Notes under the pieces: generated by a model | Told to the model about the DNA's origin: nothing | The model's database searches: none | The model's input: only the letters and a program-made list of their open reading frames with translations | Made by a program: the position numbers and the translations under genes | In this document: positions 1 through 61,561 of the stretch, one piece after another | How positions within the stretch are numbered: position 1 is the stretch's first letter | Layout: each line of letters opens with the position of its first letter | Origin: an uncultured Eubacteriales bacterium | GTDB taxonomy: Bacteria > Bacillota > Clostridia > Peptostreptococcales > Anaerovoracaceae | Direction: 5' to 3' | DNA length: 61,561 nt | Assembly (NCBI GenBank): GCA_900315555.1 | Contig: OMZN01000038.1 | Location: forward strand, 1 to 61,561

Positions 1-48
1 TGGAAAGCTCAAACTATTCGCAATAACTCTAGGGAGGATTTTGCTATT

Positions 49-1368
49 ATGAATCAATTCAAACATGCTCTTGGAAGCATCAAGGTGAGACATAATAAGA
101 ATACCATGGATATCGCCCCCATTAAAATGGAGGATCCCGAACAGGTAATTCTGCCCATGTCTCAGCATATTGGCGCCCCTTGCAAGCCGACTGTGAAAAA
201 AGGCGATCACGTCAAGGTCGGTCAGCTCATCGGCGACAGTGATGCGTTCCTGTGTGTCCCGATCTATGCAAGTATCTCCGGAGACGTTACCGAAATCCGG
301 CAGAGCACGAACATGTTCGGCGGCAGCGAGACTTCAGTTGTGATCCAGTCGGATCACAAGCACGAAGTTGTGGAGGGAATAAAGCCCCCGACGGTGGAGA
401 CGAAAGATGATTTCATTCAAGCCGTCAAGGCCAGCGGCGTTGTGGGCTGCGGAGGTGCCTCCTTCCCGACCTTCGTCAAGTTCGATCCAAAGAATCTGGA
501 CGAAGTAAAGACTCTTATCATCAATGGTGCCGAATGTGAGCCGTTCATCACCAGTGACTATCGTCAGATGGTGGACCATCCGGATGACATCCTCGATGGT
601 ATTGAAGCCACGATGAAGTATCTGAATCTGGATGAGGCTATCATCGGTATCGAAAGCAACAAGCCCAAGGGCATCAGTGTGCTTTCGCAGAAAATCAGCG
701 AGCGCGGACTCTCTTCCAAGGTGCGCGTGCAGACGCTCAAGTCCCGGTATCCCCAGGGTGCAGAGCGTGTTCTTATCTATGAAACAAAGGGCATCCTTAT
801 CGATGCGGGTGTACTCCCGGCGGATGTAGGTGTCATCGTTTCCAACATCACCTCGATTGCATCTATCGCAAGATACCTCAGAACGGGTATGCCGCTTGTG
901 GAAAAGACAATCACCGTGGACGGTACGGCCATCAAGAACCCGACCAACATCACGGTGCCTATCGGTGCGCAGGTGAAGGATATCGTCGAGGCAACCGGCG
1001 GCTTCAAAGCGGAGCCTAAGAGAATCATTGCCGGCGGACCCATGATGGGAAAAACAGTAGATTCTGTGGAAGCTTCGGTGATTCGTGCCAACGGTGCCAT
1101 CCTGTGCTTCAGTGGCCCTGAGGCGGAGACGGCTAAGCAGACAGCATGTATCAACTGTGGCAAGTGCCATGAGGCATGTCCATTCCATCTGCTGCCCAAG
1201 CTCTATTCAGATGCTTATGAGAAGGGGGACATTGAGACCCTGAAGGAAAACAAGCTAATGCAGTGTATGGAATGCGGGAGCTGTTCTTATGTCTGTCCGG
1301 CCAGGAGACCGCTCAGTTTCGTGAACCACCTCGGCAAGGGTGCAATAAAGGGGGCAAGTAAAAAATGA
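49..1368 (+). CDS. rnfC: Rnf electron transport complex subunit C
   Basis: Peripheral subunit of the Rnf complex, which couples ferredoxin oxidation to NAD+ reduction and ion pumping; RnfC is the likely NADH/FMN-binding entry or exit site. The 439 residues show an N-terminal barrel-sandwich region (around KKGDHVKVGQLIGD), the Rossmann-like GVVGCGGASFPTFVK segment near residue 133, and two C-terminal [4Fe-4S] motifs, CINCGKCHEACP and CMECGSCSYVCP. GGGAGGA lies at 32-38 ahead of the ATG. First gene of a rnfCDGEAB operon; it overlaps rnfD by 4 bases. The promoter lies outside or at the very edge of the window. Shorter than proteobacterial RnfC proteins, which carry a long alanine-rich tail; this is usual for Clostridia. 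Confidence 0.97.
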   Translation: MNQFKHALGSIKVRHNKNTMDIAPIKMEDPEQVILPMSQHIGAPCKPTVKKGDHVKVGQLIGDSDAFLCVPIYASISGDVTEIRQSTNMFGGSETSVVIQSDHKHEVVEGIKPPTVETKDDFIQAVKASGVVGCGGASFPTFVKFDPKNLDEVKTLIINGAECEPFITSDYRQMVDHPDDILDGIEATMKYLNLDEAIIGIESNKPKGISVLSQKISERGLSSKVRVQTLKSRYPQGAERVLIYETKGILIDAGVLPADVGVIVSNITSIASIARYLRTGMPLVEKTITVDGTAIKNPTNITVPIGAQVKDIVEATGGFKAEPKRIIAGGPMMGKTVDSVEASVIRANGAILCFSGPEAETAKQTACINCGKCHEACPFHLLPKLYSDAYEKGDIETLKENKLMQCMECGSCSYVCPARRPLSFVNHLGKGAIKGASKK

Positions 1369-2303
1369 TTAAACCAAATGTAGCTTATGCGCCGCATATC
1401 ATCAACTCGCCCAGCACCAGGAGAATCATGCTCGATGTTCTCATTGCACTGGTTCCTGCGCTGATTGTGGCAATTTACGAGTTCGGATTCCGGGCGCTGG
1501 CGCTGGTCGTGGTCTGTGCGGTAGCCTGTGTATTCTTTGAGTGGCTGTTCTGCGTGATCACCAAGAGAGAAAATACCACCGGCGATCTTTCCGCCGTGGT
1601 GACCGGTGTCCTGCTGGCCTATAACCTGCCGGCCAACTTCCCGTTCTGGATGGCGATCATCGGCAGCTTTGTTGCCATCTTCATCGCCAAGAATATTTTC
1701 GGCGGTATTGGCAAGAACTTTGTCAACCCGGCATTGACCGGACGTATTGTTCTGTTCGTATCGTTTGCAACAGAAATGACCAGCTGGCCTGTGCCAAGAG
1801 GCCTCGGCGGCAAGCTGGACGGCGTGACTGCGGCCACGGCTCTGGGCCAGTTCAACGAGGGCGGTGTGACCGATGCCGTTTCTCATTTGAATCTTTTCCT
1901 GGGCAACTGCGGCGGTTCACTCGGCGAGGTCAGTGCGCTGGCGCTGCTCATCGGCGGTGTCTATCTGGTCTGCAGAAAAGTGATCTCACCGACAACACCG
2001 ATTGCATTTATTGCGACGGTCTTTGTCCTGGCTCTGATCGCAGGATCCGATCCGCTGTTCCATATTCTTTCCGGCGGCGTAATGCTTGGTTCCATCTTTA
2101 TGGCTACCGACTATGCAACGACACCGAATGACTGGAGAGGCAAGATCATATTCGGCATAGGATGCGGTATCATTACCATGGGAATCAGACTCTTTGGATC
2201 CTATCCGGAAGGTGTCTCTTTCTCCATCATCCTGATGAACATTCTGACACCGTTCATTGATAAATGGTGCAACAAGAAATTCTGCGGAGGTGGTCTGAAA
2301 TGA
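1365..2303 (+). CDS. rnfD: Rnf electron transport complex subunit D
   Basis: Integral membrane flavoprotein subunit of Rnf. The 312 residues are mostly hydrophobic helices. The segment DGVTAATALG (about residue 150) matches the motif whose threonine carries covalently bound FMN in the RnfD/NqrB family. It begins ATGATT overlapping the rnfC stop and ends inside the first codons of rnfG (ATGA overlap), so translation is probably coupled through the operon. Length is typical for the family. No oddities. Confidence 0.97.
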   Translation: MIKPNVAYAPHIINSPSTRRIMLDVLIALVPALIVAIYEFGFRALALVVVCAVACVFFEWLFCVITKRENTTGDLSAVVTGVLLAYNLPANFPFWMAIIGSFVAIFIAKNIFGGIGKNFVNPALTGRIVLFVSFATEMTSWPVPRGLGGKLDGVTAATALGQFNEGGVTDAVSHLNLFLGNCGGSLGEVSALALLIGGVYLVCRKVISPTTPIAFIATVFVLALIAGSDPLFHILSGGVMLGSIFMATDYATTPNDWRGKIIFGIGCGIITMGIRLFGSYPEGVSFSIILMNILTPFIDKWCNKKFCGGGLK

Positions 2304-2767
2304 AGGGTATGCTAAAACCGATCATTGTATTGACGGTCATTTGCCTTATAACAAGCGCTGGACTGGCACTGACCAATGCCAAGACAGTGGACGCCATTGC
2401 GGCTGTAAATAAGCAGACCATCAAGGCAGCTGAAAAATCAGTTCTTGGAAACAAGCAGGGCAGAGCCGAGCAGGGTACAGCCAAAAGCTTCGGTGGCGAT
2501 TTGACTGTGATGGTAGGCATCGACAATGCCGGCAAGATCACCGGTGTCACCGTAACGGACTCTTCCGATACGCCGGGACTTGGCAGCAAGGCTGCAGAGC
2601 CTGGCTACCTTAAGCAGTACAAGGGCCTTTCGGCAGCTGATCTGAATAACTTGAAGGAAAACAATATCAAGGATAATGCCAAACTGGACGCCATCACCGG
2701 CGCAACCATCTCCTCCAACGGTGTTTATCACGCCGTTCAGGATGCCATGAGCAAAGGGGGTAAATAA
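2300..2767 (+). CDS. rnfG: Rnf electron transport complex subunit G
   Basis: FMN-binding subunit of Rnf, with one N-terminal membrane helix and a domain on the outer face. I start it at the ATG at 2300 (MKGMLKPII), which overlaps the rnfD stop and follows GGAGGTGG; an in-frame upstream start at 2264 would lie wholly inside rnfD and adds a non-hydrophobic stretch before the membrane helix. The 155 residues end with DAITGATISSNGVYHAV; the TGAT motif is where the threonine-linked FMN is attached in RnfG/NqrC. Shorter than proteobacterial RnfG but usual for clostridial forms. Confidence 0.95.
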   Translation: MKGMLKPIIVLTVICLITSAGLALTNAKTVDAIAAVNKQTIKAAEKSVLGNKQGRAEQGTAKSFGGDLTVMVGIDNAGKITGVTVTDSSDTPGLGSKAAEPGYLKQYKGLSAADLNNLKENNIKDNAKLDAITGATISSNGVYHAVQDAMSKGGK

Positions 2768-2769
2768 GC

Positions 2770-3522
2770 ATGAACAAACTGGGAATACTCACGAGAGGGT
2801 TTTTCCGGGAAAACCCAGTGCTGATGCTTCTGCTGGGATGTTGTCCGTTCCTGGCAGTCACGACATCGGCCATCAATGGTCTCGGAATGGGAGGATGTAC
2901 CACTGTTGTATTGATTCTCTCCAACGTTATTATTTCTCTGCTGCGGAAGGTGATTCCTGACAATGTCAGAATTCCCTGCTACATTGTCGTCATTGCGACA
3001 CTGGTAACTATCGTGCAGATGCTGCTGCAGGCGTTCCTGCCGGATTTGAACAAGGCGCTGGGGCTGTACATTCCGCTGATCGTTGTTAACTGCATCATCA
3101 TGGGCCGAGCAGAGGGCTTTGCCAACAAAAACACGGTAGGAGATTCCTTCCTCGATGGTCTTGGCATGGGCATCGGCTTTACCATTGCCTGCTTCCTGAT
3201 GGGAGCCGTCAGGGAACTGTTTGGAGCCGGCACGATTCTGGGATTCAGCCTGGGAGCCATGACGGCGCATCCTATGGTCGTCTTCATGCTGCCTGCTGGC
3301 GGATTCTTCGTATTCGGCATTCTCAATGCCGTTGTCAACCAGGCGCTTAAAGGAAAAGATGTACCCCGTGCAACCGAATTCGGCTGTGAGGGCTGCCTGA
3401 TGATCCAGCCGGCTGAGGAAGAGCCTAAAGTGGAAGCCCCCAAGGCAGAAGCTCCTAAGGCAGAGGCATCGGCACCAGCCGCACAGGATAAGGAAGAGGG
3501 AAAGGAGAGTGAAGACAAATGA
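2770..3522 (+). CDS. rnfE: Rnf electron transport complex subunit E
   Basis: Membrane subunit of the NqrD/RnfE family; with RnfA it forms the paired inverted membrane core that holds a buried iron-sulfur centre and the ion path. The 250 residues show about six hydrophobic helices up to residue ~195, with a conserved cysteine in LLLGCCPFLAVT. The C-terminal ~45 residues are a hydrophilic tail with a KAEAP-type repeat (residues ~220-235) followed by a charged stretch, longer than usual for the family and of unknown role. It overlaps rnfA by 4 bases. Confidence 0.95.
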   Translation: MNKLGILTRGFFRENPVLMLLLGCCPFLAVTTSAINGLGMGGCTTVVLILSNVIISLLRKVIPDNVRIPCYIVVIATLVTIVQMLLQAFLPDLNKALGLYIPLIVVNCIIMGRAEGFANKNTVGDSFLDGLGMGIGFTIACFLMGAVRELFGAGTILGFSLGAMTAHPMVVFMLPAGGFFVFGILNAVVNQALKGKDVPRATEFGCEGCLMIQPAEEEPKVEAPKAEAPKAEASAPAAQDKEEGKESEDK

Positions 3523-4112
3523 AAATAATGCTGATGATTCTGTTCAGTATGATTCTGATCAACAACTATCTTCTGTCCCAGTTCCTCGGAATCTGTTCTT
3601 TCCTTGGTGTTACCAAGAAGCTGGACTCTGCTGTCGGCATGAGCTATGCAGTTATCTTCGTCATGGTTCTTGCCACCGTTGTAACTTGGCCGATTCAGAC
3701 CTTCCTGCTGGATCCTAACGGGATCGGCTACATGCAGACGGTCGTGTTCATTCTGGTTATTGCCGCACTGGTGCAGCTCGTAGAGATCACCATGAAGAAA
3801 TATATGCCGGCACTGCACAAGTCGCTGGGTATTTTCCTTCCGCTGATTACTACCAACTGTGCGGTTCTGGGTGTTGCAATCACCAATATCGACAATGGAT
3901 ATAACTTTGCTCAGTCCATCGTGGAATCCCTGGGTGCTGGCCTCGGCTACATGCTGGCTATGGTTCTGTTCGCAGGTATTAGAAGCAAGATCGATGATAA
4001 TGAGAGTATCCCCAAGGCTTTCCAGGGTACGCCGGCGATTCTTATCGCTGCCAGCATTCTGGCGATGTCCTTCATGGGATTCTCCGGCATGGTCGACGGG
4101 ATCTTTGGTTAA
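3519..4112 (+). CDS. rnfA: Rnf electron transport complex subunit A
   Basis: Membrane subunit of the NqrE/RnfA family, partner of RnfE in the membrane core. The 197 residues are six hydrophobic helices; NYLLSQFLGICSFLGV near the N terminus and TTNCAVLGVAI around residue 113 are the family signatures, each with the cysteine that ligates the intramembrane iron-sulfur cluster. Start ATG overlaps the rnfE stop; 15 bases separate it from rnfB, with AAAGAAAGGAG as ribosome binding site for the next gene. Confidence 0.96.
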   Translation: MKIMLMILFSMILINNYLLSQFLGICSFLGVTKKLDSAVGMSYAVIFVMVLATVVTWPIQTFLLDPNGIGYMQTVVFILVIAALVQLVEITMKKYMPALHKSLGIFLPLITTNCAVLGVAITNIDNGYNFAQSIVESLGAGLGYMLAMVLFAGIRSKIDDNESIPKAFQGTPAILIAASILAMSFMGFSGMVDGIFG

Positions 4113-4127
4113 AGAAAGGAGTACACA

Positions 4128-4943
4128 ATGGCAATTCCAATTATATTACTTGGTGTTCTGGGATGCGTATTTGCTGTGATCCTTGCTGTCGCCAGTAAGG
4201 TGATGGCGGTTCCCGTAGACGAAAAACAGATTGAAGTACGTGCGGTACTGCCTGGTGCCAACTGTGGTGCCTGCGGCTTTGCCGGGTGCGATGATTATGC
4301 GGCGGCGGTGGCAGGCGATCCGGAGAATGTACCGACGACAGCCTGCATCCCTGGCGGTGCGGCTGCGGCGAACTCGATTGCCGAGATTCTCGGTGTCGCT
4401 GCCGGCAGTGTGGTGCCTCAGAAAGCTTATTTGAAATGTTCCGGCGACTGTTCGCGCAAGACGAAGACTGTTGAGTATTCCGGCTACAAGAGCTGTGAGG
4501 CTGCTAAGCAGTTCTATGGCGGCGAGTGGTCCTGCAAGGAAGGCTGCCTGGGACTTGGTGACTGTGAGGCTGCCTGCCCCTATGATGCGATTCAGATGTT
4601 CAACGGAATTCCCGGTTTTGATCATTCGAGATGTGTTGGCTGCGGCATCTGTGCGAATGTCTGCCCGCAGAAAATCATCGATATCATGCCTGAATCCGTT
4701 AAGGTTATGGTCAAGTGCAGTAACCACGACATAGGTAAGAAGGCCATGCAGGCCTGCAAAGTTTCCTGTATCGGTTGCAAGAAATGCGAGAAGGCTTGCA
4801 AATTTGACGCGATTCACGTGGAGAATGGCCTTGCCTACATTGATCAGGATAAGTGCAAGTCCTGCGGCCTGTGCGTGAAGGCCTGCCCGAAGGATTCGAT
4901 TATCATCGATCGCCAGAAGGGAAAGAAAAAGAAGGCTTCTTAA
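4128..4943 (+). CDS. rnfB: Rnf electron transport complex subunit B (ferredoxin-like)
   Basis: Multi-cluster iron-sulfur subunit that receives electrons from ferredoxin. Order in the 271 residues: an N-terminal membrane anchor; the GANCGACGFAGC motif of the Fe-S domain (about residue 44); a cysteine-rich linker; ferredoxin-type motifs with CVGCGICANVCP, CIGCKKCEKACK and CKSCGLCVKACP; then a lysine-rich end. This is the extended clostridial form, richer in clusters than proteobacterial RnfB. Last gene of the operon, followed by a strong terminator. Confidence 0.96.
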   Translation: MAIPIILLGVLGCVFAVILAVASKVMAVPVDEKQIEVRAVLPGANCGACGFAGCDDYAAAVAGDPENVPTTACIPGGAAAANSIAEILGVAAGSVVPQKAYLKCSGDCSRKTKTVEYSGYKSCEAAKQFYGGEWSCKEGCLGLGDCEAACPYDAIQMFNGIPGFDHSRCVGCGICANVCPQKIIDIMPESVKVMVKCSNHDIGKKAMQACKVSCIGCKKCEKACKFDAIHVENGLAYIDQDKCKSCGLCVKACPKDSIIIDRQKGKKKKAS

Positions 4944-4978
4944 ATCATTAGAGGACTGCTGCACGAAAGTGCTGTGCT

Positions 4979-5024
4979 GCCCTCGGACAAGACACCGTAA
5001 GGCGGGCTTGCCCGGGGGCTTTTT
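4979..5024 (+). terminator. Rho-independent terminator of the rnf operon
   Basis: GCCCTCGG (4979-4986) pairs with CCGGGGGC (5012-5019), and the stem continues inward with CAAG/CTTG and ACCG/CGGG around a TAAGG loop; TTTTT follows directly. It starts 36 bases after the rnfB stop. Confidence 0.85.
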
Positions 5025-5365
5025 ATGTCTTGACTAAGCAGGTTCGCTTCGCAGAAGGTATGGATGATGGGAGACTGTTTTCGAAGAGAGGCAGATCTTC
5101 AACGGCAGGAATAAGGAAAATGAGCACAGCCCGGAATCATCATCCGGCAAAGAACAGCCTGATTAATAGCCTGGGATTTCACTTATGGAGAAAGCAGCAG
5201 GCTGCGCGTTCCGCGTATCATTGTTTCTCAATTTAAATAGGGCAGGAAGAGGCAGCCGGTCAGAAAGAGACAGCGGCTGCCTGCAAAATCATTTACGAAA
5301 GTCATTCGGCAGGAGATGCTTATAAAGACCGCAGAATACCATAGGTATCTGCAGGATGGCACAGA
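5025..5365. other. Intergenic stretch without a recognisable gene
   Basis: About 340 bases between the rnf terminator and the end of the minus-strand lipoprotein gene. A 68-codon open frame at 5030-5236 has no clear ribosome binding site and no recognisable sequence, and it begins within the terminator's T-rich end. I see no RNA gene, repeat or clear promoter. Confidence 0.5.
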
Positions 5366-6790
5366 CTATGTATTGGCCTGTCCATCGAGATACATAAGGA
5401 GTGTTGAGGTGAGTTCGGTGGCATCCTGCATGTCTACACCCAGCGCAATGACCTGCATCTTGCTGTTTTTGTCAGCATAGACAGCTGCATTGGTAGTCTT
5501 GAAGGTGGTGTCTGCCGTCAGTTTAATATCGTTTTTATCGGCCATGTTGGTAATATCACGTACCAATGCATTGTTATCGCTGCCGTTCCAAAGCGGGATG
5601 CTTTCATTTACTTTCCACTTGGCATCGGAGAGCTCAGCCGTATCTTTATAGGTCTTCAACATCTTGGTGAAGGTGTCCTGATCAATGGCACGCAGACAGA
5701 TGCCGATTGTAAGATCATCCCCTTTGGTGCTGATGGTGCCAATGTTGGCAAATGCCGTTAGTTCCTCGTCCTTCTTGTCATCCTCTTCATCGGTATCGGC
5801 GTCTGGATCGTAGCGTCCGTCGTGGAGTGTGTAAAGAAGGCTGAGAATACTGTAGGTATCTTCGCTTGTGAAGACAGTGCTGGGCATGCTGGTGGCCTCA
5901 ATCGTGAAGGTCAGGTCTGACTCATGCTTCATGTATTTGTCTTTATATTTGCTGATCGCATTTTCGAATTTATTTTCAAATTTCGTTGCCTCGCTGTTGG
6001 CGACCCAGACCACAGCCGAAGCGCTCTGGACAAATTCTGCATCGCTCTGACCGCCTTGGAAGGAGGCGATACGCATGACAAGGCCGTCTTCACGGCAGTT
6101 ATTGAGAACTGCACCGATTTCACGGATGGGATTGGGGTGCGCGTATTCTCGCACAGCGGAGTCGCCGCCGGTACAGCCGGAGATGGAAATTTTAAACGCT
6201 GTTCCCGTATCAGGGGCTGTTGTGCTGAGATTCTTATGGATCGTAGTGGAGGCCTGTGCTGCACTGCCGGTAAAGAGCCGGGGAGTATTGCGCTCGGTCA
6301 GCGAGATTAAATTGTCCACCTCGAGATATTTGTCAGGCACCGTGGCGGCGGCACCTGCTTTGGTGAACAGGATAGATATTTCGCCGTGGGTGGAGGCATT
6401 CAGCATAGCTGTCAGCGCCATGGCAGCTTCTTTGGCTGTGGAAGCAATATCGGAAGCATTCACCGTGCACTCAAGCAGGGTGCTTTTTTTATTCTTGCTG
6501 TCTTTAGCGGCACTTTCCTGCAGGATCAGACCGTTATCATCCCAACGATCATTGTAGATTTTATGTTTAGCAGCCCACCGCTGAAAATAGGTAAGCATCT
6601 GTTTTTCGTTCTTCAGCCTGCCCAGGTCATTTTTGAACAGTTCATAGTTGTCGTAAACATCGCTTTTTACCATGGCCTGGTAGTCGTCAGCGCTGACGCT
6701 GCCACAGCCCGTGAAGAGCATGCAGGCGGCGAAAACAAGCACCAGGCAGAGGAAAGGCAGTTTTTTCATGCATCTTTTGATTTTATACAT
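5366..6790 (-). CDS. Lipoprotein related to M20 (PepD-type) dipeptidases, catalytic residues lost
   Basis: Predicted exported lipoprotein of 474 residues: signal peptide, then lipobox LFTGC (Cys about 29). A second possible start is Met8. From about residue 45 onward the sequence can be laid along aminoacyl-histidine dipeptidase (PepD, M20 family): DDNGLILQES matches the 'GN-ILI' strand, FKISISGCTGGDSA the lid-domain 'LKGGHSG' segment, MRIASFQGGQSDA the 'IDFNGGT' segment, and IGTISTKGDDLTIGICLRA the C-terminal strand pair. The metal ligands of the family are missing: the HLDMV-type motif reads LECTVNAS, no ADNG or TEEAG motif is seen, and GGHSG is GGDSA. I infer a non-catalytic binding or scaffolding lipoprotein. 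The gene stands alone on the minus strand. The homology call rests on reading and should be tested by profile search. Confidence 0.6.
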   Translation of the reverse strand: MYKIKRCMKKLPFLCLVLVFAACMLFTGCGSVSADDYQAMVKSDVYDNYELFKNDLGRLKNEKQMLTYFQRWAAKHKIYNDRWDDNGLILQESAAKDSKNKKSTLLECTVNASDIASTAKEAAMALTAMLNASTHGEISILFTKAGAAATVPDKYLEVDNLISLTERNTPRLFTGSAAQASTTIHKNLSTTAPDTGTAFKISISGCTGGDSAVREYAHPNPIREIGAVLNNCREDGLVMRIASFQGGQSDAEFVQSASAVVWVANSEATKFENKFENAISKYKDKYMKHESDLTFTIEATSMPSTVFTSEDTYSILSLLYTLHDGRYDPDADTDEEDDKKDEELTAFANIGTISTKGDDLTIGICLRAIDQDTFTKMLKTYKDTAELSDAKWKVNESIPLWNGSDNNALVRDITNMADKNDIKLTADTTFKTTNAAVYADKNSKMQVIALGVDMQDATELTSTLLMYLDGQANT

Positions 6791-6941
6791 AGGTCGACCT
6801 CGTATTTCTTCGATTTTTCATCTATCATACCATATCTATTGGTGCTGTGACTAATAATCCTGTCATTCTATTTCTCACAGTGTCTGTCAGACGGAAGAAT
6901 TCTCAGCAGCGGCGGTGCCCTCTGTCCCTTGAAAAAAAGAC

Positions 6942-6971
6942 TTGTAATAGGGCCGTGGCCTATGGTATAAT
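6942..6971 (+). promoter_or_regulatory. Promoter of rpmB
   Basis: TTGTAA (6942-6947), 18-base spacer, TATAAT (6966-6971), 63 bases before the rpmB ATG; AAAGGAGG follows as ribosome binding site. Confidence 0.7.
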
Positions 6972-7034
6972 CCATGTGTTTGTAAGGAAACAAACTTTAT
7001 GATAATAGATCAAAAGCGAAAAGGAGGTGCGGAC

Positions 7035-7226
7035 ATGTCAAGAAAATGCGAAATTTGCGGCAAAGGACAGGTTTCCGGCAACAGCGTTTCCCATTCCAAC
7101 AGACATTCAAAGAGAAAGTGGAATGCCAATATCCAGACTGTCAGGATCAATGACGAAGGCAGAATCAGGAGAGCAAACGTATGCACCAGATGCATTCGTT
7201 CCGGAAAAGTTACACGCGCCATCTGA
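7035..7226 (+). CDS. rpmB: 50S ribosomal protein L28
   Basis: Large-subunit ribosomal protein, 63 residues. MSRKCEICGKGQVSGNSVSH is the family start, and SHSNRHSKRKWNANIQ and CTRCIRSGKV are conserved. Four cysteines in two CxxC pairs (CEIC and CTRC) make this the zinc-binding C+ paralogue type. I choose the ATG at 7035 because AAAGGAGGTG sits just upstream; an in-frame start at 6999 would add twelve residues unlike the family and cover the ribosome binding site. Own promoter and terminator, so monocistronic. Confidence 0.97.
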   Translation: MSRKCEICGKGQVSGNSVSHSNRHSKRKWNANIQTVRINDEGRIRRANVCTRCIRSGKVTRAI

Positions 7227-7286
7227 CTGCAAGCATGCACATAGCGCTGTACAGGCTCTGCAGCAAGGGTAAAGCAAGTCATAAGG

Positions 7287-7312
7287 ATCTGTGCCTGCGG
7301 GCACAGATTTTT
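7287..7312 (+). terminator. Terminator of rpmB
   Basis: ATCTGTGCC (7287-7295) pairs with GGCACAGAT (7300-7308), followed by a T run. It lies 60 bases after the rpmB stop. Confidence 0.85.
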
Positions 7313-7498
7313 GACGTAAAGGCTTTTTTCATTTTGTGTTCTGTTTCAAGGCAAAATATGTTAAATCAATAAAGTGGCTTTCCTGGAAACAGCAGATCTT
7401 TTGGAAAGATCTTCAGACTGTAATTCGGCGTGCGCAAGACACGTGGGCGCACGTAAGACGATGCGTGAAAGATATGGATAGAGAGAAGGATACAGACT

Positions 7499-7921
7499 AT
7501 GAGTGACACGACCGTTGTGAAAACGGAGTATGGAAATATCCAGATTGACACATATGCCATCGGCTCGCTGATTGTCAAGATTGCAGATCACTACCGCGGC
7601 AGGCTTCATCTGACTAGCCGCAAGGGACGCCGTGTAGCATGGCTTTACCGCTTCACAGATGCTGCAGAGATCGACAATATGGTTCTTGATTTCGATGAAG
7701 AAGGCCGGATTAGTATCAAAGTTTATGTGATGATCCGTTTCGGCGTCTCAATCTCCGGTATCACGCAGGATTTCCTGGACAAGATCGAGGAAGCGGTTGA
7801 ACTGGCGCTCGGCCAAAAGCCGCGCCGCATCACGGTCGTTGTTACCGGGCTGCTTTCCAAGCAGGTGGCCAGACGCAACATCCAGGTTACGCGGTGCCAT
7901 GAGGAAGCGCCTGAGTCATGA
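7499..7921 (+). CDS. Asp23/Gls24 family protein
   Basis: Small cytoplasmic protein of 140 residues in the Asp23/Gls24 (YloU-like) family, linked in Firmicutes to cell-envelope homeostasis. The family pattern is visible: GNIQIDTYAIGSLIVKIAD at the start and ISIKVYVMIRFGVSISGITQ in the middle. In Bacilli this gene usually sits beside a DhaK-like fatty-acid kinase gene upstream of recG; here no such gene is present and recG follows directly with a 4-base overlap. The start ATG follows AGAGAGAAGGA at suitable spacing. Confidence 0.88.
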   Translation: MSDTTVVKTEYGNIQIDTYAIGSLIVKIADHYRGRLHLTSRKGRRVAWLYRFTDAAEIDNMVLDFDEEGRISIKVYVMIRFGVSISGITQDFLDKIEEAVELALGQKPRRITVVVTGLLSKQVARRNIQVTRCHEEAPES

Positions 7922-9936
7922 GCATGGATGTCAGTGCACTTAAGGGGATCGGCCCCAAAAAGGCCGCCCGGCTGGAAAAAATGCATATCAGTACGGTTGA
8001 AGATCTGTTATATCTTTTCCCCAGGGACTATCAGGATCGACGCAGCACAACCGCTGTTGCGGATCTGCATGCGGCGGCAGCGGCTATGATTCATGTGGTG
8101 ATCCGCAGGGTGGACAGGCCTTTTTCCTATCGCAGGGGAAAGAAGAATATTCTCAGACTTCGTGTGGAGGACGCCAGCGGCAGCCTTGAGATTATCTATT
8201 TCAATGCGGCCTATCTGGGCAGCCGTTTTCATGCCGGCGAACGGATGTATTTTTACGGTTCCCCTAAGATGACAAAGGGCAGAATGCAGATGATACAGCC
8301 TGCTTTTTCTGAGGATATGGCACAGGAGGGCATTCTGCCGGTCTATCCCTTAACGGCCGGGATTGGAGAAGGGGAAATGCGCCGTATACAGCGGCAGGCA
8401 CAGCAGTATATTTCCACTATGGAAGATCCGCTGCCGGAAACGCTGCGGCAGGAGCATGGGCTTGTGCCGCTTCGGGAGGCCCTTTCGTGGATTCATTTCC
8501 CGCCGGATTCAGAGCGGCTCAAGAAGGCAAAGGCAAGGTTTATCTACGATGAGCTTCTGACCTTGCAGCTGGGTGTTCAGATGATGCGCAGGCAAACCGG
8601 CAGGGGGCAGGCAATGAAAGCGTCTGCAGAGCCGTTCATTCGACACATGCGTTTCCCGCTGACGGGTGCGCAGCAGCGTGTGATCGATGAGATCCTTTCT
8701 GACATGGCGCAGAAGAAAGCCATGTCCCGTCTGGTGCAGGGAGATGTGGGATCCGGCAAGACAGCCGTCGCTGAGGCAGCGCTGTTTGCTGCTGTCAAGA
8801 GCGGCCGGCAGGGTGCCCTGATGGTGCCTTCCGAGCTTTTGGCAAAGCAGCATTTTGCGAATCTGGCGGCAGACTATGCGCATTTTGGAATCCGCGTAGG
8901 CCTTCTGACCGGCAGCATGCCTGCTGCCGAGAAGCAGCGGCAGCTGGCGGCTCTGCAGGCAGGAGAAACGGATATCATCATCGGTACCCATGCCCTTTTG
9001 CAGCCGGATGTCGTCTTTGACCGACTCGGCCTGGTGGTTACCGATGAACAGCATCGATTCGGCGTCACCCAGCGGAAAACATTGGCCGAAAAGGGAGATA
9101 CACCCGATATCCTGGTCATGACAGCGACACCTATTCCGCGTACATTGGCGGTCGTTCTCTATGGCGATATGGATATCTCCGTGATCGATGAGCTTCCGCC
9201 TGGCAGGAAGCCGATCCTTACCAAGGCTGTCACAGAGAAGGCCAGAGACAAGGTTTATCGCTTTGTCGGTGAAGAGGTGGCCGCCGGCCGGCAGGCGTAT
9301 GTCGTGGCACCGCTGGTCGCAGACAGCGAGGTCATGGAGGCAAAGAGCGCGAAAGGGCTCTACAGGGAACTGCAGCAGCGATTCGGTTCCTCTGTGCGGG
9401 TTGGCCTGGTGCATGGTGAGATGCGGCAGGAAGAAAAGGATGCAGCCATGCAGGCTTTTGCTGAAGGACGCTGTGATGTTCTTGTGGCTACTGTTGTCAT
9501 TGAGGTGGGCATCCATGTAGCTAATGCCAGTGTCATGGTTATTGAAAACAGTGAACATTTCGGTGCCGCGCAGCTGCACCAGCTGCGCGGGCGCGTCGGG
9601 CGTGGTGCCGCGCAGAGCTACTGCATTCTGCTCTGCGGAAAGAATGCCGGCGAGACGGCGCGCAGCCGTGCCAGAATTATGACCGAAAGCAGCGATGGAT
9701 TTTATATTGCAGAACAGGATCTTGCACTGCGCGGCCCCGGTGAAATCTTCGGAGAGCGTCAGCATGGCCTGCCGGATCAGAAGCTGATCAGCCTTCTGCG
9801 GCGCACCGATCTCATGGCGGATTGCCGGAAAATGGCAGAAGATATTTTGCAGGAGGATCCGGGGCTGCAGGCGCATCCTCTGCTGCGAAGACGGGTGGAG
9901 CGCGTCTTTGGCGCCGATGTGCGGATGATCATCTGA
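7918..9936 (+). CDS. recG: ATP-dependent DNA helicase RecG
   Basis: Double-stranded DNA helicase that regresses stalled replication forks and processes branched DNA. The 672 residues show the N-terminal helix-hairpin-helix/wedge (LKGIGPKKAARLEKMHI, then the OB fold with YRRGKKNILRLRVEDASGSL), Walker A GDVGSGKTAVAEAAL (about residue 280), DEQHRFG in place of a DEAD box, MTATPIPRTL, and the C-terminal QLRGRVGRG motif VI. Length is typical. The ATG at 7918 overlaps the Asp23 stop; a second ATG at 7924 would also fit. Confidence 0.97.
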   Translation: MSMDVSALKGIGPKKAARLEKMHISTVEDLLYLFPRDYQDRRSTTAVADLHAAAAAMIHVVIRRVDRPFSYRRGKKNILRLRVEDASGSLEIIYFNAAYLGSRFHAGERMYFYGSPKMTKGRMQMIQPAFSEDMAQEGILPVYPLTAGIGEGEMRRIQRQAQQYISTMEDPLPETLRQEHGLVPLREALSWIHFPPDSERLKKAKARFIYDELLTLQLGVQMMRRQTGRGQAMKASAEPFIRHMRFPLTGAQQRVIDEILSDMAQKKAMSRLVQGDVGSGKTAVAEAALFAAVKSGRQGALMVPSELLAKQHFANLAADYAHFGIRVGLLTGSMPAAEKQRQLAALQAGETDIIIGTHALLQPDVVFDRLGLVVTDEQHRFGVTQRKTLAEKGDTPDILVMTATPIPRTLAVVLYGDMDISVIDELPPGRKPILTKAVTEKARDKVYRFVGEEVAAGRQAYVVAPLVADSEVMEAKSAKGLYRELQQRFGSSVRVGLVHGEMRQEEKDAAMQAFAEGRCDVLVATVVIEVGIHVANASVMVIENSEHFGAAQLHQLRGRVGRGAAQSYCILLCGKNAGETARSRARIMTESSDGFYIAEQDLALRGPGEIFGERQHGLPDQKLISLLRRTDLMADCRKMAEDILQEDPGLQAHPLLRRRVERVFGADVRMII

Positions 9937-9981
9937 CAGGACCTTGTGCGGCGGCAACGGATATAAGGAAAGGAAGGAACA

Positions 9982-10518
9982 ATGCGCATTATAGCAGGAG
10001 AATATAAAGGAAGACGGCTGGAGAGTCCGGCAGATCAAACGATCCGACCTACGGCGGACAAGGTGAAGGAGGCGCTGTTTTCCATTCTTCATCCGGTGAT
10101 TTATGGCGCCCGCGTATGCGATTTGTTTGCCGGAACAGGCAACCTCGGTTTGGAGGCGCTTTCGCGCGGTGCCGCGCGGTGCTGGTTCGGCGATCAGAGT
10201 ATGTCCAGCATTCGCCTTATCCGTGCCAATGTGGAAAAGTGCGGTGCGCAGGAGCAGGCAGAAGTCATTCGGGGAGATTATCGTAAAGTGCTCTCCAGGC
10301 TGCCGGAGCCGGTCGATATCTTTTTTTTGGATCCGCCTTACGGAAAAGGCCTTTTGGAGAAGGCAGCATCCATGATCAAAGAGCTGGCGCTGCTTTCTGA
10401 AGACGGTATCCTGGTCTGCGAGCACCGTCGCGATGAGGTGCTTCCAGAAACGCTGGCGGGTTTTCAGAAGTACAAAGAGCGGGCGTATGGGAAAGTTGTA
10501 CTTTCTTTTTACATATGA
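9982..10518 (+). CDS. rsmD: 16S rRNA (guanine966-N2)-methyltransferase
   Basis: SAM-dependent methyltransferase of 178 residues that modifies G966 of 16S rRNA. MRIIAGEYKGRRLESP is the family start; VCDLFAGTGNLGLEALSRGA is the SAM-binding motif I and FFLDPPYGKG the catalytic NPPY-type motif. GGAAAGGAAGGA precedes the ATG. The adjacent coaD is the usual Firmicutes neighbour, and a likely coaD promoter lies across its 3' end. Confidence 0.95.
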   Translation: MRIIAGEYKGRRLESPADQTIRPTADKVKEALFSILHPVIYGARVCDLFAGTGNLGLEALSRGAARCWFGDQSMSSIRLIRANVEKCGAQEQAEVIRGDYRKVLSRLPEPVDIFFLDPPYGKGLLEKAASMIKELALLSEDGILVCEHRRDEVLPETLAGFQKYKERAYGKVVLSFYI

Positions 10519-10524
10519 TAGAAT
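10496..10524 (+). promoter_or_regulatory. Probable promoter of coaD operon
   Basis: TTGTAC (10496-10501), 17 bases, TAGAAT (10519-10524) with an upstream TG that would make an extended -10. It overlaps the last codons of rsmD. The resulting leader carries a GC-rich hairpin (10574-10606). Confidence 0.45.
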
Positions 10525-10573
10525 CGAATTACATTGCTGCAGCTGTGCTGCAAGGCAATTTTCGGTCTAGGTT

Positions 10574-10606
10574 CTGCCAGGCCCGGCAAAAGACCCGGGT
10601 GGGCAG
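10574..10606 (+). other. GC-rich leader hairpin upstream of coaD
   Basis: CTGCC (10574-10578) and GCCCGG pair with CCGGGT and GGGCAG (10601-10606) around a short A-rich loop. No T run follows, so it is not a normal terminator; it may shape the leader or stabilise the 5' end. The coaD ribosome binding site AGGAGGA starts eight bases later. Confidence 0.4.
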
Positions 10607-10629
10607 GATGAGCAGGAGGAAATGACAAA

Positions 10630-11118
10630 ATGAACAAAGCACTCTTTGCTGGTTCCTTCGACCCGTTGACTTGCGGTCATCTTGACTTGATCCGGCGCTC
10701 ATCGAAGCTGTGCGATGAACTGGTCGTCGGGGTGATCTGCAATCCATCGAAGATGCCGCTCTTTAATATCGAGGAGCGCACTGCAATGATCCGGGAGGTT
10801 ACGGCAGACATTCCCAACGTACGTGTCGATGCCTTTACCGGCTTGCTTGCTGATTACGTCAATCAAAACGGATTCAATATCGTGGTGCGGGGGCTGCGGA
10901 GCAGTACGGATTTCGAATATGAGATTCAGATGGCGCAGATGAATGCCAGACTTTATGCAGACAACGTAGAGACTGTGTTCCTGATGACTGATCCCAGATT
11001 CTCCTATATGAGCTCTTCCATGGGCAAAGAAGTCTGCTCGTTGGGCGGCAGTATCAAGGGCCTTGTTCCCGATCTGATCCTGGAGAAGATGCACGAGAAA
11101 TACGATGGAGGAAAATAA
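10630..11118 (+). CDS. coaD: Phosphopantetheine adenylyltransferase
   Basis: Fourth step of coenzyme A synthesis: transfers AMP to 4'-phosphopantetheine, giving dephospho-CoA. 162 residues. FAGSFDPLTCGHLDLIRRS holds the TxGH nucleotidyltransferase motif, VVRGLRSSTDFEYEIQMA the pantetheine-binding region, and FSYMSSSMGKEV the ISSS-type signature. AGGAGGA precedes the ATG. The next gene starts on the base after its stop codon, so translation is likely coupled. Confidence 0.97.
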   Translation: MNKALFAGSFDPLTCGHLDLIRRSSKLCDELVVGVICNPSKMPLFNIEERTAMIREVTADIPNVRVDAFTGLLADYVNQNGFNIVVRGLRSSTDFEYEIQMAQMNARLYADNVETVFLMTDPRFSYMSSSMGKEVCSLGGSIKGLVPDLILEKMHEKYDGGK

Positions 11119-11715
11119 ATGAAAGTACTGGATCTGTTAGCCGAAATCGAGGAAATCGTGGATACAAGCTCCGGGGTACCGCTGACGGGAAAGATCATGG
11201 TGGATGCCAACGAGCTTCTGCAGATCGTGAGCGACATCAAGGATGCCCTGCCTGATGATATTCAGCAGGCGCAGTGGATTAAGAACGAGCGCGACAGAAT
11301 CCTCGGAGAGGCAAAATCAGAATACGAAACCATTATTCGCAACGCAGAGCAGCAGGCAGAGGATATGATCGAGACTAGTGATATCCTGGCCAAGGCAAGA
11401 GAGAAAGCTGAGGATACACGCAGAACGACAGAGGACAGCGTGCGGCAGCTGAAACTGTCCACCTATGACTATGTCGACCGCATTCTCTTTGATTTCCAGG
11501 GAAAGATGGACGATCTATCAAACACCTACTTCAATGATATGTTCAAATCCTTGGAGGAAACGTTCAATTCCATCAATGCCACCCTGGCTTCCAACCGCGA
11601 TGAGATCAAGGAAATGGCTTACCGCACTTCCATGAACCTGGAGGGTGAGCTGGTTCGCCGCAGCGAAAGCGAGGATGCGATGGAAGACGATTATGAGGAT
11701 GATTACGAGGACTGA
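11119..11715 (+). CDS. Coiled-coil protein resembling ATP synthase subunit B/H
   Basis: 198 residues, almost wholly charged alpha helix. After a short N-terminal LLAEIEEIVDTSSGVPLTGK region, residues ~50-115 form a long heptad-like coiled coil (NERDRILGEAKSEYETIIRN and beyond), and the protein ends in an acidic tail (DAMEDDYEDDYED). Proteins of this type stand between coaD and the tmcAL gene in many Clostridia and are annotated loosely as ATPase or V-type subunit H; the actual function is unknown to me. Cytoplasmic. The stop overlaps the tmcAL start. Confidence 0.75.
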   Translation: MKVLDLLAEIEEIVDTSSGVPLTGKIMVDANELLQIVSDIKDALPDDIQQAQWIKNERDRILGEAKSEYETIIRNAEQQAEDMIETSDILAKAREKAEDTRRTTEDSVRQLKLSTYDYVDRILFDFQGKMDDLSNTYFNDMFKSLEETFNSINATLASNRDEIKEMAYRTSMNLEGELVRRSESEDAMEDDYEDDYED

Positions 11716-13007
11716 TGAGAGTACTGGGCATCATCGCTGAATATGATCCGATACACAACGGCCATATGCATCATCTGCTGGAAAGCAGGAAGATGTGTAG
11801 GGCCGATTTTTCCGTGGCGGTGATGTCAGGCGACCTTACGCAGCGCGGTGAGCCAGCCATGCTGGATAAGTGGACGCGTGCAGAAATGGCGGTTCGGTCA
11901 GGCATTGACCTGGTCATTGAACTGCCGGCGGTTTATGCGACGGGCAGCGCGGAGATCTTCTGCCGCGGCGGGGTGCAGATGCTGCGTGCTTTAGGCTGTG
12001 TAACGGATATGTCGTTTGGCAGCGAGGCCGGTGATCTTGAGATTCTGACCGCGGTTGCTTCGCTTCTCGGAGAGGAGCCGGATGCATACCGGAGGATACT
12101 CCGCCGCTTTCTCGATGAAGGCAGAACCTTTCCTAAAGCACGTGAACTTGCGGTGAAAGAGCTTCTTGGCGAGGCGGCTGCCCGCGTTATGCTGTCTCCC
12201 AACAATATCCTGGCAATTGAATACCTTAAGGCACTGCAGACGCTTGGCGGCGGCATTCGTCCCCACACGGTCAAGCGGCAGGGCGCCGGCCATGACAGCT
12301 GCTGCGGCCTGTATGACATGGACGGCGGCACACCGGTTTCTGCAAGTATGATCCGCCATGCGGTGACCGGTTTTTCAGCCATGCAGTGCGAAGCCGGCAC
12401 AGAAAAAAAACAGGCGCAGGTTCCGGCACAGGAAGAGAGCAGGACTCTGCTGCAGGCACTGCGGGAGTCCATGCCCCAGGCGGCGGCGGATATTCTGATA
12501 CAGCATATGGATGCCGCCGCAGATCCGGCGGTGCTGTGGCCTTTCATACGTGCCAGAATCCTGCAGAGCGATCCGGCCGTGCTGGCAGCAGCGGCCGGTG
12601 TCACGGAGGGAATAGAGCATCGGCTGCTTCGTTTTATACGGAGCAGGGACAATTTTGAAGACTATGTGGATGCGGTTCGATCCGGCCGGTATACCAGGGG
12701 CGCTGTAAAAAGGATGCTGCTGCATATTCTCCTTGGGATGCGCGGGGAGGACATCGCGCCGGCGCCGGCCTGCCTGCGCGTTTTGGCTATGAACCGGCAG
12801 GGGCGCCTGCTGCTGCGCCGGATTCATGATACAGGCTGTGCCAAGGTACCCGTGGTGACCAATATCAATAAGCTGGAAAGCCTGCGTGAAAATCGAATGC
12901 TGGGGCTTGATATCCTGGCAGCGGATATCTATAATCTCGCTACGGGGAGAAACCTGTATCGATGGGCCGACCAGGTTAAAATGCCGTATGTGGAGCGGGA
13001 TGAATAG
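11715..13007 (+). CDS. tmcAL: tRNA(Met) cytidine acetate ligase
   Basis: Member of the YlbM/TmcAL family, which uses ATP and acetate to form N4-acetylcytidine at the wobble base of elongator tRNA-Met. 430 residues. The nucleotidyltransferase start VLGIIAEYDPIHNGHMHHL carries the HxGH motif; VMSGDLTQRGEPAMLDKWTR and SGIDLVIELP follow. A small domain fills the C-terminal half. The neighbouring ackA links acetate metabolism to the same segment, though it has its own promoter. Confidence 0.93.
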   Translation: MRVLGIIAEYDPIHNGHMHHLLESRKMCRADFSVAVMSGDLTQRGEPAMLDKWTRAEMAVRSGIDLVIELPAVYATGSAEIFCRGGVQMLRALGCVTDMSFGSEAGDLEILTAVASLLGEEPDAYRRILRRFLDEGRTFPKARELAVKELLGEAAARVMLSPNNILAIEYLKALQTLGGGIRPHTVKRQGAGHDSCCGLYDMDGGTPVSASMIRHAVTGFSAMQCEAGTEKKQAQVPAQEESRTLLQALRESMPQAAADILIQHMDAAADPAVLWPFIRARILQSDPAVLAAAAGVTEGIEHRLLRFIRSRDNFEDYVDAVRSGRYTRGAVKRMLLHILLGMRGEDIAPAPACLRVLAMNRQGRLLLRRIHDTGCAKVPVVTNINKLESLRENRMLGLDILAADIYNLATGRNLYRWADQVKMPYVERDE

Positions 13008-13060
13008 GATGCGGATGCGCTCTTAAAAAGCCGGCAGGGAAGATAATTATACGCCTCTAC

Positions 13061-13089
13061 TTGAAAGAAAAGGCGCGATACCCTATAAT
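13061..13089 (+). promoter_or_regulatory. Promoter of ackA
   Basis: TTGAAA (13061-13066), 17 bases, TATAAT (13084-13089), about 100 bases before the ackA ATG. Confidence 0.8.
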
Positions 13090-13190
13090 AAAATGGCTGG
13101 CGGCCTGTGAAAAGCAGGATTGCGGCAGGATCAGCTGACATATCACGACCTGCCTTGGGCGGTCGATCAAAAACATACAAGGAGTTGGAA

Positions 13191-14393
13191 ATGAAGGTAT
13201 TAGTTATCAATTGTGGCAGTTCCTCACTCAAGTATCAGGTGCTTGACATGGAACATGAAAATCTTCTGGCCAAGGGGCTGGTGGAGAGAATCGGCATCGA
13301 AGGGTCTGTTATTACACATACCAAGATCGGTGCAGAGGACAAATGGGTCAATGAGACGCCGATGCCCACGCATAAGGAAGCTATCCAGCAGGTGCTGGAC
13401 GCCATTATCGACAAAGATCACGGTGTCATCGCCAGCATGGATGAGCTTGGTGCGGTAGGCCATCGCGTAGTGCATGCCGGTGAAAAGTATGCGCATAGTG
13501 TACTGATCGATGACGATGTGATTCGCGCATTGGAGGACTGCATTGACCTGGCACCGCTGCACAATCCGCCCAACCTTCTGGGTATCGAGGCCTGCCGGGA
13601 GCTGATGCCGGACACACCGATGGTAGCTGTGTTCGATACGGCCTTCCATCAAACCATGCCGCCGGAATCCTACATTTATGCACTGCCGTACGAGTACTAT
13701 GAAAAGTACGGCGTCAGAAGATACGGCTTCCACGGTACCAGCCACAAATATGTAGCACAGAGAGCTGCTGACATCCTCAATGTCAGTCTGGATGATCTGA
13801 AGCTGATCACCTGCCACCTGGGCAATGGTGCTTCTGTATCGGCAGTTAAACGCGGCAAGTGCATTGATACCTCCATGGGTTTCACACCGCTTGAAGGTCT
13901 GGTTATGGGTACGCGCTGCGGCGATATTGATCCGGCGATCGTGGAGTTCATCGGACAGAAAGAGAATATGACGCAGGCTGAAGTCAACCAGGTCCTTAAC
14001 AAGAAATCCGGTGTACTGGGTATCTCCGGCATTTCCTCCGACTTCAGAGACCTCGAGGATGCGGCGGAGAAGGGCGACGAAAGAGCGCAGCTGGCGCTGA
14101 AGGTTTTCGCCCACAAAGTGCGTTTCTATATCGGTGCTTACATCGCTGAAATGAACGGTGTTGATGCTCTGGTCTTTACCGCTGGCGTAGGTGAGAACGA
14201 TATGGGTATGCGTGATATTATCTGCAACGATCTGGGTAATCTCGGCATTAAGCTGGATGTTGTCAAGAACAGAGTACGCGGCAAGGAAACCATTATTTCC
14301 AGAGACGATTCTCCGGTTAAGATCATCCTGATTCCGACAAACGAAGAGCTGATGATTGCAAGAGACACCGTGGAGATTGTGGAAGGACGTTAG
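13191..14393 (+). CDS. ackA: Acetate kinase
   Basis: Interconverts acetyl phosphate plus ADP and acetate plus ATP; the substrate-level ATP step of acetogenic fermentation. 400 residues. [18 protein letters not shown] is the N-terminal phosphate-binding signature; [33 protein letters not shown] and [14 protein letters not shown] are all present with active-site residues. I start at 13191 after ACAAGGAG; an in-frame start at 13107 would add 28 residues with no family match. No pta gene is adjacent. Confidence 0.98.
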
Positions 14394-14486
14394 GCAGTCC
14401 GGCTGTAAGCTTTTTCCGGGATGGATCGGATTTTTCTGCTGTAGAGCTGATTCGGCGAAGTTCTTTCCGTCCGTTGGAAATAGTTG

Positions 14487-14516
14487 TTGACAGTGATACT
14501 AAATGCAGTATATAAT
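14487..14516 (+). promoter_or_regulatory. Promoter of rpmF
   Basis: TTGACA (14487-14492), 18 bases, TATAAT (14511-14516). Consensus hexamers, 57 bases before the rpmF ATG. Confidence 0.85.
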
Positions 14517-14573
14517 TTGAATGTTGACACAAGAAAATGACCCTAAGGGTTCGGATAAAAAGGAGGTGTAGAA

Positions 14574-14747
14574 ATGGCAGTTCCCAAGAGGAAAACTTCT
14601 AAAGCGAAGAGAGATTCCAGACGCAGTCCCAACATGAAGATGAAGGCGCCCGGACTTTCCATTTGCCCTCAGTGCCACGAGCCTAAGCTTCCGCACAGAG
14701 TTTGCCCGAATTGCAACTACTACGACGGGAAGAATGTTGTAGACTAA
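14574..14747 (+). CDS. rpmF: 50S ribosomal protein L32
   Basis: 57-residue large-subunit ribosomal protein. It starts [18 protein letters not shown] and has two CxxC pairs (CPQC and CPNC) for zinc, ending [19 protein letters not shown] lies upstream of the ATG. Usually preceded in Firmicutes by the DUF177/YceD gene; here ackA is immediately upstream and DUF177 is absent. Own promoter and terminator. Confidence 0.96.
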
Positions 14748-14762
14748 GGCATGAAACAAAGA

Positions 14763-14796
14763 GACCTTTCGGCATGATGCCGAAGGGTCTTTTTTT
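14763..14796 (+). terminator. Terminator of rpmF
   Basis: GACCTTTCGGCAT pairs with ATGCCGAAGGGTC around a very short loop (14763-14789), followed by a run of Ts to 14796. Confidence 0.92.
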
Positions 14797-14911
14797 GATC
14801 CATGTTTTTGGATCGAACAGGATCACAGAAATCCTGCCTGGCTATCCTGATATCGCAGGGAATGCAAACTGGGCAGGCAGCCTGTGAAGAAAAAAACCGG
14901 CAATAAAAAAA

Positions 14912-14968
14912 GGCTCTTCCGCACGGTCAATAGTAAGGTTTAAGAAGGAGAGACCGGCGGGAAGAGCC
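14912..14968. terminator. Long hairpin, probable bidirectional terminator after asd
   Basis: GGCTCTTCC (14912-14920) pairs with GGAAGAGCC (14960-14968), with an inner CGGTC/GACCG. A run of As on the left becomes a T run for minus-strand transcripts of asd; TTTTT follows on the right. The base of the stem lies 25 bases beyond the asd stop. Confidence 0.8.
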
Positions 14969-14993
14969 TGTTTTTACTTTATGGAGAAATGTG

Positions 14994-15992
14994 TTATTCC
15001 TTGATCAGTTCTTCGGCGATCTGCACTGTATTGGTTGCAGCACCCTTACGAATGTTATCAGCGACTACCCACATGTTGATACCGTAATCCACGGAAAAAT
15101 CACGACGGATTCTTCCTACGTAAACTTCATTGGTACCCTCCGCTTCGCGGGCAAGGGGATAGACGTTGTTGGCAGGATCGTCCTGCACGATGACACCAGG
15201 GAAATCAGCCAGAGTCTGGCGCAGCTCGTCTAAGTCAAAGTCGTTATAGAATTCCACGTTGATGGATTCGGAGTGCGCACCGAAGACAGGAACACGCACC
15301 GTGGTGGCTGTCACTTTGATGCTGTCATCACCGAGGATTTTGTGCGTCTCATTGATCATCTTCATCTCTTCTTTGGTGTAGCCGTTGTCCTCAAACACAT
15401 CGATATGAGGCAGGCAGTTGCCAGCAATGGGATGCGGATAGGCCAGGTTGGTGTCGTGGCCGGCCAGACCGTTTTTGAGATCCTGGATACCCTTCATGCC
15501 TGAGCCGCTGACTGCCTGGTAGGTGGAGTAGACCACGCGCTTGATCTTATATTTGTCATGAAGCGCTTTCAGGGGCAGCATCGCCTGGATGGTAGAGCAG
15601 TTAGGGTTAGCGATAATGCCTTTCTTTCTGTTCTTGATCGCCTCGGGATTGACCTCGGGGACAACCAGGGGTACATCGGGATCCATGCGCCACTGTGAAG
15701 AGTTGTCAACGACAGTGACACCGTGGGCAGCCGCAATCGGCGCATATTTGGCAGAAACACTGCCGCCGGCCGAAAACAAGGCAATATCGATGGGCTTGTC
15801 GAAGGAATGTTCGTTGAGTTCCTCCACGATATAGTCCTTGCCCTTGAATGTCACGGTTTTGCCTGCCGATCTTGCAGACGCCATAATATATAAGTTGTCA
15901 AATGGAAAATCTTCTTCTTCGAGAACTTTGAGGAAGGTCGTGCCGACAACACCTGTAGCGCCTACAACAGCAAGATTTGGCTTCTTGTTCAT
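14994..15992 (-). CDS. asd: Aspartate-semialdehyde dehydrogenase
   Basis: NADPH-dependent reduction of aspartyl phosphate to aspartate semialdehyde, the branch point to lysine/diaminopimelate, threonine and methionine. 332 residues. NLAVVGATGVVGTTFLKVLE is the nucleotide-binding start; ANPNCSTIQAMLPL holds the catalytic cysteine; GSGMKGIQDL and PHPIAGNCLPHI are family segments. Ribosome binding site TAGGAGGTAAGG on the minus strand. Alone on its strand between rpmF and uppP, with its own promoter; no lysine riboswitch is visible in the short leader. Confidence 0.97.
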   Translation of the reverse strand: MNKKPNLAVVGATGVVGTTFLKVLEEEDFPFDNLYIMASARSAGKTVTFKGKDYIVEELNEHSFDKPIDIALFSAGGSVSAKYAPIAAAHGVTVVDNSSQWRMDPDVPLVVPEVNPEAIKNRKKGIIANPNCSTIQAMLPLKALHDKYKIKRVVYSTYQAVSGSGMKGIQDLKNGLAGHDTNLAYPHPIAGNCLPHIDVFEDNGYTKEEMKMINETHKILGDDSIKVTATTVRVPVFGAHSESINVEFYNDFDLDELRQTLADFPGVIVQDDPANNVYPLAREAEGTNEVYVGRIRRDFSVDYGINMWVVADNIRKGAATNTVQIAEELIKE

Positions 15993-16033
15993 TTCCTTAC
16001 CTCCTATGTGTTGAAACGATTAGCAATGACTAG

Positions 16034-16062
16034 ATTTTACCACTCTGCCGCTGCGGTTTCAA
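16034..16062 (-). promoter_or_regulatory. Promoter of asd
   Basis: On the minus strand: TTGAAA (16062-16057), 17 bases, TAAAAT (16039-16034), 41 bases before the asd ATG. Confidence 0.75.
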
Positions 16063-16221
16063 TATCTAATGATCGCCTGATGCGTAAGGATAACGTGGTT
16101 TTCATACGTTTTCATAACGGTTTTGTAAGAAAAAGGCGATCCAGGCAGCGGCGGGTGTCAAAATAACGGAATCATGATATAATACAAATACTTATGGATT
16201 TTTCAGGAGGGGACAAAACGA

Positions 16222-17064
16222 ATGGCAACATTGACATATCTGCAGGCGATCATCCTGGGACTGGTGCAGGGACTGGCGGAATTTCTGCCCATCAGCAGCA
16301 GCGGGCATCTGGCTCTGCTGCAGTATTTCTTCGGCATCAGCGGGGATTCGGTTCTGCTGTTTACTGTACTATTGCATGTTGGTACGCTGGTTTCGGTTTT
16401 TATCTGCTATTGGCATGATATCGTGGCGCTGTTTGCGGAGCTTGTTTTCACGCTGGCGGACATATTCCGCGGCAGGGGACCGCAGATTAACAAGACACCG
16501 CACAGGCGTCTGCTCTTCATGATCATCGTGGCAACGATTCCTACCGGGATCATAGGCGTTCTGTTCAACAATACCTTCGAGAGCTTTTACAGCAATATCG
16601 TGGTCATCGGCTGCGGCCTTTTGATCACCGGTGTGATCCTCAAGGTGGCGGAAAAACTGGGCAACGGCAAGAAGAAGGTTATGCGCATGAACTACCGCAA
16701 TGCAATCTTTACGGGGATTATGCAGGGCATTGCAATCACGCCCGGCATCTCACGGTCGGGATCCACGCTGTTCGGCAGTCTGGTCAGCGGCCTTGAGCGG
16801 AAATTCGCTGTCAAGTTTGCCTTTCTGATCTCGATTCCTTCCATTCTGGGATCCTTTGTGATGGAGCTGCCCAAAGCTGTGCAGGCGGGGACCCAGGGGG
16901 TGTCCATGGGTCCGGTTCTGGTTGGTGTATTAGTAGCTGCTATCAGCGGCATCATTGCTATTCGCTGGATGATCCGTGTGGTTTCCAATAAAAAGCTGAG
17001 CGGGTTCAGCTACTACGTGTGGGTTCTGGGCGTATTCGTCATTGTCTGGGGTATCACGCACTAA
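16222..17064 (+). CDS. uppP: Undecaprenyl-diphosphatase
   Basis: Integral membrane phosphatase (BacA type) that recycles undecaprenyl diphosphate to the monophosphate lipid carrier used for wall and surface polymers. 280 residues. ILGLVQGLAEFLPISSSGHL is the family signature with the catalytic Glu and Ser/His, and ITPGISRSGSTLFGSL the second conserved loop. TTTCAGGAGGGG precedes the ATG; a TATAAT box lies at 16178-16183 with a poor -35. Its job fits the large polymer locus further right. Confidence 0.96.
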   Translation: MATLTYLQAIILGLVQGLAEFLPISSSGHLALLQYFFGISGDSVLLFTVLLHVGTLVSVFICYWHDIVALFAELVFTLADIFRGRGPQINKTPHRRLLFMIIVATIPTGIIGVLFNNTFESFYSNIVVIGCGLLITGVILKVAEKLGNGKKKVMRMNYRNAIFTGIMQGIAITPGISRSGSTLFGSLVSGLERKFAVKFAFLISIPSILGSFVMELPKAVQAGTQGVSMGPVLVGVLVAAISGIIAIRWMIRVVSNKKLSGFSYYVWVLGVFVIVWGITH

Positions 17065-17088
17065 AGCGGTAATGATAGAGGAGCATGC

Positions 17089-20010
17089 ATGGCAGAGAGT
17101 AAACGAAGCCGGGACAAAAGCCGGGGTTCGAAGAAACAGCCAAAAACATCGAAACGTGAAACGTTGACGGATCTTTCCCGGCAACGTGATTCTGCACGCT
17201 CTTCACGCTCTTCACAGCGCACTGCCAGGAAGGATACCGGTGCATCCGGATCATCGACGAGAGGCAGGTATGCCGGCGGAAAGACCTCCGGACAAGAGAC
17301 TGAACGAAGGAAAGAGAACCGTGAGGCGGCGCCGGAAGAATACACCATGTGCGATCCTCTGCATCAGTTGATTGCGGCGCTGATCATGCTGGCAGTGGGA
17401 ATTTTTTTCGTACTCTCTCTGCATACCTCTATGGTGGGCGCTGCGGGTGCCGCAGTGGCACGCGCAGCCTGCGGCATGTTCGGCCTGGGCGGTTATTTTC
17501 TGGCCTATTTGCTGATTCTATATGCCATACTCATTCTCCTGGAAAAGACGGCGCCGTTTAAAAAGAGCACCATCGTTCTCCTGCTCATCACTTTTCTCAT
17601 GATCGATATTATCAATGCGGGACGTTTCATGGACGGTTACCGTTTTGCGGCGATGGATCCTGCCAGTGTATTCAGCGATGGTGCGGCTTTGCGGGGCGGT
17701 GGAGTCTTTGGTATGTATGCAGGTTATCTCCTGCACCGTTTTACTGGGCAGGTGGGTCTGTATCTGATAGCGGCTGTCGTCATTGTGATCTGCCTGCTTT
17801 TCCTGATGCATACCGGTGTCAGCCGCTTCTTTGATCGCCGTGCTGCCAGGAAGGAGCACGATCGGCAGGTTGCTGTGAGCCGGGAAAGATATAAAGATGC
17901 CAGCCGCTTTTCCGATGCACTAAGGAGGCGCAGAAGGGAAGAGGAGGAGACGATGGTGCTCTCTCTTCCGGAGGAAGACAGTGCCCCCTCGCCGACATCC
18001 CGGAAAGAAGGCTCTGACCGGCAGAACGATACTAAGCAGAAGAATCATCAGCATAAGATAAGAAAGCAGTCGCTTTTCGACTGGGATCGAAAGGAAGCGC
18101 ACCGCGCGCAGGATCAAAGCGCACAGGATAGAAAAAAGCTGTCCGCTTCCGAGAATCCCGGTCTGGACAATATCATCCAGCTGGTGAAGACGGAGGATCA
18201 TCTGGGCAGGAACGCCGACGGCTGCGGCATAACAGATTTTCGATCGGATGGACACGGCCGGCATGAGCCCGTAGTCTATGGCCTTTGCACGCAGGATCCT
18301 TTTGCGGCGTCATCCGGAGAAGATGCTGCACAGATACAGACAGGCAAATCGGCGCTTTCGGTGCCGCCGGCTTCGGAAGATACCGGTGCGGATAGCCAGG
18401 CAAGGAAAAAGGACGCTGCGCAGACAACGGCGGCCGGGGCGTCTTCTGATCTTGAACATCGGGCATCTTCTGCCATGGCGGGTCCGCAGCTTGGCGGTGC
18501 CAGCAGTGCCACGGCAGTCAGCGAAACGGAAAGCAGCGAAGGCGAGGTCAGCGATACACCTAAGAAGCGCCGCCCTTATCATCTGCCGCCGGCGAGTCTA
18601 TTGAACCGGCCCAAGTCTGACGGAAGCGCTACAGAATCCGCTGCGGCATTACGAGAGAAGGCACAGGTGCTCGAACAGACCCTGGCCAGCTTTCATGTTG
18701 ATGCGCGTGTGGTGAATATCATTTCAGGTCCTTCGGTAACCCGTTATGAGCTGGAGCCGGCGCGTGGTGTCAAAGTGCAGCGGATCACCAGCCTTGCCGA
18801 CGATATCGCGCTAAATATGCGGGCAAGAAGCATTCGTATTGAGGCACCTATTCCGGGGAAAGCGGCGGTCGGCATTGAGGTCGAAAATGAGAGCCGGCAG
18901 ATGGTCGGCTTTCGCGAGATCGTTGATTCTTCCGAATTCAAGAATCATCGCTCCAAGCTGGCTTTCACGGTCGGCAGGGACATCGGCGGCAAGCCGGTGG
19001 TGGCCGATCTGGCCAAGATGCCGCACATGCTCATTGCCGGCGCCACGGGTTCGGGCAAGTCGGTCTGCATCAACACCATCATCTGCAGCATCCTCTATAA
19101 GGCGCGTCCCGAGGAGGTCAGGATGGTGCTGATCGATCCCAAGATGGTGGAGCTGGGCAACTATAATGGCATTCCGCATCTTCTGGTGCCGGTTGTTACC
19201 GATGCGGCCAAGGCGGCGGCAGCACTGAACTGGGCCGTTTCGGAGATGAAGGAGCGGTACACGAAATTTGCCAAAACGCATGTCCGCAAGATTGCCGAGT
19301 ACAACAAGCTGATGCGCGAACATGGCGAAAAGGACGAAATCCTGCCCCAGATTGTCATCATTATTGATGAGCTGGCAGACCTGATGATGGTTGCAAGTTC
19401 TCAGGTGGAAGACTCTATCTGCCGGCTGGCGCAGCTTGCACGGGCAGCGGGCATGCACCTGGTGATTGCTACGCAGAGGCCATCGGTGGATGTCATCACC
19501 GGACTGATTAAAGCCAACGTGCCGTCCAGGATTGCCTTCACAGTCTCTTCACAGATCGATTCCAGAACCATCATCGATATGCCTGGCGCGGAGAAGCTGG
19601 TGGGCAATGGTGACATGCTTTTCCGCCCGCAGGATCTCAACAAGCCGAAGCGGATCCAGGGGCCCTATATTGATGATAATGAGATCCAGCGAATCATCGA
19701 TTTCGTCAAGGATCAGGGCGCCGGGGCTGAGTACAGTCAAACCGTGCTGGAGCAGATTGAGCAGGGTGGATCCTATGAGCATGACAGTGAGGAAGATCAG
19801 CTGATGGATGATGCTGTTGATACCGTCATTCGTGCCGGGCAGGCCAGCGTGTCGATGCTCCAGCGGCATTTCCGCATTGGCTACAACCGTGCAGCACGTA
19901 TCGTGGATGCTATGGAAGCGCAGGGCATCGTAGGACCGCAGGATGGCTCGCGGCCGCGGCAGGTGCTGATCAGCCGGGAAGAATATGAGCGCAGAAGGGA
20001 GAACGCATGA
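17089..20010 (+). CDS. ftsK: DNA translocase FtsK/SpoIIIE
   Basis: Septum-located ATP-driven DNA pump that clears chromosomes during division. 973 residues: a basic N-terminal tail (1-85), about four membrane helices (87-240), a long low-complexity linker to ~500, then the motor with Walker A GATGSGKSVCIN and Walker B IVIIIDELADLMM, and a C-terminal winged-helix gamma domain (QRHFRIGYNRAARIVDAM) that reads polarity sequences. The linker and extra N-terminal tail make it longer than B. subtilis SpoIIIE. It overlaps rimO by 4 bases. Confidence 0.95.
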   Translation: MAESKRSRDKSRGSKKQPKTSKRETLTDLSRQRDSARSSRSSQRTARKDTGASGSSTRGRYAGGKTSGQETERRKENREAAPEEYTMCDPLHQLIAALIMLAVGIFFVLSLHTSMVGAAGAAVARAACGMFGLGGYFLAYLLILYAILILLEKTAPFKKSTIVLLLITFLMIDIINAGRFMDGYRFAAMDPASVFSDGAALRGGGVFGMYAGYLLHRFTGQVGLYLIAAVVIVICLLFLMHTGVSRFFDRRAARKEHDRQVAVSRERYKDASRFSDALRRRRREEEETMVLSLPEEDSAPSPTSRKEGSDRQNDTKQKNHQHKIRKQSLFDWDRKEAHRAQDQSAQDRKKLSASENPGLDNIIQLVKTEDHLGRNADGCGITDFRSDGHGRHEPVVYGLCTQDPFAASSGEDAAQIQTGKSALSVPPASEDTGADSQARKKDAAQTTAAGASSDLEHRASSAMAGPQLGGASSATAVSETESSEGEVSDTPKKRRPYHLPPASLLNRPKSDGSATESAAALREKAQVLEQTLASFHVDARVVNIISGPSVTRYELEPARGVKVQRITSLADDIALNMRARSIRIEAPIPGKAAVGIEVENESRQMVGFREIVDSSEFKNHRSKLAFTVGRDIGGKPVVADLAKMPHMLIAGATGSGKSVCINTIICSILYKARPEEVRMVLIDPKMVELGNYNGIPHLLVPVVTDAAKAAAALNWAVSEMKERYTKFAKTHVRKIAEYNKLMREHGEKDEILPQIVIIIDELADLMMVASSQVEDSICRLAQLARAAGMHLVIATQRPSVDVITGLIKANVPSRIAFTVSSQIDSRTIIDMPGAEKLVGNGDMLFRPQDLNKPKRIQGPYIDDNEIQRIIDFVKDQGAGAEYSQTVLEQIEQGGSYEHDSEEDQLMDDAVDTVIRAGQASVSMLQRHFRIGYNRAARIVDAMEAQGIVGPQDGSRPRQVLISREEYERRRENA

Positions 20011-21308
20011 ACATTTACATCGAAACTCTTGGCTGTCCCAAGAATTTCAATGATTCTGAGGTAGCAGCCGGCATACTTGTCAACGCAGGTCACCGGATCG
20101 TCGATGATCCGGCTGCGGCAGATGCACTGATGCTGAATACCTGCGGCTTCATCGAAGATGCCAAGACAGAGTCCATTGCCGAAATGTTCCGCCTGGCGCA
20201 GATGGGCCGTCTTCTGATCGTCAGCGGCTGTCTGATCCAGCGCTACAGTGAGGAAATGTATAAGGAAGTCCCCGAGGTTGATATTTTTCTGGGGGTCAAT
20301 GACTATGATAAACTGCCCGAGATCCTGGCAAACCATGAGAAGGGGAAACGCGAAAAGCATGTTTCTTCGTACGAGAAAGAGCTTGAGAGCCCGTACCGCC
20401 GTCTGGAGGCGGTACCCTACACCGCCACGCTCAAGATCGCCGAGGGCTGCGACAATCACTGCACCTACTGCATCATTCCTAAAATTCGCGGACCTTACCG
20501 AAGCCGCCCCATGGAGGCGATCCTTGAAGAAGCCAAGCGTCTGGCTGCGGCCGGAACGAAGGAAATTCAGCTCATTGCGCAGGATACCAGCGCCTGGGGG
20601 ACAGATCTTTACGGTGCCAGCCGGCTGCCGGCACTTCTGCACCGGCTGGGAGAGGTAGAAGGAATCCGCTGGATCAGACTGATGTACTGCTATGAAGAGC
20701 GGATTACCGATGAACTGATCCGTGCGATGGCCAATGAACCAAAGGTTTGTCACTATATTGACATTCCGCTGCAGCACGCTTCTGATAAGGTGCTGCACGA
20801 GATGGGACGCAGGTCGACAAAAGACAGCATCTATAGTACAATCAATAGGTTAAGATCGGCCATTCCGGACATCCATATCCGAACCACCTTTATCACCGGT
20901 TTTCCCGGTGAGAGTGAGGCGGATTTTGCCGAGCTGGAGACAATGGTTGAGGAGGTCCGCTTTGAACGAATGGGTGTTTTTGCTTATTCCGCGGAAGAAG
21001 GGACGCCGGCGGCCGAACGCAGGGATCAGATTCCTCAGGAGATCAAGGAGGCGCGCCGCGATGCTCTGATGCGCCGGCAGGTGGAGATCTCGCTGGCGGT
21101 CAATCGTGCCAAGATTGGTCATATATATGAGGTTCTGCTCGATGAGCAGGACGAGGATGGTACGTGGATCGGCCGGACGCAGTATGATGCCCCCGAGATT
21201 GACTGCAGTGTACTCGTGCAGGCGAGGAGGTCTCATCAATCCGGCGATATGATTCGTGTACAGGTGGAGGATGCATTTGACTACGACCTTGTGGGTCGGG
21301 AGGTATAG
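20007..21308 (+). CDS. rimO: Ribosomal protein S12 methylthiotransferase
   Basis: Radical-SAM enzyme that puts a methylthio group on an aspartate of ribosomal protein S12. 433 residues. The N-terminal domain binds the auxiliary [4Fe-4S] cluster through cysteines in ETLGCPKNFNDSE, LNTCGFI and VSGCLIQRY; the radical-SAM motif is CDNHCTYC; the C terminus is a TRAM domain. TLGCPKN with the ILVN spacing separates it from MiaB. Start ATG overlaps the ftsK stop. Confidence 0.95.
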   Translation: MNIYIETLGCPKNFNDSEVAAGILVNAGHRIVDDPAAADALMLNTCGFIEDAKTESIAEMFRLAQMGRLLIVSGCLIQRYSEEMYKEVPEVDIFLGVNDYDKLPEILANHEKGKREKHVSSYEKELESPYRRLEAVPYTATLKIAEGCDNHCTYCIIPKIRGPYRSRPMEAILEEAKRLAAAGTKEIQLIAQDTSAWGTDLYGASRLPALLHRLGEVEGIRWIRLMYCYEERITDELIRAMANEPKVCHYIDIPLQHASDKVLHEMGRRSTKDSIYSTINRLRSAIPDIHIRTTFITGFPGESEADFAELETMVEEVRFERMGVFAYSAEEGTPAAERRDQIPQEIKEARRDALMRRQVEISLAVNRAKIGHIYEVLLDEQDEDGTWIGRTQYDAPEIDCSVLVQARRSHQSGDMIRVQVEDAFDYDLVGREV

Positions 21309-21313
21309 GACGT

Positions 21314-21850
21314 ATGAATTTGCCAAACAAGCTGACCATGGGAAGGATTATTGCGATCCCTGTGTTCATCATCGTGTTTCTCATGGGACATGCAGTCACT
21401 GCCACGATTATCTTTATCGCTGCCGCTGCTACGGATGCATTGGATGGACACATTGCCCGCAAGAGAGGCCTTGTGACAAACTTTGGAAAGCTGATGGATC
21501 CTCTCGCAGATAAGCTTCTGACCATGTCTGCCTTCCTTGTGCTGGTGGGCGAGGGCACGGTAGCTTCCTGGATTGTGGTCATCATTTTAGGACGGGAATT
21601 TGCAGTCACCGGTCTGCGTCAGATCGCGGCGGCCGATGGCGTGGTTATGGCAGCCGGTATGACGGGCAAGGTCAAGACCGTGCTGCAGATGGTGGCGATC
21701 CCGCAGCTGCTTCTCGGCAATTGGCCGGGATGCTACCTGCATATTCCGCTTGATCAGATCTGCCTTTGGGCGTGCATGATCATGGCGGTCGTAAGCGGTA
21801 TCGAATACTTTGTAAAGAACTGGCATGTCGTCACCAGCCAGGGCATGTAG
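21314..21850 (+). CDS. pgsA: CDP-diacylglycerol-glycerol-3-phosphate 3-phosphatidyltransferase
   Basis: Membrane enzyme making phosphatidylglycerol phosphate, first committed step to phosphatidylglycerol. 178 residues, several membrane helices. The CDP-alcohol phosphotransferase motif is complete: DALDGHIARKRGLVTNFGKL continuing MDPLADK, with all conserved Asp, Gly and Arg residues. NLPNKLTMGRIIAIP is the usual start. Six bases after rimO and likely in one operon with ftsK, rimO and cinA. Confidence 0.95.
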   Translation: MNLPNKLTMGRIIAIPVFIIVFLMGHAVTATIIFIAAAATDALDGHIARKRGLVTNFGKLMDPLADKLLTMSAFLVLVGEGTVASWIVVIILGREFAVTGLRQIAAADGVVMAAGMTGKVKTVLQMVAIPQLLLGNWPGCYLHIPLDQICLWACMIMAVVSGIEYFVKNWHVVTSQGM

Positions 21851-21892
21851 CAGCGATGGCCACAGGACAGAAACTGAAAGGAGCGTCATCTC

Positions 21893-23170
21893 GTGAAAAT
21901 TTCGCTGATTAGCGTCGGAACGGAAATGCTGATGGGCCAGACGGTGAATACCAATGCGGTCTATCTGTCGCAGGAGCTGAATAAGATCGGTCTGGATGTG
22001 ATGTACCATCATACGGTAGGAGACAATCCCCGGCGGCTGCGCGACCTGATTGATCTCGCCTATAAAGACTGTGACGTGGTGATCACAACCGGCGGACTGG
22101 GACCGACGCAGGATGATCTGACCAAGGAAATCGTCACAGAGGTCCTGGGGGATCATCTCGTGCTGGACGAGGCTATTTTGGATGACTTGAAACAGAATTT
22201 CAAAGAGCAGGGCAAACCTTTCACTGACAATAACCGCAAGCAGTGCCTGCTTCCTTCCAAGGGCATCACTTTTGACAACCGCAAGGGTACAGCACCCGGC
22301 TTCGCACTGGAGATGGACGGCAGGATCGCCATCTGCATGCCCGGGCCTCCATATGAAATGAAGGATATGTATGTTCGCCATGTGCGTCCCTATCTGGAGG
22401 CAAAGAGTGGTCAGGCACTCCGTTTTCGGGATATCCGCTGCTATGGTATCGGCGAGTCGCGCCTTGAGACCGAGCTTCTGGATTTGATCGAGGGGCAGAG
22501 CAATCCTACACTGGCGACGTATGCGATGGAAGATGAATGCTATCTTCGGATCACGGCGAAGGCTGACAGCGAGGCAGAGGCAGAAGCCATGATCGATGCT
22601 TACATGCCGGCTGTCCGTGAGCGCATCGGCGCGTATATTTACAGTGAGCAAGGTGAGGAGTTGATTGACGTAACGGCCAGACTGCTCTTTGAACAGCATA
22701 TCACTGTCTCCTGTGCAGAGTCGCTGACCGGCGGACTGTTTGCGAGCACACTGGTGTCGGTGCCCGGGATGAGCGCTGTTTTCGATCGCGGCCTTGTAAC
22801 CTACAGCAACCGGGCCAAGATGGAGGAGCTGGGGGTATCCGAAGAGACCATTGCACGCTATACAGAGGTCAGCTATGAGACGGCGAAAGAAATGGCGGCG
22901 GGTGTCCGCCGTGTATCGGGCAGTATGCTCGGCGTTTCCTGTACCGGGGTGGCAGGACCCGACGGCGGCACAAAGCAGGATCCGCCCGGCACCGCTTACA
23001 TCGGCATTTCCTTCGGCAATGAGACATATGCCAAGCGGATTGTCACGCGCAATCTCGGACGCAATGAAAACCGCCACAGTACGATGATGGCCATGCTCTA
23101 CGAGGTTTATCGCTGTGCTAAGGCCTGTGCGGATGCAGAAGCGCCGGATGAAGGACAGGAAAAGAACTGA
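21893..23170 (+). CDS. cinA: CinA family protein (nucleotide pyrophosphatase / NMN amidohydrolase)
   Basis: Two-domain protein of 425 residues. The N-terminal MoeA/MogA-like domain (VGTEMLMGQTVNTNA, ITTGGLGPTQDD) is associated with ADP-ribose pyrophosphatase activity; the C-terminal CinA domain (VSCAESLTGGLFAS, TGVAGPDGGT) is the nicotinamide-nucleotide amidase. Start is GTG at 21893 following GAAAGGAG. In many Firmicutes cinA sits between pgsA and recA; recA is not next to it here, which is a break in the usual order. Confidence 0.94.
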   Translation: MKISLISVGTEMLMGQTVNTNAVYLSQELNKIGLDVMYHHTVGDNPRRLRDLIDLAYKDCDVVITTGGLGPTQDDLTKEIVTEVLGDHLVLDEAILDDLKQNFKEQGKPFTDNNRKQCLLPSKGITFDNRKGTAPGFALEMDGRIAICMPGPPYEMKDMYVRHVRPYLEAKSGQALRFRDIRCYGIGESRLETELLDLIEGQSNPTLATYAMEDECYLRITAKADSEAEAEAMIDAYMPAVRERIGAYIYSEQGEELIDVTARLLFEQHITVSCAESLTGGLFASTLVSVPGMSAVFDRGLVTYSNRAKMEELGVSEETIARYTEVSYETAKEMAAGVRRVSGSMLGVSCTGVAGPDGGTKQDPPGTAYIGISFGNETYAKRIVTRNLGRNENRHSTMMAMLYEVYRCAKACADAEAPDEGQEKN

Positions 23171-23211
23171 CAGAACGTAGTAGCGAGAAGGAAACACCAA
23201 GGACATTGAGC

Positions 23212-24651
23212 ATGAGAAGTGACAAACACCGCAGCAGCCATCCCGAACTGAACGATTACTTCAAGGATCGTCAGGCAGAGATCGATGCTTTTCGAAAGGA
23301 ATATGAGGAGGAACCCTCTGCCCGTGCTGAGGCTTCTTCAGAGGCTGCATCCGCAGAGCATGACAGACATTCTGCAGCGCAGAAAGCATACGGTGAGGCA
23401 GGCGGCAGCAGGAAGCCGCCATACATGGACCATACGGAGGCTGAGGAAGCCGGTATAGCGCAGAAGCTGCCCAAAAAAAGCTGGAGCCGGCGGCGCATTG
23501 TCCTTACGATTATCATTGCCATCCTGATCATCTGCGCCTGTGGCTGTACCGGTGCCTGGTATCTTTTGCATCATGCTACCAGCAAAATGGAAAAGGTGAA
23601 TACCAGCTACAAGGATTTTGACATCAATGCACGGGTGGAAAAGCAGCTGAAGAATTACGAGAACATTGCCATCCTTGGCGTGGATGCGAGGAAAAATGAA
23701 AAGATCAAGGGCTCTCGCTCTGATGCGATCATCGTCTGCAGCATCAACAAGAAGACGAAGGATGTCAAGATGATGTCCATCATGCGGGACAGCTATCTGG
23801 AGATCGAGGATGTAAACAACAAAAAATATTTTGACAAGATCACCCATGCGCATGCTTACGGCGGTGCTACCGATACGGCCAAGGCGCTGAATCGGAATTT
23901 GGATCTTAACATTCAGGAATTCCTTGTATTTAACTGGAAGGCGGTTGCAGATATGGTGGATGCGCTGGGCGGTATCACGGTTGACATTCAGTCCAACGAA
24001 CTCAACGACCTCAACCAATATGGTCAGGAGAGCGCCAAGAACGTGGGGAAGAGCTATACCCCGATCACGACGACCGGCAGGCAGACGATCGATGGAGCGC
24101 AGGCGGTGACCTACTGCAGGATCCGCAAAACGTCCGGCGGCGATGAGGGAAGAGCGAATCGCTACAAGAGAGTCATGAGCGCCCTGCTTAAGAAGGCCAG
24201 GAAGATGGATTCCTCTAATCTGCGAAGCGTGGTATCCAATGTGCTGCCGGAGATCCAGACGAATGTGAGTGACAGCACGCTTCTGGGAATCATGATGAAT
24301 GCCAGTGAATACACCATCGGCAAGACGTATTCCTGGCCGCCCGATTTTTACGGCGGCCTGATTAACGGTACCTGGTATGCAGTGCCCACGACGCTGCAGA
24401 GCAATGTGCAGTGGCTGCACGAAAAGCTCTTTGGCCAGAAAGACTATACGCTGACGAAACGCGCACAGCGTCTTTCGCAGCAGATCATTGAACAAAGCGG
24501 CTACGGCGCGGATGCATCCAGCAGCGAGGGCGGTACGTCGAGCGGAACCTCCACCGGTGCTTCCGCATCAGGTACAAGCAGCAGTTCTGCCGGTACCAGC
24601 GGACAGAGCGGGGCGGGTGTCAAAGGACAATATGCGCAGCCGCAGCAATAG
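23212..24651 (+). CDS. LytR-CpsA-Psr (LCP) family cell-wall polymer ligase
   Basis: LCP enzymes move lipid-linked teichoic acids or polysaccharides onto peptidoglycan outside the membrane. 479 residues from the ATG at 23212, chosen because AAGGA sits 8 bases upstream; a TTG at 23206 adds two residues. Layout: a charged cytoplasmic tail (~1-95), one membrane helix (RRIVLTIIIAILIICACGC), the LCP domain (NIAILGVDARKNE, RSDAIIV, MSIMRDSYLEI, TYCRIRKTSGG, with Asp and Arg residues for phosphate binding), and a Ser/Gly/Thr-rich tail. A second LCP gene lies 1.3 kb downstream, and a polymer locus follows. Confidence 0.93.
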   Translation: MRSDKHRSSHPELNDYFKDRQAEIDAFRKEYEEEPSARAEASSEAASAEHDRHSAAQKAYGEAGGSRKPPYMDHTEAEEAGIAQKLPKKSWSRRRIVLTIIIAILIICACGCTGAWYLLHHATSKMEKVNTSYKDFDINARVEKQLKNYENIAILGVDARKNEKIKGSRSDAIIVCSINKKTKDVKMMSIMRDSYLEIEDVNNKKYFDKITHAHAYGGATDTAKALNRNLDLNIQEFLVFNWKAVADMVDALGGITVDIQSNELNDLNQYGQESAKNVGKSYTPITTTGRQTIDGAQAVTYCRIRKTSGGDEGRANRYKRVMSALLKKARKMDSSNLRSVVSNVLPEIQTNVSDSTLLGIMMNASEYTIGKTYSWPPDFYGGLINGTWYAVPTTLQSNVQWLHEKLFGQKDYTLTKRAQRLSQQIIEQSGYGADASSSEGGTSSGTSTGASASGTSSSSAGTSGQSGAGVKGQYAQPQQ

Positions 24652-24663
24652 AAACGAAACGAT

Positions 24664-25545
24664 ATGGAAATGAACAGTGAAAAAACCTATGCGGTATTGA
24701 TCGACGGAGACAATATCGCAACCAAATACATCGGCGATGTCATCAACGAGCTTTCCTCGTATGGAACCCTGACAATCAAGAGGGTATATGGTGATTTTAA
24801 GAATCCCAGACTGAAGGAATGGGAAAGAATTTCACTCAAGTATTCGATCATCCCGGTGCAGCAGTACGAGAATACCAAGGGCAAGAATTCCACCGATATG
24901 GTTATGGCGATTGATGCTATGGACATCCTTCACAGCGGTGAGGTGGACGGCTTCTGCATCATCAGCAGCGACAGTGACTTTACGCGTCTTGCGGCCCGCC
25001 TTCGGGAATCGGGGCGAGAGGTCATCGGCATGGGCAACCGCAATACGGTGCCGGCTTTCATGGCTGCCTGCTCCACGTTCAAGAAACTTGAAAACCTCGG
25101 CGAAAAGGAAGAGGAAGAGCTGGCCGATATGAGTACGATCAAGGAGGAAATCATGGATATTCTCTCTGAAACGGAGGATGATACCATGTACACCAGCCGC
25201 CTTCGGGACACGCTGGTGCGGCGTAATCCCGGATTTGACATCAAGGATTATGGCTTCTCCAAATTTTCCGCCTTCCTGCAGAGCATCGACAGCCTTCAGC
25301 TGTACGAACGCGGCACCAAGGTGGGCATCAAGGGGTCGACCGCTGCGGAGATCCGCGACATGGTGACAACCTTGGTAAAGCGAGGCAGTTATACTACGAA
25401 TGAACTCAACGGTCTGATCAAGCGGCGTTATCCGGATTTCAACCTCAAGAGCATCGGCTTTTCCAGCTGGCGCAGCTTTATCAACAGCATGGGCATGTGG
25501 ATTGATTCGCATAAGCATGTGAAAATGCACAGCAGATCGATCTGA
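24664..25545 (+). CDS. NYN-domain protein with two OST-HTH/LOTUS domains
   Basis: 293 residues. The N-terminal ~150 form a NYN (PIN-like) domain: YAVLIDGDNIATKYI, GKNSTDMVMAIDAMDIL and FCIISSDSDFTRLAARLRES give the acidic residues of a metal-dependent ribonuclease. Two C-terminal LOTUS/OST-HTH repeats follow (about 155-225 and 228-290; each ends FSKFSAFL or FSSWRSFI). Such proteins are thought to bind or cut RNA, but the bacterial role is unknown. It sits 12 bases after one LCP gene and upstream of GtrA and another LCP gene, an odd place for an RNA protein; no secretion signal, so cytoplasmic. Confidence 0.85.
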   Translation: MEMNSEKTYAVLIDGDNIATKYIGDVINELSSYGTLTIKRVYGDFKNPRLKEWERISLKYSIIPVQQYENTKGKNSTDMVMAIDAMDILHSGEVDGFCIISSDSDFTRLAARLRESGREVIGMGNRNTVPAFMAACSTFKKLENLGEKEEEELADMSTIKEEIMDILSETEDDTMYTSRLRDTLVRRNPGFDIKDYGFSKFSAFLQSIDSLQLYERGTKVGIKGSTAAEIRDMVTTLVKRGSYTTNELNGLIKRRYPDFNLKSIGFSSWRSFINSMGMWIDSHKHVKMHSRSI

Positions 25546-25567
25546 GAGAAGAAGAGAGACTGATCCA

Positions 25568-25981
25568 GTGAGAGATAAGATCAAGAAACTGATATTACAA
25601 TTCATCCATTTTTCCTTCGTGGGCGTAACCTGTTTTGCCATCGATTATTGCCTCATGGTGCTCCTGAAGGAGGTGGGTGGTATCGGCTACCTTGTTTCCT
25701 CAGGCATTTCTTTCACTATTGCCACGGTGATCAATTACTTCCTTTCCAGCAAGTTTGTGTTCGATCACCAGACGAAGGGCCGGTTTGACCTGATCATCTT
25801 CGTCCTGCTGGGGGCAGGCGGCCTGGGAATCAACCAGATACTGATGTGGGTCCTTACGGAGAAGGCGGGGATCATCTATCTTGTGAGCAAGCTGATCTCC
25901 GGCATCTTAGTATCTTTTTATAATTTTGTTACCAGAAAACTGTTTCTGGAACGGGGAAAGCGGCACGAGGTGGCATCATGA
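25568..25981 (+). CDS. GtrA family membrane protein
   Basis: 137 residues with four hydrophobic helices, typical of GtrA, thought to help move polyprenyl-linked sugars across the membrane. FIHFSFVGVTCFAIDYCLMV, TVINYFLSSKFVF and VSFYNFVTRKLFLE are the family features. Start is GTG at 25568 with a weak purine-rich upstream site. It overlaps the following LCP gene by 4 bases (ATGA), linking lipid-sugar flipping with wall attachment. Confidence 0.88.
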   Translation: MRDKIKKLILQFIHFSFVGVTCFAIDYCLMVLLKEVGGIGYLVSSGISFTIATVINYFLSSKFVFDHQTKGRFDLIIFVLLGAGGLGINQILMWVLTEKAGIIYLVSKLISGILVSFYNFVTRKLFLERGKRHEVAS

Positions 25982-27525
25982 AAAAGGATACATTTGACAT
26001 GACCAAGGTGCGGGTCAAGGGCGAAGACGCCAGAAATATCAAGGAAACCATTCGTGCCAATGAAGATCCCGCATTTACCCGGGCGGCCGAGGAGTATGAG
26101 CGCATGGCGCGTCAGCGGATCTATGGGGAATACAACGACGACATCGATATCAAGGGACGAGCCAGAAGGGCGGCGGAAGATGTCCGCGACGCAGCAGAAA
26201 ATGCCGGCCGCAGACTGCGTCAGGATGCCCGTGAGGTGAGGCATAAGCAGGCGGCGCACCGGCTTCCCCGTGCGGAGAGAGCGCCGCATCGCTCTTTCAG
26301 TGAGGCGGCCAGACAGTATGAGGCGTTCAAAGAGGATCCTTATCGTCAAGGTGATGATTGGGGCTACGGCCATGCCCGCCAGGAAACCGGCAATGCCCCC
26401 GGCGGCTTCGATTACGGCAGGGAGTATGAGGACAGCTATCCCGCCGGAGGAGATGGCGGACGCGGTGGTCGAAGAGGAAGAGGCCGCGGCAGAGGCAGGC
26501 GGCGCCGCTTTAACGTAGGGAAAGTGATTCGCAACATCCTTATTCTGCTTTTGATTCTTTTTCTTATCTTCGTAGGTGTCTTTTTTCACATGACGTCCTC
26601 TCTGGATCGTGTGGAAACACAGAAGGATGATTTTGCTATCGAAGATTCGGTGGCAAAGGATCTGAAGGGTTACCGCAATATCGCCATTCTGGGGCTGGAT
26701 GCCAGGGCGGATGAGAGCTATGACGGCAGCCGCACCGATGCGATCATCATTCTCAGCATCAAACGCTCCAGCGGCAAAATCCACATGATCTCCGTGATGC
26801 GCGATTCCTATCTGAAGATGGCCGATGCGAATGGCAGCCTGATTCTGGATAAGATCACCCATGCGCATCATTACGGTGGTGGGGTGGATACCTGTGCAGC
26901 GCTGAATCGCAGTCTGGATTTGAATATCTCTGAATTCATGATCTTCAACTGGAAGGCGGTGGCCGATCTTGTGGATGCGCTGGACGGCATCGAGGTCGAT
27001 GTGAAAAAGAACGAAATTCGCGATCTGAACAAATGGGGACCGGAGACCGCGGAAAATTGCGGCGGCACGTGGACAAGGATCACAAAAACCGGCAGACAGA
27101 CAATCAATGGGGTGCAGGCAACGACGTACTGCCGGATCCGCAAGACCTCCGGCGGCGATACCGGCCGTGGGAATCGGTACAAGAAGGTGGTCAGTGCGGT
27201 CATGAAGAAGATCGTGACACACCCTGCCAAGCTGGCCAAAGTATCGAGTGATGTTTTCCCGAAAATCCGAACGAATATGAATAAGCTTCAGCTGCTGACG
27301 GCGGTACTCAATGCACCGCGCTATCGCTTTGATAAGAGCATCAGCTGGCCGAAAGACTATTACGGCGGCTTGCTGTCTAATGGGATCTGGTACGCCGTGC
27401 CGACAACACTCTCCTCTGATGTATCCTGGCTCCACAAGAAAGCTTTTGACGAGGGAAGCTATACGCCCAGCGGAACCTGTGAGGACATCAGCAATGAGAT
27501 CATTTATAATACTGGGCTGCAGTAA
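25978..27525 (+). CDS. LytR-CpsA-Psr (LCP) family cell-wall polymer ligase, second copy
   Basis: 515 residues. A long charged cytoplasmic region (1-175) ends in an Arg/Gly-rich stretch just before one membrane helix (VIRNILILLLILFLIFVGVF); the LCP domain follows with NIAILGLDARADES, RTDAIIILS, ISVMRDSYLKM, ITHAHHYGGGVDT and TYCRIRKTSGG. It is a paralogue of the upstream LCP protein, and the domains match closely, but the N-terminal regions are unrelated, so the two may take different partners. The following gene starts 6 bases on. Confidence 0.93.
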   Translation: MKKDTFDMTKVRVKGEDARNIKETIRANEDPAFTRAAEEYERMARQRIYGEYNDDIDIKGRARRAAEDVRDAAENAGRRLRQDAREVRHKQAAHRLPRAERAPHRSFSEAARQYEAFKEDPYRQGDDWGYGHARQETGNAPGGFDYGREYEDSYPAGGDGGRGGRRGRGRGRGRRRRFNVGKVIRNILILLLILFLIFVGVFFHMTSSLDRVETQKDDFAIEDSVAKDLKGYRNIAILGLDARADESYDGSRTDAIIILSIKRSSGKIHMISVMRDSYLKMADANGSLILDKITHAHHYGGGVDTCAALNRSLDLNISEFMIFNWKAVADLVDALDGIEVDVKKNEIRDLNKWGPETAENCGGTWTRITKTGRQTINGVQATTYCRIRKTSGGDTGRGNRYKKVVSAVMKKIVTHPAKLAKVSSDVFPKIRTNMNKLQLLTAVLNAPRYRFDKSISWPKDYYGGLLSNGIWYAVPTTLSSDVSWLHKKAFDEGSYTPSGTCEDISNEIIYNTGLQ

Positions 27526-27531
27526 GAGACT

Positions 27532-30429
27532 ATGAGTGAAGTATTCCTTTCTGTACTGATTGCAGTGAAGAACTGCAGGGAAAATCTGGGCATGACGCTT
27601 CAGTCGATTCTGGGACAATCCTATGAGGATATTGAAGTGGTTGTTGCCGATGATGGCGCAGAGCCGGAGATCTCTCTTCTGATCGACAACTATACCGATG
27701 AGGATGAGCGGATCCGCGTTTGTGAAACGGGCAGAGAGAGTCTGCCGCAGATGCGCAATGCGTGCCTTCGTCTTGCACGGGGCAAATTCATTATGTTTGT
27801 GGATCCGGGTACGCAGATTCTGGACGAGGCTTTTCGCGCTTTGCACAGGCTTGCGGTGACAAAGGGCGGCGATATCCTGTGCGGCGGTGCAGAAACCATC
27901 ACCTCGACAGGCGTCCATCATCATAAGATGAGGCAGGAGCGTTATAAAGGAAGGGAGATAATCGCGGAGGATGATCCCGTACTCCTGCATGATCTTGAAA
28001 TCCAGAACAAATGGATTCGCCGTGCCTTTATCGAGCAGAATGGCCTTCGCTTTGGCGATTTCGGACAGATGAGCGAGGTGGCTTTCCTGCTTTCCGCGAT
28101 CACGGATGCCAGGGTTATCCGTCCCTGCGATGCCAGAATATGTCGCTTGGAGGGACGTCTGCTGCAGCTTTCCGGTGCGGCGGCGCCCATCGATGCCGGA
28201 GCACTGGATGCAGCATCGCTGCGAGGCTGTATTAATGCTTTCTCTCTGGTCTGCAGGATGACTGCCTCGCATGGCGACGAATACGTTGAGGAACTGGCGG
28301 GGCTCTTTCTGCAGAAAATCCTGATCGATGTCTATTACCGGCATCTGTGGATTTTGGAGCCGGCCTGTGAGGAACTTCTAGTCTCCTATCTTAACAAGCT
28401 GTTCACTGTACTTTCACCGGAGCGGCAGGAGCGCATCGAACGCCACAACGCTGATCTCTTCTGTCAGGAAGGCTTCCGCAGCATTGAAAAGCTGCTGGAT
28501 ATGACACTCGTCACCGTGGCCGTTCACAGCGGTTTTCCAAAGAAGCATCTTCCTGCGCTTCTTTCTGCCCTCTATGCGCAGGCCGCTGTTTCCTTCACCC
28601 TTTATCTTGATGAGACGGCTGAAAATGCTGTGCCAAAGGCCTGCCAAAAGGCTGCGAACATCGTTTATGTGCCGCGGGATGTATTCAATACGGCATTAAA
28701 TGAGAGCCGCAGCCCCTTCATCGCCTTTATCGATGAACCCATATTCTATGATCGTCAGACGCTGCGCAGGATGGTACTTGCCCAGATAGAAAATCCGGTA
28801 GATTTTCTGTGCATGATGCCGAGGATACCCGGTGAAGGCCGGTTTGTCATATCACGTGTTCTTCGACAGGCCTATGCGAAGGATATACAGGCGACGGAGT
28901 GGATGCTCGCCAACAAGCTGTTCCTGCGCGATGTGCTGAGGAATGCGCATGTGGAGCTGGTCGGCGATTCCAGGGAGGATACGGCCTTTCTGTTCCGCGC
29001 ATTGCAGCATCGCATGATGACGAAACCGGGCATGCTTTCTCTGCTCGATGAGGACGAGATTTTAAGCAGGGCAGAGAATCTGCCGCTTTCTCTCCGCAGT
29101 CTGCGCGGTAATAGAAGTGATAGAGAAGGCGCTGAAGAAGCAGCCGGTGCCGGAAGGAATTTCTTCCGTCACCTTTTGGGATTCCTGCGGGAACCGGCGC
29201 CGGTGACGGGAGATGCTGCGGATCCTTCCGATGATATGGATGATGATGAGCGGCAGGCTGAAGAGGAACATGGGAACAGCGGATCATCGATAGAGACCCG
29301 AGGAGATATGCTTTCCTACCGGCAGCGCTGCTACCTGGATCTTGACATTGAGGAAGATACGGTTTTGCTGCAGAATGAGGCGCGGTGCCCGGCGGGAGAT
29401 TTGCTCCATATCCTTCGTTATCTGCAGGATCAGATGCCGGACAAAAAGCTCTTCTTTGTCGTTTCGGAAGCAACGATGGAAAAGACCCGGGCAGTCCTGC
29501 GGCGGGAGCGGATGGATCGTGTAGAATCCGTCCTCTTTGAGAGCGAACGCTACGTGGAAGCAGCATACTCTTCCTCTTGGATTATTGCTGACGACTTGAT
29601 GCCCAGATGGTGGAAGAAGAAGGCCGAGCAGGTTTATCTTTCACTGCTTCTGCGTACACAAATGCTTGGTATTGGTTTTACGGCTGTTCCGCCTGACCAA
29701 TCCTATGCGGATCATGCAGCCAGCGATCTGGATCTGGCGAACAGGGTGCTGCTGCCCAACCGGTATATCCTGAAGCGAACGCAGGAGGATTTCGCACTGC
29801 CGTTCGATCTGGAGGAAAAGGCGGTTTTCTGCGGCAGGCCCGGCACCGCACAGCTCCTCAATGCGCCTCTGCGCGTGAGGATGCGTGAAAGACTTCGCCT
29901 TGCTGCAGAGGAAACGGCTGTGCTATGGATGCCTGCAGCAGAAGGACGTTCCCAGTATGCGGCCTTTGTACTGCAGGCACTTGGGGATGTGGTATCAGCA
30001 CTTGGAAAAGGGCAGATCCTCTATCTTGATCGAGCGTTGCTGGATGCGGCAGCGCGGGAAGATGTCGAGGATCGGCTGGCCGGCAGGGTGGATCTGCGCT
30101 GGATTCCCGAGGACATGGATATCTATGAAATGATGGCGGCGGCCGATGTTCTGATCAGTGATCATTCTCCCTTGCTGACGGACTTCGCTGTCACCCGGCG
30201 CAAGATCATCCTCTATTGTCCTGATCGAAAGAAGCTTGCGCATCAGCCGGGCTATTATCTTGATATCCGTACGCTTCCTTTCCCTTATGCGGAAAATGCA
30301 GAGGAACTGGCAGAAGCGCTTGCCAAGGGCATTGATTATGATGACCGGGATTTTCTTATGGTGTTCAATGTCAATGACAGCCGGGAAAATGTGAGAAAGA
30401 TGATGCAGGAAATGCAGAGCAAAGCATAA
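27532..30429 (+). CDS. GT2 glycosyltransferase fused to a degenerate TagF-like domain
   Basis: 965 residues. The N-terminal ~250 are a GT-A glycosyltransferase 2 domain (LSVLIAVKNCRENL, ILGQSYEDIEVVVADDG, GKFIMFVDPG). From about residue 600 the order of strands matches CDP-glycerol glycerophosphotransferases: YLDLDIEEDTVLLQNEA, AAYSSSWIIADDLMPRWW, VLLPNRYILKRT, and LISDHSPLLTDFAV in place of LITDYSSIFFDF. The NTWHGTPLK motif reads YLSLLLRTQMLG, without the histidine, so that half may be inactive or accept something else. Middle region unassigned. Last gene before the tRNA relic; likely co-transcribed with the LCP genes. Confidence 0.75.
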   Translation: MSEVFLSVLIAVKNCRENLGMTLQSILGQSYEDIEVVVADDGAEPEISLLIDNYTDEDERIRVCETGRESLPQMRNACLRLARGKFIMFVDPGTQILDEAFRALHRLAVTKGGDILCGGAETITSTGVHHHKMRQERYKGREIIAEDDPVLLHDLEIQNKWIRRAFIEQNGLRFGDFGQMSEVAFLLSAITDARVIRPCDARICRLEGRLLQLSGAAAPIDAGALDAASLRGCINAFSLVCRMTASHGDEYVEELAGLFLQKILIDVYYRHLWILEPACEELLVSYLNKLFTVLSPERQERIERHNADLFCQEGFRSIEKLLDMTLVTVAVHSGFPKKHLPALLSALYAQAAVSFTLYLDETAENAVPKACQKAANIVYVPRDVFNTALNESRSPFIAFIDEPIFYDRQTLRRMVLAQIENPVDFLCMMPRIPGEGRFVISRVLRQAYAKDIQATEWMLANKLFLRDVLRNAHVELVGDSREDTAFLFRALQHRMMTKPGMLSLLDEDEILSRAENLPLSLRSLRGNRSDREGAEEAAGAGRNFFRHLLGFLREPAPVTGDAADPSDDMDDDERQAEEEHGNSGSSIETRGDMLSYRQRCYLDLDIEEDTVLLQNEARCPAGDLLHILRYLQDQMPDKKLFFVVSEATMEKTRAVLRRERMDRVESVLFESERYVEAAYSSSWIIADDLMPRWWKKKAEQVYLSLLLRTQMLGIGFTAVPPDQSYADHAASDLDLANRVLLPNRYILKRTQEDFALPFDLEEKAVFCGRPGTAQLLNAPLRVRMRERLRLAAEETAVLWMPAAEGRSQYAAFVLQALGDVVSALGKGQILYLDRALLDAAAREDVEDRLAGRVDLRWIPEDMDIYEMMAAADVLISDHSPLLTDFAVTRRKIILYCPDRKKLAHQPGYYLDIRTLPFPYAENAEELAEALAKGIDYDDRDFLMVFNVNDSRENVRKMMQEMQSKA

Positions 30430-30500
30430 AGCTGGAAGTCTGTTCTTTGCAATGTCTGCAGAAGAAATGGGCAAGTGACCGGTAAATACCCAGTGCTCTG

Positions 30501-30530
30501 TTGACAATGACGCTTTCAGGGTGAGATAAT
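30501..30530 (+). promoter_or_regulatory. tRNA-type promoter ahead of the decayed tRNA-Arg copy
   Basis: TTGACA (30501-30506), 18 bases, GATAAT (30525-30530). The -35/-10 gap and the 28-base distance from the -10 box to the GGCTCAG D-arm sequence are the same as in the intact tRNA-Arg promoter at 61433-61462. It may now serve the wecC operon. Confidence 0.7.
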
Positions 30531-30550
30531 AGTAAGGAAATGAAATTTGT

Positions 30551-30628
30551 GCAACATGGGCTCAGTTGCTTTGCGCTGCGTTGAAAGCATGGATCGGCTG
30601 AGATGCATTGGTCCCTCGTGCCTTACCA
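30551..30628 (+). pseudogene. Decayed tRNA-Arg copy at the left edge of the polymer locus
   Basis: Compared with the intact tRNA-Arg at 61483, this keeps the D-arm GGCTCAG-TG (30559-30567) and the 3' end, where TCCCTCGTGCCT-ACCAAA (30612-30630) has one change. D-arm to CCA distance is 69 against 68 bases. The 5' acceptor strand (GCAACAT), anticodon arm and T-loop no longer fold. With a preserved promoter at the same distance, I read it as a pseudogene of a former tRNA-Arg gene. A transcribed tRNA-like leader for wecC is an alternative. Confidence 0.6.
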
Positions 30629-30702
30629 AAAGAAACCTCGAAGGCTGCTGGTTGAAGGCTTTTTGTTTTGCTATTGTGTGTTAAAAGTTAATAAAGAAGA
30701 TT

Positions 30703-31923
30703 ATGGTTAATGTTATTGGATTAGGATATATCGGTTTACCTACTGCCTTAATGATGGCAACGCATGGCATTGAGGTCATTGGTACGGATTGCGATGAAGA
30801 TCGAGTCTGTACATTAAATAAGGGGGAAATCACCTTTGACGAAGAGGGCTTGGAAGAACTCTTCCATAACGCCTTACAACATGGCATCAAATTTTCGACA
30901 GAGTATCAGGCAGCGGATATGTATATTATCTCTGTACCTACGCCTTATGATCCATTCAGCAAAAAAGTTGATCCCTGCTTTGTGATCGATGCTGTCAAAG
31001 AAGTGCTTCATGCGGCACCGAAGGGGGCCATCCTTGTCATCGAATCGACAGTCAGCCCGGGAACCATTGACCGCAGTGTAAGACCCCTCATCGAGAAAGC
31101 AGGACGTGTTATTGGAGACGATATTCATCTTGTTCATGCACCCGAAAGGATTATTCCCGGCAACATGATCAGTGAATTAATTCATAACAGCAGAACAATC
31201 GGCGCTGATTCAAAGGCTGCAGGTGAGGCTGTGAAAGCCTGCTATGCCAGCTTTTGTCAGGGTGATATTGTGGTAACGGACATCAGAACGGCGGAGATGA
31301 CCAAAGTCGTCGAAAATACATTCAGAGCAGTAAATATTGCCTTTGCCAATGAACTGGCAAAAATTTGCCGACATGACAATATGGATGTATATAAAATTAT
31401 TGATATTTGCAATATGCATCCCCGCGTTAATATCCTTCAGCCTGGTCCGGGTGTGGGAGGCCATTGTATTTCCGTAGATCCCTGGTTTTTAGTAGGAGAT
31501 TATCCGAGTCTTGCCAAGGTCATCGGGGAAAGCATGTACGTGAATGCGAGCATGCCTGACTATGTTCTGGGACGCATCGACGAAATAATGGAAGCCAACC
31601 ATATTGCCGACGCTGCAAGGGTCGGCTTGTATGGATTAACGTACAAGGAAAATGTTGATGATTGTCGTGAATCTCCGACGCTGCAGTTGCTCAAAAGCCA
31701 GAAGCGCCATCTTGCTGCGCCCCTGAAGGTCTACGATCCGTTGATCAAAAGAGATCTTGTGGAGAATCAATACCATGATTTAAACCAGTTCCTGAAAGAT
31801 ATTGATATCTTGGTGATCATGGTCAAGCACGATGAGATAAAAGAAAAAATGGCGATGCTCAAAGACAAAATTGTTCTTGACTGTCATAATATTTGTCCTT
31901 TTGAAGGAACGTATCATCTGTAA
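30703..31923 (+). CDS. wecC: UDP-N-acetyl-D-mannosaminuronate dehydrogenase
   Basis: Oxidises UDP-ManNAc to UDP-ManNAcA with two NAD+. 406 residues. The N-terminal Rossmann fold is VNVIGLGYIGLPTALMMA; ILVIESTVSPGTID and APERIIPGNM follow; the catalytic cysteine lies in PGPGVGGHCISVDPWFL. The GHCISVDPWF form and HAPERI.PG motif point to the WecC branch rather than UDP-glucose dehydrogenase, and wecB is the next gene. Noticeably more A/T-rich than genes before 30.4 kb, suggesting separate origin. The start ATG has no strong ribosome binding site (AATAAAGAAG). Confidence 0.9.
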   Translation: MVNVIGLGYIGLPTALMMATHGIEVIGTDCDEDRVCTLNKGEITFDEEGLEELFHNALQHGIKFSTEYQAADMYIISVPTPYDPFSKKVDPCFVIDAVKEVLHAAPKGAILVIESTVSPGTIDRSVRPLIEKAGRVIGDDIHLVHAPERIIPGNMISELIHNSRTIGADSKAAGEAVKACYASFCQGDIVVTDIRTAEMTKVVENTFRAVNIAFANELAKICRHDNMDVYKIIDICNMHPRVNILQPGPGVGGHCISVDPWFLVGDYPSLAKVIGESMYVNASMPDYVLGRIDEIMEANHIADAARVGLYGLTYKENVDDCRESPTLQLLKSQKRHLAAPLKVYDPLIKRDLVENQYHDLNQFLKDIDILVIMVKHDEIKEKMAMLKDKIVLDCHNICPFEGTYHL

Positions 31924-31975
31924 TTAATAGAACGCACCATCTGTTATCATTAGTGCAGTATTGGGAGATTGGCTA

Positions 31976-33076
31976 GTGAAAAAGGTAATGCTTGTTTTCG
32001 GAACAAGACCGGAAGCGATAAAAATGTGTCCGTTGGTCAATGAACTGAAAAGACGACATTCGATGAAGACGATTGTCTGTGTGACAGGCCAGCACAGAGA
32101 GATGCTCGACCAGGTATTGGACACATTTCATGTTATGCCTGATTATGATCTTTCTATCATGAAGGAACAGCAGACTTTGTCGGATGTCACTACGAGAATA
32201 CTGGATTCCATTCAAGATGTTCTTATCAGAGAAAACCCGGATATTGTCCTGGTTCACGGAGACACAACCACGACATTTGCCTCTGCATTAGCCTGCTTCT
32301 ATCAAAGAATACCGGTCGGCCATGTCGAAGCCGGACTGAGAACGTATAATCTTTATTCTCCCTATCCCGAAGAATTTAATCGACAAGCCGTTGGCATGAT
32401 CAGTGCTTTCCATTTTGCACCAACGGAACGAAGCCGAAACAACCTCATCAGAGAAGGAAAAAGACCGGATACAATTTATGTGACCGGAAACACAGGCATT
32501 GATGCATTGAAAACAACGGTACGATCAGATTATCAGCATGATGAACTGACATGGGCCAAAGGCAGCCGCCTGATTATGATTACAGCACATCGCCGAGAAA
32601 ATCTGGGAGCGCCGATGTATAACATGTTTCGTGCGATCAGGAGAGTCATGCATGAGCACCCGGATATTAAAGCCATTTACCCGATCCACATGAATCCGGC
32701 TGTAAGAAAAACCGCGCAGGATATTTTTGGCGATGACGATAGAATTCATATTATTGAACCGCTGGGTGTCCTTGATTTCCATAATTTCCTCAGCAGATGC
32801 CACTTGATCTTAACGGACAGCGGCGGTATTCAGGAAGAAGCGCCAAGTTTGGGAAAACCAGTACTGGTGATGAGAGATACAACAGAACGGCCGGAAGGTG
32901 TTGAAGCGGGTACCTTGAGACTGGTTGGGACCAAGGAAGAAACAATCTATCGGGAGTTTTCGGTTCTATTGGATAATCAGCAGGAATATGAACGGATGGC
33001 ACACGCATCCAATCCATACGGCGATGGATCGGCGTCCAGGAGAATCGCTGATGTGTTAGAAAAGGATGACGAATGA
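31976..33076 (+). CDS. wecB: UDP-N-acetylglucosamine 2-epimerase (non-hydrolysing)
   Basis: Interconverts UDP-GlcNAc and UDP-ManNAc, supplying WecC. 366 residues. KVMLVFGTRPEAIKMCPLV, VHGDTTTTFASALA, HVEAGLRTYNLYSPYPEE and LTDSGGIQEEAPSLGKPVLV are all family motifs. I start at the GTG at 31976 (after TTGGGAG), which gives the usual N terminus; an ATG at 31961 would add five residues. It overlaps the next gene by 4 bases. The non-hydrolysing type means it gives UDP-ManNAc, not free ManNAc, so it does not by itself feed the NeuB-like enzyme downstream. Confidence 0.94.
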   Translation: MKKVMLVFGTRPEAIKMCPLVNELKRRHSMKTIVCVTGQHREMLDQVLDTFHVMPDYDLSIMKEQQTLSDVTTRILDSIQDVLIRENPDIVLVHGDTTTTFASALACFYQRIPVGHVEAGLRTYNLYSPYPEEFNRQAVGMISAFHFAPTERSRNNLIREGKRPDTIYVTGNTGIDALKTTVRSDYQHDELTWAKGSRLIMITAHRRENLGAPMYNMFRAIRRVMHEHPDIKAIYPIHMNPAVRKTAQDIFGDDDRIHIIEPLGVLDFHNFLSRCHLILTDSGGIQEEAPSLGKPVLVMRDTTERPEGVEAGTLRLVGTKEETIYREFSVLLDNQQEYERMAHASNPYGDGSASRRIADVLEKDDE

Positions 33077-35274
33077 TGATGGAAGATAAGAATATCAGGT
33101 CACTCAGAGCAAGTGTAAGGAAGCTGCAGCGTGAAAATCTTGCACTCAAGCGCAAGGTAAAGTCATTAGAGCGGATTGCTAAAAGATATAGAAGATCGCC
33201 ATATGACTTCTTTTTCCGCGCGTTGAAAAAAACAGTCAAAACCATCCTTCCTTCGCTGTTCTATTATCCTTCGATTACGGTTATTATTCCAACCTATCAG
33301 CGGAATGATCTTTTTCAGGCATCGGTCGATTCTGTATTGCAGCAGAAGTACAAAAAAAGGCAGCTGCACGTGATCGTCGTTCATAATGGCAGAGATGCTG
33401 CCTATTTTGACTATCTGAACAGCAAATTTCAATCGATGCAGCGGGTTTCCGTTATCCACACCGATGAGGCTGGATGTGCAATGGCCAGAGAGTATGCGAA
33501 AAAGTATATCAGAACAAAATGGATGTTCTTCCTTGATGATGATGACTATCTCACGCCGGGCTATTTTAAAGAACTGGTTGGATGTATCCGCAGCAAACGT
33601 GTAAAGATCGTATGCGGCAAAGTCGTTGATGTCTATAAAAGCGGTGCGATGCAGGAGGATACCTATATCAACCGCAGTTTGAAGAAAGCCGGCAATGGTA
33701 TCGTTGATCCCTATGGCCCGATTTCGAGTGCCTTTGCGTTAGCCACCGGGAAACTATATGAAACGACAATGTTTAAACATGATTTTGTACCCTTCAACAT
33801 TGCCTTGCAGCATACAGAGGATGTGGATTTCTGGGTAAACAATTTAGATCGCATTCCCAGGGGATCAGTCTGGTCATGTGCCAATGCAAAAGAAGCTTAC
33901 GTCCGTCGTGTGCGTCCAGGCAGCATCAGCAGGCCCTCGAAAGAAGCTGAGTTTAAGTTTATGTGCAACGACCAGGTGGCCTCCATTGAAAGATACGAAA
34001 AGCGTCTGCTGGACAAAAATGTCGGCACGAAACAGAAAAATTTTATCTTAAACATTATTTGGATCATTAATAAGCGCATGCAAAAGTATTACAATGCGCT
34101 TGATGACGAAGGCAGGAATGCCTTTAGAAAGATCGCTTATCAATCCAATTCCGGATTTGTAAACAGATCTTTTTTTGGAGAGAAAAAAGGCATCGCATTT
34201 TGTCATAATTTTTCACCGGCCATAGATGCATCCGCATTTGTAGCTTCCAAGAGGCTTTCACAAATCGCCGATTATTTTCACTGCAGGGGCATTGACTGGA
34301 CGGTTATTTCTGCTGATATGAGCCGGGTGAGGAATTCGGACAACGTCTGGAACACATACTATGCAAGATTTCAATATACAAGAAAGCGTGTAGTTGGCGT
34401 CGACACCAATTCACTGATAACGGTGCAGGACAAATGGGGGAACGATGCCTATTACCAAATACGTGACAAGCATGCCGACTATGTCTATTCAAGAAGTATG
34501 TGGATCGGCTCGCACATTGCAGCATCCAGATATAAAAAAAGCCACAAGAATGTGGTTTGGATCGCAGAGTTTTCCGATCCCGTTGTCATGGGTACAGATA
34601 ACACGCCGAAAAAACTGGATCAAAACTATACCGGGGAAATGGAAATCTTCAATGATTACTATCATTATGTAGAGCAGCTTGTTTATGAAGGCGCCGATAA
34701 AATCATTTTCACCAATGACAATCAAAAGCAGTACATGCTTGCTTATTCGGGAAATCTGCATAATGAAGAGGTCCTTAAAAAGAGTCTTGTCTGGAATCAT
34801 CCGCTGATATCATCGGATTATGCAAAGCTGTTTTCGCATGATATACCGATCGATAAGAACAAGATCAATATTGCTTACTTTGGCATTTTTTACAAAAATA
34901 GAGGGGCAGACGAATTATTGAAGTTCCTGAAAAACGAGAGTATCGTTGTGCACCTCTTCACCAGAAGAACAGAAGAAATCGAGTCGCTGTCGTTTCAATA
35001 TCCGAATTTAGCCGTCTATGATTTTGTACCACTGTTGAAAATGTACAGCATCATACCAGATATGGATTATTGTTTTGTAAACGATCTGGCATTTCCCGGA
35101 GAGCTCAATCCATACCTTCCTTCGAAGATCTCCGATTATCTTAGCGCGGGAGGCTTTGTCATCGCTCTTGTGATAGGAAATTCACCGATGCGGCACTACC
35201 AGCATGATCACTTGATTAAAACAGAGTGCATTGATGATGATTTCGTTTATTCTCTCACCAAAAGGCGCTCATAA
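33073..35274 (+). CDS. Two-part glycosyltransferase (GT2 plus GT-B-like C-terminal half)
   Basis: 733 residues. A basic coiled-coil start (1-45) precedes a GT-A family 2 domain: ITVIIPTYQRNDLFQASVDS, QKYKKRQLHVIVVHNG, KWMFFLDDDDYLTPGYF (the DDDD stretch is the metal-binding DXD). From ~375 a second half begins GIAFCHNFSPAIDASAFVAS and looks like a GT-B fold with KIIFTNDNQKQYML, INIAYFGIFYKNRGADELL and PYLPSKISDYLSAGGFVIAL, the last typical of GT4 donors. Two transfer steps in one protein are therefore possible. Sugar and acceptor cannot be read. A/T-rich like wecB and wecC, with which it forms an operon. Confidence 0.78.
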   Translation: MMMEDKNIRSLRASVRKLQRENLALKRKVKSLERIAKRYRRSPYDFFFRALKKTVKTILPSLFYYPSITVIIPTYQRNDLFQASVDSVLQQKYKKRQLHVIVVHNGRDAAYFDYLNSKFQSMQRVSVIHTDEAGCAMAREYAKKYIRTKWMFFLDDDDYLTPGYFKELVGCIRSKRVKIVCGKVVDVYKSGAMQEDTYINRSLKKAGNGIVDPYGPISSAFALATGKLYETTMFKHDFVPFNIALQHTEDVDFWVNNLDRIPRGSVWSCANAKEAYVRRVRPGSISRPSKEAEFKFMCNDQVASIERYEKRLLDKNVGTKQKNFILNIIWIINKRMQKYYNALDDEGRNAFRKIAYQSNSGFVNRSFFGEKKGIAFCHNFSPAIDASAFVASKRLSQIADYFHCRGIDWTVISADMSRVRNSDNVWNTYYARFQYTRKRVVGVDTNSLITVQDKWGNDAYYQIRDKHADYVYSRSMWIGSHIAASRYKKSHKNVVWIAEFSDPVVMGTDNTPKKLDQNYTGEMEIFNDYYHYVEQLVYEGADKIIFTNDNQKQYMLAYSGNLHNEEVLKKSLVWNHPLISSDYAKLFSHDIPIDKNKINIAYFGIFYKNRGADELLKFLKNESIVVHLFTRRTEEIESLSFQYPNLAVYDFVPLLKMYSIIPDMDYCFVNDLAFPGELNPYLPSKISDYLSAGGFVIALVIGNSPMRHYQHDHLIKTECIDDDFVYSLTKRRS

Positions 35275-35354
35275 ACTGGCATGCAGTTTCGCGCTCTTTG
35301 CTGCGATAAGCTGCAGGCGGGCGTTTACTTTCCGCAGACAGCAGACGGAGTGGC

Positions 35355-38300
35355 TTAGGAGAGCAGCCCATCTGCTTTTAACATGCTGATCAGGCGTTTG
35401 ACATTGTTCCCGTCATGAAAGGCAACGATTTTTCTGTATTTTTCCTCCTGCTCTTCTGTATGGGGGCGGTGATAGATCTCCTGCACCAGCCTGGTTAAAT
35501 CTTCAGGGCTGTAGGCGATCGGCGCAAATACATTGCTTTCGTTCAGCAGCAGTCTGGTGCCTTTCCCATAGCTGCGCAGACAGTGGTCTTTTTCTTCCCA
35601 GTAGAAGATGACCTGTGCGCCGCGATAGAAAGCGTCATAGGCTATGGAAGAGTAATCGGTGATCAGCAGAGCCGTATGCTGCAGGATGGTATCGTACTTT
35701 TCACTGATAAGAAACTTTTTTCTGATCGGATCATCCGACTTGCTGATGCGTTTAGCAAAGAGCGGGTGAGGCAGCAGAATAATCTTATCCTGGTAGGCCT
35801 TGGGTATGGCATCAGTAATACGTTTGAGCATCCTGCAGTAACCGGAATTCGATGGGTCAGCCTGTATTTCATTGTATTCCCAAGGACGCCATGTCGGCAT
35901 GATGACGATTTTATCCGCCGCAGGATGCCGCTTGTTCCGATCAAATTTAGGCAGGCCGCTGATATACAGATTCTGGTATGTGTAGCCGCCGCAGTTAACA
36001 AAGTGATCTGCTTCTGCTTGTGAAGAAACCACAACACGGTACTGATACTTTCCTGCCATCGTCTTGCAGTGAAAAAATCTGCGCGAGGGAGAATCCAGAG
36101 AAACCATATACATGACACCGTGCTGCAGAAATACGTAATTGACACGTCTGCTTTTGATTTTGCGCAGTGCTATTCTGTTAACCATCGACAGATCCAGGGC
36201 ATGATCCCTGGTTTCCGTTCCGATGAATGTTTTGGCTGCGAAGAAGTAGAGATAATGTTTAAAGGATCCTTTCGGAATGAGATGATCTTTGTATTGATTT
36301 TGAATTTCGTTCCAGAACGGGTAATCCTTTCGCAGAAAAAAGAAGGCATTCGTATATCCTTGATCCAGCAGCGCTTCATACAGAACACTTGCGCTTTCCT
36401 CGTAGCGGGAGGCCTCTTTTTCATAAAGAACGATCAGAGATCTTCCATGATAAAAATGTGCGCAAAGCCAGGCAATGAATAGCCTGCACTGCTCTTTGAG
36501 AGAATCCGTCATATTGCATTCCCGCACCAGCAGCATCAGCTTGTTGCCGCCGCCTTGACGGAAACATGCTGTCATGTTCTGCTTTCGATCCATATAGAGT
36601 GCACCTTTGGAAAAAACATTTCTGCTGCCGTAAATCTGGTTATACCGGATGAAGCGCACCATGCGCTCTTCATTCAGATCCGCAATGCCAAAGTCCACCG
36701 TGACCTGATTGTTTTTCGCCATATGCCGGAGATCTTTGATGGGAATGGAGATCTTCCAGCAGGCGATATGCCATGCTGCCGGCTTTGTCGTGCTGGCAGA
36801 GAAAAACCGGGGATGATAGACTTTGCTGTCAATCATCACGGTGAGATCGGCGAGCCGGAAAGGCAGAGCGCCGTGAAGGAAAACAAGGGAGAAGATATGC
36901 AGTGCATCTCCCTTATTATAAAAGAAGGGCATCATCTGTCTGACACGATAGTTTTTTGCAGCCGGCAGACTGCCGAACTGATAGGAGGAAGACGGAAACG
37001 CGTGCAGCACACCTTGTATAATGGGATTTTCAGGTGCAAAGTCAATCACGTTTACAGGATGAAGGCTGGGAAACAGGCGCGTCCGCTCTCTTGAAAACAT
37101 AGGCTGCAGACGCGGGTCATCCCAGTGAATTCTTTTTAGAAGCCGCAGAACCGCTGCATGAACAAATTCAGGAAAGGTGGATTGAATGGAACTGACGATC
37201 TGCAGCGGAACGACGGTAGGCGGGAGCTGGTCGATATAGCGGCGCTTCTCCTTATTCAGTTTGCAGCGATACACAAAGAGACAGGCGGTATCAGCATGGT
37301 TATCGATATAGGAGCGAATGTTTTTTCGTGCTTTTTTACTCATCGATCCGGCAAAGAGAAGATCGTATGCTGCGCAGTTTTCGTTATCCTGTGAGATCTG
37401 CAGCGTACTTTCTTCTCCGCAGATCATCAAATCCAGAAGCTGTTTAGAAACCTGCATGGATCCACATGGGCAAAATCTCTTCAGGAAAGCGCTCCGATCC
37501 TGGATAAAGGGCGTATTGATTTCCCGCAGCAGCGCTTCGGTTGTTTCGACAATCGGAAAAGGAAACGCTTCCAGCTCCATATAGAATGCATGCGATGACG
37601 AATACTCTTTCCGGTCGTAGGGAAATAAAATGATCTTTTTTCCGGTGATGGCAAAATCAAATATTACGTTAGAATAATCAGTAATCAGTACATCGCTTAG
37701 ATTCAGAAAATCATACGTCTCCAAGGCGGAGGGGAATTTTTGAATATGCTGATACTCCTCATAGGGAATTGTATGATCCGATGCAGGATCAAAATGAACA
37801 AAGAGAACCTGATTATCGCAGAGTTCTTGATCAATGGCATGCAGGAAGCCAGCAGCGGCCTGCCAATGGGTATGGTTCTCCGCACTGCGGGAAGAACCGC
37901 GCCGGGCAGGCATGTAAGCGATAATTTGTTTGTCGTTCAGACCGAGGCTTGTTCGAAGCTGGTCTCTCCTTTGGGCATCATAAAACACTTCGTTCTTTGG
38001 CGTATTTACTACAATGGATTTGTGATGAAACAGATACCGCAGAAAATAATCATCCAAAAACACATCTTTTGTAAAGACGTTGGGGAAAAGGACGAAATCG
38101 CTTTGCAGGAAATTCTTCTGCATATTGGCATAGGAGCGATTGCTTGCTTTATCAGATCTGCCCACTTTCATGAGAGGTGTGCCGCTCCAAGTATTGAGAT
38201 AAATCTGCTCCGGACGTTTTTGAAAACAGATGGGGAATGCGCTGTCTGCTGCAAGGTAGGCGGAACGCGCGAGATATCGATAATATTTTCTGGTAAACCT

Positions 38301-38591
38301 TTTTACCAGAATGACATCATTGAAGCCATAGGAAATCATCCGCGCTTTTGCCTCGTTTTGCGTCCTTTTCGTGGTGACAAACACCACGGTGAGAGTATTC
38401 CATTTTGGATTGGTCTTCAGTGCACGCAGCAGGGCGAACATGCTGCCGTCTACGTTCCGCCCCTGATCGGCTTCCAGCAGGATGGTGTTTTTTAGAATCG
38501 GTTTGGAAAGCGATGCGGTATAGTAAAAGCAGAGATTCTGGCGGATACTGTGTAGTTTTTTTTTGATGCCTTTGAAAAATCGTGTACTCAT
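35355..38591 (-). CDS. Double-domain CDP-glycerol glycerophosphotransferase-like protein, first paralogue
   Basis: 1078 residues, TagF family, two catalytic-type domains. N-terminal domain (~40-390): YLNTWSGTPLMKVGRSDKAS and DVLITDYSNVIFDFAITGKK; the usual histidine of NTWHGTP is serine here. A C-terminal domain (~740-1070) has NYVFLQHGVMYMVSLDSPSR, IVIMPTWRPWEYNEIQ and LLITDYSSIAYDAFYRGAQV, complete. TagF enzymes add glycerol phosphate from CDP-glycerol to a lipid-linked acceptor at the inner membrane face. It lies against the direction of its neighbours with its own extended -10 promoter. A paralogue at 48697-51930 has an intact N-terminal motif. Confidence 0.85.
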   Translation of the reverse strand: MSTRFFKGIKKKLHSIRQNLCFYYTASLSKPILKNTILLEADQGRNVDGSMFALLRALKTNPKWNTLTVVFVTTKRTQNEAKARMISYGFNDVILVKRFTRKYYRYLARSAYLAADSAFPICFQKRPEQIYLNTWSGTPLMKVGRSDKASNRSYANMQKNFLQSDFVLFPNVFTKDVFLDDYFLRYLFHHKSIVVNTPKNEVFYDAQRRDQLRTSLGLNDKQIIAYMPARRGSSRSAENHTHWQAAAGFLHAIDQELCDNQVLFVHFDPASDHTIPYEEYQHIQKFPSALETYDFLNLSDVLITDYSNVIFDFAITGKKIILFPYDRKEYSSSHAFYMELEAFPFPIVETTEALLREINTPFIQDRSAFLKRFCPCGSMQVSKQLLDLMICGEESTLQISQDNENCAAYDLLFAGSMSKKARKNIRSYIDNHADTACLFVYRCKLNKEKRRYIDQLPPTVVPLQIVSSIQSTFPEFVHAAVLRLLKRIHWDDPRLQPMFSRERTRLFPSLHPVNVIDFAPENPIIQGVLHAFPSSSYQFGSLPAAKNYRVRQMMPFFYNKGDALHIFSLVFLHGALPFRLADLTVMIDSKVYHPRFFSASTTKPAAWHIACWKISIPIKDLRHMAKNNQVTVDFGIADLNEERMVRFIRYNQIYGSRNVFSKGALYMDRKQNMTACFRQGGGNKLMLLVRECNMTDSLKEQCRLFIAWLCAHFYHGRSLIVLYEKEASRYEESASVLYEALLDQGYTNAFFFLRKDYPFWNEIQNQYKDHLIPKGSFKHYLYFFAAKTFIGTETRDHALDLSMVNRIALRKIKSRRVNYVFLQHGVMYMVSLDSPSRRFFHCKTMAGKYQYRVVVSSQAEADHFVNCGGYTYQNLYISGLPKFDRNKRHPAADKIVIMPTWRPWEYNEIQADPSNSGYCRMLKRITDAIPKAYQDKIILLPHPLFAKRISKSDDPIRKKFLISEKYDTILQHTALLITDYSSIAYDAFYRGAQVIFYWEEKDHCLRSYGKGTRLLLNESNVFAPIAYSPEDLTRLVQEIYHRPHTEEQEEKYRKIVAFHDGNNVKRLISMLKADGLLS

Positions 38592-38870
38592 TTCATTCGT
38601 GCGTATCTTTGATGCGTTTGCTGGTTCGTTGTTTTTACTGTGTTTATGGAAAAATTATAGCATAGAACATCGCTCCCTTGCATAATTTCACCTATCATGT
38701 AGAATAAGAAAAGTTAATATCTAAGGCACTGCGAAAGATTCGTGATCCACACAAAGTTTTGCATCATTTTTATAGTGCATATAGTGCGGAGAATGATCAT
38801 TTGATCGTGCCGGGTAATCTTTCTTTTGATTGTGCAGGGAATGGTTACTTGCTGAAAACCTGGAGATACT
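38592..38870. other. Divergent spacer with promoters and a possible coding remnant
   Basis: About 280 bases between divergent transferase genes. Besides the minus-strand promoter at 38654-38664, a plus-strand pair TTGCAT (38678-38683), 16 bases, TAGAAT (38700-38705) could serve the gene at 38871. From 38708 an open plus frame reads through to 38992 without a start of its own; its LSFDCAGNGYLLKTWRYYES stretch looks protein-like, perhaps the end of a lost gene, but I cannot name a family. Confidence 0.3.
38654..38664 (-). promoter_or_regulatory. Extended -10 promoter of the first TagF-like paralogue
   Basis: On the minus strand TATGCTATAAT, with TGC just ahead of TATAAT as an extended -10; no good -35 box. 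The 15 bases TTCTATGCTATAATT (38667-38653) recur exactly upstream of the second paralogue (51996-51982). Confidence 0.6.
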
Positions 38871-39983
38871 ATGAAAGCAGTCATCAGAATCTGGATCGGC
38901 CTGCTCAACGGCATCTACTCCTCATTCAAACGACGTCCTGTGAGGAAGAAGGTGACCCTGATCAGCCGGCAAAGCAATGTTCCGTCGCTTGATTTTCAAA
39001 TGCTGGCGCAAGCCCTGCAGCAGCGCGGGGCAGAGACTGTCGTGCTTGCAAGAAGCCTGAAAAAGACGCCCGCCGGCATTCTTTCCTATCTTTTTCATAT
39101 GACGACACAGATGAAGCATATGGCAGAATCACAGGTCGTCATACTGGATTCCTACTGTATATGCGCTTCTGTACTGCAGCACAGGAAAACCTTGAAGATC
39201 ATGCAGATCTGGCATGCTGCAGGTGCGGTGAAGATGTTTGGAAAACAGACGCTGGACAAAAGACAGGGATCTTCGAGTCAATTAGCGGAAGCGCTGCATA
39301 TGCATGCGCAGTATGACTATATCGCTGCGCCCAGTGAGACGACCGGCAGACATTTTGCAAGGGCTTTCGGCTATCCGATGGAACGAATCATTCGCCTGGG
39401 ACTGCCGAGAATCGATTATATCAGGAAAATTCAGGACCGTGCTTCTGCTGTTCAGCAATGGCTGCCGGAAGTTTCGAATGGAAAAAAGAATATTCTTTAT
39501 GTGCCGACCTTTCGCCGTCATACAGATACCAGCTTTCAGGATCTGATCGACCATATCGACTTCACGCGCTATAATCTGCTGGTGCATCTGCACCCGCTGG
39601 ATCAAAGCGGACGCCCGGCCGTAAAAGATGGTCTTTACTACGTTGACGGCTATCCGGATGGACCAGCCTATGACTTTCTTTCGATAGCAGATGCTGTCAT
39701 CAGCGATTACTCGTCCTTTATCATCGAGGCAAGTTTATGCGATATCCCGCTGTATCTATATACATACGACTTGACATCGTATGCACTGGAGAACGGATTG
39801 AACATCCTGTTCGATGAGGAAGCCATTGGAAAATACCAGTTCAAAGAAGCCGATGCGCTTGCAAATGCTCTGGAGGAGCCTTATGATATGGATGCGCTGC
39901 GGCAGTTCAGAGATAAGTATATTCAGGTTAAAGACTGTACGGAAAACATGACAGCCTTTGTGATGCATCTTCTTGAAGAGTAG
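38871..39983 (+). CDS. CDP-glycerol glycerophosphotransferase family protein (TagB-like, single domain)
   Basis: 370 residues, one domain, the size of TagB-type primases that add the first glycerol phosphate to a lipid-linked disaccharide. KIMQIWHAAGAVKMFGKQTL holds the histidine of the NTWHGTP position in the form usual for TagB/ribitol-type members; YDYIAAPSETTGRHFARAFG, ILYVPTFRRHTD and VISDYSSFIIEASLCDIPLY are the further family motifs. An N-terminal amphipathic helix (MKAVIRIWIGLLNGIYSS) may sit on the membrane. Weak ribosome binding site CTGGAG. First gene of module B. Confidence 0.85.
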   Translation: MKAVIRIWIGLLNGIYSSFKRRPVRKKVTLISRQSNVPSLDFQMLAQALQQRGAETVVLARSLKKTPAGILSYLFHMTTQMKHMAESQVVILDSYCICASVLQHRKTLKIMQIWHAAGAVKMFGKQTLDKRQGSSSQLAEALHMHAQYDYIAAPSETTGRHFARAFGYPMERIIRLGLPRIDYIRKIQDRASAVQQWLPEVSNGKKNILYVPTFRRHTDTSFQDLIDHIDFTRYNLLVHLHPLDQSGRPAVKDGLYYVDGYPDGPAYDFLSIADAVISDYSSFIIEASLCDIPLYLYTYDLTSYALENGLNILFDEEAIGKYQFKEADALANALEEPYDMDALRQFRDKYIQVKDCTENMTAFVMHLLEE

Positions 39984-40015
39984 CTGCTGTAAAAACAGCT
40001 GCTGCATGGAGGACT

Positions 40016-40044
40016 TTGACATTTTTGTGCTTCCCTGTAATAAT
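40016..40044 (+). promoter_or_regulatory. Probable promoter of the wecE-like gene
   Basis: TTGACA (40016-40021), then TAATAAT at 40038-40044, giving a 16-17 base spacer, about 35 bases before the ATG. Confidence 0.5.
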
Positions 40045-40079
40045 GAGTAAGACTGCTGTATATGCTGGAGAATTGACCT

Positions 40080-41222
40080 ATGACTATCAAAATACCATTT
40101 AATGTCCCGCCTGTAACGGGGAAAGAAGCAGACTATATCAAAGAAGCTATTGCAAGCCATAAGATCTGCGGCGATGGCAGCTTTACAAAGAAATGCAATG
40201 CATGGATTGAAGAGCAGACAAAGACAAGGAAGGCGCTGCTTACCACATCCTGCACCTCAGCGACGGAGATGGCGGCACTTTTGGCGGATATCCGGCCCGG
40301 GGACGAGGTGATCATGCCGTCGTATACCTTTGTTTCCACTGCCAACGCCTTCGTGCTGCGAGGTGCCAGGATTGTCTTTGTGGATATTCGTCCGGATACG
40401 ATGAACATCGATGAAACAAAGATCGAGGCGGCCATCACGGAGAGAACGAAAGCGATTGTCCCTGTCCACTATGCCGGTGTCGGCTGCGCAATGGATGAGA
40501 TCATGGATATTGCGAAGGCGCATGATCTTCTCGTTATTGAGGATGCAGCGCAGGGTGTGATGGCCAGCTATAAGGGCAAAGCACTGGGCACCATAGGCGA
40601 TTATGGCGTTTTCAGTTTTCACGAGACGAAAAACTACAGCATGGGAGAAGGCGGTGCCATCCTGATACGCGATGAGGCCAATGTAGAACCTGCGGAGATT
40701 GTGCGCGAAAAGGGGACAAACAGAAGCCGGTTCCTGCGCGGTCAGGTGGACAAGTACTCTTGGGTCAGCAAGGGATCGTCCTATCTGCCTTCCGATATGA
40801 ATGCCGCCTATCTTTATGCACAGCTGGAAGTGGCTGAAAAAATCAATGAAGATCGTTTGCAGAGCTGGACTGCATATTATGAGGCGCTGGCGCCGCTTGC
40901 CGAAAGGGGCGTCATTCAGCTGCCCGTCATTCCCAAGGAATGCAGGCACAATGCGCATATGTTTTATATCAAGGTGAAAGATATCGAAGAGCGGTCTGCC
41001 TTGATTGCTTCTCTGAGGGAGCGTGGTGCTGCCGCTGTGTTCCATTATGTGCCGCTGCACTCGTCGGAGGCCGGAAAAAAATACGGCGTTTTCTCGGGCA
41101 GAGATGTCTATACGACGAAAGAAAGCGAACGGCTGCTTCGTCTTCCTATGTACTATAAGTTAGCCGAAAAGGATATCGAGATTGTTGTGGATGCCATCAA
41201 GGGCTTTTATCGGGAAAGATAG
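40080..41222 (+). CDS. wecE: dTDP-4-amino-4,6-dideoxygalactose transaminase
   Basis: PLP-dependent sugar aminotransferase, DegT/DnrJ/EryC1 family, 380 residues. It puts an amino group on dTDP-4-keto-6-deoxyglucose made by the RfbA/RfbB pair downstream, giving dTDP-Fuc4N. IPFNVPPVTGKEADYIKEAI, LLTTSCTSATEMAALL, DEVIMPSYTFVSTANAFV and VIEDAAQGVMASYKGKALGT are WecE/RffA-like; the PLP lysine is in FSFHETKNYSMGEGGA. No rfbC/rfbD (rhamnose) genes are present, which supports Fuc4N. No WecD-type acetyltransferase is visible nearby. Confidence 0.87.
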   Translation: MTIKIPFNVPPVTGKEADYIKEAIASHKICGDGSFTKKCNAWIEEQTKTRKALLTTSCTSATEMAALLADIRPGDEVIMPSYTFVSTANAFVLRGARIVFVDIRPDTMNIDETKIEAAITERTKAIVPVHYAGVGCAMDEIMDIAKAHDLLVIEDAAQGVMASYKGKALGTIGDYGVFSFHETKNYSMGEGGAILIRDEANVEPAEIVREKGTNRSRFLRGQVDKYSWVSKGSSYLPSDMNAAYLYAQLEVAEKINEDRLQSWTAYYEALAPLAERGVIQLPVIPKECRHNAHMFYIKVKDIEERSALIASLRERGAAAVFHYVPLHSSEAGKKYGVFSGRDVYTTKESERLLRLPMYYKLAEKDIEIVVDAIKGFYRER

Positions 41223-41228
41223 GAACGT

Positions 41229-42521
41229 ATGCTTTTAGCGATTCGCAATTTGCTGAAAAGGACAAAGAACGTCTCTCGTTCCACATATTTTTGGAATGCA
41301 TTCAATGCTTCGGCATCGGCGGCGCAGTCGGCGGTCATTCTGATGGTGATGACCAGGAGCAACGGTGTAAAGGATGCAGGGATTTTCTCTATTGCCTATG
41401 CGGTGGCCAGCCTGATGCTCTTTGTGGGGCAGTTCGGGCTGCGGCGGTATCAGGCGTCGGACATCAAAGAACAGTTTTCCTTTGAAGACTATTGCGGCAT
41501 GCGTGTTATCAGCTGCAGTGCCATGCTGATCGGCAGTCTGCTGTACTGCATATTCTGTCTGCTCTTCAAAGGCTATACCGCTGTTAAGTTCCTGATTGTG
41601 TTCCTTGTATGTGTTCAAAAGTCCGTACAGGCCTTTGCCGATGTTCTCCATGGCAGGATGCAGCAGGCGGGCCGGCTGGATGTTGCGGCAAAAGCTTCCG
41701 CCTCCAGAATTGTCATCTGCACCGGATCCTATATGATAGCACTTTGGCTCACGCATCGGCTCGTACTCTCAACGATCATCTGGGTCATTGTGACAGTGCT
41801 GATTCATTTCCTGGCCTCGGTGAATGTGGCGCGCGACTTCTGCAGTCTGCGTCCGCGTTTTGACAAGAAAGCGCTCAAGCAACTGTTTCTCATTGGCATA
41901 CCGCTGTTTCTCAGTTATTTTTTGTCCATGTACGTTGGAAATGCACCGAAGTATGCCATTGATGCCTACATGTCGGATCAGGTGCAGGCATACTACAATT
42001 TTATCTTCATGCCGGCGTTTGCGATTCAGCTGCTTGCCAACTTTATCTTTAATCCCATCCTGACTAGTTATGCGAGGATCTGGACGGAGCGCAGATTCAA
42101 GAAGTTCCGGAAGGTGATTCTGCGGCAGATTCTGGTCGTTGCCGGTGTGACCCTGGTGGGTCTGGCAATCGCCGCAACGATCGGCATTCCCATCCTTTCC
42201 TTCCTGTTTGGTGTCGATCTTTCCTGCTACCGGCGAGAGCTCTGCATTGTCATGCTCGGCGGCGGTATGCTGGCCTATGTAACGTTCTTTACAACGGTCA
42301 TTACCATTATTCGTCATCAGAATCTGCTGCTGGTGGGCTATGCCGCCATTGCTGCAGCGGCCTTCTTTTTGTCCAGACCGTTTGTTCTGCATTACGGTAT
42401 GCTGGGGGCGGCTTCGATGTACGCCGTCTTAATGGGACTGCTGGCGATCTTTTTCCTGATCGTCATGATCATATGCATCAGAAAGGATCAACGAAAAATC
42501 TTGAAGGAGGCACAAGAATGA
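41229..42521 (+). CDS. Polysaccharide flippase (Wzx/MOP family)
   Basis: 430 residues, about twelve hydrophobic helices. STYFWNAFNASASAAQSAVI at the N terminus and the repeated helix pairs, with a long VLHYGMLGAASMYAVLMG C-terminal helix, are those of Wzx-type exporters of lipid-linked repeat units. It starts 6 bases after wecE and overlaps the next gene by 4 bases. It suggests that the sugar repeat is assembled inside and flipped, in contrast to ABC-exported teichoic acids; no TagGH-type ABC transporter is in the window. Confidence 0.88.
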   Translation: MLLAIRNLLKRTKNVSRSTYFWNAFNASASAAQSAVILMVMTRSNGVKDAGIFSIAYAVASLMLFVGQFGLRRYQASDIKEQFSFEDYCGMRVISCSAMLIGSLLYCIFCLLFKGYTAVKFLIVFLVCVQKSVQAFADVLHGRMQQAGRLDVAAKASASRIVICTGSYMIALWLTHRLVLSTIIWVIVTVLIHFLASVNVARDFCSLRPRFDKKALKQLFLIGIPLFLSYFLSMYVGNAPKYAIDAYMSDQVQAYYNFIFMPAFAIQLLANFIFNPILTSYARIWTERRFKKFRKVILRQILVVAGVTLVGLAIAATIGIPILSFLFGVDLSCYRRELCIVMLGGGMLAYVTFFTTVITIIRHQNLLLVGYAAIAAAAFFLSRPFVLHYGMLGAASMYAVLMGLLAIFFLIVMIICIRKDQRKILKEAQE

Positions 42522-43015
42522 AGCAGCTTACAACACCTCTCACAGAAGAAGCGGTCTCCAGGCTGAAAACGGGAGAACGGGTACTTTTGTCGGGAAAGAT
42601 CTATACGGCGCGCGATGCAGCCATTCCCAAACTGGTGGAACTGATCAAAGAGGATCGTCTAGGCGATCTGGATCTGCAGGGACAGGTCATTTTCCATACG
42701 GCAGTCAGTCCTGCCGGCGTAGGCCCCACCTCCAGCAACAAGCTGGAAATTGAAGAAAACATGGGTATTCTCTCCGATGCCGGCATCAAAATGCATCTCG
42801 GCAAGGGAAAGATCAGCGAGAAGACCATCAAGATCCTCGAAGAAAAGAATGCGGTTTATGCTGTGATGGCACCTGTCACAGCCCTGCTGGAAAGCCGAAC
42901 ACTGGCACGCAGGGTGGCGGCCTTTCCGGAACTTGGCATGGAAGCTATGCATGAACTGGAAGTGCGGGATTTCCCTGTAATCATCGCCTCAGCTAGGGGC
43001 ACATCGGTATACTGA
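42518..43015 (+). CDS. Class I fumarase/tartrate dehydratase-type hydro-lyase, beta subunit
   Basis: 165 residues, size of the separate C-terminal (beta) subunit of two-component class I fumarases and L(+)-tartrate dehydratase (TtdB). LLSGKIYTARDAAIPKLVEL, GQVIFHTAVSPAGVGPTSSN and GKGKISEKTIKILEEKNAVY follow the family closely; the substrate-binding Arg/Asp and TSSN lie as expected. ATG at 42518 after GAAGGAGG; an in-frame start at 42473 would lie inside the flippase gene. Embedded in the polymer locus between flippase and rfbA. Substrate could be fumarate, tartrate or a locus-specific acid. Confidence 0.87.
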   Translation: MKQLTTPLTEEAVSRLKTGERVLLSGKIYTARDAAIPKLVELIKEDRLGDLDLQGQVIFHTAVSPAGVGPTSSNKLEIEENMGILSDAGIKMHLGKGKISEKTIKILEEKNAVYAVMAPVTALLESRTLARRVAAFPELGMEAMHELEVRDFPVIIASARGTSVY

Positions 43016-43025
43016 AGGAGTCGTC

Positions 43026-43877
43026 ATGGAGCAGATAAGAAAAATTGCGGAAAAGACCCTTTTGGAAGCGGCCACAACCTTTCGCGCAGACAAGAACAAA
43101 ATCTATGAGGAGTGCATGAAGGCGGAATCCTCGGCAAACTGCCGATGGATCATGGAGCAGATCATGGAAAATGCTGCGACGGCAGCTGATCGTCAAAGTC
43201 CTTTGTGCGATGATACCGGGATTCCGCATATTCTGCTGGAGCTCGGACCCGGCAGAAGTCTTTCCGGGGAAATGATCGAAGCTGTTCGTGCCGGTGTGGC
43301 CGATGGACTGCGGAAGCTTCCGGGCCGTCCCATGGCTGTCATGGGCGATGACAGCCAGCGGCTTGACCAGTCCGGTGGCCTGAGCGGGGATCCGGCTGCT
43401 ATGATCCCGGCCCCCATTCAGCTGCTTTCCACCGAGGAGGATGTCATCCGCCTCTACATCCTGATGCAGGGCGGCGGACCGGAAATCCGCTCCAAGACCT
43501 ACCGTGTCTTTCATAAGCATGATGTTTCAGTGATCATCGACAACATTGCCGCATGGGCGGCTGAGGAGGTCGGCAAACTGGGATGTACACCCTGTACCAT
43601 GGCCGTGGGGATTGGGCGGTCGCACTATGAAGCATCCTCACTGATGCTGCAGGCCATGGCCAAGGGACGCTATGACAGTCAGAGTCCGATGGAGCAGGCC
43701 ATCACCGACCGCGTCAATGCCCTGGGCGTAGGAGCGCTTGGACTGGGCGGAGATATCACCACCTTGGCAACCTTTCTCAAAGTAGGGCCACAGAGAGCCA
43801 GCGGCGTTCGCATTGTCTGCATGCGTCCGTGCTGCTGCTTTGAGCCGCGGGTTGCGTGCAGCACCTTATCGCGATAA
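43026..43877 (+). CDS. Class I fumarase/tartrate dehydratase-type hydro-lyase, alpha subunit
   Basis: 283 residues, matching the iron-sulfur (alpha) subunit of two-part class I fumarases. QSPLCDDTGIPHILLELG gives the first cluster cysteine (about 61), LGCTPCTMAVGIGRSHYEAS the second (187 or 190), and the CCC stretch near 269-271 a possible third. ALGVGALGLGG is conserved. The usual GAG.GSEN segment reads GGGPEIRSKTYRVF, so the substrate pocket may differ. Ten bases after the beta subunit, same operon; the order beta-alpha is reversed from the commoner alpha-beta. Oxygen-sensitive cluster suits an anaerobe. Confidence 0.8.
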   Translation: MEQIRKIAEKTLLEAATTFRADKNKIYEECMKAESSANCRWIMEQIMENAATAADRQSPLCDDTGIPHILLELGPGRSLSGEMIEAVRAGVADGLRKLPGRPMAVMGDDSQRLDQSGGLSGDPAAMIPAPIQLLSTEEDVIRLYILMQGGGPEIRSKTYRVFHKHDVSVIIDNIAAWAAEEVGKLGCTPCTMAVGIGRSHYEASSLMLQAMAKGRYDSQSPMEQAITDRVNALGVGALGLGGDITTLATFLKVGPQRASGVRIVCMRPCCCFEPRVACSTLSR

Positions 43878-43924
43878 AATGCTATTATGAGACTGATGAA
43901 CAGGGTGTGTGAAAAGGAGGATCC

Positions 43925-44794
43925 ATGAAAGGTATCGTACTTGCCGGCGGGAAAGGAACCCGTCTCTATCCCATGACGAAGGCAGTTTCCAAGCAGCTTC
44001 TACCGATCTATGACAAACCGCTTGTTTACTATCCTATTTCTGTGCTGATGCTGGCGGGCATCCGCGAGATCCTGATCATTTCCACGCCAGATGATATCGA
44101 AAGCTATCGCAGACTGTTAGGGGATGGTGCCAAATGGGGCGTATCGTTTTCCTATAAGGTGCAGGACAAACCCCGCGGCCTTGCCGATGCTTTTATCCAG
44201 GGCGAGGAATTCATTGGTGATGATAAAGTCTGTCTGGTTCTTGGCGATAATGTGTTCTATGGCCAGGATCTGACGAAGATCCTCAATGAAGCGCAGAAGC
44301 AGGAAGTCGGTGCGACAGTCTTCGGTTATCCGGTGAAGGATGCCACGCAGTTCGGTGTTGTTTCCTTTGATGAGAACCATAATGTGGTCTCTATTGAAGA
44401 GAAGCCTGCCAGGCCCAAATCCAACTATGCGGTGCCCGGACTCTATTTCTATGATAACCAGGTCATTGAAATCGCCAAGAATGTCAAACCGTCCGCCCGC
44501 GGGGAGATCGAGATCACCTCGGTCAATAATGCTTATCTTGAGAAGGGGCAGCTGAAGGTGAGCCTGCTGGGACGCGGCATGGCTTGGCTTGATACGGGAA
44601 CACCGGCCGGCATGCTCAAGGCGGCTGAATTTGTGGAGGCCGTACAGTCCAGACAGGGGTTTTATGTGGCTTGTCTGGAGGAAATTGCCTGGCGCCGTGG
44701 TTTCATTGACGACGAAGAACTGCGTGCTTTAGGCAGAGAGCTGAAGATGACGGAATATGGCGAATATCTGCTCAGTCTGCCGGTGAACGATTAA
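43925..44794 (+). CDS. rfbA: Glucose-1-phosphate thymidylyltransferase
   Basis: Makes dTDP-glucose from glucose-1-phosphate and dTTP. 289 residues, the standard length. [20 protein letters not shown] is the nucleotide-binding start; [31 protein letters not shown] and [20 protein letters not shown] are family motifs. Strong site AAAAGGAGG before the ATG. Paired with rfbB 21 bases downstream; together with the upstream wecE they form a dTDP-Fuc4N route. Confidence 0.97.
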
Positions 44795-44815
44795 TAGAAC
44801 AGGAGAACAAAGACC

Positions 44816-45835
44816 ATGAAAATGTTGGTTACCGGTGCGGCCGGCTTTATCGGAAGTAATTTTGTCTTTTATATGCAGGAGGAACATCCTGATTATGACA
44901 TTGTTGTGCTGGATGCGCTGACCTACTGTGGCAACCTTGAGACGCTGAAGCCTGCACTGAAAAAAAAGAATTTCAGATTCGTCAAAGGGGACATCGCTGA
45001 CAGAGATGTCGTTTTCCCGCTTTTCCGTGAGGAAAAGTTCGATGTCGTCGTCAATTTTGCTGCCGAATCCCATGTGGATCGGTCCATTGAGGATCCGGGT
45101 ATTTTCCTCAAGACCAATATTTTAGGAACCCAGGTATTGATGGATGCAGCCAGGGAATATCAGGTATCCCGCTTTCATCAGGTGGGTACTGATGAAGTCT
45201 ATGGAGATCTGCCATTGGATCGGCCGGATCTCTTCTTTACCGAGGATATGCCTATCACGGCCAGCAGTCCTTATTCGGCCAGCAAAGCATCGGCGGATCT
45301 GCTGGCGTTGGCTTATCACAGAACGTATGGCCTGCCGGTTACCATTTCCCGCTGTTCCAACAACTATGGCCCCTACCAGTTCCCAGAAAAACTGATTCCC
45401 CTGATGATTGCACGGGCACTGGACGACAAGGATCTGCCCGTTTACGGCACGGGAGAGAATGTCAGAGACTGGCTGTATGTGAAAGATCACTGCCGTGCCA
45501 TTGACAGGATTCTGCAGGATGGTGAAGTGGGGCAGGTGTACAATATCGGCGGTCACAACGAAAGGACCAATCTGCAGGTGGTGAAGACTATCCTGCATCA
45601 GCTCGGCAAACCGGAAAGCCTGATCACCTTTGTGGGTGACAGAAAGGGGCATGATCTGCGTTATGCCATTGATCCGACGAAGATCCATGATCAGTTAGGA
45701 TGGCTTCCCACCACTGCCTTTGATGATGGCATCAGACAGACGATTGACTGGTATCTTGAAAATAAGGCTTGGTGGGAGCGGATTATTTCCGGCGAATACC
45801 AGCAGTATTATAAGGAGATGTATGGAAACCGCTAG
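44816..45835 (+). CDS. rfbB: dTDP-glucose 4,6-dehydratase
   Basis: Extended short-chain dehydrogenase giving dTDP-4-keto-6-deoxyglucose. 339 residues. MLVTGAAGFIGSNFVFYM is the NAD site; NFAAESHVDRSIEDPGIFLK, VGTDEVYGDLP and SPYSASKASADLLALAYHRT (catalytic YxxxK) are diagnostic, as are RCSNNYGPYQFPEKLIPLMI and ENVRDWLYVKDHCRAI. Its 3' end overlaps the start of the next gene by 14 bases. No rfbC/rfbD follow, so rhamnose is unlikely to be the product of this set. Confidence 0.97.
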   Translation: MKMLVTGAAGFIGSNFVFYMQEEHPDYDIVVLDALTYCGNLETLKPALKKKNFRFVKGDIADRDVVFPLFREEKFDVVVNFAAESHVDRSIEDPGIFLKTNILGTQVLMDAAREYQVSRFHQVGTDEVYGDLPLDRPDLFFTEDMPITASSPYSASKASADLLALAYHRTYGLPVTISRCSNNYGPYQFPEKLIPLMIARALDDKDLPVYGTGENVRDWLYVKDHCRAIDRILQDGEVGQVYNIGGHNERTNLQVVKTILHQLGKPESLITFVGDRKGHDLRYAIDPTKIHDQLGWLPTTAFDDGIRQTIDWYLENKAWWERIISGEYQQYYKEMYGNR

Positions 45836-48599
45836 ACTGGCACCGTCCCTCGATATCGAAAAGGAGCAGGCAGAGAAGAGGGCGGTGATCGGCAAAGAGG
45901 CCCCCGGTTATGTACTGCTGCTGTATACGCTGCTGTTTGCGGTCACGGCTGCCGGTGTCTATTTGTTCTTTGCCGTGAAACACTGCTCTCTTCTGTGGAT
46001 GGGAGACGGACTGCATCAGCTCTTTCCGAAGATGGTGAAGACCAAGGTGCTGCTGGGGCAGCTGCTGGCCAGCGATTTTCCCTTTTGGCTGTGGGACAAT
46101 GGACTGGGAACGGACACGATGGCCATTTTCCGCAGCTCACTGCTGGATCCCACCGTATGGATTGCCTGCCTGTTTCCGCTGAAGCATCTGGATCTGGGCT
46201 ACAGCCTGGCCGTCTTTTTAAAACTGTATGCTGCCGGGATCACCTTTCTCTGCTTTGCAAGAAAGGTGGGTTTCAATGTCTTTCAGCAGCTGACAGGCTC
46301 CATCAGCTATGCCTTCTGTGCCTGGATGCTGATCGTATCTCTGTCGCAGGGTCATCTTTTGATTTCGGCGGCGGTCTTTCCGCTGGTTATCCTCGGCATG
46401 GAGAAGCTGCATTACGAGAGACGGCCCGTTTTGTTCTGTATTTCTGTCATGCTGCAGGTCATTTACAGTACCTATTTTGCTTATATGGTTGCCATTATGG
46501 TGGTGATCTATTTCCTGGTGCGATGGTTCAGCGACCGGCAGGGAAAAGGCATTGCAGCATTTGTCCGGGAGTTTTTGGCCTTTCTGGGATATGGCCTTTT
46601 AGGGATTGCCATGTCGGCTGCCATATCGATCTCTTCGCTGTATGGCTTATTCAATGTTTCTACAGAAACAGGGAAGAACGCAGATCTTCCAATTCTGTAT
46701 TCGCCGCATGCTTACTGGCGCCTGCTGGATTCTTTCCTGACGGGATGCAAGTTTGAAAGCTACTCCTGGCTGGTTTTTCCGGGGATTCTTCTGGTGCTGC
46801 TGCCTGTTCTGGTACTCGGTGCCCGAGCGAAGCGCACAGGTGCGCTGATGGGGCTCCTGTGTCTGTTCATGGCGCTGTTTCCATGCATCAGCAGTCTTTT
46901 CAACGGCGGTTCCTATGTGACAGGACGCTGGTTCTTCATGCTTTATTTCTTCGTGGTATACGGCACGGTGGATTGTATGGCCATGGAACGCCTGCGGGAG
47001 AGGAAAACCGTATGGATCATGACAGGGTGGCTTATTGTGCTGACTGTTTCCTTCCTCCTGGCCTGGCATCAGGGCATTCATTCCAACAACGAAAAGCTGT
47101 ATGGCTGTTTCACGCTGTTCTTTGCAGTAATAGGTATACTGCTGCTGCAGATCAGACAGCGGATACTGCGCAGCGTTCTGCTTATGGCCTGCCTCCTGTG
47201 CAACATCGCAGCCTGCAATAATGTACAGTATCTTTACCTTAAGTCCAGTGCCTTCAAACCGTATCAGACATATATGAAGTGGGGCAGTCCCTACAGAATG
47301 TTTCAGCGTGCGGTGCAGAACACCAGCAAGGCACTGCCTCAGGAAGGCTTTTATCGTGTGGATCAGGTTACCGGGGTCATCGATTCGGCTGTCACTAGGA
47401 TTCCCTACAATGAGGGACTGTATACCGGTGAGCGTTCGGTATCCACTTACTTGTCCACGATAGATAAAAGCTGGCAGGTGTTTAATGCGCAGATCGGCAA
47501 CAATGCCGGTCTGGTGCGCCGCGCTTATGTTTTTTCCAATGATAACCGCGCAGCCGTTGATACGCTGATGGGCGTTAAGTATTACCTTGGAAACAGCAGA
47601 GAACGGGTGACACAAGGTTCGTTGTATGCACCTTATGGATTCCGCTATCTTGGAAAGAACAAGGGCACCGATGTCTTTGAAAACACGTATGCCATTGGGA
47701 TCGGCACCGTATTCCACAAGTGTATTGCCAAATCAGACTTTGATACGCTGCCCTATGCGCAGCGGGATCAGGCACTGCTGCAGGCACTTGTGGTTACGGA
47801 TAAGCAGTATGCTTCCATGAAGGCTTCTGTGCGGGCCACGACGGATGACCTGCAGCTGGACGCGGAAAGTGTGCCCTATACTGCGGTATCCAGCGAGGGC
47901 GCTTCCATCAAAGACAGGAAGATCATTGTAACCGACAAAGAAAACAAAATAACGCTTTCCGTGGATGGTGCTGCAGCGGACAGCCAGATTATGGTTTCCT
48001 TCGATAATTTGATCAAAGACAGGCAGAAAGCGGATCCTACGAAGAAAAACAAAGAATTCATGCTCGATGTCAGCAATGGCATCATCGTCAAGCGGGCGAT
48101 GAACAATGTGGGTCATCCGCAGGGCGTCCCTGATGTAGAAGATTACAATATCAATCTGGGTTATCAGCAGAACTGGGACGGTACCATCACGCTGCAATTC
48201 GATCAGCCGGGAGAATACAGCTTCGATTCCTTAAAGATTATGGCTTCACCTAATACTTCCTATGATGCTTTGGCGTCTTCTGCCGAACAGAACAGCCTTG
48301 AGAATGTGCAGTTCAGCGATACACGCGTCCAAGGGCGATGCCGCACAGCGCAGGATGGTCTGGTTTTCCTTAATATTCCCTATGCCCCGGGCTGGCAGAT
48401 CACGGTAGACGGCAGGAAGGCCGAGGTGATTCGGGATGCGGATTTTGCTTTCACGGCGGTTGCTGTGCCAAAGGGTGAGCATAAGATCACGGCGACTTAC
48501 CGCTATCCGGGCATTCGTTACGGCATCCCCATTTCGGCAGCGGCTGTTTTGATTCTGCTGTTTTTTACACGGCGGGCCGCACGGCGCAGACAGGCATAG
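45822..48599 (+). CDS. YfhO-family membrane protein (probable lipid-sugar-dependent glycosyltransferase)
   Basis: 925 residues from the ATG at 45822, which follows AAGGAG and lies within the rfbB 3' end; an in-frame start at 45720 would add 34 residues wholly inside rfbB. About a dozen membrane helices (first near YVLLLYTLLFAVTAAGVYLF; the outer loop WMGDGLHQLFPKMVK is typical), then a ~350-residue exported part, then a last helix. The family has a GT-C-like fold; members have been linked to sugar decoration of teichoic acids on the outer face. FEGENTY-like VFENTYAIGIG and the final WQITVDGRKAEVIRDADFAF match YfhO ends. Last gene of module B. Confidence 0.82.
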   Translation: METARLAPSLDIEKEQAEKRAVIGKEAPGYVLLLYTLLFAVTAAGVYLFFAVKHCSLLWMGDGLHQLFPKMVKTKVLLGQLLASDFPFWLWDNGLGTDTMAIFRSSLLDPTVWIACLFPLKHLDLGYSLAVFLKLYAAGITFLCFARKVGFNVFQQLTGSISYAFCAWMLIVSLSQGHLLISAAVFPLVILGMEKLHYERRPVLFCISVMLQVIYSTYFAYMVAIMVVIYFLVRWFSDRQGKGIAAFVREFLAFLGYGLLGIAMSAAISISSLYGLFNVSTETGKNADLPILYSPHAYWRLLDSFLTGCKFESYSWLVFPGILLVLLPVLVLGARAKRTGALMGLLCLFMALFPCISSLFNGGSYVTGRWFFMLYFFVVYGTVDCMAMERLRERKTVWIMTGWLIVLTVSFLLAWHQGIHSNNEKLYGCFTLFFAVIGILLLQIRQRILRSVLLMACLLCNIAACNNVQYLYLKSSAFKPYQTYMKWGSPYRMFQRAVQNTSKALPQEGFYRVDQVTGVIDSAVTRIPYNEGLYTGERSVSTYLSTIDKSWQVFNAQIGNNAGLVRRAYVFSNDNRAAVDTLMGVKYYLGNSRERVTQGSLYAPYGFRYLGKNKGTDVFENTYAIGIGTVFHKCIAKSDFDTLPYAQRDQALLQALVVTDKQYASMKASVRATTDDLQLDAESVPYTAVSSEGASIKDRKIIVTDKENKITLSVDGAAADSQIMVSFDNLIKDRQKADPTKKNKEFMLDVSNGIIVKRAMNNVGHPQGVPDVEDYNINLGYQQNWDGTITLQFDQPGEYSFDSLKIMASPNTSYDALASSAEQNSLENVQFSDTRVQGRCRTAQDGLVFLNIPYAPGWQITVDGRKAEVIRDADFAFTAVAVPKGEHKITATYRYPGIRYGIPISAAAVLILLFFTRRAARRRQA

Positions 48600-48642
48600 A
48601 AACATGCTGAAACTGATGTGAAGAGTATAGAATCGATAAGCA

Positions 48643-48670
48643 TAGAACCACCGCGGAAGCGGTGGTTCTA
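48643..48670. terminator. Perfect hairpin between convergent genes
   Basis: TAGAACCACCGC (48643-48654), loop GGAA, GCGGTGGTTCTA (48659-48670): a perfect 12-base stem with a tetraloop, midway between the YfhO stop and the end of the second TagF-like gene. No long T run, so a bidirectional terminator or RNA-stabilising hairpin. Confidence 0.7.
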
Positions 48671-48696
48671 GTGATTTCATAGCAGATAATTCCATG

Positions 48697-51600
48697 TTAG
48701 AGGATGTGATCTTCCTTGAGCATTTTAATGAGTCGCTTGGCATTGTGCCCATCATGGAATTCCACAATTTCGCTGTATTTTGCATCCTGGTCGGGTGTAT
48801 GCGGCTGCCGGTAAACCTTTTTCACAGCTTCTGTAAGCGCCTCGGCATTGTAAGCAACCGGTGCGAAGGTGTTTTCCCCATTAAGCATTAATTTGGTCCC
48901 CTTGCCATAGGCCTGCATGCAGGCATCCTTTTCCTCCCAGTAGAAGATGACTTGGGCACCGCGGTAGAAGGCATCGTAGGCGATGGAAGAATAATCGGTG
49001 ATGAGAAGTGCCGTATGCTGAAGGATTGTATCGTATTTCTCGTCTGTGAGGAATTTTTCCTTGATGGGATCATCCGACTTGCGGATTCGTTTCTGGAAGA
49101 GGGGATGCGGCAGAAGAAGGATTTTGTCCTGATATTCTGCGGGAATGGCATGGGCGATCCGCATCATCATTTTATAGTAGCCGGACTCGGTCGGATCTGA
49201 CTGTACTTCATTGAATTCCCAGGGCCTCCAGGTTGGCATGATAACGATTTTATCTGCCGCGGTGTCCCACTTATTTCTGTCAAATTTGGGAAGCCCGCTG
49301 ATATATAAATCGTCGTATTCATGGCCGCCCAGTTCGACAAAATGCGCTGCTTCCTTGTGCGAAGAAACGACAACGCGGTACTTGTAATTGCCGAGCATCT
49401 CTTTTCTGCGGAAGAAATTCCTCGATGGAGAGTCCAAAGAGACCATATACATGACGCCATGCTGCAGGAAGACATAATTGATGCGTGTGCTCAGGATCTT
49501 CTGCAGTGCGATGCGGTTGAGGACGGAAATATCCAGGGCATGGGCAGTCGCTTCAGAGCCGATGAAGGTTTTGGATGCGAAGAAGTACAAATAATGTTTG
49601 AAAGAGCCTTTGCGCAGAATGTTTTCTTTGTATTTGTCATCGATGGCATCCCAGTATGGATAGTCTCTGCTGAGAATGAAATAGACATTCTGATATCCCT
49701 GATCAATGAGTTCCTCATAAAGGACGCTGGCACTTTCTTCATAGCGGGAAGACTCCTTTTCAAAAAGGAGAATGATCCGGTTGGATATCATGAAGCGCGA
49801 AAGCAGGAAGGCAAAGAAAAGCTTAACCTGTTCAAGAGGGGCATCGGTGATATTGCGGTCCCGCACCAGGAGCATCAGTTTATTTCTTTCTGCCTGCCTG
49901 AAGCAGGCGGTAAGGTCGTTCTTTGTATCAAGGAATACCGGGCCTTTGGCAGCAATGCTGAAATTACGAAACAGAAGGTCATAGCGAATGCTGCGAAGGA
50001 CTGTGTCCTCGTACGGGTTGTTCAAACCGAAATCAAGCATCAGGAAGTTGTTTTTCCCCATGGAGGTGATGTCCTCTTTCGGAATGGAGATTCTCCAAAG
50101 GGCAAAATGTTTTTTGGAGGATTTGTTGACATCGCCGAGGAGAAACGCAGGATGATAGATCCTGTCATCAACATGGATGGAAACATCACGCAGACGGAAT
50201 GGCTCGATGCTTTTAAATGAAACCATGGAGACAATGTCAAGGGACTGCTTCCTATTATAGAATACTGGCAGAAGCTGCCTGACCGTGTAGTCCTGCTGCA
50301 GGGGGATGCGGACGGATTCAACGGCACAGGGGAAACTATGCAGAATGCCCAGCAGAACAGGATTTTTGCAGACGTAATTGATGACACGTTCCGTCTGCAT
50401 GCCTGGGAAAAGACGTTCCCGTTCTCTGGAAAACATCTTCTTGAGATGGGGATCATTCCAGCGGAGCCTTTTCAACACATAAGAAAAGCCGGTATACATA
50501 AATTCAGAAAATGTAAACTGTATGGAATTAACAAGCCCGAAAGGAACGACGTGTGACGGCAGATGGTTGAGATAGTCGATCTTGTCATAATTGAGATTTC
50601 CCCGGTAGACAAAAACCTGGGGCTTGTCGGGATGCGCCGCCATATACTGCCATGCTGCGTCACGGGTTTTGGCATTCATTCTGCCGCCAAAGAGGATCTC
50701 ATAGGAAAGATCGCTTTCTTTGTTATGATATACCTTGAGGTTCTCCTGCTTTCCCTCGATCAGGAGATCGAGAACTTGCGAAGAAATCCCGGAGGAACCT
50801 GCAGGGCAGTAGGTCGCAAGGAAGGCGCTGCGATCGGCGATAGCCGGATTATTGATCTCCTGCATCAATTGATCCGTGTTTTCTGCCACCGGGAAGGGAA
50901 GTGCATCAAGATCAATATACATGCCACGCGTTTTCAGATACTCTTCTTTATCATAGGCAAAGAGGATGATCTTTCTTCCTGTCACGGCGAAGTCAAAAAA
51001 CACGCTCGAATAGTCGGTGATCAGCACATCGCAGATCTTGAGAAAATCATAGGTTTCAAGGCAGGCAGGGAATTTTCGGATATGGCGGAAGGTGTCGTAG
51101 TGAATGGAATTATCCACCAGAAAATGAAGATTGACAAACAGCATCTGGTCATCCCGAAGCTGCCTGTCGATCTCTTTGAGAAAATTTTCAATCGTCCTGA
51201 TCTGCTTATCGATGTCAGCACTGCGCTCGGCGCCCCGCCAGGTGGGCATGTAGGCAAGTACCTGCTTGTCCGCGAGATCCAGTTCCTGACGAAGCTTGGC
51301 AGCGTCCTCTGCATCATAGAACACTTCATTCCTCGGGTAGTTGACCATGACCACATCATGGCGGTACAGGCGGCGCAGATCGTAATCGTCAAAGAAGACA
51401 TCCCGTGTGAAATCGTTGGGGAAAAGTGCATAGCTGCAGCTCATGTAATTCTTTTGGATGTTGGCATAGGAGCGTCTGCTGGACTTGTCGGAACGTCCCA
51501 GAGTCTTGAGCGGTGTTCCGTGCCAGGTATTGAGATAAACCTGCTCATCCCGCTTTTGAAAACAGGGCGGGAAGGAATTGTCCGTTGCCAGATAGGCCGC

Positions 51601-51930
51601 ACGGGCAAGATAGCGATAGTAGGCTTTGGAAAGACGGTTCACCAGAACCACATCCCTGAATCCGTATGCGTTCATGCGCCGCATGGCCTTTTCCCTGTTG
51701 TCGGCAACGGTAACGAAGATCACCTTCATGCCCCGCCACTTTGGATCGTGTTTCAATGCGCGCAGCAGAGCGAACATATTGCCGTTCAGATTAAGCCCCT
51801 GACCGGCCTCAAGGAGAATGGTATCTTGCATGATCGGTTTATTCAGGGAAGAAGTATAGTAAAAGCAGAGATTGGCTCTGAGTTTGTGCCATTTATTTTG
51901 TACGCGCTTGTTGATTCGATCAATGATCAT
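48697..51930 (-). CDS. Double-domain CDP-glycerol glycerophosphotransferase-like protein, second paralogue
   Basis: 1077 residues, colinear with the protein at 35355-38591 and very similar in both ends. N-terminal domain motif YLNTWHGTPLKTLGRSDKSS has the histidine that the first paralogue has lost, with DVLITDYSSVFFDFAVTGRK. The C-terminal domain has NYVFLQHGVMYMVSLDSPSR and LLITDYSSIAYDAFYRGAQV. The middle ~300 residues are shared by the paralogues but not assigned to a family by me. On the minus strand, divergent from tagD, with an identical core promoter to its paralogue. Probably active in polymerising glycerol phosphate or a related alditol phosphate. Confidence 0.87.
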   Translation of the reverse strand: MIIDRINKRVQNKWHKLRANLCFYYTSSLNKPIMQDTILLEAGQGLNLNGNMFALLRALKHDPKWRGMKVIFVTVADNREKAMRRMNAYGFRDVVLVNRLSKAYYRYLARAAYLATDNSFPPCFQKRDEQVYLNTWHGTPLKTLGRSDKSSRRSYANIQKNYMSCSYALFPNDFTRDVFFDDYDLRRLYRHDVVMVNYPRNEVFYDAEDAAKLRQELDLADKQVLAYMPTWRGAERSADIDKQIRTIENFLKEIDRQLRDDQMLFVNLHFLVDNSIHYDTFRHIRKFPACLETYDFLKICDVLITDYSSVFFDFAVTGRKIILFAYDKEEYLKTRGMYIDLDALPFPVAENTDQLMQEINNPAIADRSAFLATYCPAGSSGISSQVLDLLIEGKQENLKVYHNKESDLSYEILFGGRMNAKTRDAAWQYMAAHPDKPQVFVYRGNLNYDKIDYLNHLPSHVVPFGLVNSIQFTFSEFMYTGFSYVLKRLRWNDPHLKKMFSRERERLFPGMQTERVINYVCKNPVLLGILHSFPCAVESVRIPLQQDYTVRQLLPVFYNRKQSLDIVSMVSFKSIEPFRLRDVSIHVDDRIYHPAFLLGDVNKSSKKHFALWRISIPKEDITSMGKNNFLMLDFGLNNPYEDTVLRSIRYDLLFRNFSIAAKGPVFLDTKNDLTACFRQAERNKLMLLVRDRNITDAPLEQVKLFFAFLLSRFMISNRIILLFEKESSRYEESASVLYEELIDQGYQNVYFILSRDYPYWDAIDDKYKENILRKGSFKHYLYFFASKTFIGSEATAHALDISVLNRIALQKILSTRINYVFLQHGVMYMVSLDSPSRNFFRRKEMLGNYKYRVVVSSHKEAAHFVELGGHEYDDLYISGLPKFDRNKWDTAADKIVIMPTWRPWEFNEVQSDPTESGYYKMMMRIAHAIPAEYQDKILLLPHPLFQKRIRKSDDPIKEKFLTDEKYDTILQHTALLITDYSSIAYDAFYRGAQVIFYWEEKDACMQAYGKGTKLMLNGENTFAPVAYNAEALTEAVKKVYRQPHTPDQDAKYSEIVEFHDGHNAKRLIKMLKEDHIL

Positions 51931-51982
51931 TCTTAGCTTCCGCCTTTCATCAGTATTGGTATACGAAGGTATATCGGTAAGA

Positions 51983-51993
51983 ATTATAGCATA
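51983..51993 (-). promoter_or_regulatory. Extended -10 promoter of the second TagF-like paralogue
   Basis: TATGCTATAAT on the minus strand, same core as at 38654-38664; the 15-base identity covers 51982-51996. It lies next to the plus-strand tagD promoter, so the two genes fire apart from a shared 50-base region. Confidence 0.6.
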
Positions 51994-52006
51994 GAATCAA
52001 GTCGGC

Positions 52007-52034
52007 TTGAATTATTCTTGTGATATTGTAAAAT
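52007..52034 (+). promoter_or_regulatory. Probable promoter of tagD
   Basis: TTGAAT (52007-52012), 16 bases, TAAAAT (52029-52034) with an upstream TTG. 82 bases before the tagD ATG. Confidence 0.45.
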
Positions 52035-52116
52035 AGTTGTTAAATTGAAAAGTTTGTTTCAGAAAAACTTCAAATCAGGCTTTTACAATAAATTCGCAAT
52101 GAGAAGGGACTAATGC

Positions 52117-52521
52117 ATGAAAAGAGTTTTGACATACGGGACATTTGATTTGCTTCACTATGGGCATATCCGCCTCCTGAAGCGGGCAAAAGCACTGGGT
52201 GACTATTTGATTGTGGCACTCTCCACCGATGCATTCAACGCCGGCAAGGGAAAGACGGCCTATTACAATTACGATGTCCGCAAGGAAATGCTGGAGGCCA
52301 TTCGCTATGTGGATCTTGTCATTCCGGAGGAGACCTGGGAGCAGAAGATCAATGACATTAAGCAGTATCACGTGGATATCTGTGTCATGGGTGGTGACTG
52401 GGCAGGCAGTGACCGCTTCGAATATCTCCGTGATTACTGTGAACTTGTTTATCTGGATCGTACAGAAGGTGTGTCGACAACGAAGACAAAGGAGGATCTG
52501 CATTCGGAGGACCTGCCATGA
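52117..52521 (+). CDS. tagD: Glycerol-3-phosphate cytidylyltransferase
   Basis: Makes CDP-glycerol from CTP and sn-glycerol-3-phosphate, the donor used by the TagB/TagF-type enzymes in this locus. 134 residues, typical length. KRVLTYGTFDLLHYGHIRLL carries the HxGH motif; YYNYDVRKEMLEAIRYVD and YLDRTEGVSTTKTKED (the RTEGVSTT signature) are complete. It is the only CDP-alditol synthase gene seen, so glycerol is the expected alditol. GAAGGG precedes the ATG. Confidence 0.96.
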   Translation: MKRVLTYGTFDLLHYGHIRLLKRAKALGDYLIVALSTDAFNAGKGKTAYYNYDVRKEMLEAIRYVDLVIPEETWEQKINDIKQYHVDICVMGGDWAGSDRFEYLRDYCELVYLDRTEGVSTTKTKEDLHSEDLP

Positions 52522-52560
52522 TGACCTGGCGCAGTATGGTGATGCCAGGTTAATCATCAT
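52518..52560 (+). terminator. Hairpin after tagD
   Basis: ATGATG-ACCTGGC (52518-52530) pairs with GCCAGGT (52544-52550) and, after a small bulge, CATCAT (52555-52560). No T run; a possible weak terminator or processing hairpin. Confidence 0.35.
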
Positions 52561-52721
52561 CTAAGTTAGTCATGAACCAAGGCCGCTGGCATCGAAACGG
52601 ATGATCGGTCATATTGGGTTGCTGTAAATTTTTTGTGAACGCCTTGTAAAATCCTTCCGCTGCAGCAAGCGGGGGAAAGCGTAATGCACTGGCATAAGAA
52701 ATGGAAAAGGAGCAATTGTCT

Positions 52722-53585
52722 ATGAAAAGGGCGAGGGTAATAGCTGAAATAGGATGCAATCATATGGGAAGCGTGGATCTTGCAAAAGAATTTATTCTGG
52801 TTGCAAAATACTACTGCCACGCTGATGCTGTTAAGTTTCAAAAACGGGATGTGGCTACGTGGGCCGAGCGGTTCCCCGAGCAGTACAATGCACCTCATCC
52901 GAACCCGGTCAATGCGTACGGGCCAACGTACAGAGCGCACAGAGAGGCGCTGGAACTCGGTTTCGATCAGAACCGGGAGCTGAAAGCATTTTGTGAATCA
53001 CATGATATCATCTACAGTACCTCCACATGGGATCTGCCGTCGGCAAAGGGTATTGCCGCCATGGAACCGGCCTTTATCAAGATTCCTTCCGCATGCAATA
53101 CAAATACAGAGATGCTTTCCTGGCTTTGTGATAATTATCCCGGTGAGATTCAGCTTTCAACAGGGATGACAACCAAGGAAGAAATCGAAAATGTCGTCAG
53201 GCTCTTCGAAGAGCACGGCAGAAACAAGGATCTGGTGCTGTATAACTGCACATCCGGGTACCCGGTTCCCTATGAGGATGTCTGCCTTCTAGAGCTGAAA
53301 ATGCTTCGGGAAAAATACGGGGACAGAGTGAAGGAAATCGGCTTTTCCGGGCATCATATCGGTACAGCTGTCGATATTGCGGCGTATACACTTGGTGCTA
53401 CCACGATCGAACGCCACTTTACCCTCGATAAAACCTGGAAGGGAACGGATCATGCGGCTTCCCTGGAGCCTGATGAGCTGAAACGGCTGGTGGATGATCT
53501 TGATGCAGTGTGCAAAGCCCTGCAGTATAAGGGCGAAGAAATACTTGATATCGAAGAAGTACAGAGAAAGAAGCTGAAGTGGTAA
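52722..53585 (+). CDS. NeuB-family nonulosonate synthase lacking the C-terminal SAF domain
   Basis: Condenses phosphoenolpyruvate with a six-carbon sugar (ManNAc-like or its 6-phosphate) to a nine-carbon sialic-acid-like acid. 287 residues: only the TIM barrel. RVIAEIGCNHMGSVDLAKEF, AVKFQKRD, FIKIPSACNTNTEMLSWLCD, IQLSTGMTTKEEIENVV, YNCTSGYPVPYEDVCL and IGFSGHHIGTAVDIAAYTLG are diagnostic. The antifreeze-like SAF domain (~60-70 residues), which covers the active site of the partner subunit in usual NeuB, is absent. I start at the ATG at 52722 after AAAAGGAG; an ATG at 52701 lies ahead of that site. Overlaps the next gene. Confidence 0.85.
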   Translation: MKRARVIAEIGCNHMGSVDLAKEFILVAKYYCHADAVKFQKRDVATWAERFPEQYNAPHPNPVNAYGPTYRAHREALELGFDQNRELKAFCESHDIIYSTSTWDLPSAKGIAAMEPAFIKIPSACNTNTEMLSWLCDNYPGEIQLSTGMTTKEEIENVVRLFEEHGRNKDLVLYNCTSGYPVPYEDVCLLELKMLREKYGDRVKEIGFSGHHIGTAVDIAAYTLGATTIERHFTLDKTWKGTDHAASLEPDELKRLVDDLDAVCKALQYKGEEILDIEEVQRKKLKW

Positions 53586-54778
53586 TGAAAACACAAACGT
53601 CGCAGTATGCTGCCATTATTCCTGTCCGAGGCGGCAGCAAATCCATACCGCTGAAAAATATTAAACCGATCAATGGACGGCCTTTGGTGTACTGGGTCAT
53701 TGACAGTGCTGTGAACTGCGCCGCGATTGACCAGGTCTATGTCTCCACCGATTCCGATAAGATCAAAGACGTTGTCGGAAAGTATTATGACGAAAATCCT
53801 TCGGCAGCCGGCAAACTCCAGTGCATCGGAAGGGATCCGAAAACAGCGACCGATACCGCCAGTACGGAATCGGTGCTGATGGAATTTGCCGCCGACTATG
53901 ATTTCGAGCATATGGTGCTGATCCAGGCCACGAGTCCTCTTCTCGAAGCCGTTCATCTTCAGGAAGGCATTGAGAAATATGAGAAGGAAAGGGCGGACAG
54001 CCTTCTTTCTGTGGTCCGGCAGAAGCGCTTCGTGTGGAAAGAAACAGCGCAGGGGGTCGAGCCTGTTAACTACGACTACCTGCATAGACCCAGACGGCAG
54101 GAATTTGACGGTTATCTGGTGGAAAACGGTGCCTTCTACATCACGACGAAAGAGTGTCTGCTTGCGAGCAGATGCAGAATTTCCGGCCGTATTACGGCGT
54201 ATGAAATGCCTGAAGAAACCTACTACGAAATAGATGAACCGAGCGACTGGGAAATCATCGAAAAAATGATGAAGATCAGAGCGAAAAAGCGTACGCCGGC
54301 ACCGGTATCAGACATCAGACTTTTTGCGACTGACTGCGACGGATGCCTGACCGATGGTGGAATGTATTATTCTGAAGCCGGTGACGAATTAAAGAAATTC
54401 AACACAAAAGACGGCATGGGTTTTTCACTTCTGCGCCATGCCGGTATCAAAACGGCAATCATCACAGGGGAAGATACAAAGATCGTGGAGCGGCGTGCCG
54501 GCAAACTGTCCGTTGACTATGTCATCCAGGGATCCACCGATAAGCTCACAGCATTGAAGCGTATTGCAGCGCAGGAGGGAATCACGCTTGCACAGACAGC
54601 CTACATGGGCGATGATATCAACGACATCCAGTGCATGGACGCTGCAGGTATGGCGTTTACCGTGCCGGAGGCCTCAAAGGAGATCAGGGAGCATGCTGAT
54701 ATCATTACCGAAGCGCAGGGCGGACACGGCGCCATGCGTGAAGCAGCAGAATATGTTCTGTACGGCAGCCGAAAATAA
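53585..54778 (+). CDS. CMP-nonulosonate cytidylyltransferase fused to a KdsC-like HAD phosphatase
   Basis: 397 residues, two enzymes in one. Residues 1-230: NeuA-type cytidylyltransferase (YAAIIPVRGGSKSIPLKNIK, VSTDSDKI, LIQATSPLLEAVHLQEGIEK). Residues ~240-397: HAD phosphatase of the KdsC group (FATDCDGCLTDGGMYYSEAG, FNTKDGMGF, AIITGEDTKIVERRA, YMGDDINDIQCM), with nucleophile and acid aspartates in place. The fusion suggests that the NeuB product is a 9-phosphate which is cleaved and then activated with CTP. The same layout is known from animal CMP-sialate synthetases and some Bacteroides. ATG overlaps the neuB stop (TAATG). Confidence 0.9.
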   Translation: MKTQTSQYAAIIPVRGGSKSIPLKNIKPINGRPLVYWVIDSAVNCAAIDQVYVSTDSDKIKDVVGKYYDENPSAAGKLQCIGRDPKTATDTASTESVLMEFAADYDFEHMVLIQATSPLLEAVHLQEGIEKYEKERADSLLSVVRQKRFVWKETAQGVEPVNYDYLHRPRRQEFDGYLVENGAFYITTKECLLASRCRISGRITAYEMPEETYYEIDEPSDWEIIEKMMKIRAKKRTPAPVSDIRLFATDCDGCLTDGGMYYSEAGDELKKFNTKDGMGFSLLRHAGIKTAIITGEDTKIVERRAGKLSVDYVIQGSTDKLTALKRIAAQEGITLAQTAYMGDDINDIQCMDAAGMAFTVPEASKEIREHADIITEAQGGHGAMREAAEYVLYGSRK

Positions 54779-54821
54779 TGCTGACAAACAACTATAACCG
54801 AGATAACCAGAAAGGTATTCT

Positions 54822-55571
54822 GTGAAAAAAGAAAATTTTATTATCTATGAAGACGAGAGTATCCTGGCAGCCTTAAAGAAAATAGATGCAAACAAGAAGG
54901 GCTTTGTCATGGTGCTGCACAGGGACGACACTGTCAAGGGCACCTTGACCGACGGCGACATACGGCGCAGTTTAATCAAGGGACTGACGGTTGAAGCAGC
55001 TGCGTCTTCAAGCTGCAGCACCAAGTTCAAATATCTTTCGGAGAGCGAAGAATTTGATCATGTCATCGATTTTTTCAGAGATGTCAGCGTGGACTTTATC
55101 CCCATCATTAACAGGGAAAAGAAGCTTGTCAATATCATCACGCGTTCTACTATGCAGTCTCTGCTTCTTCGCGATCATCATCCGGATATCCACTATGATT
55201 TTTTATCGGTAGAGGACAATCTTGAATATGAGATCTATCGGAGACCATGGGGCTTTTACAAAACGACGATTCTCAATGAAATGTTCCAGTCCAAGCTTAT
55301 CAGCGTGCGTCCCGGCCAGGCGCTGAGCCTTCAGATGCATCGAAAAAGAGAAGAACATTGGATCATCGTGCATGGCAGCGGCATAGTACAGCTGGATGAA
55401 TCAGAAAAACCGGTCGAAGACGGGAACTACATCTACATCCCCAAAGGCTGCCGTCATCGAATGACCAACACTTCTCAGGAAGAAAGCCTGCTTTACATCG
55501 AAGTACAATGCGGTCAGTATTTTGGAGAAGATGATATTGTTCGGTTTGAAGACAACTATGGGAGGGCATAA
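54822..55571 (+). CDS. CBS-pair domain fused to a mannose-6-phosphate isomerase-type cupin
   Basis: 249 residues. Residues ~1-120 are a CBS pair (ESILAALKKIDANKKGFVMV, GTLTDGDIRRSLIKGLTVE, FIPIINREKKLVNIITRSTM), close to that in front of the sugar nucleotidyltransferase in legionaminate-type loci (PtmE/LegE). Residues ~140-249 are a cupin of the type II phosphomannose isomerase C terminus (EIYRRPWGFYKTTILNE, VRPGQALSLQMHRKREEHWI, VHGSGIVQLD, YIPKGCRHRMTN; metal His/Glu residues present). The nucleotidyltransferase usually found with either domain is missing. It may make or sense a mannose-type phosphate for NeuB. GTG start at 54822. Confidence 0.83.
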   Translation: MKKENFIIYEDESILAALKKIDANKKGFVMVLHRDDTVKGTLTDGDIRRSLIKGLTVEAAASSSCSTKFKYLSESEEFDHVIDFFRDVSVDFIPIINREKKLVNIITRSTMQSLLLRDHHPDIHYDFLSVEDNLEYEIYRRPWGFYKTTILNEMFQSKLISVRPGQALSLQMHRKREEHWIIVHGSGIVQLDESEKPVEDGNYIYIPKGCRHRMTNTSQEESLLYIEVQCGQYFGEDDIVRFEDNYGRA

Positions 55572-55573
55572 TC

Positions 55574-58500
55574 ATGTCATTAATGCATAAAAAAAGCAAG
55601 GCCGGCTCCGCTGCCCAGCAGCTTCGTTACCGATACACCAATTTTCTGGAAACCCTTCCGGTGAAAAAAAACACCGTTTTTTATCATGCTTACCGGACAC
55701 GTATTATGGCGGGCAACCCCTTCGCCATTTTCCAGGAGCTCATGCATCGCGAGGAATTTGCTGATTGGGAGCATTACTGGGTTTATTCCGATGAGTCGCA
55801 GCTGGAATATGATACATTTCAGCGCTATGCTGCCTATGAGAATGTCCACTATGTCAAAAAGTTTTCCGATGAGCATCTCAAGGCCATGGCAGCATGTCAG
55901 TATCTGGTCAACAATGCCGCACTTCCCGATTACTGGCAGAAGCGTGAAGGACAGATCTACATCAACACCTGGCACGGTACACCGCTGAAAATGCTTGGAA
56001 GAGACGCTAAAGATGCCAGTGAGACCGCTATTGCCAATGCGCAGAGAAACTTTTTCATGTGCGATTATATGGTGATGCCGAATCGCTATACGATTGAGCA
56101 CATGCTGGATTCTTATGATCTGACAAACATGCTGACCGGTACCATTGTCGATGCAGGCTATCCGCGCAACGATCTGAGTGTCAATACGGAGGCTGCAAGA
56201 ATACGTGCACTTCTGGAGAAGAAACTCGGCCTGCCGCTCGATGGAAAAAAGATCGTGCTTTATGCACCGACGTTCCGGTCCCGCAAAGGGAAAAGCCTGA
56301 ATACTTCCGAGGAAACGGCCGGCTATATCCAGGAGATGGTACGGCGCTTTCCGGAGGATTATGTTGTGGTATTCAAAGTACACAACACTCTTGGTGCTTT
56401 TTTCAAAAAAAATGCCGAAATATCCAATCGTCTGATCTTTGATGAAATCGAAACCAATGAACTGTTATCTGCGACGGATGTACTCATCACGGATTACAGC
56501 AGTATATTTTTCGATTTTCTATGTACAGGGAGGCCCTGCCTCTTTTTTGTTTACGACAGAGAAGAGTACGAATCCGAAAGAGGACTTTATTTGTCTATTG
56601 ATGATCTTCCGGGGGCTATCTGCTATTCGGTTGACGATCTTGTCCGGCAGATTGTGAAAATTAAAGACGGAACGTATGATCAAGACGAAAAATATCAAAA
56701 GAATGTGCAGCAATATGCCTATAATGATGATGGACACGCCTCAGAGCGCATCGTCGATATCGTTTTTGCCGGGAAGAGCGAGCAGTATGAACGGTATTTC
56801 CTTCATTCCGCGCCCAGGAAAAAGCAGCTTTTGATTAATGCGGGGGACTGCCGGCGTGCTTCCAACATAGAAACACTGTACTATGTGCTCGATAATCATG
56901 ATTTCTCCGGCTATGAGGTGAGCGTCGCTGCCCAGAATGTTCACTTCCTATCAAAGAGCCTGCACCGGAACTATCCCCAGGTGCACCTTCTTATGTCAAG
57001 ACCTCATTTTAACCTTACCAAATCGGAGGAACTGCAGGGAAAGATCGAAGCGGAACGGCAGATGAATAAATTCTTCGGTTCGCTGCGTTTTGATAAATTC
57101 ATTGATATCGAAACCATGCCGAATAATACCTCCCGTCTGTTTTTCGGTTTTCCATCGATCCCAAAAACAGCATACTGGTGCAGGGATCTTTATGCTGAAG
57201 CTGCCATCAAGAAAAACGGAGAACACTTTGAAGAAGTGTATCTTCTGGGTGAAAATGCTAACGGAGAGATGCCGGACTATCAAGCCGGTATAACCTGTTT
57301 ATCTGCCAATACACTTCGAAAAAGCAGCGGTGCGAGGATGAATATTCTGTTTCTCTCCGCATTCGATTCCATGAACTACGTCTTTACGGAGCTGATATTG
57401 GAACTGCGCCAGCGAGGACACAGGGTCAATGTCGTCGTGCAGGATGAATTCGATGCTATCAACACAAAAATGTATAAGGCAAATGATATTGAATTTATCC
57501 CAATTGAGGAATTCAATCCTGCCGCATTGAATTTCATTGACGTTGTCATCTCGGCGCCCATCCGATTAAAGAAGTATGCAGCACTGCTCAATGCGATCAA
57601 GCATCGCAATATTTTGCTGTGCAGCTTTTCAAGCCTCTTTTCTTCCGTTGTAATGCGCATTCCGGCGGATATTGTCTTCTGTATCGGAGAAGCCAAGATC
57701 GAGGAATTCCGAGCCAATTATTTACGATATAATTTTATTGTAGCTGGGAATCCGCAATATGATGGACTTGCTCGTCAAAGAAGGCTTCCTCGTGCCAGCC
57801 ATGATGTGAAGAAGGTTCTGATCATCGATCAGGGCGGCTATCCTTATGGTGCAAAAGGAAAACAGCAGCTTGCCGATACGATAACCGATATCGCGGTCAA
57901 CAATCCGGACATTCAATTTGAAATTAAGCCGCGTTATCTGAAAGAGGAAGTGGGCAATACGGCGCATAATGTGTCGGAATATCTTGTTGATTACTTCGAT
58001 GCGCTGCCGGCTAATCTGTCGTTTTTAACAAAGCCTGCGGTTCTTGAAGATATCATGCCCTCCTATGATGCCATGATCTGCACATGGAGCACTGCTTACA
58101 TGGATGCCCTGGTGCTCAACATACCGCTGCTGCTGTTATCGGGATTTGACTCAAATGACGTTTTTGATGTGCGTACGCAGCGTGTTGCTGAGGCGTATGA
58201 TCACCTGAAAAAGACCGGTGTATTGTATGATTACCATGAGGTTTTAGGCAGGACGATCCAGTGGCATACCGTTGATCCGGCTTACGTGCAGAAAGAAATT
58301 TACCATGCAGACAAACCGTCGGCGCCGGCTGTCATCGACTTCCTTGAAGACTGCAAGAGTCGACTGGTGCTTACCGGGAAAAGATTTGAGGACTTGATCG
58401 CGTATACGGTGGACGATTACTATCAGCACGTGGACGACATCCGCTTTGCTGCTGTGAATGATCGTGAAAATGAAGCACGGCGCATCTATTTTACGACGTT

Positions 58501-59320
58501 CAATCAGGCGATGCAGGAATACGTCTACCGGAATCGCTGCATGGGCAGCGTATTGGATTTGTCGCCCCTGGAGCGCATGTACGACAAAAAAGATTACTAT
58601 GCGGAATACGAACGTACAGGCTTTGTTGAAAAAGAGTATCGCACACTTTTGCACAAGCGCTTTCTCACGTTGTTTAATTCGATCCAGGAGAAGTACTTTA
58701 CATCGCCCGAAGGGCAGAAAAACGTGCGGGAAGACCGCATCGATCAGGACTTTTACTTTGACTGGCTCTATCACACAGAGCAGTATGATGCCCTTCGCCG
58801 TTTCCAGGGGCCTTTGCTTGCGGAAGGCAGCCGGGAATACTACTATGCGCTGTATGAAAAAACGGTAAAACATCACACCAAGAAAGCTTATCATCATCTT
58901 TTTCGCTTTTTCGACAGCATGTATGATAACGAAAAAGGTATTCAGCTGCTGAAAGAAAAGCGGATCAAGCAGTCCCTGGCGCCATTTACCCGAGGCCGGA
59001 TTAACAAGGTGCGGTTTTATCGAGCACTGGTGAAGAACCATCAGCTTCGTATACTTGACTACTATAATGAAAGCGGCCTTGCGCGCAATGCCATCATGAC
59101 ATACTATCACATGCAGGATCTCAATCAGCGCGGGGAATATCAGCGGGTTATTGTGATTTATGAACGATTCAATGGTCTATATCAAAAGCAGCGCAGGAGA
59201 AGACATCGCAAGATCAGAACAAAGGCCGACATGGCGCTCAAACGCATTTATTACAAGAAGATACTGCGTGAGCTGTCTGCTGCCAAAGCGCAGCTTGCAG
59301 ATAACCGGGAAAATAATTGA
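55574..59320 (+). CDS. Multidomain TagF-like glycerophosphotransferase with GT-B-like and helical C-terminal regions
   Basis: 1248 residues. Part one (~35-405): CDP-glycerol glycerophosphotransferase domain with INTWHGTPLKMLGRDAKDAS and VLITDYSSIFFDFLCTGRP, motifs complete. Part two (~415-590): a CotH/GT-like region beginning KKQLLINAGDCRRASNIETL, seen at the end of some TagF proteins. Part three (~590-900): a second GT-B-type fold (MNILFLSAFDSMNYVFTELI, VAGNPQYDGLARQ, ICTWSTAYMDALVLNIPLLL). Part four (~935-1248): helical, tyrosine-rich and basic at the end (QKQRRRRHRKIRTKADM), no match known to me. Two bases after the CBS-cupin gene and in its operon. Confidence 0.8.
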   Translation: MSLMHKKSKAGSAAQQLRYRYTNFLETLPVKKNTVFYHAYRTRIMAGNPFAIFQELMHREEFADWEHYWVYSDESQLEYDTFQRYAAYENVHYVKKFSDEHLKAMAACQYLVNNAALPDYWQKREGQIYINTWHGTPLKMLGRDAKDASETAIANAQRNFFMCDYMVMPNRYTIEHMLDSYDLTNMLTGTIVDAGYPRNDLSVNTEAARIRALLEKKLGLPLDGKKIVLYAPTFRSRKGKSLNTSEETAGYIQEMVRRFPEDYVVVFKVHNTLGAFFKKNAEISNRLIFDEIETNELLSATDVLITDYSSIFFDFLCTGRPCLFFVYDREEYESERGLYLSIDDLPGAICYSVDDLVRQIVKIKDGTYDQDEKYQKNVQQYAYNDDGHASERIVDIVFAGKSEQYERYFLHSAPRKKQLLINAGDCRRASNIETLYYVLDNHDFSGYEVSVAAQNVHFLSKSLHRNYPQVHLLMSRPHFNLTKSEELQGKIEAERQMNKFFGSLRFDKFIDIETMPNNTSRLFFGFPSIPKTAYWCRDLYAEAAIKKNGEHFEEVYLLGENANGEMPDYQAGITCLSANTLRKSSGARMNILFLSAFDSMNYVFTELILELRQRGHRVNVVVQDEFDAINTKMYKANDIEFIPIEEFNPAALNFIDVVISAPIRLKKYAALLNAIKHRNILLCSFSSLFSSVVMRIPADIVFCIGEAKIEEFRANYLRYNFIVAGNPQYDGLARQRRLPRASHDVKKVLIIDQGGYPYGAKGKQQLADTITDIAVNNPDIQFEIKPRYLKEEVGNTAHNVSEYLVDYFDALPANLSFLTKPAVLEDIMPSYDAMICTWSTAYMDALVLNIPLLLLSGFDSNDVFDVRTQRVAEAYDHLKKTGVLYDYHEVLGRTIQWHTVDPAYVQKEIYHADKPSAPAVIDFLEDCKSRLVLTGKRFEDLIAYTVDDYYQHVDDIRFAAVNDRENEARRIYFTTFNQAMQEYVYRNRCMGSVLDLSPLERMYDKKDYYAEYERTGFVEKEYRTLLHKRFLTLFNSIQEKYFTSPEGQKNVREDRIDQDFYFDWLYHTEQYDALRRFQGPLLAEGSREYYYALYEKTVKHHTKKAYHHLFRFFDSMYDNEKGIQLLKEKRIKQSLAPFTRGRINKVRFYRALVKNHQLRILDYYNESGLARNAIMTYYHMQDLNQRGEYQRVIVIYERFNGLYQKQRRRRHRKIRTKADMALKRIYYKKILRELSAAKAQLADNRENN

Positions 59321-59397
59321 AAAGAAAACTGCTGCAAAATAGCAAATGTTTATGGTCATGCAAATCGTAAAACCATCGGCAGTCAGAGACTGACGGA

Positions 59398-61260
59398 TCA
59401 GTGTATCGTGACGGCTTTCCAAAGATGGAGACCGCCGATGGTCTGCACCGGCTGGAACTCGATGACAGCGCCGTCAGGGGCATAGTGCTCAGTGAAATAG
59501 GTGCTGATGACATCACTGATTGCATTCTTTCCATATTTGTCAGAGAAGCTGTTGCTGACGACCAGTACGCGGTCATTATCGATAATGTCCTGATAGACAT
59601 TGCTGAGTCCGTTTGCCCGGAGTTTGGCCGCACGGTTCGGAGAGAACGTGGACCAGCCGCCGAATGACAGCAGATTATTGAGCGCAGGCTGCCTTTTCAA
59701 TGGATTGTTGTAATATGACAGATTGCATCTGTAAGCATGAATTGATGTGGAGGAGTCCATAACAAATGCTATGTCTGCACACTTCTTCATATAGTCAAAC
59801 AGGGCATCGCTGTCGCAGCTGGTAAGGCGCTGCTGCGGTGACCAGTGCGGGATGAGGGCAATAAAGAGAATAGTGGCTGCCAGTGTCATGGCAGCCGCTG
59901 TTTTTTTGATTCGGCGCGCACTGTCTTTACATATGGCGGCGGCCAAAGACTGCTTTGGGTCGGCATAGCGTCCTGCATAAAGCAGCATGAACAGGGCAAA
60001 CAGATCAATGATATAGGTTCCCCGATAGACCGTACGACCTTCGTAGAGCAGATACCCGTAGGCGGCCATGGCACCGATGGCAAGGAAGAGCGGATACAGC
60101 ATCCAGCGCTTCTGCACCAGTAAGAGGGCGGCTATCACCAGCAGCAGACAGAGTATGATGTGAAAGAATCGCTTGTTGAGCTTTTTTGCCGAAAAGACAA
60201 GAAGTCTTTTCCCGCTCGCCAGCACAGCGCGGAGTGTCGTTCTCTTTTGAGCACCTTCTGCCAGCGTATCGATCGCTTTCAGCTTGCTGAGACTGGCGAT
60301 ACGATCGGTATCGTAAAAGCCTGTTCGCAGTGCAAGGTGATCATTGGAAGAAAGTCCCAAGGATTGATAAAATTCAGTGTATTCTTCATAGTCAGGCAGC
60401 TTGTGATCCACCACATCGGATCGATATCTGTTGTACTCCCGATAAGCGCGCAGTGCAGGCGTGGCATGATTGGCCGCGGTGGATGCCTTATGAATGGCCA
60501 ATGCCATACTGCTGACAAGAAGAATGATCAGTCCGAAGGAAATGATGCGTAGAAAGAGATATCGAAAACTTCTTTCCCGCGGCAGCCAAGCGGCGGAAGA
60601 AGCCTGGCGCATGGCAGACCATCGATCCAGGAGGTGGGCTGAAGCGAAGACGCCAGCAAAGCCGATAACGGCCAGAATGGCTCCATAGCGCCACATACTT
60701 CCCAAAAGAATCATGGCGGTGCCGATCATGATGCAGATGACAGGCATAGGGCGGATGCCCCCTCGATGATTGAGCACAGTATGAAGGATCAGCATCGTCC
60801 CGGCCGCCAGCAGCAGCGCGGCTGTCTTGGTGAACTGAATGTACAGATAATGGTCAACACTGACAATAACCAGAATCGGCAAAAGAGGTATCGTTATCCA
60901 GGGAGAGCGCGGCTGATCCAGAATTACGTAGGTAAGGACAGTCAATCCGGCAAAAGATGAGAGGATTTGCATCAGAACAAAGGTATTGACAGAAGGCAGC
61001 AGCGTCTGGACAAAATGAAGAAAAATACATAGATAGTAATTGACAAAGCCCACACAGTAATTGCCATCGGCAATTTGTATGCCAATGGAAAAATCATCGT
61101 TTGTTTCGAACGCCATGCTGCCCAGCAGCATCATCAGGATGGCGGTGATCAGATTGATCACCAATGCGCTGATCCATCGATGGCTGAAAAAAAAGGCGGT
61201 AACTGAACGGATCTTGTTTCCTGTGCGGCCTTGCAGTAAACATCTATCGGCTGCTTTCAT
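59398..61260 (-). CDS. Polytopic membrane protein, possible polymerase or GT-C enzyme
   Basis: 620 residues, minus strand. About ten membrane helices to ~residue 460, starting WISALVINLITAILMMLLGS; the first outer loop AFETNDDFSIGIQIADG has adjacent acidic residues as in GT-C transferases, and YRGTYIIDLFALFMLLYAGR lies near the end of the helices. The last ~160 residues are outside. I do not recognise a named family; Wzy-like polymerase or lipid-sugar-dependent transferase are both open. Start ATG at 61260 lies in a 25-base tandem repeat that also makes a short overlapping upstream reading frame. Convergent with the TagF-like gene. Confidence 0.7.
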   Translation of the reverse strand: MKAADRCLLQGRTGNKIRSVTAFFFSHRWISALVINLITAILMMLLGSMAFETNDDFSIGIQIADGNYCVGFVNYYLCIFLHFVQTLLPSVNTFVLMQILSSFAGLTVLTYVILDQPRSPWITIPLLPILVIVSVDHYLYIQFTKTAALLLAAGTMLILHTVLNHRGGIRPMPVICIMIGTAMILLGSMWRYGAILAVIGFAGVFASAHLLDRWSAMRQASSAAWLPRERSFRYLFLRIISFGLIILLVSSMALAIHKASTAANHATPALRAYREYNRYRSDVVDHKLPDYEEYTEFYQSLGLSSNDHLALRTGFYDTDRIASLSKLKAIDTLAEGAQKRTTLRAVLASGKRLLVFSAKKLNKRFFHIILCLLLVIAALLLVQKRWMLYPLFLAIGAMAAYGYLLYEGRTVYRGTYIIDLFALFMLLYAGRYADPKQSLAAAICKDSARRIKKTAAAMTLAATILFIALIPHWSPQQRLTSCDSDALFDYMKKCADIAFVMDSSTSIHAYRCNLSYYNNPLKRQPALNNLLSFGGWSTFSPNRAAKLRANGLSNVYQDIIDNDRVLVVSNSFSDKYGKNAISDVISTYFTEHYAPDGAVIEFQPVQTIGGLHLWKAVTIH

Positions 61261-61300
61261 TTTCTTTCCCTTCCGGTGCTTTCATTTCTTTTCCTTCCGG
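61252..61300 (-). repeat. Tandem duplication of the translation start region
   Basis: Two adjacent imperfect copies (61252-61276, 25 bases; 61277-61300, 24 bases), each with, on the minus strand, CCGGAAGG-AAAGAAA-ATG-AAAGCA. The downstream copy starts the 620-residue protein; the upstream copy starts a 13-codon frame (MKAPEGKENESSR) that runs past the real start in another frame. Confidence 0.8.
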
Positions 61301-61313
61301 CTCAAGCGACTTT

Positions 61314-61342
61314 ATTATATAGTACGCCAAGGTGCGGAACAA
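61314..61342 (-). promoter_or_regulatory. Promoter of the 620-residue membrane protein gene
   Basis: Minus strand: TTGTTC (61342-61337), 17 bases, TATAAT (61319-61314). The transcript would start a few bases before the duplicated start region. Confidence 0.6.
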
Positions 61343-61432
61343 TTGAAAATGATGAGTTAACAGGATCTTTACCTGCGCAGGCAGCTTTACTTGTTACAGC
61401 ATGTGAAATTGACTTTTCGTGAAATCTTTGTA

Positions 61433-61462
61433 TTGACAAAATCGATAGAAGAATGCTAAAAT
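61433..61462 (+). promoter_or_regulatory. Promoter of tRNA-Arg
   Basis: TTGACA (61433-61438), 18 bases, TAAAAT (61457-61462), 20 bases before the tRNA. Confidence 0.75.
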
Positions 61463-61482
61463 AAATTTTGTCGTTAGCGTAT

Positions 61483-61559
61483 GGGGCACTGGCTCAGCTG
61501 GATAGAGCGACGCACTACGAATGCGTAGGTCGGGGGTTCGAATCCCTCGTGCCTCACCA
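61483..61559 (+). tRNA. tRNA-Arg (anticodon ACG)
   Basis: 77 bases including encoded CCA. Acceptor GGGGCAC/GTGCCTC (one G-U), D-stem GCTC/GAGC, anticodon arm ACGCA-CTACGAA-TGCGT with anticodon ACG, T-arm GGGGG-TTCGAAT-CCCTC, discriminator A. The A at the wobble position is presumably deaminated to inosine to read CGU/CGC/CGA. It marks the right edge of the polymer locus and nearly the end of the window, so what follows cannot be seen. Confidence 0.97.
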
Positions 61560-61561
61560 AA

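Follow-up and report, generated by a model that had tools for sequence, protein, structure and literature searches.

The 3′ ends of tRNA genes are a common place of entry for acquired DNA into chromosomes. In Burkholderia pseudomallei 1710a/b a tRNA pseudogene is found between two phage islands (PMC2920897), and the Islander criterion for islands at tRNA genes requires that the displaced 3′ fragment sit downstream of the intact tRNA, the reverse layout being rejected (PMC4383910). Here we describe a decayed tRNA-Arg sequence among the sugar-polymer genes of an uncultured bacterium. The window, that is, the whole stretch of DNA that was analysed, is the entire contig C92 (OMZN01000038.1, 61,561 nt) of a genome bin (G000) of 1.82 Mb in 157 contigs. 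We suggest, at a probability of roughly 0.6, that the relic is a tRNA-Arg pseudogene at a junction, that low-GC polymer DNA was joined 3′ of it, and that its promoter now serves the operon that follows. The features concerned are these:

27532 to 30429, + strand: GT2 / CDP-glycerol glycerophosphotransferase fusion, the upstream neighbour (GC 53.6%), polymer-type and situated to the left of the relic
30501 to 30530, + strand: predicted sigma-70-type promoter (TTGACA, 18-base spacer, GATAAT), 11/12 consensus positions, TG before the -10
30551 to 30628, + strand: tRNA-Arg(ACG) pseudogene by sequence ancestry, 78 nt against 77, tRNA structure absent
30559 to 30565, + strand: D-arm heptamer GGCTCAG, in register with tRNA positions 9-15
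30612 to 30632, + strand: best-kept block (T-stem 3′ half, acceptor 3′ strand, CCA and AAAG), 20/21 identical
30640 to 30667, + strand: 14-nt imperfect tandem repeat and T-rich stretch, with terminator-like pairing no better than chance
30703 to 31923, + strand: nucleotide-sugar (UDP-sugar) dehydrogenase, the first gene 3′ of the relic (GC 44.2%)
30703 to 39983, unstranded: low-GC block with sugar dehydrogenase, UDP-GlcNAc 2-epimerase, GT2 and two glycerophosphotransferase-type proteins
61433 to 61462, + strand: promoter of the intact tRNA-Arg (TTGACA, 18-base spacer, TAAAAT), duplicated on contig C67
61483 to 61559, + strand: intact tRNA-Arg(ACG), the window's one intact tRNA, 2 bases from the contig end

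Sequence ancestry and lost tRNA structure

The relic's 3′ end, TCCCTCGTGCCTTACCAAAAG (30612-30632), is identical at 20 of 21 positions to the tRNA-Arg 3′ end followed by AAAG, the last 3′ bases of the reference being taken from the C67 copy of the gene because the window stops at CCAAA. In a search of the whole 1.8 Mb genome this block ranked third, behind the two intact copies (E = 0.015), and the next match after it (E = 0.19) was background; within the window, the relic is the sole site with three or fewer mismatches to the 20-mer, where 0.02 such sites would be expected. The body, compared without gaps to tRNA positions 1-52 in the register of the 3′ block, a register chosen after the 3′ match had been seen, is identical at 28/52 positions, as against 5-17 in other registers. 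In 20,000 dinucleotide shuffles, scored over nine registers, a count of 28 was never attained, and a body match as good as the relic's occurs at 4 of 123,020 window positions, the intact gene counted among them. Ranked over the tRNAs found in the genome, the body agrees best with tRNA-Arg(ACG) (28, then 25 for the next and at most 21 for the rest), which is the best-matching tRNA for the 3′ block as well. The one extra base of the relic lies near tRNA position 53-58, and position 9 is G in both the relic and the genome's own tRNA-Arg and A in 26 relatives. The case for full-length ancestry is a statistical one, because body identity is only 54%.

The tRNA structure is lost. ARAGORN called no tRNA at 30551-30628, an Rfam search of the local stretch at E up to 10 did not recognise the relic as a tRNA, and the relic was missing from the whole-genome Rfam tRNA matches. 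A covariance model built from 27 tRNA-Arg(ACG) genes, drawn from the window's genome and its family and run with the filters off, gave the intact gene 102 bits and returned no match covering 30551-30628. ARAGORN, Rfam and the 27-gene model together rule out a functional tRNA, a class defined by a cloverleaf that such models recognise. Even with the best one-base deletion the relic forms 13 of the 21 cloverleaf pairs, a score equalled by 17% of random 78-mers. The sequence match to tRNA-Arg and the absence of any surviving tRNA structure therefore identify 30551-30628, as judged from sequence, as a tRNA-Arg(ACG) pseudogene: the relic combines derivation from a tRNA of its own genome beyond chance with loss of the fold, two marks of that class.

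Most of what a sequence-only reading of this DNA had said of the relic itself is borne out. It matched the 3′ end and D-arm to the tRNA-Arg at 61483, and we find the 20/21 block, GGCTCAG in register and the 28/52 body; it held that the two copies lie in direct orientation, and both are on the + strand; it described the acceptor, anticodon and T-loop as broken, and the pairing of acceptor, anticodon and T-stem is indeed broken, the cloverleaf pairs being not above random. The tRNA kinship that it proposed fares unevenly, with no covariance signal and no tRNA similarity in relatives on one side and a direct sequence match too good for chance on the other.

Promoter, leader and gene neighbourhood

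The predicted promoter at 30501-30530 is the best promoter-like site between 27.0 and 39.0 kb in a consensus scan. As the sequence-only reading had stated, the gap between the -35 and -10 hexamers (18) and the distance from the -10 to the D-arm (28) are the same in both copies, each of which reads TTGACA-18-hexamer-28-GGCTCAG. Outside the hexamers the two promoter blocks show only a weak likeness (22/50 with the hexamers included, equalled by 0.3% of window positions); homology of the 100 bases upstream was rejected on a gapped alignment (p = 0.24), and the ungapped upstream block, hexamers included, was marginal. The sequence 3′ of the relic was compared with the terminator region and flank of the C67 copy, and homology to that terminator region was rejected (p = 0.12). 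Today the relic would most likely supply the sugar-dehydrogenase operon with its promoter and untranslated leader, the dehydrogenase gene starting 75 bases past the relic on the same strand.

At each of the three scales tested, the largest GC drop of the window falls at 30.25-30.35 kb, no more than ~300 bp from the relic; GC climbs back near 39-40 kb, to ~51% at 40 kb. To within ~300 bp, the relic marks the left end of a ~9 kb low-GC block. The sequence-only reading had set the relic at the left edge of the polymer locus and had the two tRNA copies bracket 31 kb of polymer genes. An edge is there, in that the largest GC drop gives a boundary; it is not the edge of the polymer-type genes, which continue to the left (LytR-CpsA-Psr, GtrA and glycosyltransferase genes at 23206-30429). 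The 31-kb bracket is weakened by the same leftward genes, by fumarase genes within it and by a right-hand tRNA that coincides with the contig end. The fumarase-type genes are two (Fumerase_C, Fumerase), at 42473-43877, amid polymer genes.

The surroundings of the intact gene deserve separate mention. A 620-codon ORF (59398-61260, - strand) that immediately precedes it has no match in Pfam or NCBIfam. In another genome (G224), contigs L110 and L111 overlap by 87 bases and meet precisely at tRNA-Arg; overlaps between contigs of the window's own bin have the same length, and contig breaks at tRNA-Arg may be an effect of assembly. The second tRNA-Arg(ACG) copy of the bin, on contig C67 (L107 1-243), is identical to the window's at 157 of 159 bp over the gene and 80 bp upstream, and is followed 3′ by an acyltransferase, then a hydroxyacid dehydrogenase and then a glycosyltransferase. 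It may represent either another locus or the same locus in a variant strain. On C67, just upstream of the shared block, lies an 86-bp sequence that recurs at the ends of at least five other contigs (C58, C149, C50, C134, C132), has partial matches in C45 and C56, and is probably the end of an insertion sequence adjoining the tRNA promoter. In the one related genus examined, that with the most similar tRNA-Arg, the tRNA-Arg(ACG) gene is not associated with polymer genes and follows housekeeping genes (polC, gcpE and others) instead, so that a conserved link between the two was rejected.

Explanations for the relic

The GC step at the relic, together with low-GC genes directly 3′ of it, favours the view that acquired DNA was joined on at a tRNA gene. 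We propose that a tRNA-Arg gene copy, probably with its own promoter, formerly stood at 30.6 kb, and that polymer-gene DNA of lower GC then became joined right after the tRNA 3′ end. The redundant tRNA copy would have decayed, with one base inserted, ~46% of the body altered and the cloverleaf destroyed, and the promoter would have been retained for its present part in transcribing the UDP-sugar dehydrogenase operon. We infer the order of these events, the route by which the low-GC DNA arrived and the activity of the promoter. Several observations count against such a junction: neither an integrase nor other recombination machinery turned up near the relic, divergence along it is uneven, the leaders of relatives carry no tRNA similarity, and polymer-type genes lie to its left. 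If the proposal is right, it locates one junction at which an uncultured bacterium gained sugar-polymer genes, and it adds a minor instance of a defunct tRNA gene whose promoter serves the adjoining operon. The relic is nonetheless a fairly ordinary kind of genomic scar, not evidence of a new type of system.

The unevenness of the decay (20/21 in the 3′ block versus 28/52 in the body; Fisher p = 0.0007) calls for either short gene conversion or constraint on the 3′ end, because uniform neutral decay does not yield such figures. The last 20 bases would have been preserved either through a short conversion event templated by the intact gene or through a use that escaped detection. A related proposal is that the tRNA gene became promoter and leader of a surface-polymer operon while its 3′ end still works, for example in CCA processing or as part of a terminator. 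We regard this as unlikely. Folding, a terminator scan and a search for NusG paralogues gave no hint of what might hold the 3′ end under constraint.

It is more doubtful still that the two tRNA copies are ends for homologous recombination, exchanging the whole set of polymer genes between them, as the sequence-only reading had contemplated. The direct orientation, the GC step at the left copy and the near-identical tRNA-Arg and promoter on C67, followed there by sugar-modifying genes, so that the tRNA neighbourhood varies or is duplicated, are all consistent with exchange. Against this, the left and right copies are near-identical over only 20-21 bp and ~54% alike elsewhere, which leaves little substrate for homologous exchange today, and the C67 copy, at 157/159 bp, would be a far better partner. 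The interval also has polymer-type genes reaching to its left, two fumarase genes inside it and a GC content that is back to ~51% at 40 kb rather than low through to the right copy.

An ordinary operon leader may by chance hold 20 bases resembling a tRNA 3′ end and GGCTCAG in register. The genome-wide E-value of the 3′ block (0.015), the absence of tRNA structure, with cloverleaf pairs not above random, and the relatives' leaders, which lack any such sequence, would all fit a coincidence of this kind. We nevertheless hold it to be improbable, in that the body gives a match of its own, independent of the 3′ block, by shuffles and by window positions alike, and in that one and the same tRNA is best for both parts.

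Very improbable, too, is a tRNA-like or attenuator leader RNA regulating the polymer operon, although the promoter and leader position suit it, the 3′ end is unusually well kept, and GCCTTACC, in the relic's 3′ end, is able to pair with GGTTGAAGGC ahead of a T-rich run. The leader folds with no extra stability relative to shuffles (z = +1.6), its hairpin and terminator sub-regions are not significant against shuffles, a scan for terminator-like sites found no match there, and an Rfam search of it returned no relevant family; by neither fold nor family does it qualify as a structured regulatory leader RNA. An attenuator was rejected in the same way, the terminator-like pairing being present and equalled by shuffles. 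A search of 99 relatives yielded no homologous leader, and in other, related genera the homologues of the sugar dehydrogenase have unrelated upstream sequence with no tRNA similarity. Other genera also differ in gene neighbourhood. The bin encodes one NusG, and because it is single there is no sign in the bin of a LoaP/RfaH-type factor. The suggestion that the left copy may now be a tRNA-like leader RNA is therefore unsupported, given the missing covariance signal, a fold like that of shuffled sequence and the unrelated leaders of relatives.

We note, as a separate observation, that in genome G019 (L005 1372-1452) the leader of a 75% identical sugar-dehydrogenase gene is a long hairpin, its stability well above that of shuffled sequence (z -3.9 and -4.7). 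It has no Rfam match, and a search of 298 genomes produced only short, weak matches. A leader RNA common to the relatives was rejected, since the G019 leader has no BLAST match in the window's genome.

Least credible of all is an island made by an integrase, in which the left site would be the attachment site of an element integrated in tRNA-Arg, a piece of the tRNA that had been displaced. In its favour are the direct orientation and a 20-21 bp block that stops just beyond the tRNA 3′ end, as attachment cores typically do. Against it, the 3′ fragment lies 31 kb upstream of the intact tRNA, a layout that is wrong for such an island and that Islander rejects (PMC4383910). Among the window ORFs covered by the Pfam scan there is no integrase, and the three integrase domains that the genome does have lie on other contigs. 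The 20-bp core is absent from IMG/VR viral contigs, and a decayed tRNA body is present besides the 3′ block. Of the marks of a tRNA-integrated island, the locus has the same orientation and lacks both the integrase and a downstream 3′ fragment, and a standard integrase-made island is excluded on the latter two counts. A phage attachment core was likewise rejected, the 20-bp core occurring in no IMG/VR contig; a 17-bp part of it occurs in three such contigs, where ARAGORN found no tRNA and no likeness is evident beyond the 17 bp.

Comparison with known systems

The preferred reading, a tRNA-Arg pseudogene at a junction of acquired polymer DNA, can be set beside three kinds of described system. 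Cis-regulatory leader RNAs of polysaccharide operons share with this locus a promoter and an untranslated leader, here of ~165 nt, before a polymer operon; unlike them, the window's leader has no Rfam match and no significant fold, and the bin no NusG paralogue. The islands catalogued by Islander resemble it in that a tRNA gene is accompanied, some tens of kb away, by a partial copy in the same orientation and that atypical base composition sets in at one of the two, and differ from it in that the present interval is without an integrase and its 3′-end match lies upstream of the intact gene. In the B. pseudomallei case, as here, a decayed tRNA gene parts blocks of DNA of different origin and acquired genes adjoin it, whereas the relic in the window has sugar-polymer genes for neighbours, no phage or integrase gene seen, and a promoter that faces the next operon.
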